The notes under the pieces were generated by a model. The model was not told the DNA's origin, did not search any database, and saw only the letters and a list, made by a program, of their open reading frames with translations. A stretch of 64,000 bases of DNA from Cupriavidus taiwanensis (GTDB taxonomy: Bacteria > Pseudomonadota > Gammaproteobacteria > Burkholderiales > Burkholderiaceae), in assembly GCF_900250115.1 (NCBI RefSeq), contig NZ_LT984803.1, positions 3,127,583 to 3,191,582 on the forward strand, written 5' to 3'. Below, piece by piece: positions 1 through 64,000 of this stretch (the first letter of the stretch is position 1; each line of letters starts with the position of its first letter). The position numbers and the translations under genes were made by a program.

Positions 1-714
1 AGCGCGCTGTTCGCCGCCGATCTGCTGCGGATGTACACGCGTTATGCCGAACGGCGGCGCTGGCAGGTCGAGGTGATGAGCGAATCGGAATCGGACCTGG
101 GCGGCTACAAGGAGGTGATCATCCGGATCGCCGGCGATGCGGCGTTTTCCCGGCTGAAGTTCGAATCGGGCGGCCATCGCGTGCAGCGCGTGCCGGCCAC
201 CGAGGCGCAGGGCCGCATCCATACCTCTGCCTGCACGGTTGCCGTGATGCCGGAGGCCGACGAGGTCGGCGAGGTCGAGATCAACCCGGCCGACCTGCGC
301 ATCGACACCTTCCGCGCTTCCGGCGCGGGCGGCCAGCACGTCAACAAGACCGATTCCGCGGTGCGCCTGACCCACCTGCCCACCGGCATCGTGGTCGAGT
401 GCCAGGACGACCGCAGTCAGCACCGCAACAAGGACAAGGCGATGAAGGTGCTGGCCGCGCGCATCAAGGACATGCAGGCGCGCGCCGCACAGGCGCGCGA
501 GGCCAGCACCCGGCGCAACCTGATTGGTTCGGGCGACCGCAGCGACCGCATCCGCACCTACAACTTCCCGCAGGGCCGCGTGACTGACCACCGCATCAAC
601 CTGACGCTGTACAAGATCGACATGATCATGGACGGCGACATGGACGAACTGCTGTCGGCACTGGCCGCCGAGCATCAGGCAGACCAGCTGGCGGCGCTGG
701 GCGAAGACGCCTGA
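1..714 (+). CDS. prfA: Peptide chain release factor 1 (C-terminal part, cut by window edge)
   Basis: RF1 recognises UAG/UAA in the ribosomal A site and triggers peptidyl-tRNA hydrolysis. The frame is open to base 1, so the N-terminal domain lies outside the window; 237 residues and the stop are visible. The RF1-type stop-reading tripeptide PAT lies at visible residues 65-67. The catalytic GGQ is at 110-112, inside the conserved [10 protein letters not shown] context. The glutamine of GGQ is the known target of PrmC, encoded two genes downstream, so the grouping makes functional sense. Identity is near certain. Confidence 0.97.
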
Positions 715-808
715 GCGCCACTTTCGGGTCTTTGCGCGAGGCTTCGGCGATGAACACCGCGTAAAGTCGCCGATATCTTTGTATTTGTTGTAAATGCTTG
801 AAACAGCA

Positions 809-837
809 CTGGCAGGGGTAAAGTCGCTGTCTATAAT
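809..837 (+). promoter_or_regulatory. Sigma70-type promoter of the Ala-rich lipoprotein gene
   Basis: CTGGCA (809-814) and a perfect TATAAT (832-837) are separated by 17 bp, giving a predicted start near 844 and a leader of about 60 nt before the ATG at 906. This is the best -10 match seen in the window and suggests strong constitutive expression. Confidence 0.7.
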
Positions 838-905
838 CGATTTCGACCGGCAAACGGAGAATGGTGCCGGGTAGTCACTCCCGAGAACATCCCTAGGACG
901 AAATC

Positions 906-1235
906 ATGAAAAAACTGCTCGCGCTGTTGATGATCACCGCGGCCATGGCCGCCTGCAGCAAGAAGGAAGAAGCATCGCCGGCCGCCTCGAACGCCGAGAG
1001 CGCCATGCAAAGCGCCGCGGAATCTGCCAAGGCCGCCGCCAGCGATGCCGCCGCTGCCGCCAGCAACGCCGCAGATGCCGCCAAGGCTGCCGCCAGCGAC
1101 GCCGCCTCGAACGCGTCCGCCGCCGCCGAGAAGGCCAAGGAAGACGCCGGCAACGCCATGGAGCACGCCAAGCAGGCCGCCAAGGACGCCGTCAACGCCA
1201 GCGCCGACAAGGCCAAGGACGCCGTCAATAAGTAA
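906..1235 (+). CDS. Small alanine-rich lipoprotein
   Basis: A 109-residue predicted lipoprotein. A short hydrophobic signal ends in a lipobox-like AMAAC, with the acylated Cys near residue 17. The mature part is almost only Ala, Lys, Asp, Glu, Ser and Asn. It carries repeated blocks of the type AKAAASDAA, which should form one long amphipathic alpha-helix like Lpp-type or LEA-like helices. No catalytic residue or known domain is visible. It has its own strong promoter and a terminator behind it, so it is probably monocistronic. It may be an abundant envelope or spacer lipoprotein; function is inferred only. Confidence 0.8.
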   Translation: MKKLLALLMITAAMAACSKKEEASPAASNAESAMQSAAESAKAAASDAAAAASNAADAAKAAASDAASNASAAAEKAKEDAGNAMEHAKQAAKDAVNASADKAKDAVNK

Positions 1236-1326
1236 TCGCCCCGGCAGGGCCATTGCGCCCGCCGCGGCCGATGAGCGGTACACTGGCGCGAAGCCGGAAG
1301 CTTCACCGCAGAGCACCGCCCCAAAG

Positions 1327-1358
1327 CCCCGCCAGGTCCCGCACCGGTGGGGTTTTTT
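1327..1358 (+). terminator. Rho-independent terminator after the Ala-rich lipoprotein gene
   Basis: Stem CCCCGCC (1327-1333) pairs with GGTGGGG (1346-1352) with one G-T wobble, followed directly by six T residues (1353-1358). It ends the lipoprotein transcript before prmC. Confidence 0.75.
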
Positions 1359-1392
1359 ATAGGCGGCACCAGAACCGTCCCTTGCCCGTTTG

Positions 1393-2286
1393 ATGTCATC
1401 CCCCGATTCCGCCGCGCTGCCGGCAACGCCCACGCTGCGCGAGGCCCAGACCCTGGCCGCCATGGCAGGCCTGCCCGCGCTCGAGGCGCGCATGCTGCTG
1501 ACCCACGTCACCGGCCTGAGCCGCACGCAGCTGATCACGCGCGACACCGACGTGCTCACCCTCGCCCAGCGCGACGCCTTTGCCACGCTGCTGGCGCGGC
1601 GGCTGGCGGGCGAGCCGATGGCCTACCTGATCGGCGAGCGCGAGTTCTTCGGCCGCAAGTTCCGCGTCACGCCCGATGTGCTGATCCCGCGCCCCGATAC
1701 CGAGGTTGCCGCCGAAGCCGCGCTGGCACGGCTGGCCACGGTGCCGCAGCCCCATGTGCTGGACCTGGGCACGGGCTCCGGCATCCTTGCCGTCACGCTG
1801 GCGCGCGAGCGGCGCGACGCGCGGGTCTGGGCCACCGACATTTCGCCCGGCGCGCTGATGGTGGCACAGGACAATGCCCGCGCGCTGGGCGCGGATACCA
1901 TCCAGTTCCTGGTATCGGACTGGTACGCGGCGCTGCCGCCTGAGCTGCGCTTCCACCTGATCGTCAGCAACCCGCCCTATATCGCCGCGGGCGATCCGCA
2001 CCTGGCCGAAGGCGACCTGCGCTTCGAGCCGATCGACGCGCTGACCGACCACCACGACGGCCTCTCCGACCTGCGCGCCATCGTCGGCGGCGCCGGCGCG
2101 CGGCTGCTGCCGGGCGGCTGGCTGCTGATGGAACACGGCTATGACCAGGCGGCGGCCACGCGCCGGCTGCTGCAAGCCGGCGGCTTCGACGAGGTCTTCA
2201 CCGCGCGCGACCTGGCCGGGCTGGAGCGCTGCACCGGCGGACGCTGGCCGGGCACGCCGCCCGCCGGCGCGGCCGCGGCACCCTGA
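1393..2286 (+). CDS. prmC: Release factor glutamine N5-methyltransferase
   Basis: PrmC (HemK) methylates the Gln of the GGQ motif in RF1/RF2 using S-adenosylmethionine. The 297-residue product has the SAM-binding motif DLGTGSG at about 124-130, the family block RPDTE near 100, and the substrate-binding NPPY at about 193-196. An in-frame TTG sits just before the ATG at 1393; the ATG is chosen. No strong ribosome-binding site is visible. Linkage to prfA is the usual arrangement. Length is normal for the family. Confidence 0.95.
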   Translation: MSSPDSAALPATPTLREAQTLAAMAGLPALEARMLLTHVTGLSRTQLITRDTDVLTLAQRDAFATLLARRLAGEPMAYLIGEREFFGRKFRVTPDVLIPRPDTEVAAEAALARLATVPQPHVLDLGTGSGILAVTLARERRDARVWATDISPGALMVAQDNARALGADTIQFLVSDWYAALPPELRFHLIVSNPPYIAAGDPHLAEGDLRFEPIDALTDHHDGLSDLRAIVGGAGARLLPGGWLLMEHGYDQAAATRRLLQAGGFDEVFTARDLAGLERCTGGRWPGTPPAGAAAAP

Positions 2287-2408
2287 AACGCCGCCGCGAT
2301 TCCGGTAAAATCGGCGTCAGATTCCCGCCGCGCGGGCCCGTCCGCACGGTATCCCTTCCTCCCCAGGCGGCGCCCGCGACACGGCCTCGCCCCACTGAAA
2401 AGCAAACC

Positions 2409-2720
2409 ATGAGCGACGTGCAGCAACAGATCGACCAGATCGTCAAGGGCAACCCCGTAGTCCTGTTCATGAAGGGCACTGCGCAATTCCCGATGTGCGG
2501 CTTCTCGGGCCGCGCCATCCAGATCCTGAAGGCCTGCGGCGTCGACGCGCCGACCACGGTCAACGTGCTGGACAACGAAGGCATCCGCCAGGGCATCAAG
2601 GAATACGCCAACTGGCCGACCATTCCCCAGCTCTACGTGAACGGCGAGTTCATCGGCGGCTCGGACATCATGATGGAGATGTACCAGAACGGCGAACTGC
2701 AAACCCTGCTGAAGGGCTGA
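2409..2720 (+). CDS. grxD: Monothiol glutaredoxin (Grx4 type)
   Basis: A 103-residue monothiol glutaredoxin with the diagnostic CGFS active site at residues 30-33. The downstream WPTIPQLYVNGEFIGG block forms the cis-Pro and glutathione-binding part. CGFS glutaredoxins bind a glutathione-ligated [2Fe-2S] cluster, often with BolA, and serve iron-sulfur delivery rather than disulfide reduction. It starts about 120 nt after prmC and ends 8 nt before ubiX, so it is probably co-transcribed with ubiX. Confidence 0.95.
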   Translation: MSDVQQQIDQIVKGNPVVLFMKGTAQFPMCGFSGRAIQILKACGVDAPTTVNVLDNEGIRQGIKEYANWPTIPQLYVNGEFIGGSDIMMEMYQNGELQTLLKG

Positions 2721-2728
2721 GCTGCGCC

Positions 2729-3352
2729 ATGTCCGGGGCTGGCGGCACACCGCAGCGGCTGATCGTCGCCATCACCGGCGCCACCGGGGCGATCTACGGC
2801 GTGCGCCTGCTGCAGGTGCTGCGCGCGGCGGCCGCGGTGGAAACCCACCTGCTGATTTCGCCGGCCGGCGTGATGAACCTGCAGCACGAGCTGGACATCG
2901 GCAGGGCCGAGGTCGAAGCGCTGGCCAGCGTGGTGCACAACGTGCGCGACATCGGCGCGACCATCGCCAGCGGCTCGTTCCGCGCGCAGGCCATGGTGGT
3001 GGCGCCGTGCTCGATGCGCACGCTGGCGGCGATCGCGCATGGTTTCTCCGACAACCTGATCACGCGCGCTGCCGACGTCACGCTGAAAGAGCGCCGCAAG
3101 CTGGTGCTGATGGTGCGGGAAACGCCGCTGAACCTTGCGCACCTGCGCAACATGACGGCGGTGACGGAAATGGGCGGGATCGTGTTCCCGCCGGTGCCCG
3201 GCTTCTACCAGAAGCCGCGCAGCATTGCCGAACTCGTCGACCATACGGTCGGGCGCGTGCTGGACCTGGTGGACCTGCCGCAGCTCGGCCAGACCCTCGC
3301 GCCCAGCTGGGGCGGGCTGAACGTCCGCGCCGGCGATGCGGCCGGCAACTGA
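2729..3352 (+). CDS. ubiX: Flavin prenyltransferase UbiX (housekeeping copy)
   Basis: UbiX attaches a dimethylallyl unit to FMN to make prenyl-FMN, the cofactor of UbiD-type decarboxylases including the ubiquinone pathway enzyme. The 207-residue product has the Rossmann start ITGATGAIYG, the VAPCSMRTLAAIA stretch and the RETPLNLAHLRNM block typical of the family. The ATG at 2729 follows grxD by 8 nt; longer forms would overlap grxD. A second copy of the family is at 40194-40790 in the catabolic cluster. This copy sits in the conserved prmC-grxD context and is taken as the housekeeping one. Confidence 0.92.
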   Translation: MSGAGGTPQRLIVAITGATGAIYGVRLLQVLRAAAAVETHLLISPAGVMNLQHELDIGRAEVEALASVVHNVRDIGATIASGSFRAQAMVVAPCSMRTLAAIAHGFSDNLITRAADVTLKERRKLVLMVRETPLNLAHLRNMTAVTEMGGIVFPPVPGFYQKPRSIAELVDHTVGRVLDLVDLPQLGQTLAPSWGGLNVRAGDAAGN

Positions 3353-3372
3353 GTCCGGCCGCTTCGGTTACC

Positions 3373-3700
3373 GGGAACGGTAACGCGGAACGCTTACCAG
3401 CGGCGATAGCCGCGGCCATAGTAGCCGTAGCCGCCGTAGTAGTAAGGACGGGGCGCCACCACCACCGGCGCGGGCGCCACGTACACCGGCGCCGGACCGA
3501 CCGCCGGGCCGGCGGGCGTGGGATAGACGGCGCAGCCGCCCAGCAGGGTCACCGATGCCGCAGCGGCAGCCAGTCCAATCGTCAGCATTCTCATCATTTC
3601 ATCCTTGGGGTCGCAACGGGCATGTGCCTGCCTTGCTGACGTTATACGGCCAGAACACGTAATACGGCGTCAAGGCCATGTAACGCTTGTTACCGTTCCC
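3373..3700. repeat. 12-bp inverted repeat flanking the small lipoprotein gene
   Basis: GGGAACGGTAAC occurs at 3373-3384 and its exact complement GTTACCGTTCCC at 3689-3700, on either side of the gene at 3394-3597. The left copy is also part of a hairpin, GTTACC (3367-3372) with GGTAAC (3379-3384). The right copy overlaps a GTAAC-N4-GTTAC dyad. No transposase or target duplication is visible. Confidence 0.5.
3394..3597 (-). CDS. Small tyrosine/glycine-rich lipoprotein
   Basis: A 67-residue predicted lipoprotein. The hydrophobic N-terminus ends in the lipobox LLGGC (Cys at about 21). The mature tail is Pro/Val/Ala-rich and ends in a YYYGGYGYYGRGY-type stretch. Such small Tyr/Gly-rich lipoproteins are common in Burkholderiales envelopes and have no assigned function. 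Two adjacent ATG codons (3597, 3594) are possible starts; the upstream AAGGA suits either. It is convergent with ubiX. Confidence 0.75.
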   Translation of the reverse strand: MMRMLTIGLAAAAASVTLLGGCAVYPTPAGPAVGPAPVYVAPAPVVVAPRPYYYGGYGYYGRGYRRW

Positions 3701-3733
3701 TACGCGCCCTGCCGCCCGCCCCCTGGGATGCCG

Positions 3734-5251
3734 TCAGATTTCGAAGCGGATGCCCTGTGCCAGCGGCAGCGAATCGCCGTAGTTGATGGTGTTGGTGGCG
3801 CGGCGCATATAGCCCTTCCACGCATCGGAGCCTGACTCGCGGCCGCCACCGGTCGCCTTCTCGCCGCCGAAGGCGCCGCCGATTTCGGCGCCGCTGGTGC
3901 CGATATTGACGTTGGCGATGCCGCAGTCGCTGCCCGCCGACGACAGGAAGCGCTCGGCCTCGCGCATCGATTCGGTGAAGATGCACGACGACAGCCCATG
4001 CGCGGCGGCATTGTTCAGCGCGATGGCCTCGTCCAGCGAGGTGTACGGCATCAAATACAGGATCGGCGCGAAGGTCTCCGTCAGCATGGTGTCGTGCTGA
4101 ACGTCGGTCATCACCAGCGCGGGCCGCACGTAGCAGGCATGCGGATAGCGGTCGGCCAGCAGGCGCTCGCCGCCGGTGACGATATTGCCCTGCGCACGGC
4201 ACGCCGCCAGCGCGTTGGCCATGGCGTCGCCGGCGGCGCTGTCGATCAGCGGGCCGACCAGCGTGCCGTCTGCGAGCGGATCGCCGACCGGGAGCCGGTC
4301 GAACACGGTGATGAGCCGGCTCGCCATGGTGTCCATCAGGTCGGCATGGATAAAGCAGCGGCGCAGCGTGGTGCAGCGCTGCCCCGCGGTACCGGCCGCG
4401 GCAAAGGTGATGGCGCGCACCGCCAGCTCGATATCGGCCGAGGGGGCGACGATGGCGGCGTTGTTGCCGCCCAGCTCCAGGATGCAGCGCTTGAAATGTC
4501 CGGCGCAGGCAATGCCGACCTCGCGGCCCATGCGGGTCGAGCCGGTGGCGCTGACCAGCCGCACCGCCGGGTGCGCCACCAGGTGGCCGCCCAGCGTGCG
4601 CCCGCCCGCCAGCACCGCCGAGATGCCACCATGCTGCGGCGCCGCCGCGGCCAGCACGCGCTCGAGCAGACCGTGCGCAGCGAGCGCGCACAGCGACACC
4701 TTCTCCGACGGTTTCCACACCACGCCGTTGCCGCACACCAGCGCCAGCGCCGCGTTCCACGCCCACACCGCCACCGGGAAGTTGAACGCCGAAATCACGC
4801 CGCACAGGCCATACGGATGCCAGGTCTCGCGCATCGCGTGCTGCGGGCGCTCGGAAGCGATGGTCAGCCCGTGCAGCTGGCGCGAGAGACCGACCGCGAA
4901 GTCGCAGATGTCGATCATCTCCTGCACCTCGCCCAGCCCTTCCTGCAGGATCTTGCCGGCCTCGAGCGACACCAGCCGCCCCAGCGCCGCCTTGTGTTCG
5001 CGCAGCACCTCGCCGAAGCGCCGCACGATCTCGCCGCGCGCCGGCGCCGGCAGCAGCGCCCAGGTGCTCTGCGCCGCGTGCGCGCGCGCGATCAGCGCGT
5101 CGGCCTGCGCCGGCGTACAGGCCGGCACGTGGCCGATGGCCTCGCCGTCGGCCGGCGAGCGCACCGTCACGGCGCCGGCGGGCGTGCCCTCGCGCCAGGG
5201 CCGCGGCAGGCCCAGCGAATCCCAGCAGGCGGCAAACTCTTGCGCTTTCAT
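3734..5251 (-). CDS. Aldehyde dehydrogenase, probably 2-aminoadipate 6-semialdehyde (P6C) dehydrogenase
   Basis: A 505-residue NAD(P)-dependent aldehyde dehydrogenase. Visible catalytic residues are Asn157 in AFNFP, the general base Glu259 in LELGG, and the nucleophile Cys293 in GQRCTTLRR. It overlaps the upstream lysine-6-dehydrogenase-like gene by 4 bp (ATGA at 5248-5251), so the two are translationally coupled. That partner suggests oxidation of allysine / piperideine-6-carboxylate to 2-aminoadipate in lysine breakdown. Fold and chemistry are certain; the substrate is inferred from context. Confidence 0.85.
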   Translation of the reverse strand: MKAQEFAACWDSLGLPRPWREGTPAGAVTVRSPADGEAIGHVPACTPAQADALIARAHAAQSTWALLPAPARGEIVRRFGEVLREHKAALGRLVSLEAGKILQEGLGEVQEMIDICDFAVGLSRQLHGLTIASERPQHAMRETWHPYGLCGVISAFNFPVAVWAWNAALALVCGNGVVWKPSEKVSLCALAAHGLLERVLAAAAPQHGGISAVLAGGRTLGGHLVAHPAVRLVSATGSTRMGREVGIACAGHFKRCILELGGNNAAIVAPSADIELAVRAITFAAAGTAGQRCTTLRRCFIHADLMDTMASRLITVFDRLPVGDPLADGTLVGPLIDSAAGDAMANALAACRAQGNIVTGGERLLADRYPHACYVRPALVMTDVQHDTMLTETFAPILYLMPYTSLDEAIALNNAAAHGLSSCIFTESMREAERFLSSAGSDCGIANVNIGTSGAEIGGAFGGEKATGGGRESGSDAWKGYMRRATNTINYGDSLPLAQGIRFEI

Positions 5252-6429
5252 ACCAGACTCTCCTGGAGCGGATGCTGCGTGTAGTGGCGGCCGAAGCGGT
5301 TGGCCAGGAAAGCCTCGAGCGGCATCGACTCCTGCCGCACGAAGCCGGCCTGCGGCAGCGCGCCGCTGGCCACCATGTCGAGCGCGGTGCAGATGCCCGC
5401 GGCGGTGGTCAGCTGGATCGCATTGACATGGCCGCCCTCACCGTCCACGCCGCCGATACGCGCCGAGAACGAAGCCTGCGTCAGCGGCCCGCGCCCGCGT
5501 TCGCCGCCGGCCGGATAGCCCGTGGCGGTGGCGAACACGATCACCACGTCCTGCTGGGTCACCGGAATGGCGCGGTCGAAGATATCACGCAGCCAGTCGC
5601 GGCGCTCGCGCAGGCGCAGGTCGTTGAGCAGCAGCTTCATCAGCGCACAGTGGCCGGGATAGCGGATCGACTTGTAGTCGACATGGCGCGCGCGCCCGGC
5701 CAGCGTCTCGGGCAGCGTGCCGAGCCCGCCCGATGTATTAAAGGCTTCATATTCGATGCCGTCCAGCGCAAAGCTCTCCAGCCCTTCCAGCGCCGTCAGT
5801 TCCACGCGCCGGCCGTCAACGATGGCCTCGCACGGGTTGCAGTATTCGTTGATCAGTCCCTCGGTGCTCCAGGTCAGGTTGTACTTGAGCGCATTGCTCG
5901 GATAGCGCGGCAGCGCCCCCACCCGCATCTGCAGGTCCAGCAGCTCGCCGCCGCCGCGCAGGAAGCGCTGTGCGAGGTCGTGCCCGACCACGCCGATAAA
6001 GCCGGGCGCCAGGCCGCATTGCGGCATCAGCACCGAGCGCGCTCCCTGCGCCAGCTGGCGGATGGCCTGGGTCGCGGCCACGTCCTCGGTCAGGTCGAAG
6101 TAATGCACGCCGAGGCGCGCCGCCACCGAGGCCACGCTGACCGCGGCATGGAACGGCAGCGCGTTGAGCACGGCGTCGGCGCCGGCCAGCAGCGCGGCGC
6201 AGGTGCCGGGCTCGGTGGGGTCGCCGGCGCGCGCCAGCACGCCGCGCGGCAGGCCATCGAGGCGGCGCCCGTCATGATCGACCACGCTGACACGGTAGTC
6301 GCCGCTGTCGTGCAGCATCGCCGCGATGGTGCGGCCGATCTTGCCCGCGCCCAGCACCGTCACGTGCAGCGGGCGGTCGGCCTTGGGCAGGTCGCGCGGG
6401 GCCTGCCGGCCCAGGTTCGAGGCTTGCAT
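5248..6429 (-). CDS. Saccharopine dehydrogenase-family enzyme, probably lysine 6-dehydrogenase
   Basis: A 393-residue protein with an N-terminal Rossmann motif GAGKIG at 27-32 and the saccharopine dehydrogenase / saccharopine reductase-like C-terminal domain. Enzymes of this size act as L-lysine 6-dehydrogenase (lysine to allysine with NAD) or as saccharopine dehydrogenase. The longer open frame to 6630 is rejected because the ATG at 6429 has a GGAG site just upstream. Coupling to an aldehyde dehydrogenase and a divergent Lrp-type regulator fits lysine catabolism. A substrate other than lysine cannot be excluded. Confidence 0.75.
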   Translation of the reverse strand: MQASNLGRQAPRDLPKADRPLHVTVLGAGKIGRTIAAMLHDSGDYRVSVVDHDGRRLDGLPRGVLARAGDPTEPGTCAALLAGADAVLNALPFHAAVSVASVAARLGVHYFDLTEDVAATQAIRQLAQGARSVLMPQCGLAPGFIGVVGHDLAQRFLRGGGELLDLQMRVGALPRYPSNALKYNLTWSTEGLINEYCNPCEAIVDGRRVELTALEGLESFALDGIEYEAFNTSGGLGTLPETLAGRARHVDYKSIRYPGHCALMKLLLNDLRLRERRDWLRDIFDRAIPVTQQDVVIVFATATGYPAGGERGRGPLTQASFSARIGGVDGEGGHVNAIQLTTAAGICTALDMVASGALPQAGFVRQESMPLEAFLANRFGRHYTQHPLQESLV

Positions 6430-6556
6430 GATGTCTCCGTCCAAGAAAAAGAGATTCCCGTCGACTGGAGTATGGATAGCCCTGCCGGCACAATGAAGGC
6501 ACAAGAACGACGAAAAACCGCCATAATCGAACGAAACGACGAGGCATCCCGACATA

Positions 6557-7006
6557 ATGACCGAACTCGACACCACCGACCGCCACCTGCTGTCGCTGCT
6601 GCAGGCCAACGCGCGCGAAAGCGCCGCCAACCTCGCCCGTCATCTGGGGATCGCGCGCACCACGGTGGTGGCGCGTATCGCGCGGCTGGAACGCAGCGGC
6701 GTGATTGCCGGCTATGGCGTGCGGCTGGGCCAGCGCATGGAAGACAACGCCATCCTGGCCTATTGCGGCCTGTCGGTGCAGCCCAAGGCCGCGCCCGCGA
6801 TCCTGCGCGCGCTGCAGCGGCTGCCCGAGATCGAAGAGGTCAATTCCGTCAGCGGCCCGGTCGACTACCTGGTGGCGATCCGCTGCGACACGCATGACCG
6901 GCTCGACCGGCTGCTCGACGAAATCGGCATGCTCGACGGCGTCAACCACACCACCACCTCGATTGTGCTGGCGCGCAAGCTCGACCGCCGGCGCGCCGCC
7001 GGTTGA
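6557..7006 (+). CDS. Lrp/AsnC-family transcriptional regulator
   Basis: A 149-residue regulator with an N-terminal winged HTH (about 4-60, including LSLLQANARESAANLARHLG) and a C-terminal RAM/ACT-like ligand domain. It is divergent from the lysine-6-dehydrogenase/aldehyde dehydrogenase pair across 127 bp. Local Lrp paralogs usually sense an amino acid and control the adjacent divergent operon. Regulation of the lysine genes by lysine or an intermediate is inferred from position. Confidence 0.88.
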   Translation: MTELDTTDRHLLSLLQANARESAANLARHLGIARTTVVARIARLERSGVIAGYGVRLGQRMEDNAILAYCGLSVQPKAAPAILRALQRLPEIEEVNSVSGPVDYLVAIRCDTHDRLDRLLDEIGMLDGVNHTTTSIVLARKLDRRRAAG

Positions 7007-7051
7007 CGCGGTATGCTGCCAGACCAATCAGCCTTTGCGGAGAAGCAGAAC

Positions 7052-7861
7052 ATGAACGATCCGATCCGTGTCGCCGTGGGCGGCGTGACCGGCTGGGCCG
7101 GCGGCGAACTGGCGCGCGGCGTGGCGCATGCGGCCGACATGACCCTGGTGGCCGGCCTGTCGCGCGGCGCCGCCGGCCAGACCCTGGCGCAGCTGACCGG
7201 CCATGCCGGTACCCCGGGCCTGGCCGCCGCCAGCATCGAAGCGCTGGGCCAGACGCCCTATGACGTCTACGTCGAATACACCAGGCCCGGCATCGCCAAG
7301 CACAACATCCTGCAGGCGCTCGCGCACGGTGCGCACGTGGTGGTCGGCACCTCCGGGCTGAGCGACGACGACTATGCCGAGATCGACGCGGCCGCGCACC
7401 GGGCCGAGCGCGGCGTGCTGGCCTGCGGCAATTTCGCCATCACGGTGGTGCTGCTGCAGAAGTTTGCCGAGATGGCGGCGCGCCACCTCGACCACTGGGA
7501 GATCATCGACTACGCCAAGGCCGGCAAGATCGACGTGCCCTCCGGCACGGTGCGCGAACTGGCGTTCCGGCTCGGCCAGGTCAAGGCCGCCGCGCAGCCG
7601 GTGCCGGTCGACCAGGTCAACGGCCCGAAGGAAAGCCGCGGCGCCACCATGTCGGGCACGCAGGTGCACGCGGTGCGGCTGCCGGGCTACCAGCTGGGCG
7701 TCGAAGTGATCTTCGGCGCGGACGGCCAGCGCCTGCACCTGAAGCACGAAGCCGGCGATGGCTCCAAGCCCTATGTTGCCGGCGCACTGCTGGCCATCCG
7801 CAAGGTCCACACCGTGCGCGGCGTGGTGCGCGGGCTGGACAAGGTAATGGAAGGACTGTGA
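7052..7861 (+). CDS. DapB-like oxidoreductase lacking the canonical catalytic histidines
   Basis: A 269-residue protein with a Rossmann-type N-terminus (VGGVTGWAGGEL) and a region clearly aligned with the signature of 4-hydroxy-tetrahydrodipicolinate reductase, EII-x7-K-x-D-x-P-S-G-T at residues 150-166. In E. coli DapB this segment carries H159, H160 and K163. Here the equivalents are Ala155, Lys156 and Lys159, so the catalytic His pair is gone while the Lys and the PSGT loop remain. The ATG at 7052 has GGAG 8 nt upstream; an earlier in-frame ATG at 7013 has poorer support. It lies 45 nt after the Lrp gene. The fold is certain; a role in lysine biosynthesis is doubtful. Confidence 0.75.
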   Translation: MNDPIRVAVGGVTGWAGGELARGVAHAADMTLVAGLSRGAAGQTLAQLTGHAGTPGLAAASIEALGQTPYDVYVEYTRPGIAKHNILQALAHGAHVVVGTSGLSDDDYAEIDAAAHRAERGVLACGNFAITVVLLQKFAEMAARHLDHWEIIDYAKAGKIDVPSGTVRELAFRLGQVKAAAQPVPVDQVNGPKESRGATMSGTQVHAVRLPGYQLGVEVIFGADGQRLHLKHEAGDGSKPYVAGALLAIRKVHTVRGVVRGLDKVMEGL

Positions 7862-7874
7862 GGCAGCCGGCGGC

Positions 7875-7898
7875 GCAGGCATGCGTTGCGCTGCCTGC
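7875..7898 (+). terminator. Possible terminator hairpin between convergent genes
   Basis: GCAGGCA (7875-7881) and TGCCTGC (7892-7898) form a 7-bp stem between the convergent dapB-like gene and the exported-protein gene. There is no T-run, so it may only assist termination. Confidence 0.35.
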
Positions 7899-7906
7899 CT
7901 GTGCCG

Positions 7907-8620
7907 TTACCAGCTGCCGGGCTTTTCCGGCTTGGCCGGCGTCTTCGGCGCGGGCTTGGCCGCGTCGGCCTTGGCGCCCTTGGCCGCCGGCGCCGAGGCC
8001 GGGTTGAGCTGCTTGTCGACCTCGGCGTCCTTGTCCGCCATCAGCGCGCGCGCCTGCGGCAGCAGCATCTCGATGGTGCCGGTGTTGGGGTCTTCCGGCA
8101 TCGCGTACAGCTCCACCGTCAGCGGCTTGCGCGTCCAGCCGGCATGCAGCGTCTTGACGGTCTTGCCGCCTTTGTCAGGCATGTCGACCTGCTCCTGGCG
8201 GAACGGCTTGCCGTACAGCACGCTGATGCTGTCGGCCGCGGCCTGCTGCGAATTGGCGCCGGCGGTCGGCACCACCAGGCCGACCAGCGCATTGCGATCG
8301 ACAAAGGCCACCACATAGGGGCCATCCATGAACGCCGGGCGTTGCGCGCGCGGCACGCCGACCTGGCGCATCAGGCCATCGCCCTTCAGTTCGACGCAAT
8401 AGCCGGTGACGTCGCGGCCGTCGGGCGTGCGCTTGTCGGCGCAGTCGGGCAGCGCCGGCAGCGGGTTGCCGATTTCCAGCATGGCCAGCAGCGGTGTCAG
8501 CGCACTGTGTTCAGCCTGGGCCGCGGGCCTGGCGGACGGTGCGGAGGCAGGGGGGGCAGCATTGGCGCCGGCGGCGCCCAGCAGGCCGGCAAGCGCCAGC
8601 CCGGCAACGGGGAATTTCAA
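7907..8620 (-). CDS. Exported protein of unknown function
   Basis: A 237-residue protein with a signal peptide (KFPVAGLALAGLLGAAGANA) followed by a Pro/Ala/Ser linker, a compact domain of about 130 residues with two Cys (PDCADKR, GYCVELK), and an Ala/Lys/Pro-rich tail. The start is a TTG at 8620, chosen because AGGAG lies 6 nt upstream and the signal peptide begins there. The longer frame to 8719 adds a non-signal-like extension. The family is not recognised; it is probably periplasmic. Confidence 0.75.
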   Translation of the reverse strand: MKFPVAGLALAGLLGAAGANAAPPASAPSARPAAQAEHSALTPLLAMLEIGNPLPALPDCADKRTPDGRDVTGYCVELKGDGLMRQVGVPRAQRPAFMDGPYVVAFVDRNALVGLVVPTAGANSQQAAADSISVLYGKPFRQEQVDMPDKGGKTVKTLHAGWTRKPLTVELYAMPEDPNTGTIEMLLPQARALMADKDAEVDKQLNPASAPAAKGAKADAAKPAPKTPAKPEKPGSW

Positions 8621-8789
8621 GACGGACTCCTGGTGAAAGGCTCCGGGTTGGAGCCCGCCCCCGCCGCGTTGTTCCTGCGCGGCGCGCGCGAGCGTGGCGA
8701 ACCGCTCACATCTGGCCACGACGGCAAGGGGGGTGCGCTAGCTTACCCGATGGCGCCGGCGCCGCCGGCACTTGCGCACGGCGCCGGGA

Positions 8790-10292
8790 TCACCCTGCCG
8801 GCGCCTTGCGCGTCAGCGCCAGGGCCTCGCGCCGGAAGGTGTGGCCGACCTGGTGGTAGAACGGGTGCGGCGAGAACTGCCGCGAGATAAACGACGCCAG
8901 CAAGGACGCCGCCAGCAGGAACACCGTCAGGTCCTGCGTGCGCGTCATTTCCATCACGATCACGCTGGCGGTGATCGGCGCCTGCGTGGCCGCGGCCAGG
9001 AACGCAGCCATCGACACCAGCGCCAGCACGCGCGGCTCGGCCATGCCGCCGACGACATGCGCGACGTTCTCGCCGATGCCCGCGCCGATCGCCAGCGCGG
9101 GCGTGAAGATTCCGCCCGGGATGCCGGCGAAGTACGACACCACCGTCGCCGCCAGCTTGGCCACGCCGAACCACAGCGTGGCCTGCGATTCGCCGTTGAT
9201 CAGCGCCGCGGCCTGCTCATAGCCGGTGCCGAAGGTCGCGCCCGCGGTGGCCCAGCCGAGCAGCGCCACCACCAGCCCGCAGCCGAATGCCGTCCACACC
9301 GGATGCCGCCCCGGCCAGTCGCGCCACGCGGCCGGCAGCAGCGCCGGCACGCCGCCCTTGAGCGCCTTGGCGAACACGCCGCCCAGCACGCCGGTGACCA
9401 GCGCGCACAGCAGCACCGGCCCCCAGGCCTCGTGCAGGCCGAGCATCGGCACCTTGACCACGAAATACGGGTTGTTGCCCAGCACCGCCAGCGACAGGAA
9501 CCCGGCGGTCAGCACGCCCGACAGCACCAGGCGGTCCCAGCGCACCGCGGTGCCGCGGCCCAGTTCCTCGATCGCGAACACCACCCCGGCCAGCGGCGTG
9601 TTGAACGCCGCCGCCAGCCCGCCGGCCGCGCCGGCGGCGATCAGCGCATTGGGATGGAAGCCGATGCGAAAGCGCAGCTTCTCCTGACACCAGCGGCCCC
9701 AGGCCAGCATCGCCGCCGCGCCCACCTGCACCGACGGGCCCTCGCGCCCGACCGAGGCGCCGGCCAGCAGCGCCGCGGCGGTCAGCACCACCTTCCACAT
9801 CGACTGGCGCAACGACACCAGCAGCGTCTGCGCCGGGCCGGCAGGCGGCAAGGTGACCGCCGCGATCACCTGCGGGATGCCGCTGCCGCGCGCCTGCGGC
9901 GCCAGCCGGATGGTCAGCCAGCGCAGCGCTGCCAGCCCGAACGGCAGCATGACGAAAGCCAGCCATGGCGTCGCCTGGGTCAGCTGCCGGTTCCAGTGCA
10001 GCGCCACTTCGGCGATCCAGGCGAACACCAGCGAGAACAGCCCGACGCAGCCGGCGCCGAACATGAACACGGCATAGCGCAGCGTGGTGCGCGAGATGCG
10101 CCCGGCCTGGCGTGACTTGCGCCAGGCCGCCACGCGCGCGCGGCGGCTGATCTGGTTCAGCAGGCGGGGATCGGGCGGCGGCGCGCCGGTGTCGGACTGC
10201 GCCTGCGGGTCACGTCCGGCATCCGGGTCGGCACCCGGGTTATAGGCAGACGAACCAGGAGGCGTGGGATCGTTGGGCTCGCGATCGGACAT
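8790..10292 (-). CDS. ClC-family chloride/proton antiporter
   Basis: A 500-residue multi-spanning ClC protein. All three ion-pathway motifs are present: GSGIP at about 136-140, GREGP at 182-186 with the gating Glu184, and GGIFTP at about 393-398. The FNTPLAGVVFAIEE segment carries the internal proton-pathway glutamates near 242-243, which points to a Cl-/H+ exchanger rather than a passive channel. The first 60 or so residues are hydrophilic and Pro/Asp-rich, a cytoplasmic extension longer than in E. coli ClcA. No CBS domains are visible. Confidence 0.92.
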   Translation of the reverse strand: MSDREPNDPTPPGSSAYNPGADPDAGRDPQAQSDTGAPPPDPRLLNQISRRARVAAWRKSRQAGRISRTTLRYAVFMFGAGCVGLFSLVFAWIAEVALHWNRQLTQATPWLAFVMLPFGLAALRWLTIRLAPQARGSGIPQVIAAVTLPPAGPAQTLLVSLRQSMWKVVLTAAALLAGASVGREGPSVQVGAAAMLAWGRWCQEKLRFRIGFHPNALIAAGAAGGLAAAFNTPLAGVVFAIEELGRGTAVRWDRLVLSGVLTAGFLSLAVLGNNPYFVVKVPMLGLHEAWGPVLLCALVTGVLGGVFAKALKGGVPALLPAAWRDWPGRHPVWTAFGCGLVVALLGWATAGATFGTGYEQAAALINGESQATLWFGVAKLAATVVSYFAGIPGGIFTPALAIGAGIGENVAHVVGGMAEPRVLALVSMAAFLAAATQAPITASVIVMEMTRTQDLTVFLLAASLLASFISRQFSPHPFYHQVGHTFRREALALTRKAPAG

Positions 10293-10389
10293 GACGGGGG
10301 CGTGGCGCGTGGATGGCGTCGACTATACCCCCATCGTCGATGCGATGACCGGCGCGGCCGGTGATCGGCGGATGAATGCAGGCCCGCCC

Positions 10390-11406
10390 TCAGTCCAGCG
10401 AGATGTTGTTCGCCTTGATCACCTTGCCCCAGTGCGCGCGGTCGGCCTCGAGATAGCGCTCGATCTCGGCCTGGGTGCGCGGCGGCTGCACCAGCAGCCC
10501 GAGGGCGCTGAAGGTGGCGCGGAACTGCGGGTCCTTGAGCACGTGGTCGGCGGCCGCCTGCAGCCTGGCCACCGCCTCGGGCGGCGTCTGCGCGGGCACG
10601 GCCAGGCCGAACCAGGTGGCGGCCTGGAACTCGGGATAGCCGCTTTCGGCCACGGTCGGCACGTTCGGCAGCACCTCCAGCCGGCTGCGCCCGGTGACCG
10701 CCAGCGCCTTGAGCTTGCCCGCCTTGATATGCGGCAGAGAGGTGCTGACCACATCCACCATCAGCTGCACGTCATTGGCCAGCAGCGCCGCCAGCGCCGG
10801 CGCGCTGCCGTTGTAGGGCACGTGGGTGATGCCGATGCCCAGTTCGGTCTTGAGCATCTCCGTGGCCAGCTGCAGCGCATTGCCCAGCCCCACCGACGCA
10901 TAGTTGAGCTTGCCGCCCTCGGCCTTGGCGTAGGCCGCGAACTCGCGGATATTGCCGGCCGGCACCCGGGTATTGGTGACCACCACCAGCGGCGCCTCGG
11001 CGCCGATGCTGAAGATGCGGAAATCCCTGGGCGGATCGTACTGGATCTTCTTGTACAGCATCGGGTTCAGCACCATGCTGCCGTTGGTCGCCAGCACCAT
11101 GGTGTAGCCGTCGGCCGGCGCGCGCGCCACGCTGGTGGTGCCGATCATGGTGGCCGCGCCAGGGCGGTTTTCCACCACCACGGTCTGGCCGAGCTGGCGC
11201 GACATGCCGTCGGCCAGCGCGCGGCCGAACTGGTCGGTCGAGCCGCCCGGCGTGTACGGCACCACCAGCTTGAGCGGGCGCTCGGGATAGGCCGCCTGCG
11301 CAGCCCCGCCCCAAAGCGCCAGCGCGCACCCCGCGCCGGCTGCGATCGCGGCGAGCCAGGCGCGCCGTAGCCTGAGTCCGGTTGTCCTGGTCGGTTCGTT
11401 CTGCAT
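10390..11406 (-). CDS. Bug/TctC-type periplasmic solute-binding protein
   Basis: A 338-residue protein with an RR-containing signal peptide ending near AAQA, then the Bug-family opening PLKLVVPYTPGGSTDQFGR and the VENRPGAA block. Bug proteins bind carboxylates or amides in the periplasm, sometimes for a TctAB-type transporter. No tctAB genes are nearby. It lies just downstream, on the same strand, of an acyl-CoA synthetase gene, so a carboxylic acid ligand is plausible but not shown. Confidence 0.92.
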   Translation of the reverse strand: MQNEPTRTTGLRLRRAWLAAIAAGAGCALALWGGAAQAAYPERPLKLVVPYTPGGSTDQFGRALADGMSRQLGQTVVVENRPGAATMIGTTSVARAPADGYTMVLATNGSMVLNPMLYKKIQYDPPRDFRIFSIGAEAPLVVVTNTRVPAGNIREFAAYAKAEGGKLNYASVGLGNALQLATEMLKTELGIGITHVPYNGSAPALAALLANDVQLMVDVVSTSLPHIKAGKLKALAVTGRSRLEVLPNVPTVAESGYPEFQAATWFGLAVPAQTPPEAVARLQAAADHVLKDPQFRATFSALGLLVQPPRTQAEIERYLEADRAHWGKVIKANNISLD

Positions 11407-11460
11407 CGCGTCTCCTCCTGTCGTTATCGGCTTGTGCTTCGTGCAGTCCCGCCGGTACGC

Positions 11461-12954
11461 TCAGACGCGGCGCTGGCGGCCTTCCCAGTATCGGTCGCGC
11501 AGCCGGCGCTTGGCCAGCTTGCCGGTTTCATCGCGCGGCAGCTGCGCCTCGACCACGATGCTGCGCGGCACCTTGAAGCCGGACAACCGCTGGCGCAGCC
11601 AGTCGATCACCTCGTCCTCGCGGATCTCGGCGCCCGGCATCGGCTGTACCATGGCCAGCAGGCGCTCGCCGTATTCCGCGTCGGGAATGCCGAACACCAC
11701 GCAGTCGGCCACGCCGGGGTAGCGCACCAGTTCGTGCTCGATCTCGGCCGGGTAGATGTTGACGCCGCCCGAGATCACCATGTCGGAGGCGCGGTCGCAG
11801 ATGAACAGGTAGCCGTCGGCATCGACATAGCCCATGTCGCCCAGCGTCACCAGCCCGTCGCGGTCGATCGCGGCGCGCGCGGCCTCATTGTTGCGGTAGG
11901 TGAAGTCGGGGTAAGCGGGCTGGCGCACGTAGACCAGGCCGATTTCGCCCGGGGCGCACGCGCGGCCGTGTTGGTCGAGGATGCGCAGCTGCGCGTCGTC
12001 GACCGGCTTGCCGGCGGTGCCCGGACGCGCCGCGGCGTCGGCGGGCGTGGCCACCGTGATCATGCCGGCTTCGCTGGAGGCGTAGGTTTCATGGATCACC
12101 GGGCCCAGCCACTCCAGCATCGCGCGCTTGACCTCGGGTGCGCACGGCGACCCGGTCGAGGCGACAAAGCGGATCGAAGACAGGTCGTACCTAGCTCGCA
12201 CCTCCGGCGGCAGCTTGAGCAGGCGCACGTACATGATCGGCACCAGGTAGAGCACGTCGATGCGGTGCTTTTCCACCAGCGCCAGCACCTGCTCGGCGTC
12301 GAAGCGCGGCGTCAGCACCAGGCGCTTGGCCATCTGCAGCGCGTTCTGGATAAACGAACCCGGCGCGCTGTGGTACAGCGGCGCCGACATCAGCGCGCGG
12401 CAGCCGGGCTCGAGGCCATAGGTCTGCCGCACCACCGAGCGCATGCGCTCGAGTTGCTGCTCGAGGCGGTCCAGCGGCAGCGCCTGGCGCAACACGCCCT
12501 TGGGCCGGCCGGTGGTGCCCGAGGTGTAGGCCATATGCCCGCGCGGCGCCACGCGCGGGCCGTCGTAGGCGGGCTGCTGCGCGAGCCAGGCCTCATACTC
12601 CATCGCGCCATCGGCGGGGCCGCCCACCGACAGCACCGGCATGCCGGCCGGGACCGCGCCGCGCACCGCGGGCAGCAGGTCGTCCTGCACCAGCAGCACC
12701 CTGGCGCCGCTGTCGCTCAGCAGGAAGCGCACTTCGTCGGCGGTGAAATGCCAGTTGATCGGGCAGTAGTAGCAGCCGGCGATGCGGCAGGCATGGACCA
12801 CGTCGGCATACACCGGATCATTGCGCAGCAGGACCGCGACCACGTCGCCCTCCTGCACGCCCAGCGCGCGCAGGCCGCCGGCCAGCCGGGCGCCGCGCGC
12901 CAGCAGGACTTCGCCGCTGCGGTGCATGTCTTGATACCAAAGGTCCGTGGCCAT
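11461..12954 (-). CDS. AMP-forming acyl-CoA synthetase (ANL superfamily)
   Basis: A 497-residue adenylate-forming enzyme that activates a carboxylic acid as acyl-AMP and then acyl-CoA. Visible are the P-loop-like motif YTSGTTGRPKGV at about 143-154, the YASSEAG motif, the GDMGYVDADGYLF hinge region, and the C-terminal catalytic Lys in ETGKLAKRR. The ATG at 12954 is preceded by GGAGA. The frame runs further to 13374 but without start support and into the divergent LysR gene. The acyl substrate is unknown; it probably forms a unit with the downstream Bug gene. Confidence 0.9.
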   Translation of the reverse strand: MATDLWYQDMHRSGEVLLARGARLAGGLRALGVQEGDVVAVLLRNDPVYADVVHACRIAGCYYCPINWHFTADEVRFLLSDSGARVLLVQDDLLPAVRGAVPAGMPVLSVGGPADGAMEYEAWLAQQPAYDGPRVAPRGHMAYTSGTTGRPKGVLRQALPLDRLEQQLERMRSVVRQTYGLEPGCRALMSAPLYHSAPGSFIQNALQMAKRLVLTPRFDAEQVLALVEKHRIDVLYLVPIMYVRLLKLPPEVRARYDLSSIRFVASTGSPCAPEVKRAMLEWLGPVIHETYASSEAGMITVATPADAAARPGTAGKPVDDAQLRILDQHGRACAPGEIGLVYVRQPAYPDFTYRNNEAARAAIDRDGLVTLGDMGYVDADGYLFICDRASDMVISGGVNIYPAEIEHELVRYPGVADCVVFGIPDAEYGERLLAMVQPMPGAEIREDEVIDWLRQRLSGFKVPRSIVVEAQLPRDETGKLAKRRLRDRYWEGRQRRV

Positions 12955-13078
12955 CCGCTGTCTCCTTACCGTGTGTTCTGCCAGCCGACCACTGTATCGG
13001 CGTAGCCGCGTATCGACAATCAGGCGAGGTGGAATCACAATGTTGCGCCAGACGTGACAATGCTGCAGGCAATCCCCG

Positions 13079-13993
13079 ATGGACCTCAACCTGATCCAGG
13101 CCTTCGTCGACATCGTCGATGCCGGCAACCTCGCCGAAGCCGGGCGCCGGCGCGGCGTCACCCGCTCGCAGGTCAGCCGCCAGCTGCGCGAGCTGGAACA
13201 CCAGGCCGGCGCGCAACTGCTGCGCCGGACCACGCGCCGGCTCGAGCTGACCGAGCCCGGCCATGCGCTGTACCAGCACGGCGTGCGCATCCTGCAGGAA
13301 GTGGCCTCGGCGCAGGCCGAGATCGACAGCCTGGGCAAGACCCTGCGCGGCCATGTGCGCGTGAGCGTGCCCACCGGGCTGGGCGACGCCTATATCGCGC
13401 CGCTGCTGCTGCAGTTCGCGCACAAGCATCCTGGCATCACGCTGCGCGTATTCTTCGCCAACCGCGTCAACGACCTGATCGCGGCCGAGATCGACGTGGC
13501 GCTGAAGGTCACCTCGGCGCCGCCGCTGGACCATGTAGCGCGTGAAATCTGCGATATCCGCTGGCAACTCTATGCATCGCCGCAGTACCTCGCCAGCATT
13601 GCGCCGATACAGCTGCCGCCGGACCTGGCCGGCTGCAGCTTCCTGTGCCCGCCCTACCCGCCGCGGCAATTCCCGCTGTCGCTGTACCGCGAGGGCCAGC
13701 GCGTGGACGTGGCGCTGACGCCCGCGCTGCAGTCCGAACACTTCCTGTTCCTGGCGCGCGCCGTGCGCGAAGGACATGGCGTCGGCATGCTGCCGGTCTA
13801 TATCGGCTGGGAAGAGGTGCGCGCGGGCAACCTGGTGCCGGTGCTGCCGGACTGGCGCCCCGAAGGGCTGGGCAACAAGCTGTTCATCATCACCACACCC
13901 AACCTGCATCCGTCGATGGCCACGCGCGCGCTGATCGGCTTCCTGCGCGAGGAGCTGGAAAAGCTCGAGGTGTTCCGCGACGCGGTGAAGTAG
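13079..13993 (+). CDS. LysR-family transcriptional regulator
   Basis: A 304-residue LysR regulator: N-terminal winged HTH in the first 60 residues (LIQAFVDIVDAGNLAEAGRRRG then SQVSRQLRELE) and a C-terminal periplasmic-binding-like effector domain. It is divergent from the acyl-CoA synthetase/Bug genes across 124 bp, the usual arrangement for a LysR activator of the adjacent operon. The effector is unknown. Confidence 0.92.
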   Translation: MDLNLIQAFVDIVDAGNLAEAGRRRGVTRSQVSRQLRELEHQAGAQLLRRTTRRLELTEPGHALYQHGVRILQEVASAQAEIDSLGKTLRGHVRVSVPTGLGDAYIAPLLLQFAHKHPGITLRVFFANRVNDLIAAEIDVALKVTSAPPLDHVAREICDIRWQLYASPQYLASIAPIQLPPDLAGCSFLCPPYPPRQFPLSLYREGQRVDVALTPALQSEHFLFLARAVREGHGVGMLPVYIGWEEVRAGNLVPVLPDWRPEGLGNKLFIITTPNLHPSMATRALIGFLREELEKLEVFRDAVK

Positions 13994-14055
13994 CCGGCAC
14001 CGCTGGCCGGTGAACGCACGCTTTCGCAAGGTCCTCGCAGCGGCCCGCCTGCAAA

Positions 14056-14100
14056 CTTTCAGTTTGCAAGCTATGCTGCAGCCAGCTTGCAAACTGAAAG
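14056..14100. promoter_or_regulatory. 17-bp perfect inverted repeat, probable HxlR operator
   Basis: CTTTCAGTTTGCAAGCT (14056-14072) and its exact complement AGCTTGCAAACTGAAAG (14084-14100) flank an 11-nt spacer just before the HxlR gene. A third half-site GCAAACT (14051-14057) overlaps the left arm. A weak promoter CTGCAA-17-TATGCT (14049-14077) lies within it, so a bound dimer would block transcription. Autoregulation is inferred. Confidence 0.7.
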
Positions 14101-14126
14101 CAGCTAGCACACAACGGCGGAGACCC

Positions 14127-14660
14127 ATGCCCCCTACCGATTTCACCGCGATGCCCTGCCCCGTGGCCCGCTCGATGGCCGTGCTGGGCGAACGCTGGGC
14201 CATCCTGGTGCTGCGCGAGGCCTTCTACGGCAGCACCCGCTTCGACGAGTTCGAGCGCAACCTGGGCATCGCCCCCAACATCCTGAGCGCGCGCCTGAAG
14301 ACGCTGGTGGCGCACGGGCTGCTGGCGCGGGTCACGCCCGCGGGCGGCGCGCGCCACGTCTACCAGCTGACCGACAAGGGCCGCCACTTCTTTCCCGCCT
14401 ATGTGGCGCTGAAAGCCTGGGCCGACCGCTGGATGACCGACGACAAGGGACCGCTGACGCTGCTGCAGGACCGCCGCACCGGCACCGAGATTGCCGAGCC
14501 CGCCTTGACGCGCGCCGACGGCAGCGCGATCACGCTGGACGACGTGCGCGTGTTGCCTGGCCCCGGTGCGGGCCGCTTCCTGCGGCGGCGCTTCGGCGAC
14601 GGCGACGGGGACGGGGACGCCAAGGGAATGGCCGCAGAGCCGGAGACCCGCCATGACTGA
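14127..14660 (+). CDS. HxlR-family winged-helix regulator
   Basis: A 177-residue HxlR-type regulator. The conserved N-terminal Cys is at residue 11 (MPCPVARSM), followed by the family core LGERWAILVLREAFYG, FDEFERNLGIAPNILSARL, and a beta-wing. HxlR proteins often sense electrophiles or oxidants through that cysteine. The ATG at 14127 has GGAG upstream. The gene overlaps the MATE transporter by 8 bp, so regulator and pump are co-expressed. It follows a long perfect inverted repeat that is probably its operator. Confidence 0.92.
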   Translation: MPPTDFTAMPCPVARSMAVLGERWAILVLREAFYGSTRFDEFERNLGIAPNILSARLKTLVAHGLLARVTPAGGARHVYQLTDKGRHFFPAYVALKAWADRWMTDDKGPLTLLQDRRTGTEIAEPALTRADGSAITLDDVRVLPGPGAGRFLRRRFGDGDGDGDAKGMAAEPETRHD

Positions 14661-16011
14661 CACGCGCGCATTGCCAGCCGGCACCCTGCCCGCCGACGCG
14701 GTGCCGGCGACCGAAATCGCCCGCCGCATCGGCAAGCTGGCCGGGCCCACCGCGCTGATTGCCGTGCTGCAGGCGGCGGCCCAGCTGATCGAAACCTGGC
14801 TGGCCGCGCGCCAGGGCACGGCGGCGCTGGCCGGCTGGGCCGTGGTGCTGCCGTTTGCGCTGCTGCTGCAGCAGATGTCGACCGGCGCCATGGGCGGCGG
14901 CGTGGTCGCGGCGATCGCGCGCGCACTGGGCGCCAACAAGCGTGACGATGCCTCGGCACTGGTCATGCATGCGCTGTGGATTGCCGCGATCGCCGGCCTG
15001 GCTTTTGCCGTGGCGCTGGCGGGATTCCCGCGCGCGGTGCTCGGGGCAGTGGCCGGCGCCACCGCCGCCGAGGCAGCCGCCACCTATGCGATCTGGCTGT
15101 TCGGCGCGGGTGCGATCCCGGCCTGGCTGGCCAACACGCTGGCGTCGGTGCTGCGCGGTGGCGGGCGCCATGCGCTGGCGGCGCGCGTGCTGGCGCTGAT
15201 GTGGCTGGCGTTCCCGCTGCTGTCGTGGCTGCTGGCCGAGCCCGCCGGCATGGGCCTGGCCGGCATCGGCGCGGCGCTGGCGGCGGTGTCGTGGGCCGCG
15301 GCGCTGGCGATGGCGGTCGTGGTCGCGCGCGGCGGCGCGGGCTTCGTGCCGGTGCTGCGGGTGCGGCTGTCGTGGCCGCTGTTCGCGCGCATCCTGTCGG
15401 TGGGACTGGTGGCGTGCGCGCTGGCCTCGGTGGCCAACCTGACCACGATCCTGGTCACCGCGCAGCTGCGTCACCATGGCACCGCAGCGGTGGCGGCCTA
15501 CGGCATCTCGGCGCGGCTGGAATTCCTGATGATCCCGCTCGCGTTCGGCGTGGGCTCGGCGCTGACGGCGCTGGTCGGCCGCGCCGTGGGCGCCGGCGAC
15601 TGGCATACGGCGCGGCGCACCGCGTGGGTGGGCGCCCTGCTGGCGCTGGCCATCGCCGGCAGCGCGGGTGCCGCCGTCGGCCTGGCGCCGGTGCGCTTTG
15701 CCGGCCTGTTCACCCATGACCCCGAAGTGATCGCCATCGCCGCGCGCGCGCTGTCATGGGTGGGGCCGGCATTCGGCGGCTTCGGGCTGGGCATGGCGCT
15801 GTACTTCGCGTCGATGGGCGCGGGCCGGATGCGCTGGCCGGTGGCGGCCGGGCTGTGCCGCATCGCGCTGGCGGCCGGCGGAGGCTGGGTGCTGGCCAAT
15901 GTCTTCGGCATGGGCCTGGACGGCCATTTCCTTGGGGTGGCGCTGGGGATCACTGCCTATGGCGTGGTGACGGCGATGGGCGTGCGGCAAGGCGAATGGT
16001 CAGCGCGTTAG
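14653..16011 (+). CDS. MATE-family multidrug efflux transporter
   Basis: A 452-residue membrane protein with about 12 predicted transmembrane segments and MATE-family features (AARQGTAALAGWAVVLPFALLLQQMSTGAMGGGV near the start; second repeat after about residue 230). MATE pumps export cationic drugs or toxic metabolites using Na+ or H+. The start overlaps the HxlR gene. The 3' end overlaps by 12 bp the convergent outer-membrane efflux gene, with no room for a separate terminator. Confidence 0.9.
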   Translation: MTDTRALPAGTLPADAVPATEIARRIGKLAGPTALIAVLQAAAQLIETWLAARQGTAALAGWAVVLPFALLLQQMSTGAMGGGVVAAIARALGANKRDDASALVMHALWIAAIAGLAFAVALAGFPRAVLGAVAGATAAEAAATYAIWLFGAGAIPAWLANTLASVLRGGGRHALAARVLALMWLAFPLLSWLLAEPAGMGLAGIGAALAAVSWAAALAMAVVVARGGAGFVPVLRVRLSWPLFARILSVGLVACALASVANLTTILVTAQLRHHGTAAVAAYGISARLEFLMIPLAFGVGSALTALVGRAVGAGDWHTARRTAWVGALLALAIAGSAGAAVGLAPVRFAGLFTHDPEVIAIAARALSWVGPAFGGFGLGMALYFASMGAGRMRWPVAAGLCRIALAAGGGWVLANVFGMGLDGHFLGVALGITAYGVVTAMGVRQGEWSAR

Positions 16012-17442
16012 CACCGGCGCATCGCCCTGCATGCCCGCGCCCCGTACGGCTTCCGGCACCGCCGGCCAGCCGCCCCCCAGCGACTTGTACAGCGCCGCGG
16101 TGCCGGTCAGCACGTCCACCTGCCCCTGGATCGCCGCCAGTTGCGCGTCGAACAGCTTCTCGCGCGCATTGGTGACCTCCAGGTAGCTCGAATAACCGCC
16201 CTCATACCGGGCAAAGGCCTGGTCGGCATAGACGAACAGGCTCTGTTCCTGTCGGCGCAGGCTGCCCAGCCGCGTGCGGGTCTCGACGCCGTTGGCGAGC
16301 GCGCTGTTCACATCCGCCAGCGCCGCCAGCACCGTGCCCTGGTAAGCGAGCATGGCCTGCTCGCGCTGCCCGGACGCGGTCTGCACCTGCCCGCGGATGG
16401 CGCCGCCCTGGAAGATCGGCTGGGTCAGCCCCGCGCCGAAGCCCCACACCCGCGACGCGCTGTCCCACAGCGCGCCCGGCGACGCCGCCACGGCGCCGAA
16501 CAGGCCGCTCAGGTTGACCGCCGGCAGGTAAAGCGCCTGCGCCGCGCCCAGTTGCGCATTGGCGGCGATGGCGGTCTGCTCGGCCTGCAGCACATCGGGC
16601 CGGCGCGAGAGCAAGGCGGCCGGCAGGTCGGCACCGACCGGCGGCGCCTGCAGTTCGCCGATGGGCTTGCCGCGCTCGATCGGGCCCGGCGGCCGGCCCA
16701 GCAGCACCGACAATGCGTTTTCGGTCTGCGCGATCGCGGTACGTAGCGGCGGGATCGAGCCCTCGGCCACGTAGTAGTCATTCTCCGCCTGGGCCAGCTC
16801 GAGTTGCGAGATCACACCGCCTTCATAGCGCTGGCGGAAGATATCCAGCCCGCTTGCGCGCGATGCCAGCGTCTGCTGCGCGACTTCAAGCTGCGCGTCC
16901 AGCCCGCGCAGCGTGGCATACCCCTGCACCACCGAAGCGGCCAGCGACAGCACCACGCCGCGCCGCGCGTACTCGGCATTCCACAGGCTGGCCTCGGCCG
17001 CTTCGGCCTGGCGGCGGATACGGCCCCACAGGTCGAGCTCCCAGCTGGCGTTGGCCAGCAGCTGGTAGGAATTGCCGGTGCCCGAGCCGAACTGCGTGCC
17101 GCCCAGCCTGCCGATGCTCTGGCGCGCGGCGGCCGCGGACAGGTTCAATTGCGGAAAGAAGCCCGAGCGCGCCACCATCAGCTGGCCACGGAACTCATCG
17201 ATGCGCGCCGCGGCGATGCGCACGTCGTAGTTGCCGGCCAGCGCGGCATCGACGAGCGCATTCAGCGCCGGATCGCTGAACTGGTTCCACCAGTCGCTGT
17301 CGGCGGCAATCGCCAGCGCGCCGGTGTCGAGGCGGTACTGCTCCACCTCCGGGGTCTGCGGGCGCTGGTAGTTGGGGCCGATCGCGCAGCCGCCCAGCGT
17401 TGCCACCGTGCAGGCCGCCAGCATCCACGCACGTGCGCTCAT
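16000..17442 (-). CDS. RND efflux outer-membrane lipoprotein (OprM/NodT type)
   Basis: A 480-residue outer-membrane channel with signal peptide and lipobox (TLGGC, Cys near 19), then [10 protein letters not shown], typical of OprM-type factors. Two TolC-like repeats follow. The ATG at 17442 overlaps the stop of the RND pump gene (ATGA at 17439-17442), so translation is coupled. It forms the exit duct of the tripartite pump encoded by this operon. Confidence 0.94.
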
Positions 17443-20400
17443 AGCGTTTCTCCGGCGGGCGGGGTGGTGGGTGGCGTGGCGGGCGGCTGCGGCGAATCGC
17501 CGGCCTTGGCTGCCGCCTTGGGCTTGCGTTCCGACAGCCGCTCCAGCCCCCAGAAGAACATCGGGATAAAGAACAGCGCGATCACCGTGGCCCCGAGCAT
17601 GCCGCCGATCACGCCCGTGCCGAGCGACTGCCGGCTGGCCGCCGAGGCGCCGCTGGCGATGGCCAGTGGCACGCAGCCCAGGATAAACGCCAGCGAGGTC
17701 ATGATGATCGGCCGCAGCCGCAGCTTGGACGCATGGATGGCGGCGTCGTACGCGCTCAGCCCTTCCTTCTCGCGCATTTCCACCGCGAACTCGAAGATCA
17801 GGATCGCGTTCTTCGCCGCCAGGGCGATCAGCACGGTCAGGCCGATCTGGAAGTAGACGTCGTTCTCCATGCCCCGCATCAGGATGCCGAGCAGCGCGCC
17901 GAACAGCGCGAACGGCACCGCCAGCAGCACCCCGAGCGGCAGCGACCATTTCTCGTACTGCGCCGCCAGGATCAGGAACACCATCAGCAAGGCAAAGGCG
18001 AAGACGTAGACCGCGGTGGAGCCGGCGGTCTTTTCCTCGTAGGCCTGGCCGCTCCAGGCATAGGCGTAGCCCGGCCCGAGCACCTCCTGCGCTACCTCCT
18101 CCATGGCCTTGATGGCCTCCCCCGAGCTGTAGCCGGGCGCGGAATCGCCCATGATCTTGGCGGCCGGGAAATTGTTGAAGCGCGTGACGATGTCCGCCCC
18201 CGGCACATACTTCGTGGTGGTCACCGCCTTGATCGGCACCATCTCGCCGTTGTGGTTGCGCACGTAGACCTTGTCGAGGTCTTCCGGCCGCGAGCGGAAC
18301 TCGGGCTCGGCCTGCAGGATCACCTGGAACAGCCGGCTGTTCTTCGGGAACTGGCTCACGTAGAGCGAGCCGAACATGGTCTGCAGCGCGGAATAGACGT
18401 TCTCGACCGGCACGCCCTGGGTTTCGGAGCGCTCGCGGTCAACTTCGACGAGGAACTGGCGCGAGCGCGAATTGATCGTGGAGTTCACGCCGCTCAGCTC
18501 CGGCCGGTGGCGGGCCTTGGCGATGAACTCATGGACCTTCTGCTCCAGCTGCTGGTAAGTCCCGTCCGCGGTGCTCTGCAGCCAGAACTCGAAGCCGCCG
18601 GTGGTGCCAAGGCCCGGGATCGACGGCGGATTCAGCGGGATCACCACGCCGTCCTGGTAACGGGAGAACTCCTGGCGGGCCTTCTGCATCAGTTCGGTCG
18701 CCGTCTGGCCGGCACCCCGCTCATGGAAGCCCTTGAGCGTGACGAACAGCGTGCCGGCGTTGGCCTTGTTCTGGGAATCGATCAGGCTGTAGCCATCGAC
18801 CGACGCCACCGACGACACGCCGGGCTGCTTGGCGAACCATGTCTCCGCGCGGCCGGACAAGGTCTGGGTACGGTCCAGGCTGGCCGCGTCCGGCATCACC
18901 ACCGCGCCGAACAGGTAGCCCTGGTCTTCCACCGGCAGGAACGAGGTCGGGATGCGCATGAACATGACCACGCTGACCGCCACCATCGCCAGGATGATGG
19001 CGATCGACATCACGGTGCGCCGGATCACGATCTGCAGCGACTTGTCATAGCCGGCCACGAGCCGGTCGAACGAGTTGTTGAACCAGGTGAAGAAGCGGTT
19101 CTTCTTGTGCTGGCCGGGCTTGAGCAGGATCGCCGCCATCGCGGGCGACAGCGTCAGCGCCACCACGCCCGACAGCACGACCGAAACCGCGATGGTGATG
19201 GCGAATTGCTTGTAGAGCTGTCCGGTGATGCCCGACAGGAAGGCCACCGGGATGAACACCGCCAGCAGCACCAGCACGATCGCCACCACCGGGCCGCTGA
19301 CCTCGTCCATCGCCTTCTTGGCGGCCTCCTTGGGCGGCAGGTTGAACTCCGTCATGTTGCGCTCGACGTTCTCGATCACCACGATCGCGTCGTCGACCAC
19401 GATGCCGATGGCCAGCACCATGCCGAACAAGGTCAGCATGTTGACCGAGAAGCCGAACGCGCTCATGCCGACGAAGGCGCCGATGATCGACACGGGCACG
19501 GCCAGGATCGGCACCAGCGTCGCGCGCAGGCTCTGCAGGAACAGGAACACCACCAGGATCACCAGGATCACCGCGTCGCGCAGCGTGTGCACCACCTCGT
19601 CGATCGACTCCTGCACGAACTCGGTGGTGTCGAGCGCGATCTCGTACTCCAGCCCGGGCGGGAAGCTCTTCTTCAGCTCCGCCAGCGTGGAGCGCACCTG
19701 CTTGGCCACGTCCAGCGCATTGGCCCCCGGCTGCTGGTACACCGCCAGCAGCGTGGCGGTCTTGCCGTTGTAGCGGCTGCGCAGCGAATAATCCTTGGAG
19801 CCGAGCTCGGCGCGGCCGATGTCCTTCAGGCGCACCAGCGCGGCGTCGCCGGACTGCGCGCGCAGGATCATGTTGTCGAACTCGGCGGGCTCGGTCATGC
19901 GGCCCTTGGTGGCGATCGGGAAGGTCTGCTGCACCGGGCCGGTGGTGGGTGACTGGCCGATGCGCCCCGCGGAGAACTGCTGGTTCTGGTTGGCGACCGC
20001 GTTCTTGACGTCCTCGGTGGTGATGCCCAGCGAGGCCATGCGGTCCGGCCGCAGCCAGATGCGCATGGCGTAGTCCGGGCTGCCGAAGATCGACGACTGG
20101 TTGGCGCCGGGAATGCGCTTGAGCGCATCCAGCACGTAGATGTTGGCGTAGTTGCCGACGAAGGTCTGGTTGTAGCTGTTGTCGGGCGAATAGATGGCAA
20201 TCACCATCATGAACGCCGATGACCGCTTCTGCACCGAGACACCCTGCGCCGTCACCGCATCGGGCAGCGTGGGCAGCGCCAGGTTGACGCGGTTCTGCAC
20301 GTCCACCTGCGCGAGCTCGGGGTCGGTGCCGATCTCGAAATAGGTGGTCAGGGTCAGGTCGCCGGTCGATGAACTCGTCGAGTTCATGTACATCATGCGG

Positions 20401-20624
20401 TCCGCGCCGTTGACCTGCTGCTCGATCGGCGCGGCCACGTTCTGCGCCACCACCTCGGCACTCGCGCCGGGGTACCGGGTCGTGACCGTGATCGACGGGG
20501 GCGTGATATCCGGAAACTGGGCGATCGGCAGCTTGGTCAGCGCCACCAGGCCGCCCACCGTGATGATGATGGACAGCACCGATGCGAAGATCGGCCGGTC
20601 GATAAAGAAATGGGCAAGCTTCAT
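17439..20624 (-). CDS. RND multidrug efflux pump (HAE1 family, AcrB/MexB-like)
   Basis: A 1061-residue inner-membrane proton/drug antiporter of normal family length. N-terminal [16 protein letters not shown] and the TM4 proton-relay pair Asp-Asp in [17 protein letters not shown] are present, as are the large periplasmic loops. It couples by ATGA overlaps to the adaptor gene upstream (20621-20624) and the outer-membrane gene downstream. The C-terminus is Pro/Thr-rich and cytoplasmic. Substrate range cannot be read from sequence. Confidence 0.95.
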
Positions 20625-21844
20625 GGCTTGCCCCCGGTGGTGTTGGCAGCCCTCGGCGCGGAAGCGCCGGAGGCCGCCGGCGCCGCAGCCGCCTCGGCGC
20701 CGCTGGCCGGGCCATGCGCGGCCACCGGGGCCGCCGGCACGGGCTTGACCGTCGCATCCGGCATCAGGCGCAGGATTCCGCTCACGGCGACGCGCTCACC
20801 GGCCTTCAAACCCGAGCGCACCACCCAGTTGCTGCCGGTCCATTCGCCCACGTCCACCACGCGCTGCTGCGCCTTGTTGTCCGGGCCGATGACCCACACC
20901 GTCTGGCCGCGCGGGCCTTGCACGATGGCTTCCTGCGGCACGGCAATGGCCTGTGTGCGCATCGCGCCATGCACCTTGACCCGCACGAACTGCCCGGGCC
21001 TCAGGGTCCCCTGCGGATTGGCGACCTCGGCGCGGACCAGGTAGGTGCCGGTTTCCTGGCTGAACGAAGCGTCGGCAAAGGCAATCCTGCCGTGGTGCGG
21101 GAACTCCGATCCGTCGGCCAGCACGATGACAATGTCGAAGGCCTCCTGCGCCGGATACTTGATCGCGCCGGATTTCTCCGATGAGCGGATCGACAGGACC
21201 TCGTTTTCCGACAGGCTGAAGTTGACCCACATCGGATCCAGCTTGGCGACATAGGTCAGCAGGCTGTTGGTGGTATCGATATAGGATCCCACCTGCCGCT
21301 TGGCAAAGCTCGACAGGCCAGCGACCGGCGACTTGATCGTGGTGTAGCTCAGGTTCAGCCTGGCATTGATCACATTGGCGCGCGCCTGCTCCACCGCGGC
21401 CGCGGCCTCCTGCTCCTTGCCGGTAGCGTCATCCAGGTCGCGCTGGCTGAGGGCATTGCGCGCCGCCAGCGGGCGCACGCGGTTCAGGTCGGCGCGGGCG
21501 GTGTTCAGCCGCGCCTGCTGCTGCGCCAGTTCGGCCTCGGCCGCCTTCAGAGTGGCCTCGAACGGCTTGGGATCCATCAGGAACAGGGTCTCGCCAGCCT
21601 TGACCAGGGCACCCTCCGAATAGACCCGCTTCTCCAGGAAGCCATTGACGCGCGCGCGTATCTCCACCTGTTGCGAGCTCTGGGTCTGGCCGACGAAATC
21701 AAAGATGAGCGGCACGTCGCGCAGCGCCACGGTGATGACACCCACCTCGGCTGCCGGTGGCGCCACCGCTGCCGGCTTTTCCTTGCCGCAGCCCGCCACC
21801 AGCAACAGGGCCAGCAGGCCCGCCGCGCTGCACCCTTTGAGCAT
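20621..21844 (-). CDS. RND efflux periplasmic adaptor (membrane fusion lipoprotein)
   Basis: A 407-residue HlyD/AcrA-type adaptor with lipobox LLVAGC, a barrel-sandwich/lipoyl region ([23 protein letters not shown]), a coiled-coil hairpin, and a C-terminal Ala/Pro-rich tail. It links the pump to the outer-membrane channel. The start is ambiguous: ATG at 21844 is used, but a GTG at 21853 lies closer behind a strong AGGAGG. It is the first gene of the three-gene operon; no dedicated regulator gene lies next to it. Confidence 0.93.
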
Positions 21845-21924
21845 TATCCTCACGTAACCTCCTCCGCCAGCAACCATGGCCGCCCCCCGATGCCAGACGT
21901 AGTGGCGCCCGCCACCCGATCCGG

Positions 21925-21938
21925 TGCCTGTTCAGGCA
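21925..21938. promoter_or_regulatory. Palindrome upstream of the RND operon
   Basis: TGCCTG-TT-CAGGCA is a 6+6 bp dyad about 80 bp upstream of the adaptor start. A second dyad, GGCGCG-N8-CGCGCC, follows at 21945-21964. These are candidate operators for an unlinked repressor. Confidence 0.35.
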
Positions 21939-22044
21939 GGTTAAGGCGCGCTCATGGACGCGCCAATTCAATCTTTCTTGTGCCCGTGTTTAGTCATTTC
22001 GACAGTCGCGGCCAGGCCGGCTGCCCCCCGCCCGGCAGTCCGCC

Positions 22045-24426
22045 TCAGCGATGGAAGCCGCCGTGGAACCGGCCCCCGCCGCGGAATCCCCCGCCGCCAA
22101 GCCGGCCCGCGCCCTGCCACCGCTGCGCCATGCCGCTGAAGCGCTGCTGCCCCACTTCGCGCGCCTGGCGCTGCTGTTCCAGCCGGCCGGTCACTTCGTT
22201 GTTGGGCTGCACCGGTTCCCAGCCGCCGGGTGTGTGCTTCTGCCAGCCGTTGTCGGTGTGCTGGTACACCGAGCCGTCATGGCCGGCATAGACGTTGCCG
22301 TTGTTCCACACCACGGCGTTGTCCTTGCCCGGGTTGGCCACGAAGCCGCGGCTGGCTGCGGTGTGCGCGCCGGTCTGCGTGTTGCCGGCGATGCCGGCCT
22401 CGGCGGCGCCGACCCTGCCGGTCTGGGCGTTATAGCCTGCCGCCTGACGCCCGGCCGCGTAATCGCCGGTATACGTATTGCCGGCCACGCCGCCGCGCGC
22501 GGCGCCCTCGCGCCCGGTGGACGGGTTGGAGAACGAGCCCTGGCGCCCGGCTGCATAGTTGCCGGAATACGGGTTGAAGGCAGCGCCGCGGCTGCCCTGG
22601 TAGCTGGCACCGGTGGCAGGATTGAAACCGGAGGCGGCGCTGCCGCGCCACTCCGTGCCGGTCCAGGCGTTCCAGCCCTGCGCGTGGGTGACCGTGCCCT
22701 GGCCCCAGCGGCCGTAGAAGTTGGCCTGGTTCACATTGACGTAGTTCCAGTTGTACGGGCCGCCCCACCAGTACGGGCCCCAGTACGGCGCGGCCGCGCC
22801 CCAGAACGCGCCCGCGGCGAAGCCGAAGGCAAAGCCCTCGGCCACGCCGATGCCGAAGCCCGCGCCGTAGCCATAGGTAACAGGATAGCCGTAGTAGACC
22901 GCGCCCACGTAGGGCGGATAGACATAGCCGGTGCCGTAGACCACCGTGCCGTCGGCGCTCACCACCACCCCCATGTAGCCGGGGGTGTAGCCCATCACCA
23001 CGGTCTGCGGCGTGACCGCGTAGATACGCACATAGGTGACGTAGTACACGGGCGAGGTCGGCGGGATGGTATAGATCGCCGACGGCACCTCGGTGGCGAC
23101 CTGCCATGGGCCGGCGGGCGCCGGCGCGGTGAACCAGACGCCGTTGGCCACCGCGTAGTAGTGGCTGCCGTCGACCTCGATCACCGGCGTGGCGGTATTG
23201 ACCGCGTAGCTGAGCGAGGTGCCGGTAATCGGCACGAAGCGCGGCGCGCCGTCGTACGCCACCGTCAGGCTGGCCTTGCTGCGCGTCACCGTGGCGGTCT
23301 GCGGGATGGTGGCGGCGATCTCGGCCTCGCGCGCCTGCGGCGTGCCGGGCACGGAGACCAGCACATTGGCCTTGGGATCGGTGGGCGGGATGCGGGCGAA
23401 ATCGGCCGGCAGCCGGCTGCCGGGTACGTACTCCCACGGCCCGGTCAGCATCGGCGCGCGGAACCAGCGCCCCGAGACCAGCACGTAATACTGGTTGGCG
23501 GCCGGATCGACAAAGACGGCGTGGTCGGCGTTGGCCATGGTCAGCAGGCTGACCCCGCTGACCGGCGCCATCTGCGGCGCGCCGCCGGTCACCACCAGTT
23601 CGGTCGGCTGCGTGGCGAAGAGGATGGCCGGGGCGCGGGCCGGGCGCTTGCCGTCCGCGGGCAGCATCGCATCAGCCTTCATGCCGGCCGCCGCCTTGCC
23701 GGCCGCGCTTTCCAGCGCCTTGGGCACGGTGGTCATCACCTCCCACGCGCCGCCGGCGGATTCCGAGCGATACCAGTAGCCGGCCGCCTTCAGGTACAGC
23801 TCGCCGCCTGGCGCGCGCAGCAGCAGTGCGCGGCTGTTCAGCGCGCGTTCGTACGACGTTCCCGGCACGGCGCGCCAGGCGGGCTCGCCATCGACCAGCA
23901 CCAGCAGCGTCGGCGTGGTGGCAAACAGGATCTGCGGCGCGTCATTGCGCACCGCGACACGTCCGGCTTTCGCCAGTTGCTGCGATACCGCATAGCTGGC
24001 CTGCAGCTGGTCCAGCGGCACCGTCAGCCCATTGGCCGGCAGGCGCGACACCAGCGCCTGGCGCACGCGGTCGGCGGCGTCGGGCCGGGTCGGGACCTCG
24101 ACGCTTTCCACCGTGATCCGGCTCAGCTGCACCAGCCCTGAGGGCTTGTCGATATCGCCGGTGGCCGAGAAATGGACCACGCCGTAGGTCGGCGCGCCCG
24201 ACGTCTCGCCCACCGCCACCGCGGCGCGCCCGGACAGGCGATTGCCTTCCCACGCCTCGATCTGCGGCTGGTACAGCTCCACGTGCTCGCTGGCAGCATC
24301 GAAGTTGCGCGGCCAGGCCAGGGTGGCCGCGGTCGGCGTGTGTGGCGTTGCTGCCAGCCCCGCGAGCGGGGCCAGCGCGAGCCAGGCCGCGATCAGCGCA
24401 CTGGTGTGCTTTATCCGAAACGACAT
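22045..24426 (-). CDS. Large secreted protein with three repeats and a Gly/Asn-rich tail
   Basis: A 793-residue exported protein of unrecognised family. A signal peptide (to about residue 26) is followed by three diverged repeats of roughly 60-65 residues, at about 170-235, 272-340 and 387-448. Each has the pattern L-V-x-x-G-x-P near the start and YY/YW-x-x-x-G-x-W-F/Y...GPW/GAW...VP near the end. A Tyr/Gly/Trp-rich hydrophobic stretch (about 455-570) comes next. It is followed by short repeats such as GNTYTGDYAAGRQ and GNTQTG (590-700) and a Gly/Arg/His-rich C-terminus. The ATG at 24426 has GGAG upstream. A surface or matrix role is likely; no enzyme motif is seen. Confidence 0.75.
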   Translation of the reverse strand: MSFRIKHTSALIAAWLALAPLAGLAATPHTPTAATLAWPRNFDAASEHVELYQPQIEAWEGNRLSGRAAVAVGETSGAPTYGVVHFSATGDIDKPSGLVQLSRITVESVEVPTRPDAADRVRQALVSRLPANGLTVPLDQLQASYAVSQQLAKAGRVAVRNDAPQILFATTPTLLVLVDGEPAWRAVPGTSYERALNSRALLLRAPGGELYLKAAGYWYRSESAGGAWEVMTTVPKALESAAGKAAAGMKADAMLPADGKRPARAPAILFATQPTELVVTGGAPQMAPVSGVSLLTMANADHAVFVDPAANQYYVLVSGRWFRAPMLTGPWEYVPGSRLPADFARIPPTDPKANVLVSVPGTPQAREAEIAATIPQTATVTRSKASLTVAYDGAPRFVPITGTSLSYAVNTATPVIEVDGSHYYAVANGVWFTAPAPAGPWQVATEVPSAIYTIPPTSPVYYVTYVRIYAVTPQTVVMGYTPGYMGVVVSADGTVVYGTGYVYPPYVGAVYYGYPVTYGYGAGFGIGVAEGFAFGFAAGAFWGAAAPYWGPYWWGGPYNWNYVNVNQANFYGRWGQGTVTHAQGWNAWTGTEWRGSAASGFNPATGASYQGSRGAAFNPYSGNYAAGRQGSFSNPSTGREGAARGGVAGNTYTGDYAAGRQAAGYNAQTGRVGAAEAGIAGNTQTGAHTAASRGFVANPGKDNAVVWNNGNVYAGHDGSVYQHTDNGWQKHTPGGWEPVQPNNEVTGRLEQQRQAREVGQQRFSGMAQRWQGAGRLGGGGFRGGGRFHGGFHR

Positions 24427-24762
24427 GGGTTTCTCCGGGAGGACGCTCGCGGGCACGATGCTGCACAACAGGCGGCCCACTCGCGAATCTAGATTAGCCC
24501 GCCAGTGGGAACAATCCGATTTGAAAACATTCAGGATCCGCCAGAAAAAGGACAGATCAGCCGGCTGGCGCGCGGCATGCGGGCAGTGCCTGCACAAGCC
24601 GGGGATTGGGCCGCGCAGTGGCGCGGTCAAGCCGCAATGCGCCGTTGCGGCGCGCACCGGCGCTGCGGGCGTGCATCTTGCTTTGCCCGGTGTGCGTCCG
24701 GCCCTGCCCTTGAAGGCGGCCGCCGCGGCCTCATCTCTGGACACTCCATCCCGGCTCCCCCC
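24427..24762. other. Intergenic region between divergent genes
   Basis: These 336 bases separate the divergent secreted-protein and metallophosphoesterase genes. The part near 24490-24550 is AT-richer and should hold the promoters, but no clear -35/-10 pair was found. No RNA gene or convincing open frame is seen. Confidence 0.5.
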
Positions 24763-25911
24763 ATGCCCCCACGCACGACCATCCTGACCGCGGCGCTGAT
24801 CACGGCCCTGCTGCACGGCTATATCGGGCTGCGCCTGCTGCCGGCGATGCCGGTACCGATGGCGGTCAAGGCCCTGGCGGTAGCCTGGCTGGCCCTGTCC
24901 TGCGCCCTGCTGCCGGCCGGACTGCTGGCGCGGCGCGTCAGCCAGCCCTGGTCGGACCTGGTGTCGTGGCTCGGCATGCTTGCCATGGGGTTCTTCTCAT
25001 CGCTGCTGGTGCTGACGCTGGTGCGGGACGTGGCCCTCGCGGCCGCCTGGCTGGCCGGACAACTGCTGGGCTGGCGCGCGCCCGGCCTGGCCGCCGGCAG
25101 CGCCGTGGCGGTGCCGCTGCTGGCCTTGCTGGTCACGCTGGCCGGCTATGTCAATGCGCGCCGGCTGGCGCGCGTGGTCGAGGTCGACGTGCCGGTGCCG
25201 GGCCTGCCGGAGGCGCTGCACGGCTTCACCATCGCGCAGATCAGCGACATCCATGTCGGCCCCACCATCAAGCGGCCCTACCTGGACCGCATCGTCGACC
25301 GCGTCAACAGCCTGCAGGCCGATGCCATCGCCGTCACCGGCGACCTCGTCGACGGCACCGTGCCGGAACTGTCCGCCCACACCGCGCCGCTGGCCCGGCT
25401 GCGGGCGCGCCACGGCACTTACTTCGTCACCGGCAACCACGAGTACTATTCCGGCGCACAGCCGTGGATCGACGAACTGCGCCGCCTGGGCGTGCGCGTG
25501 CTGATGAACGAGCACGTAGTGCTGCGGCATGACGGCGGCGCGCTGGTGCTGGGCGGGGTCACCGACTACTCCGCCGGCCGCTTCCACGAAAGCCACCGCA
25601 GCGACCCGCAGCGCGCCATCGCGGGCGCCCCCGCCGACGCCGGCGTGCGCGTGCTGCTGGCGCACCAGCCGCGCACCGCGCCCGCGGCGGCGCAAGCCGG
25701 TTTCGATCTGCAGCTGTCGGGCCATACCCACGGCGGCCAGTTCTGGCCGTGGAACCTGTTCGTGCCGATGCAGCAGCCGTACACCGCCGGCCTGGTGCGG
25801 CATGGCTCGCTGTGGATCTATATCAGCCGTGGTACCGGATACTGGGGCCCGCCGAAGCGCTTCGGGGCGCCGTCGGAGATTACGCGGGTGAGGTTGGTGC
25901 GAGCCAACTAG
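24763..25911 (+). CDS. Membrane-anchored metallophosphoesterase (YaeI-like)
   Basis: A 382-residue protein with about four N-terminal transmembrane helices and a C-terminal calcineurin-like phosphoesterase domain. The metal-binding motifs are all present: QISDIHVG, TGDLVDG, GNHEYYSG, AHQPR and GHTHGGQFWP. Relatives act on phosphodiester or UDP-sugar-lipid type substrates at the membrane, but the substrate here is not known. The ATG at 24763 is chosen because the hydrophobic segment starts there. Confidence 0.88.
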   Translation: MPPRTTILTAALITALLHGYIGLRLLPAMPVPMAVKALAVAWLALSCALLPAGLLARRVSQPWSDLVSWLGMLAMGFFSSLLVLTLVRDVALAAAWLAGQLLGWRAPGLAAGSAVAVPLLALLVTLAGYVNARRLARVVEVDVPVPGLPEALHGFTIAQISDIHVGPTIKRPYLDRIVDRVNSLQADAIAVTGDLVDGTVPELSAHTAPLARLRARHGTYFVTGNHEYYSGAQPWIDELRRLGVRVLMNEHVVLRHDGGALVLGGVTDYSAGRFHESHRSDPQRAIAGAPADAGVRVLLAHQPRTAPAAAQAGFDLQLSGHTHGGQFWPWNLFVPMQQPYTAGLVRHGSLWIYISRGTGYWGPPKRFGAPSEITRVRLVRAN

Positions 25912-26404
25912 GAAACTGCCTTAACAGACGAAAACTTTTCGCGGGCATGGCGCGGCGAAAAGGCCCCGCTCATTTGAGTCGGGGCTCTTGCTTGAAGCGC
26001 GGATTCTGCGTGCTCATCGCTACCGGCGATCAGGGCCTCGGCGCCCTACTTCTCCTTAAGGTTCATCGAGCTGAATGCCTTTCGCGCCAAGTCGGAGATG
26101 CGTTTCTTGTTCCGCCTCAGCTCGGCGATTTCGGATTTCGTCAGATGTACGGAAACCGATGAGGTACCCCGCTTCATCCGCGGTGAGGGCGTGGGTGGCA
26201 ATGCCGCAGACCGCCCCTGGAAAAAGGTGCTCACGATCCTGCCGAACCTCGAATGGCAGCTTCCTTCGGTGAGGTCCAGGTAGCCGCTTTAGAACGAAGA
26301 GGTGGATTGACTTTCGCACCCCCCAAACCTATCCGGCATGACACTAATGCCAAAGGTCTGGCGACATGGTTCAGAATTTTCGACAGCGCATACAGCCAGC
26401 ACCA
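25912..26404. other. Gene-poor stretch with possible gene remnant
   Basis: About 490 bases, visibly less GC-rich than the flanks. On the minus strand two short frames overlap in different phases (26046-26234 and 26056-26319). The first ends in a natural-looking KSEIAELRRNKKRISDLARK stretch, but neither has a good start. It may be a small unknown gene or a frameshifted remnant. The left end carries two hairpins listed separately. Confidence 0.35.
25935..25990 (+). terminator. Tandem hairpins after the metallophosphoesterase gene
   Basis: Hairpin 1: CTTTTCGC (25935-25942) with GCGAAAAG (25955-25962). Hairpin 2: GCCCCG (25963-25968) with CGGGGC (25980-25985), followed by TCTTGCTTG. The second resembles a weak Rho-independent terminator. 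Confidence 0.5.
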
Positions 26405-26432
26405 TAAAAAAACCAGGCCCGCGGACCTGGTT
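26405..26432 (-). terminator. Rho-independent terminator of ettA
   Basis: Read on the minus strand, AACCAGG (26432-26426) pairs with CCTGGTT (26417-26411) around a GC-rich loop and runs into a tract of T residues ending at 26405. It lies 22 bp after the ettA stop. Confidence 0.8.
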
Positions 26433-26454
26433 CCCTTGCTCGCTCAGCAGTCCC

Positions 26455-28122
<1,668 letters not shown>

Positions 28123-28270
28123 GGGTGCGTGTTGGTGATGGTGCTGGAATAGGTGCGGGAATGGCGGAGTGTATCAGGCAGGCCGGGGCGCTAAGCCTGG
28201 CCCGGCTGGCTTTGGCCCCGCCGGTACAATCACAGGTTCGTCTTTTCGCTGATTTTTTTAAGCCATTGCC

Positions 28271-28495
28271 ATGAGCAAACCCGCCCTGACCCTGAAGTTC
28301 AAGTGCAAGAAGTGCACCAAACCCGTCACGCTGTACCTGCAGAAGACCTCGGCGTGCTCGCACATCACCCCGTACCAGGGGTTCTGCAAGTGCGGCGAAA
28401 TGATGCGCCACGCCACCGGCGACAAGGACGCAGTCGAGTCCTTCGTCAATTCGCTCGACAACAGCTGGATGCACCACCATCACCACCACCACTGA
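28271..28495 (+). CDS. Small zinc-ribbon-like protein with natural C-terminal His7
   Basis: A 74-residue protein with Cys at 12, 15, 29, 39 and 41. The first pair (CKKC) and the CKCG pair could form a treble-clef or ribbon-type zinc site. The last seven residues are all histidine (68-74), encoded by mixed CAC/CAT codons directly before TGA. The gene lies between ettA (divergent) and a metallopeptidase gene whose start is 13 nt downstream, so the two are probably one transcript. The His tail may bind metal and could serve delivery to the neighbour; this is inference. Confidence 0.8.
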   Translation: MSKPALTLKFKCKKCTKPVTLYLQKTSACSHITPYQGFCKCGEMMRHATGDKDAVESFVNSLDNSWMHHHHHHH

Positions 28496-28508
28496 GCAGG
28501 CCGTCGCG

Positions 28509-29027
28509 GTGAATGAGACCTGGCACCCCGCCGGCAAGGACCCGATGCGCTTCCTCGGCGGCTATCCGCCCGGCGTGCTCGAGCAGGTGCGCGAACTGGT
28601 CGCCGCCGGCCGGCTCGGCGACCATCTTGCCCGCCGCTACCCGGCGCGCCACACCGTGCAGACCGACCGCGCGCTGTACGAATACACCACCGGGCTCAAG
28701 CAGGAATACCTGCGCAGCGCCCCGCCGCTGCACAAGGTTGGGTTCGATGCGCGCCTGGATTCCGCCCAGCGCGCGCTGGGCCTGCATACCGCGATCTCGC
28801 GCGTGCAGGGCGGCAAGCTCAAGGCCAAGAAAGAGATCCGGGTTGCCTCCCTGTTCAAGGAGGCACCGCCGGAATTTTTGCGCATGATCGTCGTGCATGA
28901 ACTCGCCCACCTGAAGGAGAGCGAGCACGACAAGGCCTTCTACCGGCTGTGCGAGTACATGGAGCCGCGCTACCACCAGCTGGAGTTCGACACCCGCCTG
29001 TGGCTGGCGTCGCGCGAACTGGGGTAG
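28509..29027 (+). CDS. YgjP-like (WLM/M48-type) metallopeptidase domain protein
   Basis: A 172-residue soluble protein with the zinc protease motif HELAHLKE (His130, Glu131, His134), followed by EHDKAFYRLCEYM with a likely third ligand at His140. This is the YgjP/SprT-like arrangement. No signal peptide or membrane segment is present, so it is cytoplasmic. The start is a GTG at 28509, 13 nt after the His-tailed zinc-ribbon gene. Substrate unknown. Confidence 0.85.
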   Translation: MNETWHPAGKDPMRFLGGYPPGVLEQVRELVAAGRLGDHLARRYPARHTVQTDRALYEYTTGLKQEYLRSAPPLHKVGFDARLDSAQRALGLHTAISRVQGGKLKAKKEIRVASLFKEAPPEFLRMIVVHELAHLKESEHDKAFYRLCEYMEPRYHQLEFDTRLWLASRELG

Positions 29028-29040
29028 CGCCGCCTTGCCG

Positions 29041-29919
29041 TCAGTCGCAGGCGTAGCGCGAGCTGCCGTCCAGGTAGGCCGGCATCACCAGCGTGCGCAG
29101 GTTCGCTGCCTGCGCTGCGGCACACAGTGCCTTGCGCTGTGACACGGTCTTGTACTTCGACTTGTACTCGATATTGAAGACCGCCTTGCCCTGGCCGGTG
29201 AACGCTGAATAGGCGCCGCACTCCTGGTACTGGAAGCACTGTTCGTTAATGGCGAAATCGAAGTCCGCCGCCAGTTGCGCGACCTGCTCGATATCGTTCT
29301 TCAGGCCGATGGCCAGGCCGCGCGCATGCGCCTCGGAGGCAAGGAAGCGGTTGTAGTCCAGCTGCGTGTCGGCCGTCAGCGGCAGGCCGGGGCTATTGGT
29401 ATAGCTGTCGACATTGTCCGCATCCACGCCATCGCAGCGCTTGGACACAGCCAGGTCCAGCCGTGCCTGCATGATCCGGCGCGCGTTGGCCGAGCGCGTA
29501 TCCACCCAGCGCTCACCAGCCCAGCCCGACAGCGGCCCGCCCAAGTCCGCCGCGGTGAACTGGTTGTAGTCGGGGCGCCAGTCTTCGGCGCTGCCGGCCG
29601 AGAAATAGCAGATGACGCGCTGCCCCCTGGCGTGCAGGGCATCGATGGTGGCCTGGGGCGTGTCGAACAGGTCGAAGTCGTACACTGCCACCGGGTAGCT
29701 GGTGTTGAGCTTGCCGGTCAGCTGGATCTGCCAGGTGTCGGTGATGGCGGGCATCCAGCGCGTGGTCGCGCTGGTGGTGGTGGCCGTGGTGCCGTACTTC
29801 GTGGCTTCCGTTGCGCCGGCCAGCGCCGGTGCGTCCCCGTCCCCGCCACAGCCGCCCAGCGCCATGGACAGCGCAACGGACAGCATGGCTCCCGCCATGG
29901 CTGCAGATCTGCCGTGCAT
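29041..29919 (-). CDS. GH114-type polygalactosaminidase-like lipoprotein
   Basis: A 292-residue predicted lipoprotein (lipobox LGGC, Cys24) with a GH114-type TIM-barrel domain. Visible blocks are WQIQLTGKLN, VAVYDFDLFDTP, VICYFSAGSAEDWRPD, KRCDGVDADNVDSY and GLAIGLKND. Family members cleave alpha-1,4-galactosaminan-type exopolysaccharides or are related endo-glycosidases. The acidic pair in DGVDADNVD is the likely catalytic region. The ATG at 29919 has AAGGGGA upstream. It is a single-gene unit on the minus strand, convergent with the metallopeptidase gene. Confidence 0.82.
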   Translation of the reverse strand: MHGRSAAMAGAMLSVALSMALGGCGGDGDAPALAGATEATKYGTTATTTSATTRWMPAITDTWQIQLTGKLNTSYPVAVYDFDLFDTPQATIDALHARGQRVICYFSAGSAEDWRPDYNQFTAADLGGPLSGWAGERWVDTRSANARRIMQARLDLAVSKRCDGVDADNVDSYTNSPGLPLTADTQLDYNRFLASEAHARGLAIGLKNDIEQVAQLAADFDFAINEQCFQYQECGAYSAFTGQGKAVFNIEYKSKYKTVSQRKALCAAAQAANLRTLVMPAYLDGSSRYACD

Positions 29920-30087
29920 GATTTTCCCCTTCCTTGTCGTTGTACCCCGTTGAAACGTCGTCGGCCCGTGTTTTCCCTGCCATGCACCGGCGGGCCTGCC
30001 GGTGTGGTGCTTGCAATGTAGCGGATTCATAGCCCGCATTGGAATGCGCATCGGCCCGCTGTTCGTGCAATGCAACACATAACGTTC

Positions 30088-30117
30088 TTGACGCCACGCT
30101 GGCGCGCTATGTATAAA
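30088..30117 (+). promoter_or_regulatory. Sigma70-type promoter with a ~210-nt leader, upstream of the amidohydrolase operon
   Basis: TTGACG (30088-30093) and TATAAA (30112-30117) are 18 bp apart, a strong match. The start would be near 30124, leaving about 210 nt before the ATG at 30338. The whole 29920-30337 gap holds no gene; no known riboswitch fold was recognised in the leader. Confidence 0.65.
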
Positions 30118-30337
30118 GAGCGCGTGGGTAGAAGCGGTCGATTGGACAGCAGCGGTGCAATGCCGCGACGTTCAACTGGAGATTGCTCACTGACGGAGTG
30201 TTTCGTCGGTGGCGCAGTGGTCCAGGCGCTCCCCTGACAAAGACTCCCGATCGCAGCATGCAAGGCCGGCCCCGCGGCGTTGTTCGCACGCGCCCGCCGC
30301 ATGCGTGTCCAACCTAGTCATTGTTAGGGGATCTCCC

Positions 30338-31240
30338 ATGATCATCGACACCAGCTGTTATCCGACCAACCTGGTGGACCTGGCCTGGCGCCACGACGGC
30401 GACCCGTTTACCGGCGAGCGCCTGATCCAGATGATGGACGGCCCATTCACCATCAACGGCAAGCCGCGCCGCATCGACAAGGCCTTTATCCAGCCGCCGC
30501 AAGGCAACACCATCTACACCTACACCGATGGCGTGAAGTCGGGCAGTGAATCGATCGACGCGTACATGGCCTACACGGTCGAGATGGTGCAGAAGTATCC
30601 CGACCGCTTTATCGGCTGCTTCGTCTACAACCCGCGCTGCGGCGTGCAGAACGGCGTCAACGCGATCGAGCACTACGTGAAGAAGCTGGGCTTCAGGATG
30701 GTCCAGTTCCAGGCCAACATGCACGCCTACCGCCCGGACCGCGCGCTCGACTGGCTGCGCCCGGCGCTGCAGAAATGCGCCGAGCTGGGCGTGCTGGTCA
30801 AGCTGCATACCGGCGACGGCCCCTACAGCATCCCGACCGAGTGGGTGCCGATGATGAAGGAGTTCCCGACCGTGAACTTCATCATGGCCCACTTCGGCGT
30901 GCAGACCGGCGGCGTGTACTGCTTCGAGCCGTTCCAGATGGCGATGGACATGCCCAACGTGTACTGCGAATCGGGCTGGTGCCTGCAGTCGCGCATCGTC
31001 GAGTTTGCCAAGGTGCTGCCCAAGCACAAGATCCTGTTCGGTTCCGACACCCCGCCCAACGAGCCCGGCATGTGGCTGCGCCTGCTGGAAGTGCTGTGCT
31101 TCGAGCCGCCGCAGGGCCTCAACCTGGATGAAGACACGCTCGAGGACTACCTCGGCAACAACGTGGCCCGGATGATCGGCCTGCAGCCGACGCCGGTCCC
31201 GCGCACGCTGGAAGAAGCGAAAGCGCGCCTGGCCGCATAA
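30338..31240 (+). CDS. Amidohydro_2-family protein with degenerate metal site (first of tandem pair)
   Basis: A 300-residue ACMSD/Amidohydro_2-type TIM barrel. It is closely related to the next gene, but the metal-binding HxH is replaced: residues 4-8 read DTSCY where the paralog has DTHLH. A second difference is QFQANMH where the paralog has KLHANMH. The later ligands remain (His157, His185, Asp near 237 in FGSDTPPNEPG). It could be a catalytically inactive partner of the paralog or use altered chemistry. The ATG at 30338 follows AGGGGA; an in-frame extension to 30209 is unlikely because the family starts with MIIDT. Confidence 0.85.
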   Translation: MIIDTSCYPTNLVDLAWRHDGDPFTGERLIQMMDGPFTINGKPRRIDKAFIQPPQGNTIYTYTDGVKSGSESIDAYMAYTVEMVQKYPDRFIGCFVYNPRCGVQNGVNAIEHYVKKLGFRMVQFQANMHAYRPDRALDWLRPALQKCAELGVLVKLHTGDGPYSIPTEWVPMMKEFPTVNFIMAHFGVQTGGVYCFEPFQMAMDMPNVYCESGWCLQSRIVEFAKVLPKHKILFGSDTPPNEPGMWLRLLEVLCFEPPQGLNLDEDTLEDYLGNNVARMIGLQPTPVPRTLEEAKARLAA

Positions 31241-31284
31241 GCCCCGCACCCGCGCCAACGACAACGGACTCCGGAGCACCCGAG

Positions 31285-32199
31285 ATGATTATCGACACCC
31301 ACCTGCACCCGACCAACCTGGTCGACGAAGCCTGGCGCCACACCGGCGAGCCCTTCAACGGCGAGCGCATGCTCAAGATGATGGACGGCCCCTACATGAT
31401 CAACGGCAAGCCGCGCCGCATCGACATGGGCTTTATCCAGCCGCCGCCCGGCAACACCGGCTACCGCGACGGCAACCGCCGCGGCCGCGAAGGCATCCGC
31501 GACTACATGGCGTATATCGCCGAGCTGTGCCAGAAGTACCCTGACCGCTTTATCGGCAACTTCACCTTCAACCCGCGCTGGGGCCCGGAAGAAGGCGCGC
31601 TGGAGCTGGAATTCCACGTCAAGGAGTACGGCTTCAAGATGCTGAAGCTGCATGCCAACATGCACGGCTACCGGCCCGACCGCGCGCTCGACTGGCTGCG
31701 TCCGGCGATGAAGGTCTGCGCCAAGTACAACGTGGTGGTGCTGATCCACACCGGCGACGGCCCGTACACGATCCCGACCATGTTCTACCCGATCATCCGC
31801 GAATTCCCGATGGTCAATTTCATCATCGGGCATTTCGGCATCCAGACCGGCGGCAACTACTCGTTCGAGGCGTTCTGGATGGCGATGGACACGCCCAACG
31901 TGTATTGCGAATCGGGCTGGTGCTTCCAGTCGCGCATCGTCGAGTTCGCGCGCCAGCTGCCGCGCGACAAGATCGTGTTCGGCACCGACACGCCGCCCAA
32001 CGAGCCCGGCATGTGGCTGCGCGAGCTGGAAATGCTGTGCGGCCCCGCGCCGCAGGGCATGGACCTGGACGAGGACGGGCTCGAGGACTACATGGGCAAC
32101 AACATCGCCCGGCTGGTCGGCATCGAGACCACGGCCCCACCCAAAACGCAGGAAGAAGCGCTGGCGCGGCTGAAGGATACCTACGCCAGCACCCGCTAG
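31285..32199 (+). CDS. Amidohydro_2-family metal-dependent hydrolase/decarboxylase (second of tandem pair)
   Basis: A 304-residue ACMSD-like enzyme with a complete metal site: HLH at residues 6-8, His155 (LIHTGDGP), His183 (GHFGIQTGG) and Asp235 (GTDTPPNEPG). Members hydrolyse or non-oxidatively decarboxylate aromatic and heteroaromatic acids or ring-cleavage products. The gene follows its paralog by 44 nt with GGAG upstream and precedes the UbiD-type gene, so one transcript is likely. Exact substrate unknown. Confidence 0.88.
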   Translation: MIIDTHLHPTNLVDEAWRHTGEPFNGERMLKMMDGPYMINGKPRRIDMGFIQPPPGNTGYRDGNRRGREGIRDYMAYIAELCQKYPDRFIGNFTFNPRWGPEEGALELEFHVKEYGFKMLKLHANMHGYRPDRALDWLRPAMKVCAKYNVVVLIHTGDGPYTIPTMFYPIIREFPMVNFIIGHFGIQTGGNYSFEAFWMAMDTPNVYCESGWCFQSRIVEFARQLPRDKIVFGTDTPPNEPGMWLRELEMLCGPAPQGMDLDEDGLEDYMGNNIARLVGIETTAPPKTQEEALARLKDTYASTR

Positions 32200-32300
32200 C
32201 CGGTAGCAGTCCGGCAGGCAGGCACGGCACGGCGGCTGCGCGCATGCGCGGCCGCCGGGGCAGCCTTCGCCCTGGCCCACCCTGACCACAGGAGCCGTTC

Positions 32301-33743
32301 ATGAACTCGCCTTCAGCGTCCTTTGCCCCGACCGCATCGGCGCGCCAGCCTTGCCACGATACCTCGCAGGATTTCCACCAGTTCCTGTCGGCCTACCGCG
32401 AGGCCTTTCCCGAAGACGTGCTGCATATCCGCGAGCCGGTCGGCGCCGACCAGGACCCGACCGCGCTGGTGTGGGCGCTGGCGGCGCAGGGCCGCCATCC
32501 GGCCCTGCTGTTCGACCATGTCGAAGGCCTGGGCACGTCGCTGGCCACCAACCTGTTTGCCTCGCGCGAGCGCGTGGGGCGCATGCTGGGCGGCGTGCCG
32601 CCCGCCGGCATCCATGCCGAGTACCAGGCCCGCAGCCGCCGCATGGTGGCGCCGCGCGTGCTGGATAGCGGCGCCGTCACCGGCCAGGTCGAGATGCAGC
32701 ACATCGACCTGCGCACGATCCCGGCGATCCGCCATTTCGCCACCGATCGCGGCCCGTACATCACCAACGCGATCCTGATCGCGGAGGACCCCGACAGCGG
32801 CATCGGCAACGCCAGCTACCACCGCTCGATGCTGCATTCGTCCACCGAGATTGCTACCAGCCTGCATTCGCGCGGCCACCTGTGGCGCATGCAGCAGCGC
32901 GCGGCCGGGCTGGGCCGGCCGCTGCCGGTGGCGATGGTGATCGGCGCGCATCCGCTGTTCATGCTGGCCGGCGCCGCGCGGCTGCCGTTCGGCGTGGACG
33001 AGCGCCATGTCGCCGGCGGCCTGTTCGGCGCGCCGCTGGAAGTGGTACGCACGCCGCGCCACGGCATCCTGGTGCCGGCGCATGCCGAGATCGTGCTCGA
33101 GGGCGTGATCGATCCCGAGGCGCGCGTCGACGAAGGCCCGTTCGGCGAGTTCACCGGCTACTCGTCGGACCGCTCGACCAACAACCTGCTGCGCGTGCAG
33201 AGCGTGATGCGACGCACCGACGCGTGGCTGGTCGACGTGGTCGGCGGCAACTCGGCCGAGCACCTGAACCTGGGGCGGATCCCGCGCGAGTCCGAGATGG
33301 TGGAGAAGCTGCGGGAGCGCTTTCCCGGCGTCACCGCGGTGCACTACCCCAGCTCCGGCACGCATTTCCACGCCTACGTGGCGCTGCGCCAGAGCCGCCC
33401 CGGCGAGGCCCGCCAGGTGATGCTGGGCCTGCTCGGCTGGGACCCGTACCTGAAGACGGTGGTCGCGGTCGACGAGGACGTCGACATCACCCGCGATGAG
33501 GAAGTGCTGTGGGCCATGGCGACGCACCTGCAGCCGCACCTCGACGTGGTGGTGGTCGACGGCCTGCCCGGCAGCGCGCTCGATCCGTCGGCATCCGGGG
33601 TCGGCACCACATCCCGCATGGGGCTGGATGCGACGCGCGGGCCGAATTTCGACGGCATTCGCGCGCGCATCGATCCCGCCGCGATGGCGCGCGCGGCCGC
33701 GCTGCTGGCGCGGCTGGAGCGTGCGGCCGCCCACGTGCCGTGA
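32301..33743 (+). CDS. UbiD-family prenyl-FMN-dependent decarboxylase
   Basis: A 480-residue UbiD-type (de)carboxylase. It carries the metal/prFMN-binding region GIGNASYHRSM, and EARVDEGPFGEFTGY with the catalytic acidic residues. UbiD enzymes decarboxylate or carboxylate aromatic, heteroaromatic and unsaturated acids and need prenyl-FMN made by UbiX. A second UbiX gene lies in the same cluster at 40194. The start at 32301 has AGGAG upstream. Context (molybdenum hydroxylase, nucleobase-type permeases, amidohydrolases) argues for a catabolic enzyme rather than ubiquinone synthesis. Confidence 0.9.
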   Translation: MNSPSASFAPTASARQPCHDTSQDFHQFLSAYREAFPEDVLHIREPVGADQDPTALVWALAAQGRHPALLFDHVEGLGTSLATNLFASRERVGRMLGGVPPAGIHAEYQARSRRMVAPRVLDSGAVTGQVEMQHIDLRTIPAIRHFATDRGPYITNAILIAEDPDSGIGNASYHRSMLHSSTEIATSLHSRGHLWRMQQRAAGLGRPLPVAMVIGAHPLFMLAGAARLPFGVDERHVAGGLFGAPLEVVRTPRHGILVPAHAEIVLEGVIDPEARVDEGPFGEFTGYSSDRSTNNLLRVQSVMRRTDAWLVDVVGGNSAEHLNLGRIPRESEMVEKLRERFPGVTAVHYPSSGTHFHAYVALRQSRPGEARQVMLGLLGWDPYLKTVVAVDEDVDITRDEEVLWAMATHLQPHLDVVVVDGLPGSALDPSASGVGTTSRMGLDATRGPNFDGIRARIDPAAMARAAALLARLERAAAHVP

Positions 33744-33775
33744 GGCACGCCTCAGGGATAACCCGCTGGAAACGG

Positions 33776-33846
33776 CGGATTCATCGTTTCACCCGATCGA
33801 TAAATCCGCCGCGAACGTTGTACCTTCCCTGCGCCGCTGTCATGCT
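33776..33846 (+). promoter_or_regulatory. Putative LysR operator and promoter of the first NCS2 permease gene
   Basis: A dyad CGGATTCATCG (33776-33786) / CGATAAATCCG (33798-33808), 10 of 11 bases complementary, lies upstream of TTGTAC (33818-33823), 17 bp, CATGCT (33841-33846). The same layout precedes the molybdenum hydroxylase operon at 36377-36448: GATTCA-N11-GATCRATWAATCCG, then 32-33 nt, then CATGMTGGATTGA. The shared layout suggests control by the LysR gene at 35387-36310. Confidence 0.65.
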
Positions 33847-33980
33847 GGATTGACAAGACAGGACAGGCGCGGGCTTCGCACGAGAGGATGGCAAGACCAT
33901 CCCGCAAGAGGAAGCGCCGGCACCTTGGCGACACGTTAGCGCAATGCGCAACCGGCGTGATACCGACCAAAGGAGACAGC

Positions 33981-35372
33981 ATGAACCCCACCCTGCCTAC
34001 GCAAGGGCATGCCCCAGTGCATCCCGTCGACGAGGTCCTGCCCGCGCCGCGCCTGCTGGCCCTGGGCCTGCAGCATGTGCTGGTGATGTATGCCGGCGCC
34101 ATTGCCGTGCCGATGATCATCGGCGGCGCCCTCAAGCTGCCCAAGGACCAGGTGGCCTTCCTGATCGCCGCCGACCTGTTCTGCTGCGGCCTGGTGACGA
34201 TGATCCAGAGCATCGGCATCTGGAAGGTCGGCATCCGCCTGCCGGTGATGATGGGCGTCACCTTCACCGCGATCGCGCCGATCATCGCCACCGGCTCCAA
34301 TCCGTCGCTGGGCCTTCCGGCCGTGTTCGGCGCGGTGATGGTGGCGGGCGTGTTCACCTGCTTTGCCGCGCCCTATGTCGGCAAGATGGTGCGCTGGTTT
34401 CCGCCGGTGGTGACCGGCACCGTGGTGCTGGTGATCGGGGTCTCGCTGATGCGGGTCGGGATCAACTGGGCGGCGGGCGGCAATCCCACCCTCAACACCC
34501 CGGCCGGCCCGGTGCCCAATCCCAGCTTCGGCCTGCCGGTGAACATCGCCATCGCCACCGCGGTGCTGTGCACGGTGCTGGCGCTGGTGGCGTTCGCGCG
34601 CGGCTTCCTGTGCAACGTTGCGGTGCTGATCGGCATTGCGGTGGGCTTCGCGATCGCGCTGGCGCTGGGCAAGGTCAATTTCGACGGCCTGCACAACGCG
34701 CACTGGATCGAGCTCATCACGCCCTTCCACTTCGGCTGGCCCACCTTCGACGCCATGACCGCGGTCACGCTGTGCGTGGTGATGATCGTGATCATGATCG
34801 AAGGCGTGGGGCAGTTCCTGGCGCTGGGCGAGATCGTCGGCCGCCCGGTCGGCTCGGAAGACCTGGCGCGCGGCCTGCGCGCGGACGGCGTCGGCGCGCT
34901 GGTGGGCGCCGTGTTCAACACCTTCACCTATACCTCGTACGCGCAGAACGTCGGGCTGGTGCAGGTCACCGGCGTGCGCAGCCGCTGGGTCTGCGCCACC
35001 GCCGGCGGCATCCTGATCGTGCTGGGCTGCCTGCCCAAGCTGGCCTTCTTCGCGGCCTCGATCCCGCAATATGTGCTGGGCGGCGCGGCGCTGGTGATGT
35101 TCGGCATGGTCGCGGCCACTGGCGTGCGCATCCTCGGCCATGTCGACTTTGTCGAGAACAAGAAGAACGCCTACATCGTCGCCGTCAGCGTGGCGCTGGG
35201 CATGATCCCGCTGGTGTCGGACAAGTTCTTCGCGCAGATGCCGGAGCTGCTGGCCAAGTTCTGCCAGAACGGCATCCTGCTCGGCACGCTGGCCGCGGTG
35301 CTGCTGAACCTGCTGTTCAACGCGCGTTCGCCGGCGCCCCAGCCCCACGGGCTGGCCAAGGAACCGGCATGA
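33981..35372 (+). CDS. NCS2 (NAT) family nucleobase-type permease, first copy
   Basis: A 463-residue permease with about 14 transmembrane segments. The NAT family QH motif (LGLQHVLVMYAG) is near residue 30 and the NAT signature reads QNVGLVQVTG, the Q-type seen in xanthine/uric acid transporters. It probably imports a purine-like or other N-heterocyclic substrate by proton symport. The ATG has GGAG upstream. The gene is convergent with the LysR regulator (14 bp between stops) and has a promoter that resembles that of the hydroxylase operon. Confidence 0.92.
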   Translation: MNPTLPTQGHAPVHPVDEVLPAPRLLALGLQHVLVMYAGAIAVPMIIGGALKLPKDQVAFLIAADLFCCGLVTMIQSIGIWKVGIRLPVMMGVTFTAIAPIIATGSNPSLGLPAVFGAVMVAGVFTCFAAPYVGKMVRWFPPVVTGTVVLVIGVSLMRVGINWAAGGNPTLNTPAGPVPNPSFGLPVNIAIATAVLCTVLALVAFARGFLCNVAVLIGIAVGFAIALALGKVNFDGLHNAHWIELITPFHFGWPTFDAMTAVTLCVVMIVIMIEGVGQFLALGEIVGRPVGSEDLARGLRADGVGALVGAVFNTFTYTSYAQNVGLVQVTGVRSRWVCATAGGILIVLGCLPKLAFFAASIPQYVLGGAALVMFGMVAATGVRILGHVDFVENKKNAYIVAVSVALGMIPLVSDKFFAQMPELLAKFCQNGILLGTLAAVLLNLLFNARSPAPQPHGLAKEPA

Positions 35373-35386
35373 AATAGCTGCCGCAG

Positions 35387-36310
35387 TCAGACGGCTTCGG
35401 CCAGCCTGGCGCGGTAGCGCATCAGCAGGTCGCGGAAGGCCTGCGCCGGCGGCGACAGCGACCGGTCCGCGTGCACCAGCAGCGAGATCTCGCGGTGGAT
35501 CACCGGATCGGTCGGCATCACCGTGGCCAGCCCCAGCGCGCCGGTCAGCCGCGTCACGGCCGCGCTCATCACCGCGATGCCCAGCCCGGCGTCGACCATG
35601 CCGACCATGGTCAGCGGCAGGAACACCTCGTGCACCCGCTGCAGCGTGATGCCGCGCGCGGCCAGTGCGGTGTCCAGGCAGTCGCGGATCGGGTTGCCCT
35701 TGTGCGGCCCGATCACCGGCAGGCCGGCCACGTCCTCCCAGCGCAGCGTCTTGCGCCGGCGCAGCGGATGGTGCGCGGGCATCACGATGACAAAGGCATC
35801 ATCCATCAGCCGGTGCGCGCTGAGGTCGGGCTGGCCCTCGGGGATGGTGCCGATGCCGAAATCGACCTCGCCCGAGCTGACCATCCTGGTCACCTCGTGC
35901 TCGGACACATCGTGCAGCTCCACCTTCACCCCCGGATGGCTCACGCAGAACTCGCGGATCACGCGCGGCAACATCAGCGCGGCCTGGATCGACGAGGCCG
36001 CGATCGACACGCGCCCGCGTCCCAGCGTGCGCAGCTCGCTGGAATTCTCGATCACGCTGTCGATATCGGCCACCGCCTTCTTCACCAGCGGCAGCAGCTC
36101 GGCGCCGGCCTGCGTGATGTGCAGCTGGCGCGTGTGGCGGTCGAACAGCTTCAGGCCGAGATTGGCTTCGAGCTCGTGGATCAGCGCGCTGACCGACGAC
36201 TGCGACAGGTCGAGCTTTTCGGCGGCGCGGGTGAAGTGGCGCTCCTGCGCCACGGCGATGAACGCGCGCAGCTGGCGCAGCGACACGTTCATGTTGCTGA
36301 GGTTGGGCAC
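35387..36310 (-). CDS. LysR-family regulator of the catabolic cluster
   Basis: A 307-residue LysR regulator with N-terminal HTH (LRQLRAFIAVAQERHFTRAAEKLDLSQSS is spread over about residues 11-40) and a C-terminal effector domain. The start is a GTG at 36310 with GGAGG 8 nt upstream; the later ATG at 36292 lacks a site. It is divergent from the molybdenum hydroxylase operon and convergent with the permease. Both target promoters share an operator-like block, and one lies in its own divergent promoter region, so autoregulation is likely. Confidence 0.92.
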   Translation of the reverse strand: MPNLSNMNVSLRQLRAFIAVAQERHFTRAAEKLDLSQSSVSALIHELEANLGLKLFDRHTRQLHITQAGAELLPLVKKAVADIDSVIENSSELRTLGRGRVSIAASSIQAALMLPRVIREFCVSHPGVKVELHDVSEHEVTRMVSSGEVDFGIGTIPEGQPDLSAHRLMDDAFVIVMPAHHPLRRRKTLRWEDVAGLPVIGPHKGNPIRDCLDTALAARGITLQRVHEVFLPLTMVGMVDAGLGIAVMSAAVTRLTGALGLATVMPTDPVIHREISLLVHADRSLSPPAQAFRDLLMRYRARLAEAV

Positions 36311-36376
36311 GTGGTCTACCTCCGGAATCTCGGGGTGCGCGCTCTGCGGCGAAGAGCCGGGGCTTGCGCGGCGCGT

Positions 36377-36448
36377 CTGATTCAGAGGGTAACACGATCA
36401 ATTAATCCGTTTCCGGGTCTTTACCGATAAAGGGCGCCCGCCCATGAT
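36377..36448 (+). promoter_or_regulatory. Putative LysR operator and promoter of the molybdenum hydroxylase operon
   Basis: GATTCA (36379-36384), an 11-nt spacer and GATCAATTAATCCG (36396-36409) match the permease operator with identical spacing (24 of 33 positions over the block). A promoter TTTACC (36420-36425), 17 bp, CATGAT (36443-36448) follows. CATGMTGGATTGA is 12 of 13 identical between the two sites. It lies between the divergent LysR gene and the hydroxylase genes. Confidence 0.68.
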
Positions 36449-36524
36449 GGATTGAACGGCGCGCACCCCACCGGACCTCGGCAGGACCGGCAGCCGCCGC
36501 CGATGGCACAGACCAGGAGGAGCA

Positions 36525-37396
36525 ATGAGAGCGTTTGAATATTTCGAACCGGCGACGCTGGCCGAAGCCTCGGCCATGCTGCACCGGTGCGGCGGCAAGG
36601 CCAGCGTGCTGGCCGGCGGCACCGATCTGCTGGTGCAGATCAAGGAATCCGTGCGCAAGCCCGAGCAGGTCATCAACATCAAGAAGATCCCGGGCATGGA
36701 CGTGCTGACCTTCGACCCGGTCAACGGCCTGCGCATCGGCGCGCTGGTGACCACGCGCGCGGTCGAGACCTCCGGCTTCGTGCAGCGTCACTACGCCGGC
36801 CTGGCCAAGGCGGTGACCGACTTCGCCTCGATCCAGGTGCGCCATCGCGCCACCGTGGTCGGCAATGTCTGCCGCGCGTCGCCGTCGGCGGATTCGATCG
36901 CACCGCTGGTCGCAGACGGCGCCTCGGTGCACCTGTATGGCATGTCCGGCTCGCGCGAGCTGCGCGTCGAGGATTTTGTCACCGGCGTCGGCAAGACCGC
37001 CATCGCGCCGGACGAGATCGTTACCCGCATCACCGTGCCGGCGCCACGACCCGGCACCGGCAAGGTCTATCTGAAGCATGGCCGCCGCGTGCATATGGAA
37101 CTGGCCACGGTTGGCGTGGCGGTAACGCTGACGGTGGCGGACGGCCACTGCGCCGACGCCGGCATCGTGCTTGCCGCGGTCGGCCCCACGCCCGTGCGCG
37201 CGGCGCGCGCCGAACAGGTGCTGCGCGGCCAGCGCCTGACCGACGCCCTGATCCTGCAGGCCGCGCACGCCGCCATGGACGAGGCCCGTCCGATCAGCGA
37301 CGTGCGTGCCACCGCAGCCTACCGGCGGCAGATGGTCAGCGTGCTGACCCGCCGCGCCCTCGAACAAGCCCTGGAGGCCGCCTTGAGCGGAGCATC

Positions 37397-37409
<13 letters not shown>
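36525..37409 (+). CDS. Molybdenum hydroxylase, FAD-binding subunit (CoxM/XdhB-like)
   Basis: A 294-residue medium subunit of the xanthine dehydrogenase/CO dehydrogenase family. FAD-binding motifs are AGGTDLLVQIK near residue 27 and HRATVVGNVCRASPSAD near residue 108. It passes electrons from the iron-sulfur subunit through FAD to the acceptor. It is the first gene of a medium-small-large operon and overlaps the small-subunit gene by 13 bp. Confidence 0.93.
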
Positions 37410-37908
<499 letters not shown>

Positions 37909-37909
<1 letters not shown>

Positions 37910-40197
37910 TGACCCACGCCGTGATCGGACACAGCGTCAAGCGCACCGACCTGCTCGACAAGGTCACCGGCAACGCAAGATACGTTGCCGACATGCCCTT
38001 CCCCGGCCTGCTGTACGGCAAGATCAAGCGCAGCAACGTCGCTCACGCCCGCATCCGCCGCATCGACACGTCACGCGCGCTGGCACTGCCGGGCGTCAAG
38101 GCGGTGCTGACGCACGAGAACGTGCCGCGCGTGCTGCACGCCGGCTCGCCGCATCCGCGCTCGGCGTCGGTGACCTGCGACCAGTACATCCTGGACAACA
38201 AGGTGCGCTACTGGGGCGAAGGCGTGGCCGCGGTGGCAGCGGTCAGCGAGGAGATCGCCGAGCGCGCGCTCGATCTGGTCGAAGTGGAATACGACATCCT
38301 GCCCGCGGTCTTCACCACGGAGGACGCCGAACGCTCAGACGCGCCGCGCATCCACGATCGCGAGCCCGGCGGCAACCTGGTGCTGCCGCCTGTTCTCATC
38401 AAACGTGGCGATGTGGAGGCCGGCTTTGCCGAAGCCGACTTCATCCTCGAAGGCGTCTACGAAGGCGGCCGCCCCACTCCCGCCTACATGGAGCCCAACG
38501 TCCTCACGTGCAGCTGGGACGGCAACGGCAACCTGACGGTGTGGATCTCCACCCAGACCGCCTTCATGGTGCGCGGCATCATGGCCGAGGTGCTGGGTCT
38601 GCCCCTGCACAAGGTGCGCGTGCTGGTCGATCACATGGGCGGCGGCTTCGGTGCCAAGCAGGACCTGTTCCAGCATGAGTTCCTGTGCGCGCTGCTGGCG
38701 CGCGAGACGCGCCGGCCGGTGCGCATGGAATACACCCGCGAAGAAACCTTCCTCGGCGGCCGCACGCGGCATCCGGCGAAGATCTGGCTGAAGCAGGGCT
38801 TCCGCAACGACGGCACCATCACCGCGCGCCAGGCCAGGGTGGTGTTCAACTCCGGCGCGTACGGCTCGCATGGCCCCGGCGTGACCAATGTCGGCACCGC
38901 CGCCATGGTGTCGCTGTACCGCTGCGACAACGTGCTGCTCGAGGGCCGCTGTGTCTATACCAACAGCCCCATCGCCGGCGCGTTCCGCGGCTACGGCGTG
39001 GTGCAGACCTACTACGCGCTCGACGTGCAGATGGACGAGGCCGGCGCGCACCTGGGCATGGACCCCGCCGAATTCAAGCTCAGGAACGCCGTCCGCGAAG
39101 GCGACATCGCGCCCTCGAACCATGCGCTGATCGGGCACGGCCTGGAAGCCTGCATCGAGCACGGCATGGCACTGCTCGACTGGCCCGCGCTGCGCCGCCG
39201 CCCGCGCGACACCAGCGGCCCGGTCCGCACCGGCTGGGGCCTGGGCTGCGAGATGCACGGCAGCAGCGCCTATCCCGGCATCAAGGAACAGGGCAACGCC
39301 ATCATCAAGATGAACGAGGATGGCACCGTGGTGCTGCTGACCGGCGCCGCCGGGCTGGGTACCGGTGCGCATACCGCCCTCGCCCAGATCGTGGCCGAAG
39401 AACTGACGCTGCCGTTCGAAGCGGTATCGGTGGTGCATGGCGACACCGACGTTGTCCCCTGGGACATCGGCGCCTTTGCCAGCCACACCACCTACATGGT
39501 CGGCAAGGCCGCGCAGATGGCGGCAGGCGAGATCAAACGCCAGCTGTTCGAGCGCGCCGCCAGGCTGATGGAGTGCGAGGCCGAGGACCTGACGCTGGCC
39601 GCCGGCGTGATCGCCGTACGCGACCGCGACGGCCCCACGCTGACCGTGCGCGAGGCGGTGATGCCGCGCAAGGGCATTCCCGCCGCGCAGCTGGTCGGCA
39701 CCGCCACCTATCACCCGACCAAGTCGTATTCGTTCGCCGCGCATTTTGTCGAGGTCGCGGTCGATACCGAGACCGGCTTCATCACCGTGCTGCAGGTGGT
39801 ACCGGTGCATGACGTCGGCAAGGTGATCCACCCGGTGGCGGCCGCGGGCCAGATCGAAGGCGGCATCCAGCAAGGCATCGGACATACGCTGTATGAGGAT
39901 TACCAGATCGACATGCGCACCGGCCGCTCGCTCAATGCCAACTTCGTCGACTACAAGATGCCGCTGGCGATGGATATGCCGGAGATCCGCACCGTGATCC
40001 TCGAAGCCGCGCCGGATCCCGGGGGCCCGTTCGGCGCCAAGGGCGTGGGCGAGGACCCGATCGTCGCGATCGGCCCGGCGATCGCCAACGCGGTGTTCGA
40101 CGCCATCGGCGTGCGCTTCCGGCACTACCCGATCAAGCCGGAACAGGTGCTGCAAGCGCTGGCGGAGAAGGCGGCACGGGAGGGCCGGCAAGCATGA
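37909..40197 (+). CDS. Molybdenum hydroxylase, large molybdopterin-binding subunit
   Basis: A 762-residue large subunit of the xanthine oxidase family. Visible are the Moco-binding GGGFGAKQ at 244-251, GAFRGYG, and the catalytic glutamate motif GVGED (Glu715) near the C-terminus. These enzymes hydroxylate an electron-poor carbon of N-heterocycles or aldehydes with water as the oxygen source. Two ATGs are adjacent; the second (37909) is preferred because AGGAGG would be only 1 nt from the first. The end overlaps the UbiX gene by ATGA. No CoxL-specific CO dehydrogenase assignment is made. Confidence 0.9.
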
Positions 40198-40790
40198 TCC
40201 GCAAGCAACGCCTGGTCGTCGCCATCACCGGCGCCAGCGGCGCGGTGTACGGCGTGCGCGTCCTGCAGGCGCTGGCGGCGCTGGACGGCTGGGAGACCCA
40301 CCTGGTCTGCTCGCCGTCCGGGCTGCTGACCGCGCACCATGAACTGGGCCTGCAGCGCCCGCAGCTGGAGGCCATGGCCGACGTGGTGCACAACGTGCGC
40401 GATATCGGCGCCACCATCGCCAGCGGCTCGTTCCGCTGCGACGGCATGGTGGTGGCGCCCTGCTCCATGCGCACGCTGGCCGCCATCGCCACCGGGCTGG
40501 CCGACAACCTCGTCACCCGCGCCGCCGACGTCATGCTCAAGGAGCGCCGCCGGCTGGTGCTGCTGGCGCGCGAGACCCCTTTCCACCTGGTGCACCTGCG
40601 CAACATGACCACGGTGACGGAAATGGGCGCCATCGTGCTGCCGCCGGTGCCGGCCTTCTACGCGCATCCGCAATCGGTCGACGACGTCGTCGACCACACC
40701 GTGGGGCGCGTGCTGGATCTGTTCGACGTACCGCACGACGGACTGGTGACACGCTGGCAAGGCCTGCGCCCCAATGTCGCCACCGCTTGA
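40194..40790 (+). CDS. UbiX-like flavin prenyltransferase (cluster copy)
   Basis: A 198-residue UbiX homolog, close to the copy at 2729 (shared VVHNVRDIGATIASGSF and VAPCSMRTLAAIA stretches). It makes prenyl-FMN for UbiD-type decarboxylases. Its ATG overlaps the large hydroxylase subunit stop (ATGA, 40194-40197), so it is co-translated with the hydroxylase. The obvious client is the UbiD-type enzyme at 32301. Confidence 0.9.
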   Translation: MIRKQRLVVAITGASGAVYGVRVLQALAALDGWETHLVCSPSGLLTAHHELGLQRPQLEAMADVVHNVRDIGATIASGSFRCDGMVVAPCSMRTLAAIATGLADNLVTRAADVMLKERRRLVLLARETPFHLVHLRNMTTVTEMGAIVLPPVPAFYAHPQSVDDVVDHTVGRVLDLFDVPHDGLVTRWQGLRPNVATA

Positions 40791-40845
40791 AAAGACCTAC
40801 CGCCTCGCGCTCGCGGGGAACGCAGCACCCTAATCAGGAGACAAC

Positions 40846-41940
40846 ATGAACGCACTTGCCGTCGCACCACAGCCGCCCGTCCCGGTCACCATCCTTACCG
40901 GCTTTCTCGGCTCGGGCAAGACGACGCTGCTGAACCACATCCTGACGCAGAAGCACGGCCACCGCATCGCCGTGATCGAGAACGAGTTCGGCGAGGTCGA
41001 CGTCGACTCCGACCTGGTGATGACCTCGGACGAAGAGATCTACCAGATGACCAACGGCTGCATCTGCTGCGTGGTCGATGTGCGCACGGACCTTGTGCGC
41101 ATCCTGCAGAAGCTGCTGGAGCGACCGGAGCGTTTCGACCACATCCTGGTCGAGACCAGCGGCCTGGCGGATCCCACACCAGTCGCGGCCACGTTCTTCA
41201 TGGACCACGAAGTCGCCAGGCAGGTCACGCTCGACGGCATCCTGACGCTGGTCGACGCGGTGCATATCGAAAGCCATCTGGACGATCCGCAGCTGACCGG
41301 CTTCGACAACCAGGCGGTCGACCAGATCGTCGCCGCCGATCGTGTGATCCTGAACAAGACCGACCTGGTCGACGCCGCGCAGCTGGACCGGCTCGAGGCC
41401 CGCATCCACCGCCTGAACGAGGGTGCCCAGATCCTGCGCTCCAACTTCGCACAAGTGGACCTGGGCAAGATCCTGGGCATCGGCGGGTTTACGCCTGGCT
41501 CGATCCAGGCCGATGCATACGATGCCCCCCACGGTCACGCCCAGGCGCACGACCATGAGGATCACGACCACGTCTGCGACGAGCATTGCGACCACGCACA
41601 CGATGACGATACGCACGGCCACCGCCACGATCCGTCGGTCACCTCCGTGTCGCTGGTATTCGACCAGCCGTTCGACCGCCAGCGCCTGGAGCACGGCCTG
41701 AAAGCGCTGCTGGCCGCGCAGGGCGACGACGTATTTCGCATGAAGGGCATCGTCGCGGTGGAGGGCGATGATCGCCGCTACGTGCTGCAGGCGGTGCACC
41801 GGCTGATGGATTTCCACCCCGCCGAGGCGTGGGGCGCGGAACCGGCGCAAAGCAAGTTCGTGTTCATCGGCCGCCATCTCGACAAGCCGCGGCTGCAGAC
41901 GCTGCTGAAGGTCTGCCTGCCGGTGGCGCAGGCCGCCTGA
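40846..41940 (+). CDS. CobW/COG0523 GTPase metallochaperone with His-rich loop
   Basis: A 364-residue G3E-family GTPase. The P-loop is GFLGSGKTT at 19-27, the family metal-binding motif is CICC at 72-75, the NKTD guanine-specificity motif follows, and an Asp/His-rich linker lies at about 225-260. A CobW C-terminal domain ends the protein. COG0523 proteins deliver zinc, cobalt or other metals to client enzymes. Placed between hydroxylase/UbiX genes and regulator, it may load the metal-dependent amidohydrolases or the deaminase of this cluster. Confidence 0.9.
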   Translation: MNALAVAPQPPVPVTILTGFLGSGKTTLLNHILTQKHGHRIAVIENEFGEVDVDSDLVMTSDEEIYQMTNGCICCVVDVRTDLVRILQKLLERPERFDHILVETSGLADPTPVAATFFMDHEVARQVTLDGILTLVDAVHIESHLDDPQLTGFDNQAVDQIVAADRVILNKTDLVDAAQLDRLEARIHRLNEGAQILRSNFAQVDLGKILGIGGFTPGSIQADAYDAPHGHAQAHDHEDHDHVCDEHCDHAHDDDTHGHRHDPSVTSVSLVFDQPFDRQRLEHGLKALLAAQGDDVFRMKGIVAVEGDDRRYVLQAVHRLMDFHPAEAWGAEPAQSKFVFIGRHLDKPRLQTLLKVCLPVAQAA

Positions 41941-41952
41941 TCGCGGCTGGCG

Positions 41953-41985
41953 GCAGCGGGACTGGCTTGCCGTCAGTCCCGCTGC
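41953..41985. terminator. Bidirectional terminator-like hairpin between cobW-type and araC-type genes
   Basis: An 11-bp perfect stem, GCAGCGGGACT (41953-41963) with AGTCCCGCTGC (41975-41985), lies between convergent genes and overlaps the last codons of the AraC gene. There is no T-run. Confidence 0.5.
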
Positions 41986-42980
41986 GACGCCGCCGTGCGC
42001 AAGGTCTGCGACGGCAGCTCGCCGAACTCGCGCCGGTACTCGCGCGAGAACAGGCTCAGGTGGGTAAAGCCATGGCGCAGCGCGATCGCGCCGACCATGC
42101 CCTGCTGCTGCCGCGCGCGCTGCAGGTCGGCGCGTGCGCCATGCAGGCGCAGCAGCCGCAGGTACTCCATCGGCGTGGTGTTCTTGCTCTTGCGAAAACC
42201 CAGCTGCAGCGTGCGCGCCGAGACCCCGCAATGCGCGGCGATCTGCTCCAGCGTCAGCGGCTGGTCGAGGTGGGCGCGCAGGTAGGCAATGGCGTGGCGC
42301 ACGTAGTCCGGCAACACCGCCTCGAACCGGCGCGGCAGCATATTGCCGTCCGCGGCAAAGCGGTCGAGCAGCAGCGTCGACAGCACGATGCGCTCGATGC
42401 TGGCATCGACCGCCGGCACGCCGCTGCCTTCGCGCCGCACCCGCGTTTCCGCGCGAAGGTAGCCGACCAGCGCCTGCCAGCGCTCGGCACGGCCATCGTC
42501 CGCCACCGGCTGCATGTCGAATTCGATCGGCGCCGGCGCGTCGAAGCTGAACTGCTGCCGAAACGCTTCTTCGATCAGCTGGCGCCGGATCACCACGCTG
42601 AAGCGCTCGCAGCCCGGATCGAGCGACAGCGTGGTCGGCACCGTGGGCGAGAACACGAAGGTCGCGCCCGGCGGCATCAGCATCGCGCCACGCGGCGTCT
42701 CCACGCGGCACGTACCGGCCAGCACGGTCTGGATCACAAACTCGTCCTTGTTCGGCTGCGGCTCGATCTGCACCGCCTGGTTGTAGGCGATGGTCACCAG
42801 CGTGAGCCGGCCGATGGTGCTGGTATCGATGCGCGCATCGAGCGCCGCATCGCCCTCCGCCGCGCGCAGCCGCGTCGGGCCGAATACGCGGCCGGACAGC
42901 GACTGGATGCGGTCGAGGTCCCCGCCACGACTGAACGGCGAGCGGGAGGCTGCGGCAGACCGTCCGACGGGGGGTGACAT
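41973..42980 (-). CDS. AraC-family transcriptional regulator
   Basis: A 335-residue regulator with an N-terminal AraC-binding-like ligand domain (ERFSVVIRRQLIEEAF region) and a C-terminal double HTH (LEQIAAHCGVSARTLQLGFRK; GFTHLSLFSREYRREFGELP). The open frame extends to 43130 but the upstream part is non-coding-like and contains a hairpin repeat; the ATG at 42980 is preferred although no clear ribosome-binding site is seen. It is divergent from the second permease/deaminase pair, its probable target. Confidence 0.85.
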   Translation of the reverse strand: MSPPVGRSAAASRSPFSRGGDLDRIQSLSGRVFGPTRLRAAEGDAALDARIDTSTIGRLTLVTIAYNQAVQIEPQPNKDEFVIQTVLAGTCRVETPRGAMLMPPGATFVFSPTVPTTLSLDPGCERFSVVIRRQLIEEAFRQQFSFDAPAPIEFDMQPVADDGRAERWQALVGYLRAETRVRREGSGVPAVDASIERIVLSTLLLDRFAADGNMLPRRFEAVLPDYVRHAIAYLRAHLDQPLTLEQIAAHCGVSARTLQLGFRKSKNTTPMEYLRLLRLHGARADLQRARQQQGMVGAIALRHGFTHLSLFSREYRREFGELPSQTLRTAASQRD

Positions 42981-43402
42981 GTGTGATGGGAACGGAAAGT
43001 TGGGGGAAGACAGACGCTTGCCTGCCGAGACGCATGACCTATGCCAGCAGCCGCGGTGCACGCTCCCCTCTCCCTCAAGCGGGAGAGGGGAGCAAACACG
43101 CGGTGCGCGACGCGCCTGCGCCACGAACAATACGCATCCATCCTATGGCTCCCACCCTGCTCACGCAACCCAAGGGAAATCCCTGACCCCTCAAGCACGC
43201 ATATTGCAGGTCCCGTTGCGGCCCGATGTCAGGGCCTTCGCAATAACGCTATGACAGCATGCCGCGCATCACTACTGTGCAAGGCATGCGCGCGCCATGC
43301 GCGGCGCATGGCACCGTGACGGACCGAGCCCGGCAACCACAGACCGGGCCAGCCGCCGCCGGCATGGCGCACTTTTCCCAGTACGCGGCAGGAGACCACA
43401 TC
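42981..43402. other. Divergent promoter region of the AraC gene and the permease-deaminase pair
   Basis: A 422-bp region without a gene. It holds a 13-bp perfect hairpin (listed separately) and a GC-rich palindromic area around 43260-43310. The LysR-type operator block found at 33776 and 36377 is not present here, which fits a separate regulator for this pair. Confidence 0.5.
43062..43093. repeat. REP-like 13-bp perfect hairpin
   Basis: GCTCCCCTCTCCC (43062-43074) and GGGAGAGGGGAGC (43081-43093) form a perfect stem with a 6-nt loop. Sequences of this type recur between genes in many Burkholderiales genomes; only one copy is visible in this window. Confidence 0.6.
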
Positions 43403-44752
43403 ATGCAACCAGCGGTTCACCCCGTCGACCAGATCCTCCCGGCACGCGCCATGGCGTCGCTCGGCTTCCAGCACATGCTGGTCAGTTACCTCGGCGCCAT
43501 CGCGGTGCCGATGATCGTGGCCGGCGCGCTCAAGATGACGCCGGCCCAGACCACCATGCTGATCAGCACCGCGCTGTTTACTTCCGGCATCGCCACGCTG
43601 CTGCAGACCGTGGGCTTCTGGAAGTTCGGCGTGCGCCTGCCGCTGATGCAGGGCGTGGCGTTCAGCTCCGTGGGCCCGGTCATTGCCATCGGCACAGACC
43701 CCACGCTGGGTTTTAACGGCGTCTGCGGCGCCATCATCGCCGCGGGCGTGATCGCGATGTTGCTGGCGCCCGTGATCGGCAAGCTCAAGCGCTTCTTCCC
43801 GCCGGTGGTGAGCGGCTGCACCATCACCGCGGTGGGCCTGTCGCTGTTCCCGGTTTCGTTTCACTGGTTTGGAGGCGGAAGGGGCGCGCCGGATTTCGGT
43901 GCGCCCATTTTTTTCCTGGTTGCCTTCGGCGTGGTGGCAATGATCCTGCTGATCAACCGGCACGGCGGCGAGCTGGTGCGCAACCTGTCGGTGGTGATCG
44001 GCCTGCTGGTCGGGGGCGCGGTGGCGTGGATGCTGGGCATGGGCAGCTTCGATGAAGTCACGCGCGCGCCGTGGTTCACCCTGGTGACGCCGTTCGCGTT
44101 CGGCATGCCGACCTTCAACATCGGCGCCATCACCACCATGGTGATCGTGATGGTGGTGCAGATGGTGGAATCGATGGGCCTGTTCATCGCCGTCGGCGAC
44201 ATCGTGAAGCGGCCGCTGACCGAGCGCGACGCCACCCGCGGCCTGCGCGCCAACGGCCTGGCCAGCGCCATCGGCGGCATGTTCGCGGCGTTCCCGTACA
44301 TCGCCTTCATGGAGAACGTGGGGCTGGTGATCGTCACCGGCGTGCGCAGCCGCTGGGTGGTCGCCACCTGCGGGGTGATGCTGTGCGCGGTGGCGCTGGT
44401 GCCCAAGATCGGCGCGTTGTTCGCGTCGATCCCGGCCGCGGCGCTGGGCGGCGCCACCATGGTGATGTTCGGCGTGGTCGTCGCCGCCGGCATCAAGACG
44501 CTGGGCGAAGTGGACTACGAGCGCAACCCCAACAACCTCTCCATCGTCTCCATCACGCTGGGCTGCGCGATGATGCCGGTGATGCTGCCCGGCATGCTCG
44601 AGAAGCTGCCCGGCTTCCTGCAGCCCTTCGTCCACAGCAGCGTGATCATCGCCTGCGTGGTTTCCGTGGTCCTTAACCTGATTCTCAACGGCCTGCCAGC
44701 CCGTGAAGCCGACGAGCTGCCCGCCAGTGCCGACAACGTCCAAGGGGTCTGA
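43403..44752 (+). CDS. NCS2 (NAT) family nucleobase-type permease, second copy
   Basis: A 449-residue permease with about 14 membrane segments. The QH motif is FQHMLVSYLG and the NAT signature is ENVGLVIVTG, with Glu in place of the Gln of the first copy. Glu is allowed in the family but may change substrate preference. The ATG has GGAGA 8 nt upstream. The stop is 4 nt before the deaminase gene, so the two are one unit: import followed by deamination is the natural reading. Confidence 0.92.
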   Translation: MQPAVHPVDQILPARAMASLGFQHMLVSYLGAIAVPMIVAGALKMTPAQTTMLISTALFTSGIATLLQTVGFWKFGVRLPLMQGVAFSSVGPVIAIGTDPTLGFNGVCGAIIAAGVIAMLLAPVIGKLKRFFPPVVSGCTITAVGLSLFPVSFHWFGGGRGAPDFGAPIFFLVAFGVVAMILLINRHGGELVRNLSVVIGLLVGGAVAWMLGMGSFDEVTRAPWFTLVTPFAFGMPTFNIGAITTMVIVMVVQMVESMGLFIAVGDIVKRPLTERDATRGLRANGLASAIGGMFAAFPYIAFMENVGLVIVTGVRSRWVVATCGVMLCAVALVPKIGALFASIPAAALGGATMVMFGVVVAAGIKTLGEVDYERNPNNLSIVSITLGCAMMPVMLPGMLEKLPGFLQPFVHSSVIIACVVSVVLNLILNGLPAREADELPASADNVQGV

Positions 44753-44756
44753 AAAC

Positions 44757-46160
44757 ATGGTGCACAACACCAACGCCACCGCCGCGCCCGCCGGCGACCT
44801 GCTGATCCGCAACGCCGCCGCCGTGATGACCGGCCGCGCCGGCGCCGCCGCGCGTGCGGGCGCCGTGGACATCCGCATCCGTGACGGCCGCATCGCCGAG
44901 ATCGGCGCCGGCCTGCCATACCACGACGGCGAAGCCGTGCTCGACGCCAGCGGCTGCGTAGTCTATCCCGGCTGGGTCAATACCCATCACCACCTGTTCC
45001 AGAACCTGCTGAAGGCCGTGCCCAGCGGCATGAACGTCGGGCTCGAGCAATGGCTCGCGGCCGTCGCCTATCCACGCCTGTCGCGCTTCAGCCCGGAGAT
45101 CTTCCGCACCGCGGTGCGGCTGGGCATGGCGGAGCTGCTGCTGTCCGGCACCACCACCTGCGCCGATCACCACTACCTGTATCACCACGGCCACGGCGCG
45201 GAAACCGGCGACGTGCTGTTCGAGGTTGCCGAAGAGCTCGGCATGCGCCTGGTGCTGTGCCGCGGCGGCGCGATCCAGTCGGCATCGGATCATCCCGGCA
45301 TGCGCGCCACCGCGCTGGTGCCCGAAACCCTGGACGAAATGCTGGCCGATATCGAACGGCTGAAAGCGCGCTACCACGATCCCGCCCCCGATGGCCTGCG
45401 GCGCGTGGTGGTGGCCCCGACGACACCGACCTTTTCGCTGCCGCCGGCGCTGCTGCGCGAACTCGCCGCCTTTGGCCGCGGCATGGACCTGCGCCTGCAT
45501 TCGCATCTGTCCGAGACCGGCAACTACGTCACGTTCTGCCGGGAGAAATACCAGTGCACACCGGTGCAGTTCGCCGCCGACCACGACTGGCTGGGCCCGG
45601 ATGTCTGGTTCGCCCACCTCGTTACGGTGAATCCCGAAGAAATCCGCATGCTGGCCGTGACCAACACCGGCATGGCGCATTGCCCGGTCAGCAACGCGCG
45701 TCTCGGCAGCGGCATCGCGCCGGTGCGAGCCATGGCGGATGCGGGGGTGCCGATTTCACTCGGCGTCGACGGCGTCGCCTCCAATGAATCGGGCAGCATG
45801 GTGCATGAGGCCAACTTCGCCTGGCTGGTGCACCGCGCGCTCGGCGGTGCCGCCCAGACGCGCGTCGAGGAAGTGATTCATTGGGGCACTGCCGGTGGTG
45901 CGCAGGTACTTGGGCTGCCTGGTATCGGCACGCTTGCGCCCGGGCAGTCGGCGGATCTGGCGATCTATGACATCAGTGGGCTGCGCTTCCATGGGTTCCA
46001 TGACATCGGCACGGCGCCGGTCGCGGCTGGAGAGCCGACTCCGGTCAGGGATGTGCTGGTGCGGGGGCGGCAGGTGGTGCGCGATGGGGCGGTGGTGGGG
46101 TTGGATCTGGAGAAGCTGAGGCGGGAGGCGCGGGAGGCGTTGGTGGGGTTGGTGGATTGA
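44757..46160 (+). CDS. Amidohydrolase of the ATZ/TRZ-8-oxoguanine deaminase type
   Basis: A 467-residue metal-dependent deaminase. The metal motif NTHHHLFQN is at about 75-83 (HxH at 77/79), and HSHLSETGNY near 246 and the GVDG aspartate near 339 complete the site. The VNTHHHLFQNLLKAVP context is that of 8-oxoguanine/isocytosine-type deaminases. Other members deaminate pterins or s-triazines. It follows the second permease by 4 nt. The 3' end becomes unusually G-rich. Substrate class (amino-substituted N-heterocycle) is well supported; the exact compound is not. Confidence 0.85.
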   Translation: MVHNTNATAAPAGDLLIRNAAAVMTGRAGAAARAGAVDIRIRDGRIAEIGAGLPYHDGEAVLDASGCVVYPGWVNTHHHLFQNLLKAVPSGMNVGLEQWLAAVAYPRLSRFSPEIFRTAVRLGMAELLLSGTTTCADHHYLYHHGHGAETGDVLFEVAEELGMRLVLCRGGAIQSASDHPGMRATALVPETLDEMLADIERLKARYHDPAPDGLRRVVVAPTTPTFSLPPALLRELAAFGRGMDLRLHSHLSETGNYVTFCREKYQCTPVQFAADHDWLGPDVWFAHLVTVNPEEIRMLAVTNTGMAHCPVSNARLGSGIAPVRAMADAGVPISLGVDGVASNESGSMVHEANFAWLVHRALGGAAQTRVEEVIHWGTAGGAQVLGLPGIGTLAPGQSADLAIYDISGLRFHGFHDIGTAPVAAGEPTPVRDVLVRGRQVVRDGAVVGLDLEKLRREAREALVGLVD

Positions 46161-46304
46161 GGGGGGCTTGGGGGTCGGCTCGGGCTATCGGCCGGGTGAA
46201 TTGCGTGGAATGGCTATGCGTCACAGCCCCCTTCAGCAAGAAGCCGCAAGTCTCCAAAACATTGAGATCCATCCGGTTGAAGTCGGCATTCATGGCTGCA
46301 GGCA

Positions 46305-46889
46305 TCAATCGATGTTAGGCAGCGACTCCCATAGGGCGATAATTTCTTCCTTCGTTGCCACTTTCGCTTTGCTAGCATGATCTTCAAGAACAAAATTGCC
46401 ATAAAGAACCCCGCCATGTCGAAGATAGCGGACGGCAACGTGACATGTCCCGGTGGGACGATAAACCGAGCCACCCTTTAGATCACAATCGACCTCCGCT
46501 GCATATATCGTTGCCCCCGACTTTAGCTCAAGCCGCGCCGCCGGATACGAGGAGATGCCGCTTGCTATGCTGACTTCCCGGCGTTGAGAAAATTCCCAAT
46601 TTGAGGTGACTTGCGGGACGGAAAAAACACCAAAATCTCGCAAAAACTTCTCACTCTGCGTAGAGCAAAGGTATCCGAATTTCCTCTTGGACCTCGTTAG
46701 AGTGAAATCAAGGCAAGTGGTGCCTGGATATTGGCGCGTTAGCTTTTTTGCTTGGCGGAAAGCAAATGCCGCCGGCGGCTTTATATTGGAAATCAGCTCG
46801 GGCGATAGCGGCTGTCCAGCGCTTGATGCGGTAACCGAAAAAAAAGCAAGCAAGGCAAGTAGGCTGGCCGTTGCGCGAGACGTCATCAT
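46305..46889 (-). CDS. Exported protein, candidate periplasmic immunity protein
   Basis: A 194-residue protein with a clear signal peptide (to about residue 25) and four Cys in the mature part. The family is not recognised. Base composition is clearly less GC-rich than that of the host genes. The ATG overlaps the stop of the GH19 gene (ATGA, 46886-46889), which couples it to the peptidoglycan hydrolase. Immunity proteins to cell-wall-targeting type VI effectors are exported and encoded directly downstream, so this role is inferred from position and signal peptide. Confidence 0.7.
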   Translation of the reverse strand: MMTSRATASLLALLAFFSVTASSAGQPLSPELISNIKPPAAFAFRQAKKLTRQYPGTTCLDFTLTRSKRKFGYLCSTQSEKFLRDFGVFSVPQVTSNWEFSQRREVSIASGISSYPAARLELKSGATIYAAEVDCDLKGGSVYRPTGTCHVAVRYLRHGGVLYGNFVLEDHASKAKVATKEEIIALWESLPNID

Positions 46890-48100
46890 TTTAGCCCCTG
46901 GACCCGATCCAGTATAACTTCGGCAATCGCGACGGACTCATTAAGTCGCTCACGCAATTGATTGGGCTCGCCAGTTTTTCGGTTGGTCCCATTGATTGCT
47001 GTAGCCACCGCCCGAACCGATTGCATATTGATCTCATCCATGGTGATGGTAGAGTTGATCGTGACAAAGCGATTGGTAGCAGCACCGGCAAGCCAATACC
47101 AACCGCCTGCGTCTATTGCATTCCAAGGATCAGTCGAAAGTAACTGCGGGTGATCAATGCTTGGCGCGCGGTCCAGGCGAATGGGGTTCCACCACCGGCT
47201 GGCAAATGTGTTGGGGTTCAACCACCCTCGATACACCCAATATTTTGCGTAATTCTCCCTACCCGTTAATTGTTTCATGCCACGCCCACGGAATTTCGGA
47301 CCATCGCCGACTGCAACATTGCCAAGCCGGCCCTCGAGATAGTATAGGTAGTCATTCTTGCTGACTGGAATGTAAAATCCTTCGTCTTCCGACTGAAAGC
47401 TGGCATGGGCAGGGTTGCGCGAGAAATCCACCGACCCCTCTATCATAAGGCACAAAAACAGCGACTCTATCGCCCCTTGCCCAAGGAAATGGCACATCCG
47501 GACTGGCGTCATGATCAGGTATTTACGCATGACACGATTTATTTCCCTTCTGTATCGCTCCCTGATTAATGCTGGCGTTCTTCCTTTGCCCTCAAATTTC
47601 AACGCAGTGATTGGATACTTTTTATCAGGGTAGATTCGACCAAGCTCGTTCGCACATAGCCAACCACATTTTCTATATGCTTTTATGAACTCGCGCGGAT
47701 CAAATCTCCAGTGGTTCGGAGCCAGAACCTGCTCTGTGAGCCGCGCGCCTTGCTCATCGTAAACCGGCACTCGCAAATTGGCTTGTCGCCAAAAAGCGAG
47801 TGCTTCGACATGAGCCTGAAATTTGCCGAACTCGCTCTCCGTTTTTGGCGTCGGATTGGCGGGACTTTGTGTCTTTAGCCAGCCCCAGCGTGCCTCGATT
47901 GCAGTGTCGTCCCATTCGGTAGGAAATTTGCAAAGCAGCCGCCTCAGGAATCCTCGAACCTTGGAAGACGCAAGGCTTGTGCGGGCTTCGTCGGCAGTAA
48001 CGATGCCGTCTTGACCTACATCCACAGCCTGCAGAATCAGAGGGGCGTTGCACCGAGAGTCTCCGTCAAGCGCATCCTCGATAAGACACCATCCCGCCAT
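46886..48100 (-). CDS. GH19-type lysozyme/chitinase domain protein (effector C-terminal half)
   Basis: A 404-residue frame. It has an EF-hand-like stretch near the start (DVGQDGIVTADEA) and a C-terminal GH19-type domain with FLGQGAIES (catalytic Glu) and FRGRGMKQLTGRENY. GH19 enzymes of this type cleave peptidoglycan glycan strands. The ATG at 48100 lies inside the preceding M23-like gene; one extra base near 48090 would fuse the two into a single protein, reading FPQW-x-GW. It is therefore probably the second half of one effector. Confidence 0.75.
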   Translation of the reverse strand: MAGWCLIEDALDGDSRCNAPLILQAVDVGQDGIVTADEARTSLASSKVRGFLRRLLCKFPTEWDDTAIEARWGWLKTQSPANPTPKTESEFGKFQAHVEALAFWRQANLRVPVYDEQGARLTEQVLAPNHWRFDPREFIKAYRKCGWLCANELGRIYPDKKYPITALKFEGKGRTPALIRERYRREINRVMRKYLIMTPVRMCHFLGQGAIESLFLCLMIEGSVDFSRNPAHASFQSEDEGFYIPVSKNDYLYYLEGRLGNVAVGDGPKFRGRGMKQLTGRENYAKYWVYRGWLNPNTFASRWWNPIRLDRAPSIDHPQLLSTDPWNAIDAGGWYWLAGAATNRFVTINSTITMDEINMQSVRAVATAINGTNRKTGEPNQLRERLNESVAIAEVILDRVQGLK

Positions 48101-49140
48101 TGGGGGAAGTCAGCATCGCTAAACTTTCGAACGTCCGGAGCATTGAGATTGACCCAGGCCGTACCGTGGGGCGTACTGATCCGCCGCCAATGCGGTACAC
48201 CTGCAGGCACCAGAGCATCGACACCTAACACCCGGCCGAAACGGAGAAGCTCGTAAACCGCGCTTGGGCATGGCCGCGCGCTTGAGGCGTATGCGTTGCA
48301 GATTTCATTGGCGTCACGATATAGATCGTATTCTGCGTCCGGCTCGGTAATGACATCGCCCAAAGGGATGCCGGTCGAACGATACGTTGTGAGATACGCG
48401 TGTCCGCCTGTGTGGCGGCCGCCGTCCCCCTTGGCGTAACGCAGGCCGACAAATAACTCCTCGCCAAGAGGCGTGCCGGCCGGTAACAGAGAGACATTCC
48501 GAGGCGGGCATTGCGGTTGGAGCACCGTCCCGGCGGGAAGATAAAAATACAGATCACCGAAGACTACATCGGAGCGACCATCACTGCTCAATGAAACGTG
48601 GTCGCAATTTCGCCCAATTAGCTGCCCGAGGTTCGTATCATCGCAAAGGATCTCCAGGTGAACCCGATTCGGCTGTCCCCGTATATATCCGGCCTGGCCT
48701 AACTCGTCCTTGCGTCGAATAGGACGGCCTTGGAGCACAGTGTTACGCACCGTATGTAAATGCATATACACCGAAAAGAATACGACGCGAGTCGGCACGC
48801 CGTCCTGTCGCGAGGCACCGATTTCGGTTTCATGTCGGATGACGACAACGCCATCGCTTGTCCTGCCTCCATAGCTTAACGGCGCCCCTGGCGCGGGCGG
48901 CTTCGGCACCTGGCTGGATCCCCTTCGGTAAACAACAGTCCCGTCGGCAATCGCACGAACTGGTTCCCGACTGTTTCCTCGAGCCGGCGCTACTAAGTGC
49001 ATGCCCCCATGCCATTCGAGGTTATGGCTCACCGGATAAACACCATCATTTGCCTCACTACCGACCATGGCCGCTTCCAGCCATTGTTCTTCCGTTTGGC
49101 TGTCGGCTCGCGGTGGCAGGAAAGGGGGACTTATCAGCAT
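48037..49140 (-). CDS. M23-like domain protein (effector N-terminal half)
   Basis: A 367-residue protein with a lysostaphin/M23-like beta fold: WHGGMHLVAP, VRAIADGTVVY, VYMHLHTV and RVHLEIL. The canonical zinc ligands are partly altered (HxGxD reads HGGMH, and the first His of HxH is Arg), so activity is uncertain. The start at 49140 is chosen because GAGAGGG lies 6 nt upstream; earlier codons overlap vgrG. The last 21 codons overlap the GH19 frame, where a 1-nt loss appears to have split one gene. It follows vgrG directly, as type VI cargo effectors do. Confidence 0.7.
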   Translation of the reverse strand: MLISPPFLPPRADSQTEEQWLEAAMVGSEANDGVYPVSHNLEWHGGMHLVAPARGNSREPVRAIADGTVVYRRGSSQVPKPPAPGAPLSYGGRTSDGVVVIRHETEIGASRQDGVPTRVVFFSVYMHLHTVRNTVLQGRPIRRKDELGQAGYIRGQPNRVHLEILCDDTNLGQLIGRNCDHVSLSSDGRSDVVFGDLYFYLPAGTVLQPQCPPRNVSLLPAGTPLGEELFVGLRYAKGDGGRHTGGHAYLTTYRSTGIPLGDVITEPDAEYDLYRDANEICNAYASSARPCPSAVYELLRFGRVLGVDALVPAGVPHWRRISTPHGTAWVNLNAPDVRKFSDADFPQWRDGVLSRMRLTETLGATPL

Positions 49141-49160
49141 TGGACACCCTCTCATCACGG

Positions 49161-52047
49161 TCAAATGGAGAACGGATAGTCGTCGTCGGCAGAAGGCCGC
49201 GTATCAGGAAACAGCGGAAGATCTCGATTAGTGTTCACCGGTCCCTCGAACTTCCTCTGCGCCGCCTTATAGGTAATCGGCCCCGGACATTCAAAGGTAA
49301 TGTTGCCGCCCTCGATCGTGATGGCAGCCCCCCCAGCCGTCGCAATGCGGATGCGCTTGGCCGCGGCAAAGTCCACACTCATATTCGCGGAGACAATGGT
49401 CAGGTCCTCCCGCGCCGCCAGCCTCAGCAAGTCATGCTGCGCCTGGATATCGATGTCGTCTTGCCCCGCCGTCAGTTGCAGGCCGACATTGCCCTCGCCG
49501 GGCGCGGACAGCCCGGCCGCAATGCCGATCGCCTGTCCGGCATGCATGCGCGCCTGCCCCGCGACAGCGACGTTGTTGTCCTGCCCGCTGGCCAGCACTA
49601 CGCTTTCCCCATTGGCAATCTGCAAGTCCTGTCCCGCCACCAACGCGATGCCAGCCCTGCCGTTGAGGTGGACCATCGGCTCGCTTTCGTGCGGCACCTT
49701 GCCTGGCGTGCTGGTACTGCCGCCGGCCGCATCACCCTGGGCCGCTTCGAACGATTGCCCATCGACCATGCCGGCTGCGGCCCTGGCCTGCTTCGCCAGT
49801 GGTTGCTCATCGCCCTTGCCGGTCGACAGCGCCTGGCCTTGATGGGTGCGCGCGACATCGCTCAGCGTCCTGACCAGATCACCCGCCTGCCGCAACAGCG
49901 CGATGCCCGCAGCGTTGTCGCCAGTCGGCAGCACGCGGCCGGTGACGGCATCGCGATAGGTCGTCAGCAGCAGCCCGGCCTGGCCGCGCACCGCGGCGTA
50001 GCCATCGGTCCGCAACTCGAACCCCTGCCCCCGGAAACTGCCGCGGCGGTTGTCCTGCTGGTGGATCACGTGGCCGAGGTTTAGCTGGGTGGCGTGTTCC
50101 GTGGTGGCCAGCAGTGTGCGCAGTTGCTCGTCGGTGTCGTCGAACACCAGCTGGTTGTAGCCCTTACCGCCGTGTTCCTGGCTCTTGAAGCCGGTCAGCG
50201 CGGCGTCGTTGCGGTGGCTGGCGGGGTCGGCGCACATGCCGTGCCACGCCGGGCTGTTGCCGCCGGCGAGGTTGCCCTGTGCGCTCGGCTGGCTGTCGCT
50301 CCCCATCGCATAGAGGCCGCTGGCGTCATAGGGCTGGGAGAGCGTGGTCGCGGCCATCGACTTGCCGCCGGGCGTGGGCGCGATGCCGGCTTCGCCCTGG
50401 CCGTTGTACAGCGCGCCGATAACGAAGGGCTGGTCGATATCGTTGTCCGCGAACTTGACCAGCACTTCCTGGCCGATACGCGGCAGCCATTGCCAGCCCA
50501 TGCCAGCGCCGGCTTGGCTGCGCCACGCGTACCCAGCGACTGCTGCGGTCGTCGTCGCGTTCGCCGCGCTGCCAGGGGAAGCGCACGCGGATCTGCCCGC
50601 GCGGGCTGGCGTGGTGTTCGGCGTTGCCGTCCGGGTGGGTCTGGCCGTCCGGGCCGACCACGATGGCGGTATGGACGCCAAGCGGGCAGGCGTGGCTATA
50701 GAGTCGCGGGCAATCGCCCTCAAGCACGCGGGTGCGCCATGGGCGCCGCGCATCGAAGGCTCGGAAAAGCGCCGCATCACCGTGTTCCCGTGCTGCCGTC
50801 AGCAGGGCTTTGGTTGGCACCAGCCGCTCGGCTGCGTCATCAAGGAAGCTGCTCACCAAGCCGGCGGTGATTGCTGCCGTATCCGGCGCCGGTGGCGGGG
50901 TCTCGAAGCACAACGCCGCTTCCAGCGGTCCGATCCGGTCCGCGAGCGCGGCACGCGTTTCCACGGCGAGGTTGTTGATGCCGCAGTATTCCACCGCATC
51001 GAGCAGCAGCGGATACCCCGCTGTCTCGTCTTGCTGTGGCGGCAGGTGCGGGCAATCCGTGACGGTCAGTCGCGTGCCGCTGCGCAGCGTGCGCACGGAA
51101 GCGCTGCCGGTGAACACCAGCGCACGGGCTTCGATCGCTTCCATCACCTGCTCGGCGACGCGCTGCGCGCTGGCCGTGTCCGGCGCCAGCGACAGGCTGA
51201 CGGACAGGTAAGGATCGGGACTGGCTGCGCGGCCCGAAAACACCTCGAAGCGTCCCGGCGCATGGCCGCGGAGGGTGCGTTTGGCCTCGGGATCCCAAGC
51301 CCCCACTGCCACGCCACCGACCGCGGCACGCGTTTCACAGATCAACTGCTGGATGGCGTCAGCCGATTCCTGGCTATGCGCGCGGTGGTAGCGGATGCCG
51401 CCGCCAGCCGCAGATTCGGTATCCTCCGGCAATTGCGCACTGTCGGCAAAGATCACCACGGCATGCCCGAAGAGCGCTTCGTCGTCTTCCACCACGGTGT
51501 AGCCCAGCCCGGCCTCGGCCAGCAGGCGCGACAGGAACTGGTGGTCGGTCTCGCGGAATTGTGCGACGTAGGCACGCTCGCCGATTGCCGCGATGCGGGC
51601 CTCGGCGCCGGCGGCATAGCACCAGTGCGCATAGGGCGCATAACCCTGCAGGATGGCGTCGATGATGCTGTCCAGGCGGCGGTTCTGGAACACCTGATTG
51701 TGGCGTTGCTGCGTGGTCAGCCATAGCCACGGCACCACGGTCAGTCGGTAGCGCGCGAGGCTGCCGTCGGCGCCGAACTTCTCGGCCTGGCGAACCAGGC
51801 CGGTGCGGCGGGATTGTCCGCCGCCGGCAAGCGTGGTGATCAGCGTGACGCGCTGGCCGAGCAGGCTGTCGAGCGCGATATCAACGTCAGCGCTGACCGC
51901 AACGATGCGCCATTCGAACAGCGTCGAGATGCCTTCGCGGCCGATTCAGGCTTCGACGGCCAGTTCGCCGGCCGCGCCTGCACCTTCCAGGGCGTACAGG
52001 CGATGGGTAGAGGAAAAGAGCTGTTGGTGGAAGCGTGCAGGATCCAT
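49161..52047 (-). pseudogene. vgrG: vgrG type VI secretion spike gene, inactivated
   Basis: Reading from the ATG at 52047, the VgrG N-terminus (MDPARFHQQLFSSTHRL) is normal but a TGA at 51948-51946 interrupts it at codon 34, where a Trp codon is expected (EA-stop-IGREG). The frame then continues through the gp27-like part to RWVRVAQ. Near 50520-50517 a 2-nt loss moves the reading to another frame (SQAGAGMGWQWLPRIGQEV). The gp5-like and DUF2345 C-terminal region follows to 49161. With both lesions no full-length VgrG can be made. Sequencing error would have to occur twice to explain this. Confidence 0.85.
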
Positions 52048-52387
52048 CTGCCAATGCGTCAGACCGCCTTGTTGTACAGACGCGCTATGGCGACCTTGCG
52101 CATAGCAATAGGCTATTTGTGCTCCTGCATCCCAGGGAAATCAACGGCGGGATCTGGATTCGAAGCGCGATATTTATCTCGATCAAATATCCCGGGACTC
52201 TTGTCACTTCAACGCGACGAGTTTTCGCTTCGAATCCGCTCTTAAGATTTCGGCGATTTGCTGGCATGCGAGGCTCGGGCAGGATGCCGGCAATGGTTGT
52301 GACAGCGGTTTCCCGCCGTCGCCCCGCCCCGCCGCCCTCCTCTTGCGTCGCGCCGCGGACCTTCAACCGAACTACTTCGCGCCGGCC
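52048..52387. other. Upstream region of vgrG with a long-spaced inverted repeat
   Basis: A 340-bp gap without a gene, AT-richer around 52160-52250. It contains GGATTCGAAGCG (52156-52167) and its exact complement CGCTTCGAATCC (52226-52237), 58 nt apart. This could be a regulatory dyad for vgrG or a remnant of a mobile or island boundary. No promoter was identified with confidence. Confidence 0.45.
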
Positions 52388-54253
52388 TCACAAAAACCCG
52401 ATCGAAAACCAAGGCACCAGCGTCAACAACACCAGCGCGACAAACAGCGCCGCCATGTGTGGCCACACCCGCGGCATCGCCACGTCGGGCGACACCCGCC
52501 CGATCGCGCAGGCCGCATAAAAGCCCACGCCGAAAGGCGGCGCGAACAACCCCAGCCCCATCGCAAAGATCACCACCATGGCGTAGTGCACCTCATGCAC
52601 GCCCACCAGCTTCGCAATCGGAAACAGCAACGGGCCGAACAGCACGATGGCGGGGATTCCTTCCAGCAGGCTGCCGAGAATGACGAACGCCAATGCCGAT
52701 ACCAGCAGGAAGCCAATCTTGCCGCCGGGGACCGCCGACAGGATGCTTACCAGGTCCTGCGCAAAGCCGGATTGCGTCAGTGCCCACGCCATGGCGGTGG
52801 CACAGCCGACGATCAGCAGGATGGCGCCGGACAGCGCGGCGGTATCCAGCAGCATCGGATAGACGCGACGCCACTCGAAGCGGCGATACACCAGAATGCC
52901 TGCCACCACCGCATAGAAGATGCCGATGGTAGACACCTCGGTCGCGGTAGCCACGCCCTCCACCACCGCGGTGCGGATGATCACCGGCAGTGCCAGCGCC
53001 GGCAGCGCAACCAGCAGGGCCTTCACGATGGCCTGGGGCGAAAGCCTGGGGACGCCGCTCATGTCTTCCTTGCGGGTCTGGAACCAGACCACCAGCGACA
53101 TCATCACCAACCCTACTGCCGCGGGCATCAGGCCACCGATGAACAGCGAGGTGATCGACACGCCGGTCACCGATCCCACCGTGATCAGCACGATGCTGGG
53201 CGGGATGGTCTCGGACATCGCGCCCGAGGCCGACAGCAGCCCGATCAGGTCGCCATCCTTCGCGCCGCGCCGCTTCATTTCGGGAAACAGGCTTGGCGCC
53301 ACTGCGGCCATGTCGGCGGCCTTGGCGCCCGAGATGCCGGAAACGATGTACATCGCGCCCAGCAGCACATACTGCAAGCCGCCACGCAGATGGCCGATCA
53401 GGCTGACCAGGAAGTGGATCATCGCGCGCGCCAGGCCGGTCATCTCGATCAGCGCGCCCAGGAAGACAAAGAGCGGCACTGCCAGCAGGATCAGGTGCGA
53501 CATGCCTTCCTGCATGCGGTTCGGGATGATGGATAGCGGCGTGGCCGTGGACAGCGACAGGTAGCACAGCGTGGCCAGGCCGAACGCGAAGGCGATCGGT
53601 ACGCCGATGGCGACGCATGCGACCAGCATCAGCAGGAAGAAGATCACCAGGTTGACATTGCCCAACGTCATCAGGGTGGGCGACAGCAACCACATCAGGC
53701 CGCCGCACGATGCCACCATCAGGCCGGTCGCAACCACCGGCCTCCAGTGCGCCGCGAGCAGGCGCAGGATTGCCGCCACCAGCATCAGCACGATGCCGGC
53801 CAGCACCGCGGCGGCGCGGTAGCCTTCACTGATCTCCAGCGTCGGCGTCGACACCTCGAGGTGCTCGCTCAGATGCTCCCACGCCGGCCGCAGCAACAGC
53901 AACAGGAACGCCACTACCAGCCACATGCCGAGCGCGTCGATCCAGCCGCGCCGGGCCGGCGACAAGCCCTTGATAAAGGTGGTCAGTTGCATGTGGCTGC
54001 CGCGGTCCAGCGCGATGATGGCGCCAAGCATCGCCAGCCACAGGAACAGGATGCTGGCCAGTTCATCCGTCCAGGGCACCGGCTGGTGCAGGGCGTAGCG
54101 CGCGAACGCACCGCCACCCAGCAACAGGATCTCTGCCAGCACGATCAGCGCGGCCGGCACCTCTACCACGCAGGCCAGCACGCGGCGCCAGCACGCCGCG
54201 ACGGCTGACGGCGCCAACGGCGCTGGCGCAATGGCTTCAGCGGTGTGCTCCAT
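52388..54253 (-). CDS. TRAP transporter permease, fused small and large subunits (DctQ-DctM)
   Basis: A 621-residue inner-membrane protein. The first 170 or so residues are the DctQ-type four-helix subunit (AFARYALHQPVPWTDELASI, DRGSHMQLTTF). The rest is the DctM-type large permease (FLGALIEMTGLARAMI, GAKAADMAAVAPSLFPEM, SGAMSETIPPS). The ATG at 54253 has GGAGAGGAGA upstream. It lies 38 nt after the dctP-type gene and completes a TRAP system. The neighbouring genes suggest a hexonate or hexuronate substrate. Confidence 0.92.
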   Translation of the reverse strand: MEHTAEAIAPAPLAPSAVAACWRRVLACVVEVPAALIVLAEILLLGGGAFARYALHQPVPWTDELASILFLWLAMLGAIIALDRGSHMQLTTFIKGLSPARRGWIDALGMWLVVAFLLLLLRPAWEHLSEHLEVSTPTLEISEGYRAAAVLAGIVLMLVAAILRLLAAHWRPVVATGLMVASCGGLMWLLSPTLMTLGNVNLVIFFLLMLVACVAIGVPIAFAFGLATLCYLSLSTATPLSIIPNRMQEGMSHLILLAVPLFVFLGALIEMTGLARAMIHFLVSLIGHLRGGLQYVLLGAMYIVSGISGAKAADMAAVAPSLFPEMKRRGAKDGDLIGLLSASGAMSETIPPSIVLITVGSVTGVSITSLFIGGLMPAAVGLVMMSLVVWFQTRKEDMSGVPRLSPQAIVKALLVALPALALPVIIRTAVVEGVATATEVSTIGIFYAVVAGILVYRRFEWRRVYPMLLDTAALSGAILLIVGCATAMAWALTQSGFAQDLVSILSAVPGGKIGFLLVSALAFVILGSLLEGIPAIVLFGPLLFPIAKLVGVHEVHYAMVVIFAMGLGLFAPPFGVGFYAACAIGRVSPDVAMPRVWPHMAALFVALVLLTLVPWFSIGFL

Positions 54254-54291
54254 CGATGTCTCCTCTCCGTCTTTATCGTTCGCGCCAGCCG

Positions 54292-55311
54292 TCATGCGAG
54301 GCGGCCCGCGTATTTCTCCAGCCGGGACCACGCTTCATCGCCGTACTTCTTCTTCCATTCGGCATAGAAGCCGGCGCCTTGCAGCAAGGCACGGAATGGC
54401 GCGGGATCGGGCCGGTTGAAGACGATGCCGAGGCGGCTCAACTCGGCCTGTGCATCGGTATTCAGGCGCGCGATGTCCTCGCGCTGCTTCAGCGCCGCCG
54501 CGGTGAAGTGGGTCGTGATGGCGGCCTGCACTTCCGCCGGCAGCGCCAGGAATTTCCTGGCGTTGCCAAAGATGAAGTGGCCATCCCAGGTGTGTCCGGT
54601 GAGCGCGCAGAACTTCTGCACTTCATACAGCTTGGCGCTGCGGATCAGCGCGAGCGGGTTTTCCTGGCCGTCGACGACGCGGGTCTGCAGCGCGGAATAG
54701 AGTTCGCCGAACGGGATCGCCGTGGGCGACGCGCCCAGTGCCTTGAACATCGAGATCCACAGCGGGATGCCGGGCACGCGCACCTTGAATCCCTTCAGGT
54801 CAGCGGGCGTGTTGATCGGCCGGCTTGCCGAGGTGATGTTGCGATAGCCGTTGTCCAGGCATTTATCGAAGACATGCAGGTTCACCTTGCCCAGGGCGGC
54901 ACGCACATAGGCGCCGACGTCGCCGTCCATCGCGGCCCAGACCGTGGCGTAGTCCTTGAAGGCAAAGGCCACGCCGTTGATGCCGGCGGTCGGCACCAGG
55001 GTCTGCAGGTTGGTGCCGGCCGTGGACATGAAATCCATCGCACCGGTCCGCACCTGCGCGATCATGTCGGGCTCGCTGCCTAGCTGGCTGTTGGGATAGA
55101 CCTGCAGGTCGACCTTGCCGCCGGTGTCCTGGCGGATGGCCTGCGCCGCCTGCTGGATGCGCAACGTGCCCGGATGGTCGGCGGGAAAAGCGGTGCCGTA
55201 CTTGAGGCGGATGGGGGCGGCCTGCGCCAGCACATGTGCTGCCGGCAGTGTCATTGCCAGTGTGCCGGCGGCAAGCGCGCCGAAGCGGCGGCGGGTTAAC
55301 AGAACGGCCAT
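54292..55311 (-). CDS. dctP: TRAP transporter periplasmic binding protein (DctP type)
   Basis: A 339-residue DctP/TeaA-type binding protein with a twin-arginine-like signal (TRRRFGALAAG). The conserved carboxylate-binding region includes GFKVRVPG (Arg contacts the ligand carboxylate) and the ALQTRVVDGQENPLALI block. It lies between the fructuronate reductase-like gene and the fused permease gene on the same strand. Sugar acids such as glucuronate, mannonate or gulonate are likely ligands. Confidence 0.92.
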   Translation of the reverse strand: MAVLLTRRRFGALAAGTLAMTLPAAHVLAQAAPIRLKYGTAFPADHPGTLRIQQAAQAIRQDTGGKVDLQVYPNSQLGSEPDMIAQVRTGAMDFMSTAGTNLQTLVPTAGINGVAFAFKDYATVWAAMDGDVGAYVRAALGKVNLHVFDKCLDNGYRNITSASRPINTPADLKGFKVRVPGIPLWISMFKALGASPTAIPFGELYSALQTRVVDGQENPLALIRSAKLYEVQKFCALTGHTWDGHFIFGNARKFLALPAEVQAAITTHFTAAALKQREDIARLNTDAQAELSRLGIVFNRPDPAPFRALLQGAGFYAEWKKKYGDEAWSRLEKYAGRLA

Positions 55312-55347
55312 GGTGCGGTGGTCTCCTTGTTGTCGGGTAGGGATGGT

Positions 55348-56793
55348 TCAGGACGACAGCAGTGCGGCGGCGCCGCCGATGCGCAGCACCGACAGATGAA
55401 AGGCCAGGCGGTCCGCCAGTGCCGCCGGCCACGGCTCGCTGCCAAAGACCGGCGTGTGCGCGAGTACCCTGCTGACGGCGTCGGCATCGCTGGGCGCGCC
55501 GCGCAGGCACGCTGCCAGCGCTGGCGCACCCGGGTCGTCGAACGCGAGCGGCTCGCCGCTGTCGCTGCGTGCGCTGCGCAGACAATGCAGCCAGACGGCC
55601 AGCGCGCGTTCCAGCCACGGCCGCTCGGTGCCGGCGCTGGCGCGCAAGGCGGGCAGCCATCGCACCGGCACTTTCTGCGTGCCGTCGGCTGCAATCTGCG
55701 CGGTCCGATGATCGAGCGCGGCATTGCGCAAGCGCTGCAGCAAGGCCTCGCTGTACGCGGCCACGTCATACCCTGGCGGTGCTTGCACACTGGCGCGCAG
55801 GTCCGCCATCACGCCGCGCGCGAAGGCGCCGACCAGCGCATCGTCCATGGCCTCGGCAACGGTCTGCAGTCCGCACAGTCGCCCGGCATAGGCGATGGCG
55901 GAATGCGTGCCGTTGAGCAGCCGCAACTTCATCGCCTGGTACGGCCGGACATCGCCGGTCATCAGCGCGCCGCCCGCTTCCCATGCCGGGCGGGGTCCGG
56001 CAAAGCGGTCCTCGATCACCCACTGCGTGAAGGCTTCGCAGACGATCGCAGCCTCGTCGCGCAAACCCAGGCGGTGCTGCGCGTCACGCCGCGATGCTGG
56101 GGTGGCAGCGGGGACGATGCGGTCGACCATGGTGTTGGGGAACGCCAACTCGTCGCGCACGCGGCGGGCCAGCGCCGGGTGTGTCAGCGCGGCGTACTGC
56201 GCCAGCAGCTTGCGCAGCGTGTCGCCATTGGCTGGCATGTTGTCGCAGCAGACGATGCTCAGCGGCGCCCCGGCGGGCCGACGGCGCAGTCCGGCAGCCA
56301 GTACGCCGAGCGTGCTCCGGGGCGTATCGGGATGGGCCAGGTCGTGTCGGATATCGACCTGGTCCGTATCCAGGTCGGTGCTGGACGGATGCTGGCAGTA
56401 GCCCTTTTCTGTCACGGTGCAGGTCACCACGGCGATGCCGGGATCAGCCAGCGCGCCGAGCACCTCCTCCAGCGCATGCGGGGCATACCACGCCTGCACC
56501 ACGGCACCGACGATGCGCGTCGTAGCCGCCGCGCCTTCGCGCTCGGTCACCGAATACAGGAAGTCCTGCGCCGCCAGGGTGCGGGGTGTGCGGGGCTCGC
56601 GCAGGCTGACGCCGACAATGCCCCAGCGGCTGTCCCCGGCGCGGATCGCGGCCTCGGTGTACAGCGCCTGGTGTGCGCGATGGAATGCGCCGAGGCCCAG
56701 ATGCAGCACGCCGCGCGACAAGCGGCTGCGGTCGTAGCCAGGCTGTTGCACTTCAGCCTTGGCGCGGCAACAGGTGCGTTGCGTGAGCCTCAT
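55348..56793 (-). CDS. Mannitol dehydrogenase-family oxidoreductase, probably D-fructuronate reductase (UxuB-like)
   Basis: A 481-residue polyol-specific long-chain dehydrogenase. N-terminal GLGAFHRAHQALY binds NAD, and the catalytic lysine region is MKLRLLNGTHSAIAYAG. Members reduce D-fructuronate to D-mannonate or act on related polyols. The ATG at 56793 follows GAGGT. The gene is divergent from the mannonate dehydratase-like gene, so together they would give fructuronate to mannonate to 2-keto-3-deoxygluconate. Confidence 0.85.
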   Translation of the reverse strand: MRLTQRTCCRAKAEVQQPGYDRSRLSRGVLHLGLGAFHRAHQALYTEAAIRAGDSRWGIVGVSLREPRTPRTLAAQDFLYSVTEREGAAATTRIVGAVVQAWYAPHALEEVLGALADPGIAVVTCTVTEKGYCQHPSSTDLDTDQVDIRHDLAHPDTPRSTLGVLAAGLRRRPAGAPLSIVCCDNMPANGDTLRKLLAQYAALTHPALARRVRDELAFPNTMVDRIVPAATPASRRDAQHRLGLRDEAAIVCEAFTQWVIEDRFAGPRPAWEAGGALMTGDVRPYQAMKLRLLNGTHSAIAYAGRLCGLQTVAEAMDDALVGAFARGVMADLRASVQAPPGYDVAAYSEALLQRLRNAALDHRTAQIAADGTQKVPVRWLPALRASAGTERPWLERALAVWLHCLRSARSDSGEPLAFDDPGAPALAACLRGAPSDADAVSRVLAHTPVFGSEPWPAALADRLAFHLSVLRIGGAAALLSS

Positions 56794-56931
56794 CAGCGGT
56801 ACCTCGGCAGGTCTGTTGGCAGCGGCATCGTGCGTGCATCCGGCGTTGTCTTCGATGCGGTGAAGTGTGCACGCAGCCGTGGTGTCCAACGTGCGGGGCT
56901 TTCGCCATTCACTACGGCAAACGCTGCATTT

Positions 56932-56963
56932 GATTGCGGAATCGGCCGTACTCCGCCGCAATC
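56932..56963. promoter_or_regulatory. Inverted repeat in the divergent promoter of the hexonate genes
   Basis: GATTGCGG (56932-56939) and CCGCAATC (56956-56963) form an 8-bp perfect dyad in the 269-bp space between the divergent reductase and dehydratase genes. AATCGGCC occurs twice around it (56940, 56960). A candidate operator, possibly for the GntR regulator at 62887. Confidence 0.45.
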
Positions 56964-57062
56964 GGCCCGCAGTAATCTGGCCGCATCCACACCGATGCGG
57001 GCGCTGCCAAACCAGGCGGCGCCATCGGGCCACGACAACGACGATCCGGCCGGAGACACCCT

Positions 57063-58271
57063 TTGAAGATCGAACAGATAAAGACCATCGTCACCTGTCC
57101 CGGGCGCAACTTCGTGACGGTCAAGGTGATCACCGATGCCGGCGTGTACGGACTGGGCGACGCCACGCTCAATGGCCGCGAGCTGGCGGTGCGGGCGTAC
57201 CTGGACGAGCATGTGAGCCCGTGCCTGATCGGCCGCGATCCGCGCTGGCTCGAGGACATCTGGCAATACCTCTACCGCGGCGCTTACTGGCGGCGCGGGC
57301 CGGTGACGATGACCGCCATCGCCGCCATCGACATGGCGCTGTGGGACATCCTCGGCAAGCTGGCCGGCATGCCGGTGTACCAGCTGCTTGGCGGGCGCAG
57401 CCGTCATGGCCTGATGGTGTACGGCCACGCCAATGGCCGCGACCACGCCGAGGCCATCGACGCGGTGCACCGCCATATCGAGCAGGGCTACAAGGCGATC
57501 CGCGTGCAGTCGGGCGTGCCGGGCTTGTCCAAGGTGTATGGCGTGGGCACGCAGCCGGGCCACTACGAGCCGGCGCAGAAAGGCCTGCCGCCGGAGGAGC
57601 CCTGGGACACTTCGCTCTACCTGCGCCATACGCCCGAACTGTTCCGCAAGGTGCGCGAGGCCGTCGGCTTCGGCCCCCACCTGCTGCACGACGCGCACCA
57701 CCGGCTGGCGCCGATCGAGGCGGCTGCCCTGGGCAAGGCGCTGGAGCCCTTCAGCCTGTTCTGGCTGGAAGATCCAACGCCGGCGGAGGATCAGCAAGCG
57801 TTCCGGCTGATCCGCCAGCACACCACCACCCCGCTCGCGGCCGGTGAGGTCTTCAATTCCTTGTGGGACTGCAAGGACCTGATCGGCCACCAGCTGATCG
57901 ACTACGTCCGCACCACCATCGTCCACGCCGGCGGCATCACGCATGTGCGCCGCATCGCGGACTTCGCCGCGATCCACCAGGTTCGCACCGGCTTCCACGG
58001 CGCCACCGACTTGTCACCAGTATGCATGGCCGCGGCAGTCAACTTCGGGCTGTGGGCGCCCAACTTCGGCATCCAGGAACTGATGCCGCATGGCCCGCTG
58101 ATCGACGAGGTGTTTCCGCACAACTACCGGCTGGAAGACGGCCACCTGGTGATGGACGACGTGCCCGGCCTCGGCATCGATATCGACGAGCCGCTGGCAG
58201 CCCGGTATCCGTACGAGCGCGCCTACCTGCCGGTGGCGCGGCTGCGCGACGGCGCGATGTGGAACTGGTAA
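57063..58271 (+). CDS. D-mannonate dehydratase-family protein (enolase superfamily, ManD/RspA-like)
   Basis: A 402-residue enolase-superfamily dehydratase. Metal ligands and catalytic residues are visible in [21 protein letters not shown] and AAGEVFN, and in HGATDLSP. Ala follows HG there, a position reported to carry Ala in efficient mannonate dehydratases and Pro in low-efficiency ones; this recollection should be checked. It converts D-mannonate to 2-keto-3-deoxygluconate. The start is a TTG at 57063 behind GGAGA. Operon order ManD-RspB-kinase fits the pathway. Confidence 0.9.
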
Positions 58272-58305
58272 CCGCCGCGCAAGTTGACCGGAACAAGGAG
58301 CAAGC

Positions 58306-59340
58306 ATGTTGAGCATAGTCGTCGAGCAACCGCACCACATGGCCGTGCGCGAGCGGCCCAACCCCTCCCCTGCCGAAGGCGAGGTGCGCGTGCGCGTCCG
58401 CCTTGCCGGCATCTGTGGTTCGGACCTGCACATCTTTCATGGCAGGAATCCGTTCGCGACGTACCCACGCGTGATCGGCCATGAGTTCGTCGGTCATATC
58501 GATGCGGTTGGCGCCGGCGTCGGCAACGACCGCATCGGCGAGCGGGTGGTGGTGGATCCGGTGGTCAGTTGCGGCCAGTGCCATGCCTGTCGCATCGGCC
58601 GGCACAATGTCTGCCAGCGGCTCCAGGTATTGGGTGTGCACCGCGATGGTGGCTTCAGCCAGTTCGCATGCGTGCCGGCACGCAACGCCTACACCGTGCC
58701 CGACGGCATGCCGACCGCCAGTGCCGCGGTGATCGAGCCGTTCGCGGTGGCGGCCAACGCCACCCACCGTACCGGCGTGCTGCCATCCGACGTGGCGTTG
58801 ATCTATGGGGCCGGGCCGGTCGGCCTCAACCTGCTGCAGGTGCTAAAGCGTGTGTATGGCGTACGCACGTTCATCACCGACCATGTCGATGAACGGCTGG
58901 CCCTGGCGCGCGGCTGCGGCGCGCAGGAGGACGAGGTCATCAACACCACGCGCGAGCCGCTCGCCCGCGCGCTCGAACGGCGCGGCGTGGCCGGCGGGCC
59001 GACGCTGATCTACGACGCGGTCTGCCATCCCGCCATCCTGGAGGAAGCCGTGGCCATGGCTGCGCCGGCAGGCCGCATCGGCGTGCTCGGCTTTTCCGCC
59101 ACGCCATCGGCCCTGCCGCAGCAGGCGCTGACCAGCAAGGAACTGACCTTGTACGCCTCGCGCCTGAATTGCGCGATGTTTCCCACCGTGATCGACTGGA
59201 TCACGCGCGGGCTGGTGGACCCGGGTCGTATCGTCACGCACCAGATCAACTTCCGCGACGTGGCCGGCGCCTTCGACCTCGCCGAAAGCCACCCGCGCGC
59301 CTGCTGCAAGGTGCTGCTCGACCTGGGCGAGGACGCATGA
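58306..59340 (+). CDS. Zinc-dependent alcohol dehydrogenase (RspB / L-gulonate 5-dehydrogenase-like)
   Basis: A 344-residue medium-chain dehydrogenase. The catalytic zinc site is Cys37 (GICGSD), His59 and Glu60 (GHE); the structural zinc site is Cys89, 92, 95 and 103; the NAD motif is GAGPVG. RspB-type enzymes next to ManD oxidise L-gulonate to D-fructuronate in the known gulonate route. The gene lies 34 nt after the dehydratase gene and 1 nt before the kinase gene, so one operon is certain; the substrate is inferred. Confidence 0.88.
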   Translation: MLSIVVEQPHHMAVRERPNPSPAEGEVRVRVRLAGICGSDLHIFHGRNPFATYPRVIGHEFVGHIDAVGAGVGNDRIGERVVVDPVVSCGQCHACRIGRHNVCQRLQVLGVHRDGGFSQFACVPARNAYTVPDGMPTASAAVIEPFAVAANATHRTGVLPSDVALIYGAGPVGLNLLQVLKRVYGVRTFITDHVDERLALARGCGAQEDEVINTTREPLARALERRGVAGGPTLIYDAVCHPAILEEAVAMAAPAGRIGVLGFSATPSALPQQALTSKELTLYASRLNCAMFPTVIDWITRGLVDPGRIVTHQINFRDVAGAFDLAESHPRACCKVLLDLGEDA

Positions 59341-59341
59341 C

Positions 59342-60277
59342 ATGCGCGCGCCATTCGACATCGTCGCGCTCGGCGAGGCCATGGTGGAGTTCAACCACAC
59401 CGGCCCGCGCGGTTCGCGCACTTACGTGCAGGGCTTTGGCGGCGATACCGCCAACGCCGTCATCGCCGCCGCCCGCCAGGGCGCGCGGTGCGCCTATGTG
59501 ACCAGGCTCGGCGACGACGAATTCGGCCGCATGTGCCTGTGCCTGCTGCGCAGCGAGCACGTCGATACCAGCAGCGTCGTGATCGACGCCTCGGCGCCGA
59601 CCGGGCTCTACTTCGTCCATCACGGCCGGGATGGCCACGTCTTCACCTATCGGCGTTCAGGTTCCGCCGCGAGCCGGTTGCAGCCCGGGGATTTGCCGGT
59701 AGCATTGCTGGAAAGGGCCACATGGCTCCACGTCTCCGGAATCAGCCAGGCCATCAGCACATCAGCCGCCCGCACCGTGCGCGAGGCCATCCGCGTCGCC
59801 CGCCAGGCCGGCACCAGGGTGTCCTACGACCCCAACCTGCGCCTTACGCTCTGGCCCCTGGAGCGCGCCCGGGAGGTCATCGTCGCAACCCTTCCGATGT
59901 GCGACCTGTTTCTGCCCAGCCTTGACGACGTGCGCCAGCTTGCTGGCATCGACGATCCCGAAGCCATCGTCGACTGGTGTCACCGGATGGGCGCGCCGCA
60001 TGTGGTCTTGAAGCTGGGCAGCCAGGGCTGCCTGGTATCCGACGGCGCACAGTCAACCGCCGTGGCGCCCCTCGCGGTGCAGGCGGTCGATGCGACCGGC
60101 GCCGGCGACTGCTTCGACGGGACCTATCTGGCGCGGCTGGTGGCGGGGGATGACGCGGTGTCCGCCGCACGCTGGGCCGGAGCGGCGGCCGCGCTGGCAA
60201 CCACTGGCAGCGGCGCCGTGGCACCGCTGCCAGGGGTGCAGGCGGTATGGAATGCGCTGAGCGGGCGTGAACGGTAG
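59342..60277 (+). CDS. kdgK: PfkB-family sugar kinase, probably 2-keto-3-deoxygluconate kinase
   Basis: A 311-residue ribokinase-fold kinase with the N-terminal FGGDTANAVIAAARQG block and the C-terminal catalytic signature DATGAGDCFDGTY (base Asp in GAGD). It would phosphorylate 2-keto-3-deoxygluconate to KDPG, the last step before aldolase cleavage. It starts 1 nt after the dehydrogenase stop. No KDPG aldolase gene is in the window. Confidence 0.85.
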   Translation: MRAPFDIVALGEAMVEFNHTGPRGSRTYVQGFGGDTANAVIAAARQGARCAYVTRLGDDEFGRMCLCLLRSEHVDTSSVVIDASAPTGLYFVHHGRDGHVFTYRRSGSAASRLQPGDLPVALLERATWLHVSGISQAISTSAARTVREAIRVARQAGTRVSYDPNLRLTLWPLERAREVIVATLPMCDLFLPSLDDVRQLAGIDDPEAIVDWCHRMGAPHVVLKLGSQGCLVSDGAQSTAVAPLAVQAVDATGAGDCFDGTYLARLVAGDDAVSAARWAGAAAALATTGSGAVAPLPGVQAVWNALSGRER

Positions 60278-60336
60278 ATCGCCTTCCGGCCCGCCCGAGC
60301 AGCGCTGCCAGCCGCTGGCTCAGGCAGGCTTGCCGG

Positions 60337-61341
60337 TCAATCGCCCTTGAAGCCCGACGCCTTGATCACCGGCGTCCAGCGTGCCGAGAGTGCGCCGGCA
60401 TACCTGGAGACTTCCTCTGGGGTGCTGCCTGGCAGGATGTCATAACCGGCGCGCGCCAGCTTTTCGCGAACGTCAGGCATCGCCAGCACCTTGCGTACCG
60501 CCTGGTACCACTGTGTCGCCATGTCGGACGGCGTATTGGCGCGCACGTAAAGCAGGTAGCGCGACGACGTCACGAGGTTGGGAAAACCGGATTCCGCGAA
60601 GGTCGGCACGTCGGGCAAGGCATCGGCCCGCTTATCCCCCGCCACGGCCAGCACGCGCAGCTTGCCGCCGCGATGCAGTTCGGTGAAGGTCGTGATGGCG
60701 TCCATGCCTGCCGCGATCTGGTTGCCCATCATTTCCGTCGCCATTGCCGTGCCACCGCGATAGGGCACCAGCGTGCTGCCGGTGCGGGACTGGCTGACGA
60801 ACTCCACGGCAAGGAAGTGCAGCAGTGTACCGACCGTGCTGATGCCGATCGAATACTCGGCCGGTGTGGCCCTGGCAGCCTTGACGAAGTCGGCCAGTGT
60901 CCTGATGGGTGAGCTGGCGCTGACCGCGATGCCGAACTGGACGCCGGTCACATCGGTGATGGCGGTGAAATCGGTGGCAGGGTTGAAACGCATATTGCTG
61001 TAGATCAGCGGCCCGATGAACATCGGGTCGACCGGTGCCAGCAGCACGGTGTTGCCGTCGGCGGGCGCGTTCTTCAGGACTTCGGCCGCCACGCGCGTGC
61101 CGGCACCGGGGCGGTTGTCGACGATCACGGTACGGCCCATGGCCGCTTTCAGCTTCTCGGACAGCAGGCGGCCCATATAGTCCGCCGGCCCGCCCGGCGG
61201 GAACGGCACGATGATGCGCGACACGCTCTGCCCCCATGCGGCGCGGGAGAGGAACCCCCCGGTGCACAGGGCGGCGGCGGTGCCGGCCAGCATGGCGCGG
61301 CGCGAAAGCCGCAAGGTGTCAGCAGGATGACGTTCGTTCAT
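60337..61341 (-). CDS. Bug/TctC-type periplasmic solute-binding protein, second copy
   Basis: A 334-residue Bug protein with a twin-arginine-like signal (SRRAMLAGTAAALC) and the family blocks IIVPFPPGGPADYMG and VDNRPGAGT. No TctAB transporter is nearby. It lies 15 nt downstream of an amidase gene on the same strand, so an amide or the acid it yields is a plausible ligand. Confidence 0.92.
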   Translation of the reverse strand: MNERHPADTLRLSRRAMLAGTAAALCTGGFLSRAAWGQSVSRIIVPFPPGGPADYMGRLLSEKLKAAMGRTVIVDNRPGAGTRVAAEVLKNAPADGNTVLLAPVDPMFIGPLIYSNMRFNPATDFTAITDVTGVQFGIAVSASSPIRTLADFVKAARATPAEYSIGISTVGTLLHFLAVEFVSQSRTGSTLVPYRGGTAMATEMMGNQIAAGMDAITTFTELHRGGKLRVLAVAGDKRADALPDVPTFAESGFPNLVTSSRYLLYVRANTPSDMATQWYQAVRKVLAMPDVREKLARAGYDILPGSTPEEVSRYAGALSARWTPVIKASGFKGD

Positions 61342-61356
61342 GGGAAGCTCCTGGAT

Positions 61357-62778
61357 CTAGATGCCGGATTGCACGTCGCTGAAAGGGATAAAGCGCGCCG
61401 CGTCTTCGATGGCCTGGCCGGCGCGCAGCAGCAGGTCCTCGCGGAAGCGCCATGCCATCAGCTGTACGCCGACCGGCACCCCGCCGGCCATGCCGGTCGG
61501 CACGGACAGCCCCGGCATGCCCAGCATGGCGGTGGCCAGCAGGGGGCTCTGCGCGTCCAGCAAGGCCTGGTTTTCTGCGGGCGAGCGGATATCCGCGTCT
61601 TGCACGCTGGGGCGCTGCCACGACACCGGCATCAGCACCAGCGGATACGTTTGCATGAACAGCGACCAGTTGCGTGCGATCGCCTGGCGCCGCGACAGGG
61701 CATCCAGGAAGCCATCGCGGTCGGTTTCCTGCATCCCGTCGAGCAGGTTGCGCTGGCTTTTCCGCATCGCTTCATCGCCATGCAGGTCCACGCCCGCGAT
61801 AAGGTTGCGGCGGCTGTCGTCGACGATAAGCGTGCGCCATAGCGCAGCCGCCTCCAGGAAATCAGGCAGGCTGGCTTGCTCGACGTCGTAGCCAGCCTGC
61901 TGCAGCCATTGCGCGGCACGGTCCAGCGCCGCGCTGACCGCCGGATCGACGGGAATGCCCGGACAGCGGCTGAACAGCGCCACGCGGATCGGGCTCGCCG
62001 GCAGCGGCAGTTCCAGCGGCACCGGGACCCAGGCGGGGTCGCGCGAGTCGTGGCGTGCCATGGCCTGGTAGCCGAGCCGCAGGTCGGCAAGGTTGCGTGC
62101 GAGCGGCCCCTGCACTGACATGAGCTGTGGCGTGATGCTTCGCTCGGCCGTGGCTGACGGGTTGTACGCCGGCACCCGTCCCGTAGTGGGCCGCAGGCCG
62201 ACGACACCGCAGGCATAAGCCGGATAGCGGATCGAGCCGCCGATGTCATTGCCATGCGCCAGCGCCCCCATGCCGGCCGCGACCGCGGACGCGGCACCGC
62301 CGCTGGAGCCGCCGGGGGTGATATCCGCATTCCACGGATTCAGCGTGCGCCCATGCAGGCCGTTTTCCGTAAACCACCGGGATGAATAGGTGGCCGTATT
62401 GCTGCGGCCGACGATAATGGCCCCGGCGCTGCGCCAGTGCGCCACCACGGGCGCATCCTCGCGCGCGATGTTGTGCTTCAGCGGAATCACGCCGTTGGTG
62501 GTGGCATGGCCGGCCTGGTCGACATTGATCTTGATCGTGACCGGCACGCCATGGAGCGGCCCCAGCTCGGCGCCCTCGGCCACCTGGCGGTCGGCGGCAT
62601 CGGCGCTGGCCAGCGCCTCTTGTGCCAGCACTTCCGGCAGGGCGTTGAGGCTGGGGTTAAGGACTTCGATGCGGGACAGCACGCTGGCCGTGACCTCGCG
62701 GCACGATATCTCGCGCCGCCGCACCGCATCGGCAATATCGACAGCGCTCCAGCGCCAGAGCAATTCAGCAGGTTTCAC
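61357..62778 (-). CDS. Amidase-signature-family amidohydrolase
   Basis: A 473-residue amidase with the Ser-cisSer-Lys triad visible: Lys83 (VTIKINVD), Ser158 in GGSSGG and the nucleophile Ser182 in DIGGS. It hydrolyses an amide to acid and ammonia. The start is a GTG at 62778 behind GGGAG. It is co-directional with the Bug gene and with the GntR regulator upstream, suggesting a small amide-utilisation unit under that regulator. Substrate unknown. Confidence 0.9.
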   Translation of the reverse strand: MKPAELLWRWSAVDIADAVRRREISCREVTASVLSRIEVLNPSLNALPEVLAQEALASADAADRQVAEGAELGPLHGVPVTIKINVDQAGHATTNGVIPLKHNIAREDAPVVAHWRSAGAIIVGRSNTATYSSRWFTENGLHGRTLNPWNADITPGGSSGGAASAVAAGMGALAHGNDIGGSIRYPAYACGVVGLRPTTGRVPAYNPSATAERSITPQLMSVQGPLARNLADLRLGYQAMARHDSRDPAWVPVPLELPLPASPIRVALFSRCPGIPVDPAVSAALDRAAQWLQQAGYDVEQASLPDFLEAAALWRTLIVDDSRRNLIAGVDLHGDEAMRKSQRNLLDGMQETDRDGFLDALSRRQAIARNWSLFMQTYPLVLMPVSWQRPSVQDADIRSPAENQALLDAQSPLLATAMLGMPGLSVPTGMAGGVPVGVQLMAWRFREDLLLRAGQAIEDAARFIPFSDVQSGI

Positions 62779-62886
62779 GTCAGGACTCCCAGGGGTTCGG
62801 GCAACAGGAATCCCACCCGCCGTGTCGGCTGCGACGCGGTCGGTTGGGGGTGCAGGAAAAAGGAGGACGCTAGCGCGTCAGCAGGG

Positions 62887-63663
62887 TCAGTCGCCCGGGC
62901 GCATCAGCAAGCTCCCGCGGTCCACCCGGGCTTCCGCCTCCAGCGCCAGGGATTCCGCATGCGCCATGTGCTCTTGCATCAGGGCGCGTGCGCGTTCGGG
63001 ATCGCGCGAGCGGAAAGCTTCGATCAGCGCGCTGTGGCTGTGGAAGATCTCTTCGTCGAACTCGCCGAAATCGTCTTGCGCGTTCCGCACCACGATGACG
63101 CGGCGGATGATGTCATTGAGCAGGCGGCAGAACAGCGCCAGCATCGGGCTGCTGCTGGCGTCGGCCAGGCGGTCGTGGAACAGCAGGTCGGCCTCGCGCC
63201 GCTGGTTCCAGTCGGCGCTGCCGCCATGCTCCGGGTGGCTCAGTCCTACCAGCGCTTCGAGCTCGGCGATGTCGGCATCGCTCAGGCGCGACGCGGCGTT
63301 GGCCGCCAGTTCCGGTTCCACGGCGCGGCGCAACGCGTACAGCGTGACAATGTCGACCGACTGGAAGTACAGGAAGTTGGAGACCGCTTCCAGGCATCGC
63401 TCATACGGCGGCTGCGTCAGCGTGGCGCCGCCGTTCGGTCCGGTACTGACCCTGACCAGGCCCTGCGCCTGCAACGAGGCCAGCGCCTCGCGCACCGTGC
63501 CGCGGGCGACGCCCATCTGTTCGATCAGGGCCGCCTCCTGCGGCAGCTTGTCTCCGACCTTCTGGTGCGTCTGCACGATCCAGCGCTTGATGTCGCTGAC
63601 CACTTGATCGGAGCGTTTCACGCGCTTGCTGCCTTCTATCTGCGGCGTCGGCTTCAGGTCCAT
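62887..63663 (-). CDS. GntR-family (FadR/FCD type) transcriptional regulator
   Basis: A 258-residue regulator with an N-terminal winged HTH (EQMGVARGTVREALASLQAQGLV) and a C-terminal FCD domain whose His/Asp residues bind metal and ligand. FadR-type GntR proteins often control hexuronate or organic acid catabolism. It may regulate the amidase/Bug genes downstream or the hexonate operon. An AT-rich dyad sits directly before its start, consistent with autorepression. Confidence 0.92.
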   Translation of the reverse strand: MDLKPTPQIEGSKRVKRSDQVVSDIKRWIVQTHQKVGDKLPQEAALIEQMGVARGTVREALASLQAQGLVRVSTGPNGGATLTQPPYERCLEAVSNFLYFQSVDIVTLYALRRAVEPELAANAASRLSDADIAELEALVGLSHPEHGGSADWNQRREADLLFHDRLADASSSPMLALFCRLLNDIIRRVIVVRNAQDDFGEFDEEIFHSHSALIEAFRSRDPERARALMQEHMAHAESLALEAEARVDRGSLLMRPGD

Positions 63664-63675
63664 CGCTCTCTATTT

Positions 63676-63695
63676 ATGATCATAATTATCATGAT
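63676..63695. promoter_or_regulatory. AT-rich imperfect palindrome, probable GntR operator
   Basis: ATGATCATAATTATCATGAT is a 20-bp dyad centred at 63685/63686 with only two mismatched pairs, 13 bp upstream of the regulator start. It contrasts sharply with the GC-rich surroundings and also includes -10-like TATAAT-type sequence. Confidence 0.6.
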
Positions 63696-63925
63696 TATGG
63701 TCAACGAGCCGACTTTTCCTATGCGGGTATTCCCGGCGGCGGACGCGAACCGCCTTATCCAGGGCAAGGTGGCACTAAAACACCCTCCCGAAGCGGCCGG
63801 CATTGGCGCAGTCCGCGCGCACAATGGCGAACGAAATCCGTCGATTCGGCCCATGGGCCTGGAGCGGCGCCTGGTGCTGGCCTATACCTGACGCAAGCCA
63901 ACCATTCTTCATGCCGAGGTCTCCC

Positions 63926-64000
63926 ATGCACCATGCCTTCCCGCCCAACGATCCCAACGCCATGGCCTACTGGCGCGCGCGCCGCATGGTGCGCGCCTTG
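63926..64000 (+). CDS. Start of an unidentified gene, cut by window edge
   Basis: An ATG at 63926 with GAGGT 5 nt upstream opens a frame that runs off the window after 25 codons (MHHAFPPNDPNAMAYWRARR...). The basic ARRMVRAL stretch resembles the start of small 2TM-domain proteins, but this is too short to assign. Confidence 0.45.
   Translation, partial: MHHAFPPNDPNAMAYWRARRMVRAL

What the first reader, a model, noticed from the sequence alone, without database searches (positions are those of the whole stretch)
30338..46160. Undescribed catabolic cluster pairing a molybdenum hydroxylase, UbiD/UbiX, amidohydrolases and nucleobase-type permeases
Seen: two Amidohydro_2 genes, a UbiD-type gene, NCS2 permease, LysR, three-subunit Mo hydroxylase, UbiX, CobW GTPase, AraC, a second NCS2 permease and an 8-oxoguanine-deaminase-like gene in 16 kb. 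Known families: NCS2 imports nucleobase-like rings, xanthine oxidase-type enzymes hydroxylate N-heterocycles, UbiD removes ring carboxylates with prenyl-FMN, ATZ/TRZ enzymes deaminate. Inference: a dedicated pathway for an amino- and carboxy-substituted N-heteroaromatic, for example a pterin- or purine-carboxylate. I know of no described pathway with this exact set.
Basis: partly seen in the sequence, partly recalled or inferred. Interest (0 to 1): 0.82.

Follow-up and report, generated by a model that had tools for sequence, protein, structure and literature searches.

The report
Gene cluster for breaking down pterins
These thirteen neighbouring genes in a Cupriavidus-like soil bacterium most likely form a pathway that takes up pterins (pigment- and folate-type ring compounds) and converts them into the ordinary purine xanthine, which would give genes to a breakdown route known mainly from old enzyme work.

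Summary
Thirteen genes at 30338-46160 encode two Amidohydro_2 proteins (AH1, AH2), UbiD, two NCS2 permeases, LysR, a three-subunit Mo hydroxylase, UbiX, CobW, AraC and a cog0402 deaminase. They belong together: in 299 same-family genomes AH2 and UbiD occur in the same 64, and 62 of these 64 carry the deaminase family, against 12 of 235 others. The "8-oxoguanine deaminase" is closest to PDB 2paj (51% identity; 39% to 3hpa), recalled as isoxanthopterin deaminase. The Mo enzyme is not the host's xanthine dehydrogenase, which lies elsewhere near urate oxidase. Four of 80 related loci adjoin urate/allantoin genes. Best reading: pteridine catabolism matching (from recall) 1960s enzymology: isoxanthopterin -> 7-hydroxylumazine -> tetraoxypteridine -> xanthine-8-carboxylate -> xanthine. 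AH1/AH2 would be the sequence-orphan tetraoxypteridine isomerase (EC 5.5.1.3), UbiD the xanthine-8-carboxylate decarboxylase. AH1 lacks the HxH metal motif in 47 of 47 copies; AH2-type proteins keep it in 76 of 76. The pathway-level reading is fairly well supported; the isomerase assignment is inference and needs an assay.

The parts
30338..31240 (+). AH1: Amidohydro_2 paralogue without the HxH metal motif (DTSCY instead of DTHLH); likely a non-catalytic partner of AH2 (inferred)
   Evidence: Pfam PF04909; SCY in 47 of 47 AH1 copies aligned; adjacent to AH2 in same-family genomes
31285..32199 (+). AH2: Amidohydro_2 metalloenzyme; proposed tetraoxypteridine isomerase (inferred)
   Evidence: PF04909; HxH in 76 of 76 AH2-type copies; H155, H183, D235 invariant in the 40 rows of A2; AlphaFold2 pLDDT 85.1; ACMSD/IDCase/LigJ-type fold
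32301..33743 (+). UbiD-family decarboxylase; proposed xanthine-8-carboxylate decarboxylase (inferred)
   Evidence: TIGR00148 272.7 bits, cut-off 244.85; R175/E278/E283 invariant in 19 rows; nearest PDB sequences 6h6x/6h6v and 7p9q
33888..35372 (+). NCS2 nucleobase-type permease (start uncertain)
   Evidence: TIGR03173 537.2 bits, cut-off 414.15
35387..36310 (-). LysR regulator
   Evidence: PF00126/PF03466
36525..37409 (+). FAD subunit of Mo hydroxylase
   Evidence: PF00941/PF03450
37397..37909 (+). 2Fe-2S subunit of Mo hydroxylase
   Evidence: PF01799/PF00111; frame found
37906..40197 (+). Molybdopterin subunit of Mo hydroxylase; GVGE motif at residues 713-716 (its Glu recalled as the catalytic one)
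   Evidence: PF02738/PF20256/PF01315; fails XDH and HBCR cut-offs; nearest PDB sequences; motif
40194..40790 (+). UbiX flavin prenyltransferase
   Evidence: NF004685 288.7 bits, cut-off 188
40846..41940 (+). CobW/COG0523 GTPase, probable metallochaperone (inferred)
   Evidence: PF02492/PF07683; relative within 10 kb of UbiD in 46 of 50 full-flank loci
41973..42962 (-). AraC-family regulator (start uncertain)
   Evidence: PF14525/PF12833
43259..44752 (+). second NCS2 permease (start uncertain)
   Evidence: TIGR03173 473.9 bits, cut-off 414.15
44703..46160 (+). cog0402 deaminase, proposed isoxanthopterin/pterin deaminase (start uncertain)
   Evidence: PRK12393 787.8 bits; best PDB hit 2paj, 453 bits; APT and SE(T/S) shared with 2paj, not with 3hpa

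Best explanation
A pteridine-degradation operon that delivers xanthine. NCS2 permeases import a pterin. The PRK12393 deaminase removes the 2-amino group (isoxanthopterin to 7-hydroxylumazine). The three-subunit Mo hydroxylase oxidises the pyrazine ring carbons, giving 6,7-dihydroxylumazine (tetraoxypteridine). AH2, with its degenerate partner AH1 and a metal delivered by CobW, opens the oxalyl-diamide ring and recloses it as an imidazole, giving xanthine-8-carboxylate: a net isomerase (EC 5.5.1.3). UbiD, with prenyl-FMN made by UbiX, decarboxylates this to xanthine. The host's separate xanthine dehydrogenase/urate operon finishes. Shown by sequence: the families, the conserved unit, the 2paj affinity, an Mo enzyme distinct from XDH, and urate genes elsewhere in the genome and beside a few related clusters. 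Inferred: every substrate and the order of steps. The 1960s chemistry and the identity of 2paj are recalled.
For: Deaminase: closest solved sequence 2paj (453 bits; 3hpa 284.6), 51.2% versus 39.1% identity; 23 of 23 deaminases at the non-actinobacterial loci are closer to 2paj and carry APT(T/S), against APCS in 3hpa. A review (PMC5270733, passages read) says Hall et al. [quoted passage not shown] Conserved unit: AH2 and UbiD in the same 64 of 299 genomes; PRK12393 in 62 of 64 versus 12 of 235, within the genus 23 of 23 versus 3 of 17. Fate as xanthine: 64 of 64 AH-positive genomes have true XDH, versus 151 of 235 (hand comparison); the own genome has XDH at C1:971739 and urate oxidase PuuD at C1:964444, while the window's Mo enzyme scores 311.2 against a cut-off of 849.5. 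Four of 80 loci adjoin urate-pathway genes: L040 (allantoinase, OHCU decarboxylase, allantoate amidohydrolase, HIU-hydrolase-like), L034 and L047 (HIU hydrolase or like), L081 (NCS2 permease joined to OHCU decarboxylase). PMC7373994 lists PRK12393 among genes under the xanthine riboswitch (passages). The near-invariant core AH+UbiD (49 of 50 full-flank loci) offers one ring-remodelling and one decarboxylating step. UbiD's nearest solved relatives are 6h6x/6h6v (recalled as a furan-dicarboxylate enzyme) and 7p9q 'AnInD' (recalled as an indole-carboxylate enzyme).
Against: AH2's structural neighbours with known activities are mostly decarboxylases (ACMSD, IDCase, dihydroxybenzoate and 5-carboxyvanillate decarboxylases), some hydratases or hydrolases; no isomerase among the rows shown. 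Within 10 kb of UbiD a relative of this deaminase is found in 29 of 50 full-flank loci and any Mo hydroxylase in 40 of 50. The 12 actinobacterial deaminases are closer to 3hpa than to 2paj and the Sinorhizobium one is cytosine-deaminase-like. G229 and G233 have AH/UbiD but no PRK12393 over cut-off; 12 AH-negative genomes have PRK12393. Urate-gene neighbours are absent from 76 of 80 loci in the tblastn used, and urate oxidase itself matched none of the 80. No xanthine riboswitch at the gathering score in the window or in the 21 of 80 loci scanned. Co-occurrence is confounded by shared ancestry, and XDH is common in the family. No activity is measured.
Confidence: 0.55

Rival explanations
1. Pteridine-carboxylate route: the substrate is pterin-6-carboxylate from folate breakdown. 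The Mo enzyme hydroxylates C7; AH2 is an IDCase-like decarboxylase of 7-hydroxy-6-carboxypteridine, or UbiD decarboxylates the 6-carboxylate directly; ring opening is done by enzymes elsewhere.
For: AH2 folds like IDCase, ACMSD and LigW decarboxylases; relatives of 8-oxoguanine deaminase are reported to deaminate pterin-6-carboxylate as well (PMC5270733); folate-degrading Variovorax makes deaminated pterins of unresolved fate (PMC9513972, sections 8 and 11), and another Variovorax carries the cluster (L015).
Against: Needs two decarboxylases on one substrate or leaves AH or UbiD unexplained; no ring-opening enzyme in the conserved core.
Confidence: 0.2
2. Purine-type route: the cluster degrades 8-substituted or oxidised purines (for example 8-oxoguanine or purine-8-carboxylates) without a pteridine stage.
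For: NCS2 permeases score over the xanthine-permease subfamily cut-off; urate-pathway genes beside four of 80 loci.
Against: The deaminase fails the 8-oxoguanine deaminase cut-off and groups with 2paj; a separate XDH/urate operon exists.
Confidence: 0.1
3. A dedicated pathway for some other N-heteroaromatic (pyrazine, pyrimidine or azaarene carboxylates, natural or man-made) using the same logic.
For: Sequence relatives of the Mo subunit include quinoline 2-oxidoreductase and nicotinate dehydrogenase; other deaminase lineages fill the slot elsewhere.
Against: Does not explain the 2paj affinity and the urate-gene neighbours.
Confidence: 0.12

Closest known systems
Bacterial isoxanthopterin degradation through tetraoxypteridine and xanthine-8-carboxylate (McNutt, Damle, 1960s; recalled, not read)
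   Same: Each step has a matching gene class here: deaminase, ring hydroxylase, isomerase candidate, decarboxylase with its cofactor enzyme, and xanthine-degrading enzymes elsewhere in the genome
   Different: No genes are attached to EC 5.5.1.3 or the decarboxylase as far as I recall; no enzyme activity tested here
Isoxanthopterin deaminase, recalled as 2paj (Hall et al. 2010; cited in PMC5270733, paper itself not held)
   Same: 51.2% identity; shared APT and SE(T/S) motifs
   Different: Known as an environmental gene (recalled); here it sits in a multi-enzyme cluster
Pterin deaminase Arad3529 and Variovorax F1 PDA (PMC9513972)
   Same: Pterin 2-deamination as entry step; another Variovorax carries the cluster (L015)
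   Different: 399-aa enzyme; the paper leaves downstream steps open; the PDA sequence was not compared here
Xanthine riboswitch (NMT1 motif) regulon (PMC7373994, passages)
   Same: PRK12393 genes named among its targets
   Different: Motif not found at the gathering score in the window or 21 of 80 loci scanned
ACMSD / IDCase / LigJ branch of Amidohydro_2
   Same: Fold and metal-ligand pattern of AH2
   Different: 14-21% identity to those structures; an AH1 partner without HxH; proposed net isomerase instead of decarboxylase or hydratase

Membership tests
PRK12393 (NF009059) deaminase | score over curated cut-off 543 | tested here: met
   787.8 bits
8-oxoguanine deaminase (NF006055) | score over curated cut-off 532 | tested here: not met
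   428.3 bits; APTT where 3hpa has APCS
Isoxanthopterin deaminase | sequence closest to 2paj and shared pocket motifs (identity of 2paj and role of residues recalled) | tested here: met
   51.2% vs 39.1%, and 23 of 23 deaminases at non-actinobacterial loci closer to 2paj
Isoxanthopterin deaminase | deamination of isoxanthopterin | not testable with these tools
   needs assay
Xanthine dehydrogenase | TIGR02965 over 849.5 or XdhA NF043082 over 780 | tested here: not met
   311.2 and 660.1 bits; true XDH elsewhere at 1365.1 bits
4-hydroxybenzoyl-CoA reductase | TIGR03194 over 994.55; FAD subunit TIGR03195 over 404.55 | tested here: not met
   585.9 and 94.1 bits
UbiD decarboxylase | TIGR00148 over cut-off 244.85 and R-E-E triad (triad recalled) | tested here: met
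   272.7 bits; R175, E278, E283 invariant in 19 rows
UbiX flavin prenyltransferase | NF004685 over cut-off 188 | tested here: met
   288.7 bits
Amidohydro_2 metalloenzyme (AH2) | HxH, H, H, D metal/catalytic pattern (roles recalled) | tested here: met
   HxH in 76 of 76 AH2-type copies; H6, H8, H155, H183, D235 together in 28 of 40 rows of A2, the other 12 being AH1-type
Amidohydro_2 metalloenzyme (AH1) | HxH in strand 1 | tested here: not met
   SCY in place of HxH in 47 of 47 AH1 copies
Tetraoxypteridine isomerase EC 5.5.1.3 | conversion of tetrahydroxypteridine to xanthine-8-carboxylate | not testable with these tools
   no sequence known to me for this EC number (recalled)
Xanthine (NMT1) riboswitch regulon | NMT1 motif upstream | tested here: not met
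   window and 21 of 80 loci: no riboswitch at gathering score

The most novel reading that the evidence does not exclude
AH1/AH2 is the missing gene pair for tetraoxypteridine isomerase (EC 5.5.1.3): an amidohydrolase that contracts a pteridine to a purine by hydrolysis and cyclodehydration. In Proteobacteria it works with a duplicated partner that lost its metal motif, much as a related zinc decarboxylase borrows an arginine from a neighbouring subunit. The linked UbiD is the first prenyl-FMN decarboxylase acting on a purine-8-carboxylate. Together they link pteridine waste to purine catabolism in soil bacteria of several phyla.
Probability: 0.45. Interest if true: 0.85.

Novelty: new variant of a known kind. 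Interest (0 to 1): 0.72.

Why it matters
If right, it gives genes to a pathway described, as far as I recall, only by enzymology, names candidates for an orphan EC number and an orphan decarboxylase, and adds a purine acid to UbiD substrates. It would also explain how folate and other pterin waste can enter purine catabolism in Cupriavidus, Burkholderia, Variovorax, Sinorhizobium and Amycolatopsis. PMC9513972 asks how bacteria decompose deaminated pteridines after the first steps (section 11); this cluster is a testable answer.

Tried and rejected
Purine-only reading (8-oxoguanine): rejected as first choice because the deaminase fails that model and groups with 2paj. The Mo enzyme as xanthine dehydrogenase: rejected by score, and the true XDH is elsewhere. 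The Mo enzyme as 4-hydroxybenzoyl-CoA reductase, although that is its best PDB hit: cut-offs not met. Random grouping: rejected by co-occurrence. Xanthine riboswitch: looked for in the window and 21 of 80 loci, not found at the gathering score. Class-wide co-occurrence: only the own genome among 350 had either gene, so uninformative. Sinorhizobium locus tags in papers: none found; the tags were recalled guesses. The NMT1-type and BMP-type transporters at other loci were noted as transporter alternatives only. Two frames chosen for HIU hydrolase were wrong (0 families); one search used the right ones. My GC-based gene caller is noisy; core calls rest on tblastn, whose deaminase query would miss unrelated deaminases such as the Sinorhizobium one. 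AH1 was folded only as a row of the AH2 alignment, not on its own. Whether a named isomerase lies among AH2's structural matches beyond the 50 rows shown was not seen.
Full report
What is there. The window lies in a 7.0-Mb genome whose nearest named relatives are Cupriavidus (L003-L008, UbiD 94-97% identical). Genes, in order: AH1 30338-31240 and AH2 31285-32199 (Amidohydro_2), UbiD 32301-33743, NCS2 33888-35372, LysR 35387-36310 (-), FAD 36525-37409, 2Fe-2S 37397-37909 and Mo 37906-40197 subunits of a molybdenum hydroxylase, UbiX 40194-40790, CobW 40846-41940, AraC 41973-42962 (-), NCS2 43259-44752, cog0402 deaminase 44703-46160.

It is one unit. A scan of GTDB species genomes with UbiD found 228 encoding stretches, of which the best 80 were kept. 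Of the 50 loci with full 10-kb flanks, 49 have an Amidohydro_2 relative, 46 CobW, 40 a Mo hydroxylase of some kind, 36 UbiX, 36 an NCS2 permease and 29 a relative of the deaminase (tblastn E <= 1e-8, at least 40% coverage). In 299 genomes of the window's family, AH2 and UbiD are in the same 64 genomes. PRK12393 over its cut-off is in 74 of 299: 62 AH-positive (not G229 and G233) and 12 AH-negative (recounted). In 58 of the 62 the deaminase lies within 20 kb of AH2 on the same contig, read by hand; G002, G177, G202 and G137 are the exceptions. Fisher p is 4e-49, and within the genus 23 of 23 versus 3 of 17, p = 3e-8. These p-values ignore relatedness. In a wider class sample of 350 genomes only the own genome had either gene, so that sample tells nothing. 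The same set is annotated on a Sinorhizobium meliloti pSymB: two amidohydrolases, UbiD, UbiX, NCS2, GTP-binding protein, three XDH-family subunits, GntR, an amidohydrolase and a BMP-type ABC transporter.

What the deaminase says. The nearest solved sequence is 2paj at 453 bits; the next is 3hpa at 284.6. Identity is 51.2% and 39.1%. From recall, 2paj is isoxanthopterin deaminase (Hall et al. 2010, Biochemistry) and 3hpa an 8-oxoguanine deaminase; the PDB names are only 'putative cytosine/guanine deaminase' and 'amidohydrolase'. A review passage (PMC5270733) confirms that Sargasso Sea relatives of 8-oxoguanine deaminase act on isoxanthopterin and pterin-6-carboxylate. All 23 deaminases found at the non-actinobacterial loci are closer to 2paj and share its APT(T/S) and SE(T/S) motifs; 3hpa has APCS and AEN. 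The 12 at actinobacterial loci are not of this type (0 of 12 closer to 2paj), and the Sinorhizobium one is nearest to cytosine deaminase. So the slot "deaminase of an N-heterocycle" seems to be kept while the lineage changes.

What the Mo enzyme says. It misses the cut-offs for xanthine dehydrogenase and for 4-hydroxybenzoyl-CoA reductase, although the latter is its best PDB sequence hit (391.9 bits), followed by 6-hydroxypseudooxynicotine dehydrogenase and quinoline 2-oxidoreductase. The genome has a true XDH at C1:971739 and a PuuD-type urate oxidase at C1:964444, in a stretch that also holds a PuuE allantoinase. At Burkholderia, Paraburkholderia and Caballeronia loci a distant Mo subunit (23-26% identity) with a 2Fe-2S subunit takes the place (one of them scanned, L026).

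What UbiD says. R175, E278 and E283 are invariant in 19 rows; I recall this as the UbiD catalytic triad. The nearest PDB sequences are 6h6x/6h6v (227.8 and 226.2 bits) and 7p9q (157.3 bits), recalled as furan-dicarboxylate and indole-carboxylate enzymes, that is, five-membered heteroaromatic acids.

Where the product goes. All 64 AH-positive genomes have XDH over cut-off, against 151 of 235 others (hand comparison). Four of 80 loci adjoin urate-pathway genes, found by tblastn with proteins of the own purine operon: L040 has allantoinase PuuE, OHCU decarboxylase and allantoate amidohydrolase over cut-off plus a HIU-hydrolase-like protein under it (79.5, cut-off 87.45); L034 has HIU hydrolase over cut-off; L047 has a HIU-hydrolase-like protein under cut-off (78.7) and glyoxylate carboligase; L081 has an ORF joining an NCS2 permease and an OHCU decarboxylase. 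Urate oxidase itself matched none of the 80. PMC7373994 (abstract and passages) lists PRK12393 among genes under the xanthine riboswitch; I found no such RNA at the gathering score in the window or in 21 of 80 loci.

Model. From recall, McNutt and Damle in the 1960s described isoxanthopterin deamination, oxidation to tetraoxypteridine, isomerisation to xanthine-8-carboxylate (EC 5.5.1.3) and decarboxylation to xanthine in Alcaligenes. The reference list of PMC9513972 shows McNutt 1963 and Levenberg and Hayaishi 1959 on folate and pterin deamination. The cluster supplies one enzyme class for each step. The near-invariant AH+UbiD core would be the isomerase and the decarboxylase, while the variable deaminase and hydroxylase adapt different pteridines. 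Pathway-level confidence is about 0.65; the exact AH and UbiD assignment about 0.5.

Literature. Ten searches in open-licence PMC listed no paper whose title or abstract start ties these genes to pterin breakdown; subscription papers are not held. I looked inside four papers only: PMC7373994, PMC5270733 and PMC5788505 (passages) and PMC9513972 (abstract, sections 8, 11 and 19, passages). The last shows a Variovorax pterin deaminase (37% identical to Arad3529) and leaves the fate of deaminated pterins open.

Noticed in passing
window 46001-50780: GC falls to 0.54 just right of the cluster; a VgrG-type T6SS protein (49161-50780 -), an M23-peptidase-like protein under its cut-off (48037-49164 -) and two proteins without Pfam match (46305-46889 -, 46886-48100 -) look like a T6SS effector island.
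   Followed up: partly
window 29041-30078 (-): GH114 glycoside-hydrolase-family protein directly left of the cluster.
   Followed up: no
window 52388-57033 (-): TRAP transporter (DctM/DctQ fusion, DctP) beside a mannitol-dehydrogenase-type enzyme.
   Followed up: no
L081 13170-15167 (+): Single ORF joining an NCS2 permease and an OHCU decarboxylase beside the cluster in Pseudonocardia nigra.
   Followed up: partly
L026 13138-13908 (+) and relatives (7 loci, cluster c22): Arylmalonate-decarboxylase/Asp-Glu-racemase family protein recurring beside the cluster; role unknown.
   Followed up: partly
L015, L024, L029, L048 and others: BMP-type ABC importer (clusters c11-c13) beside the cluster at some loci; L042 has an NMT1-type binding protein.
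   Followed up: partly
12 AH-negative genomes (for example G190, G286, G009): PRK12393 deaminase over cut-off without the AH/UbiD cluster; may serve another pathway.
   Followed up: no
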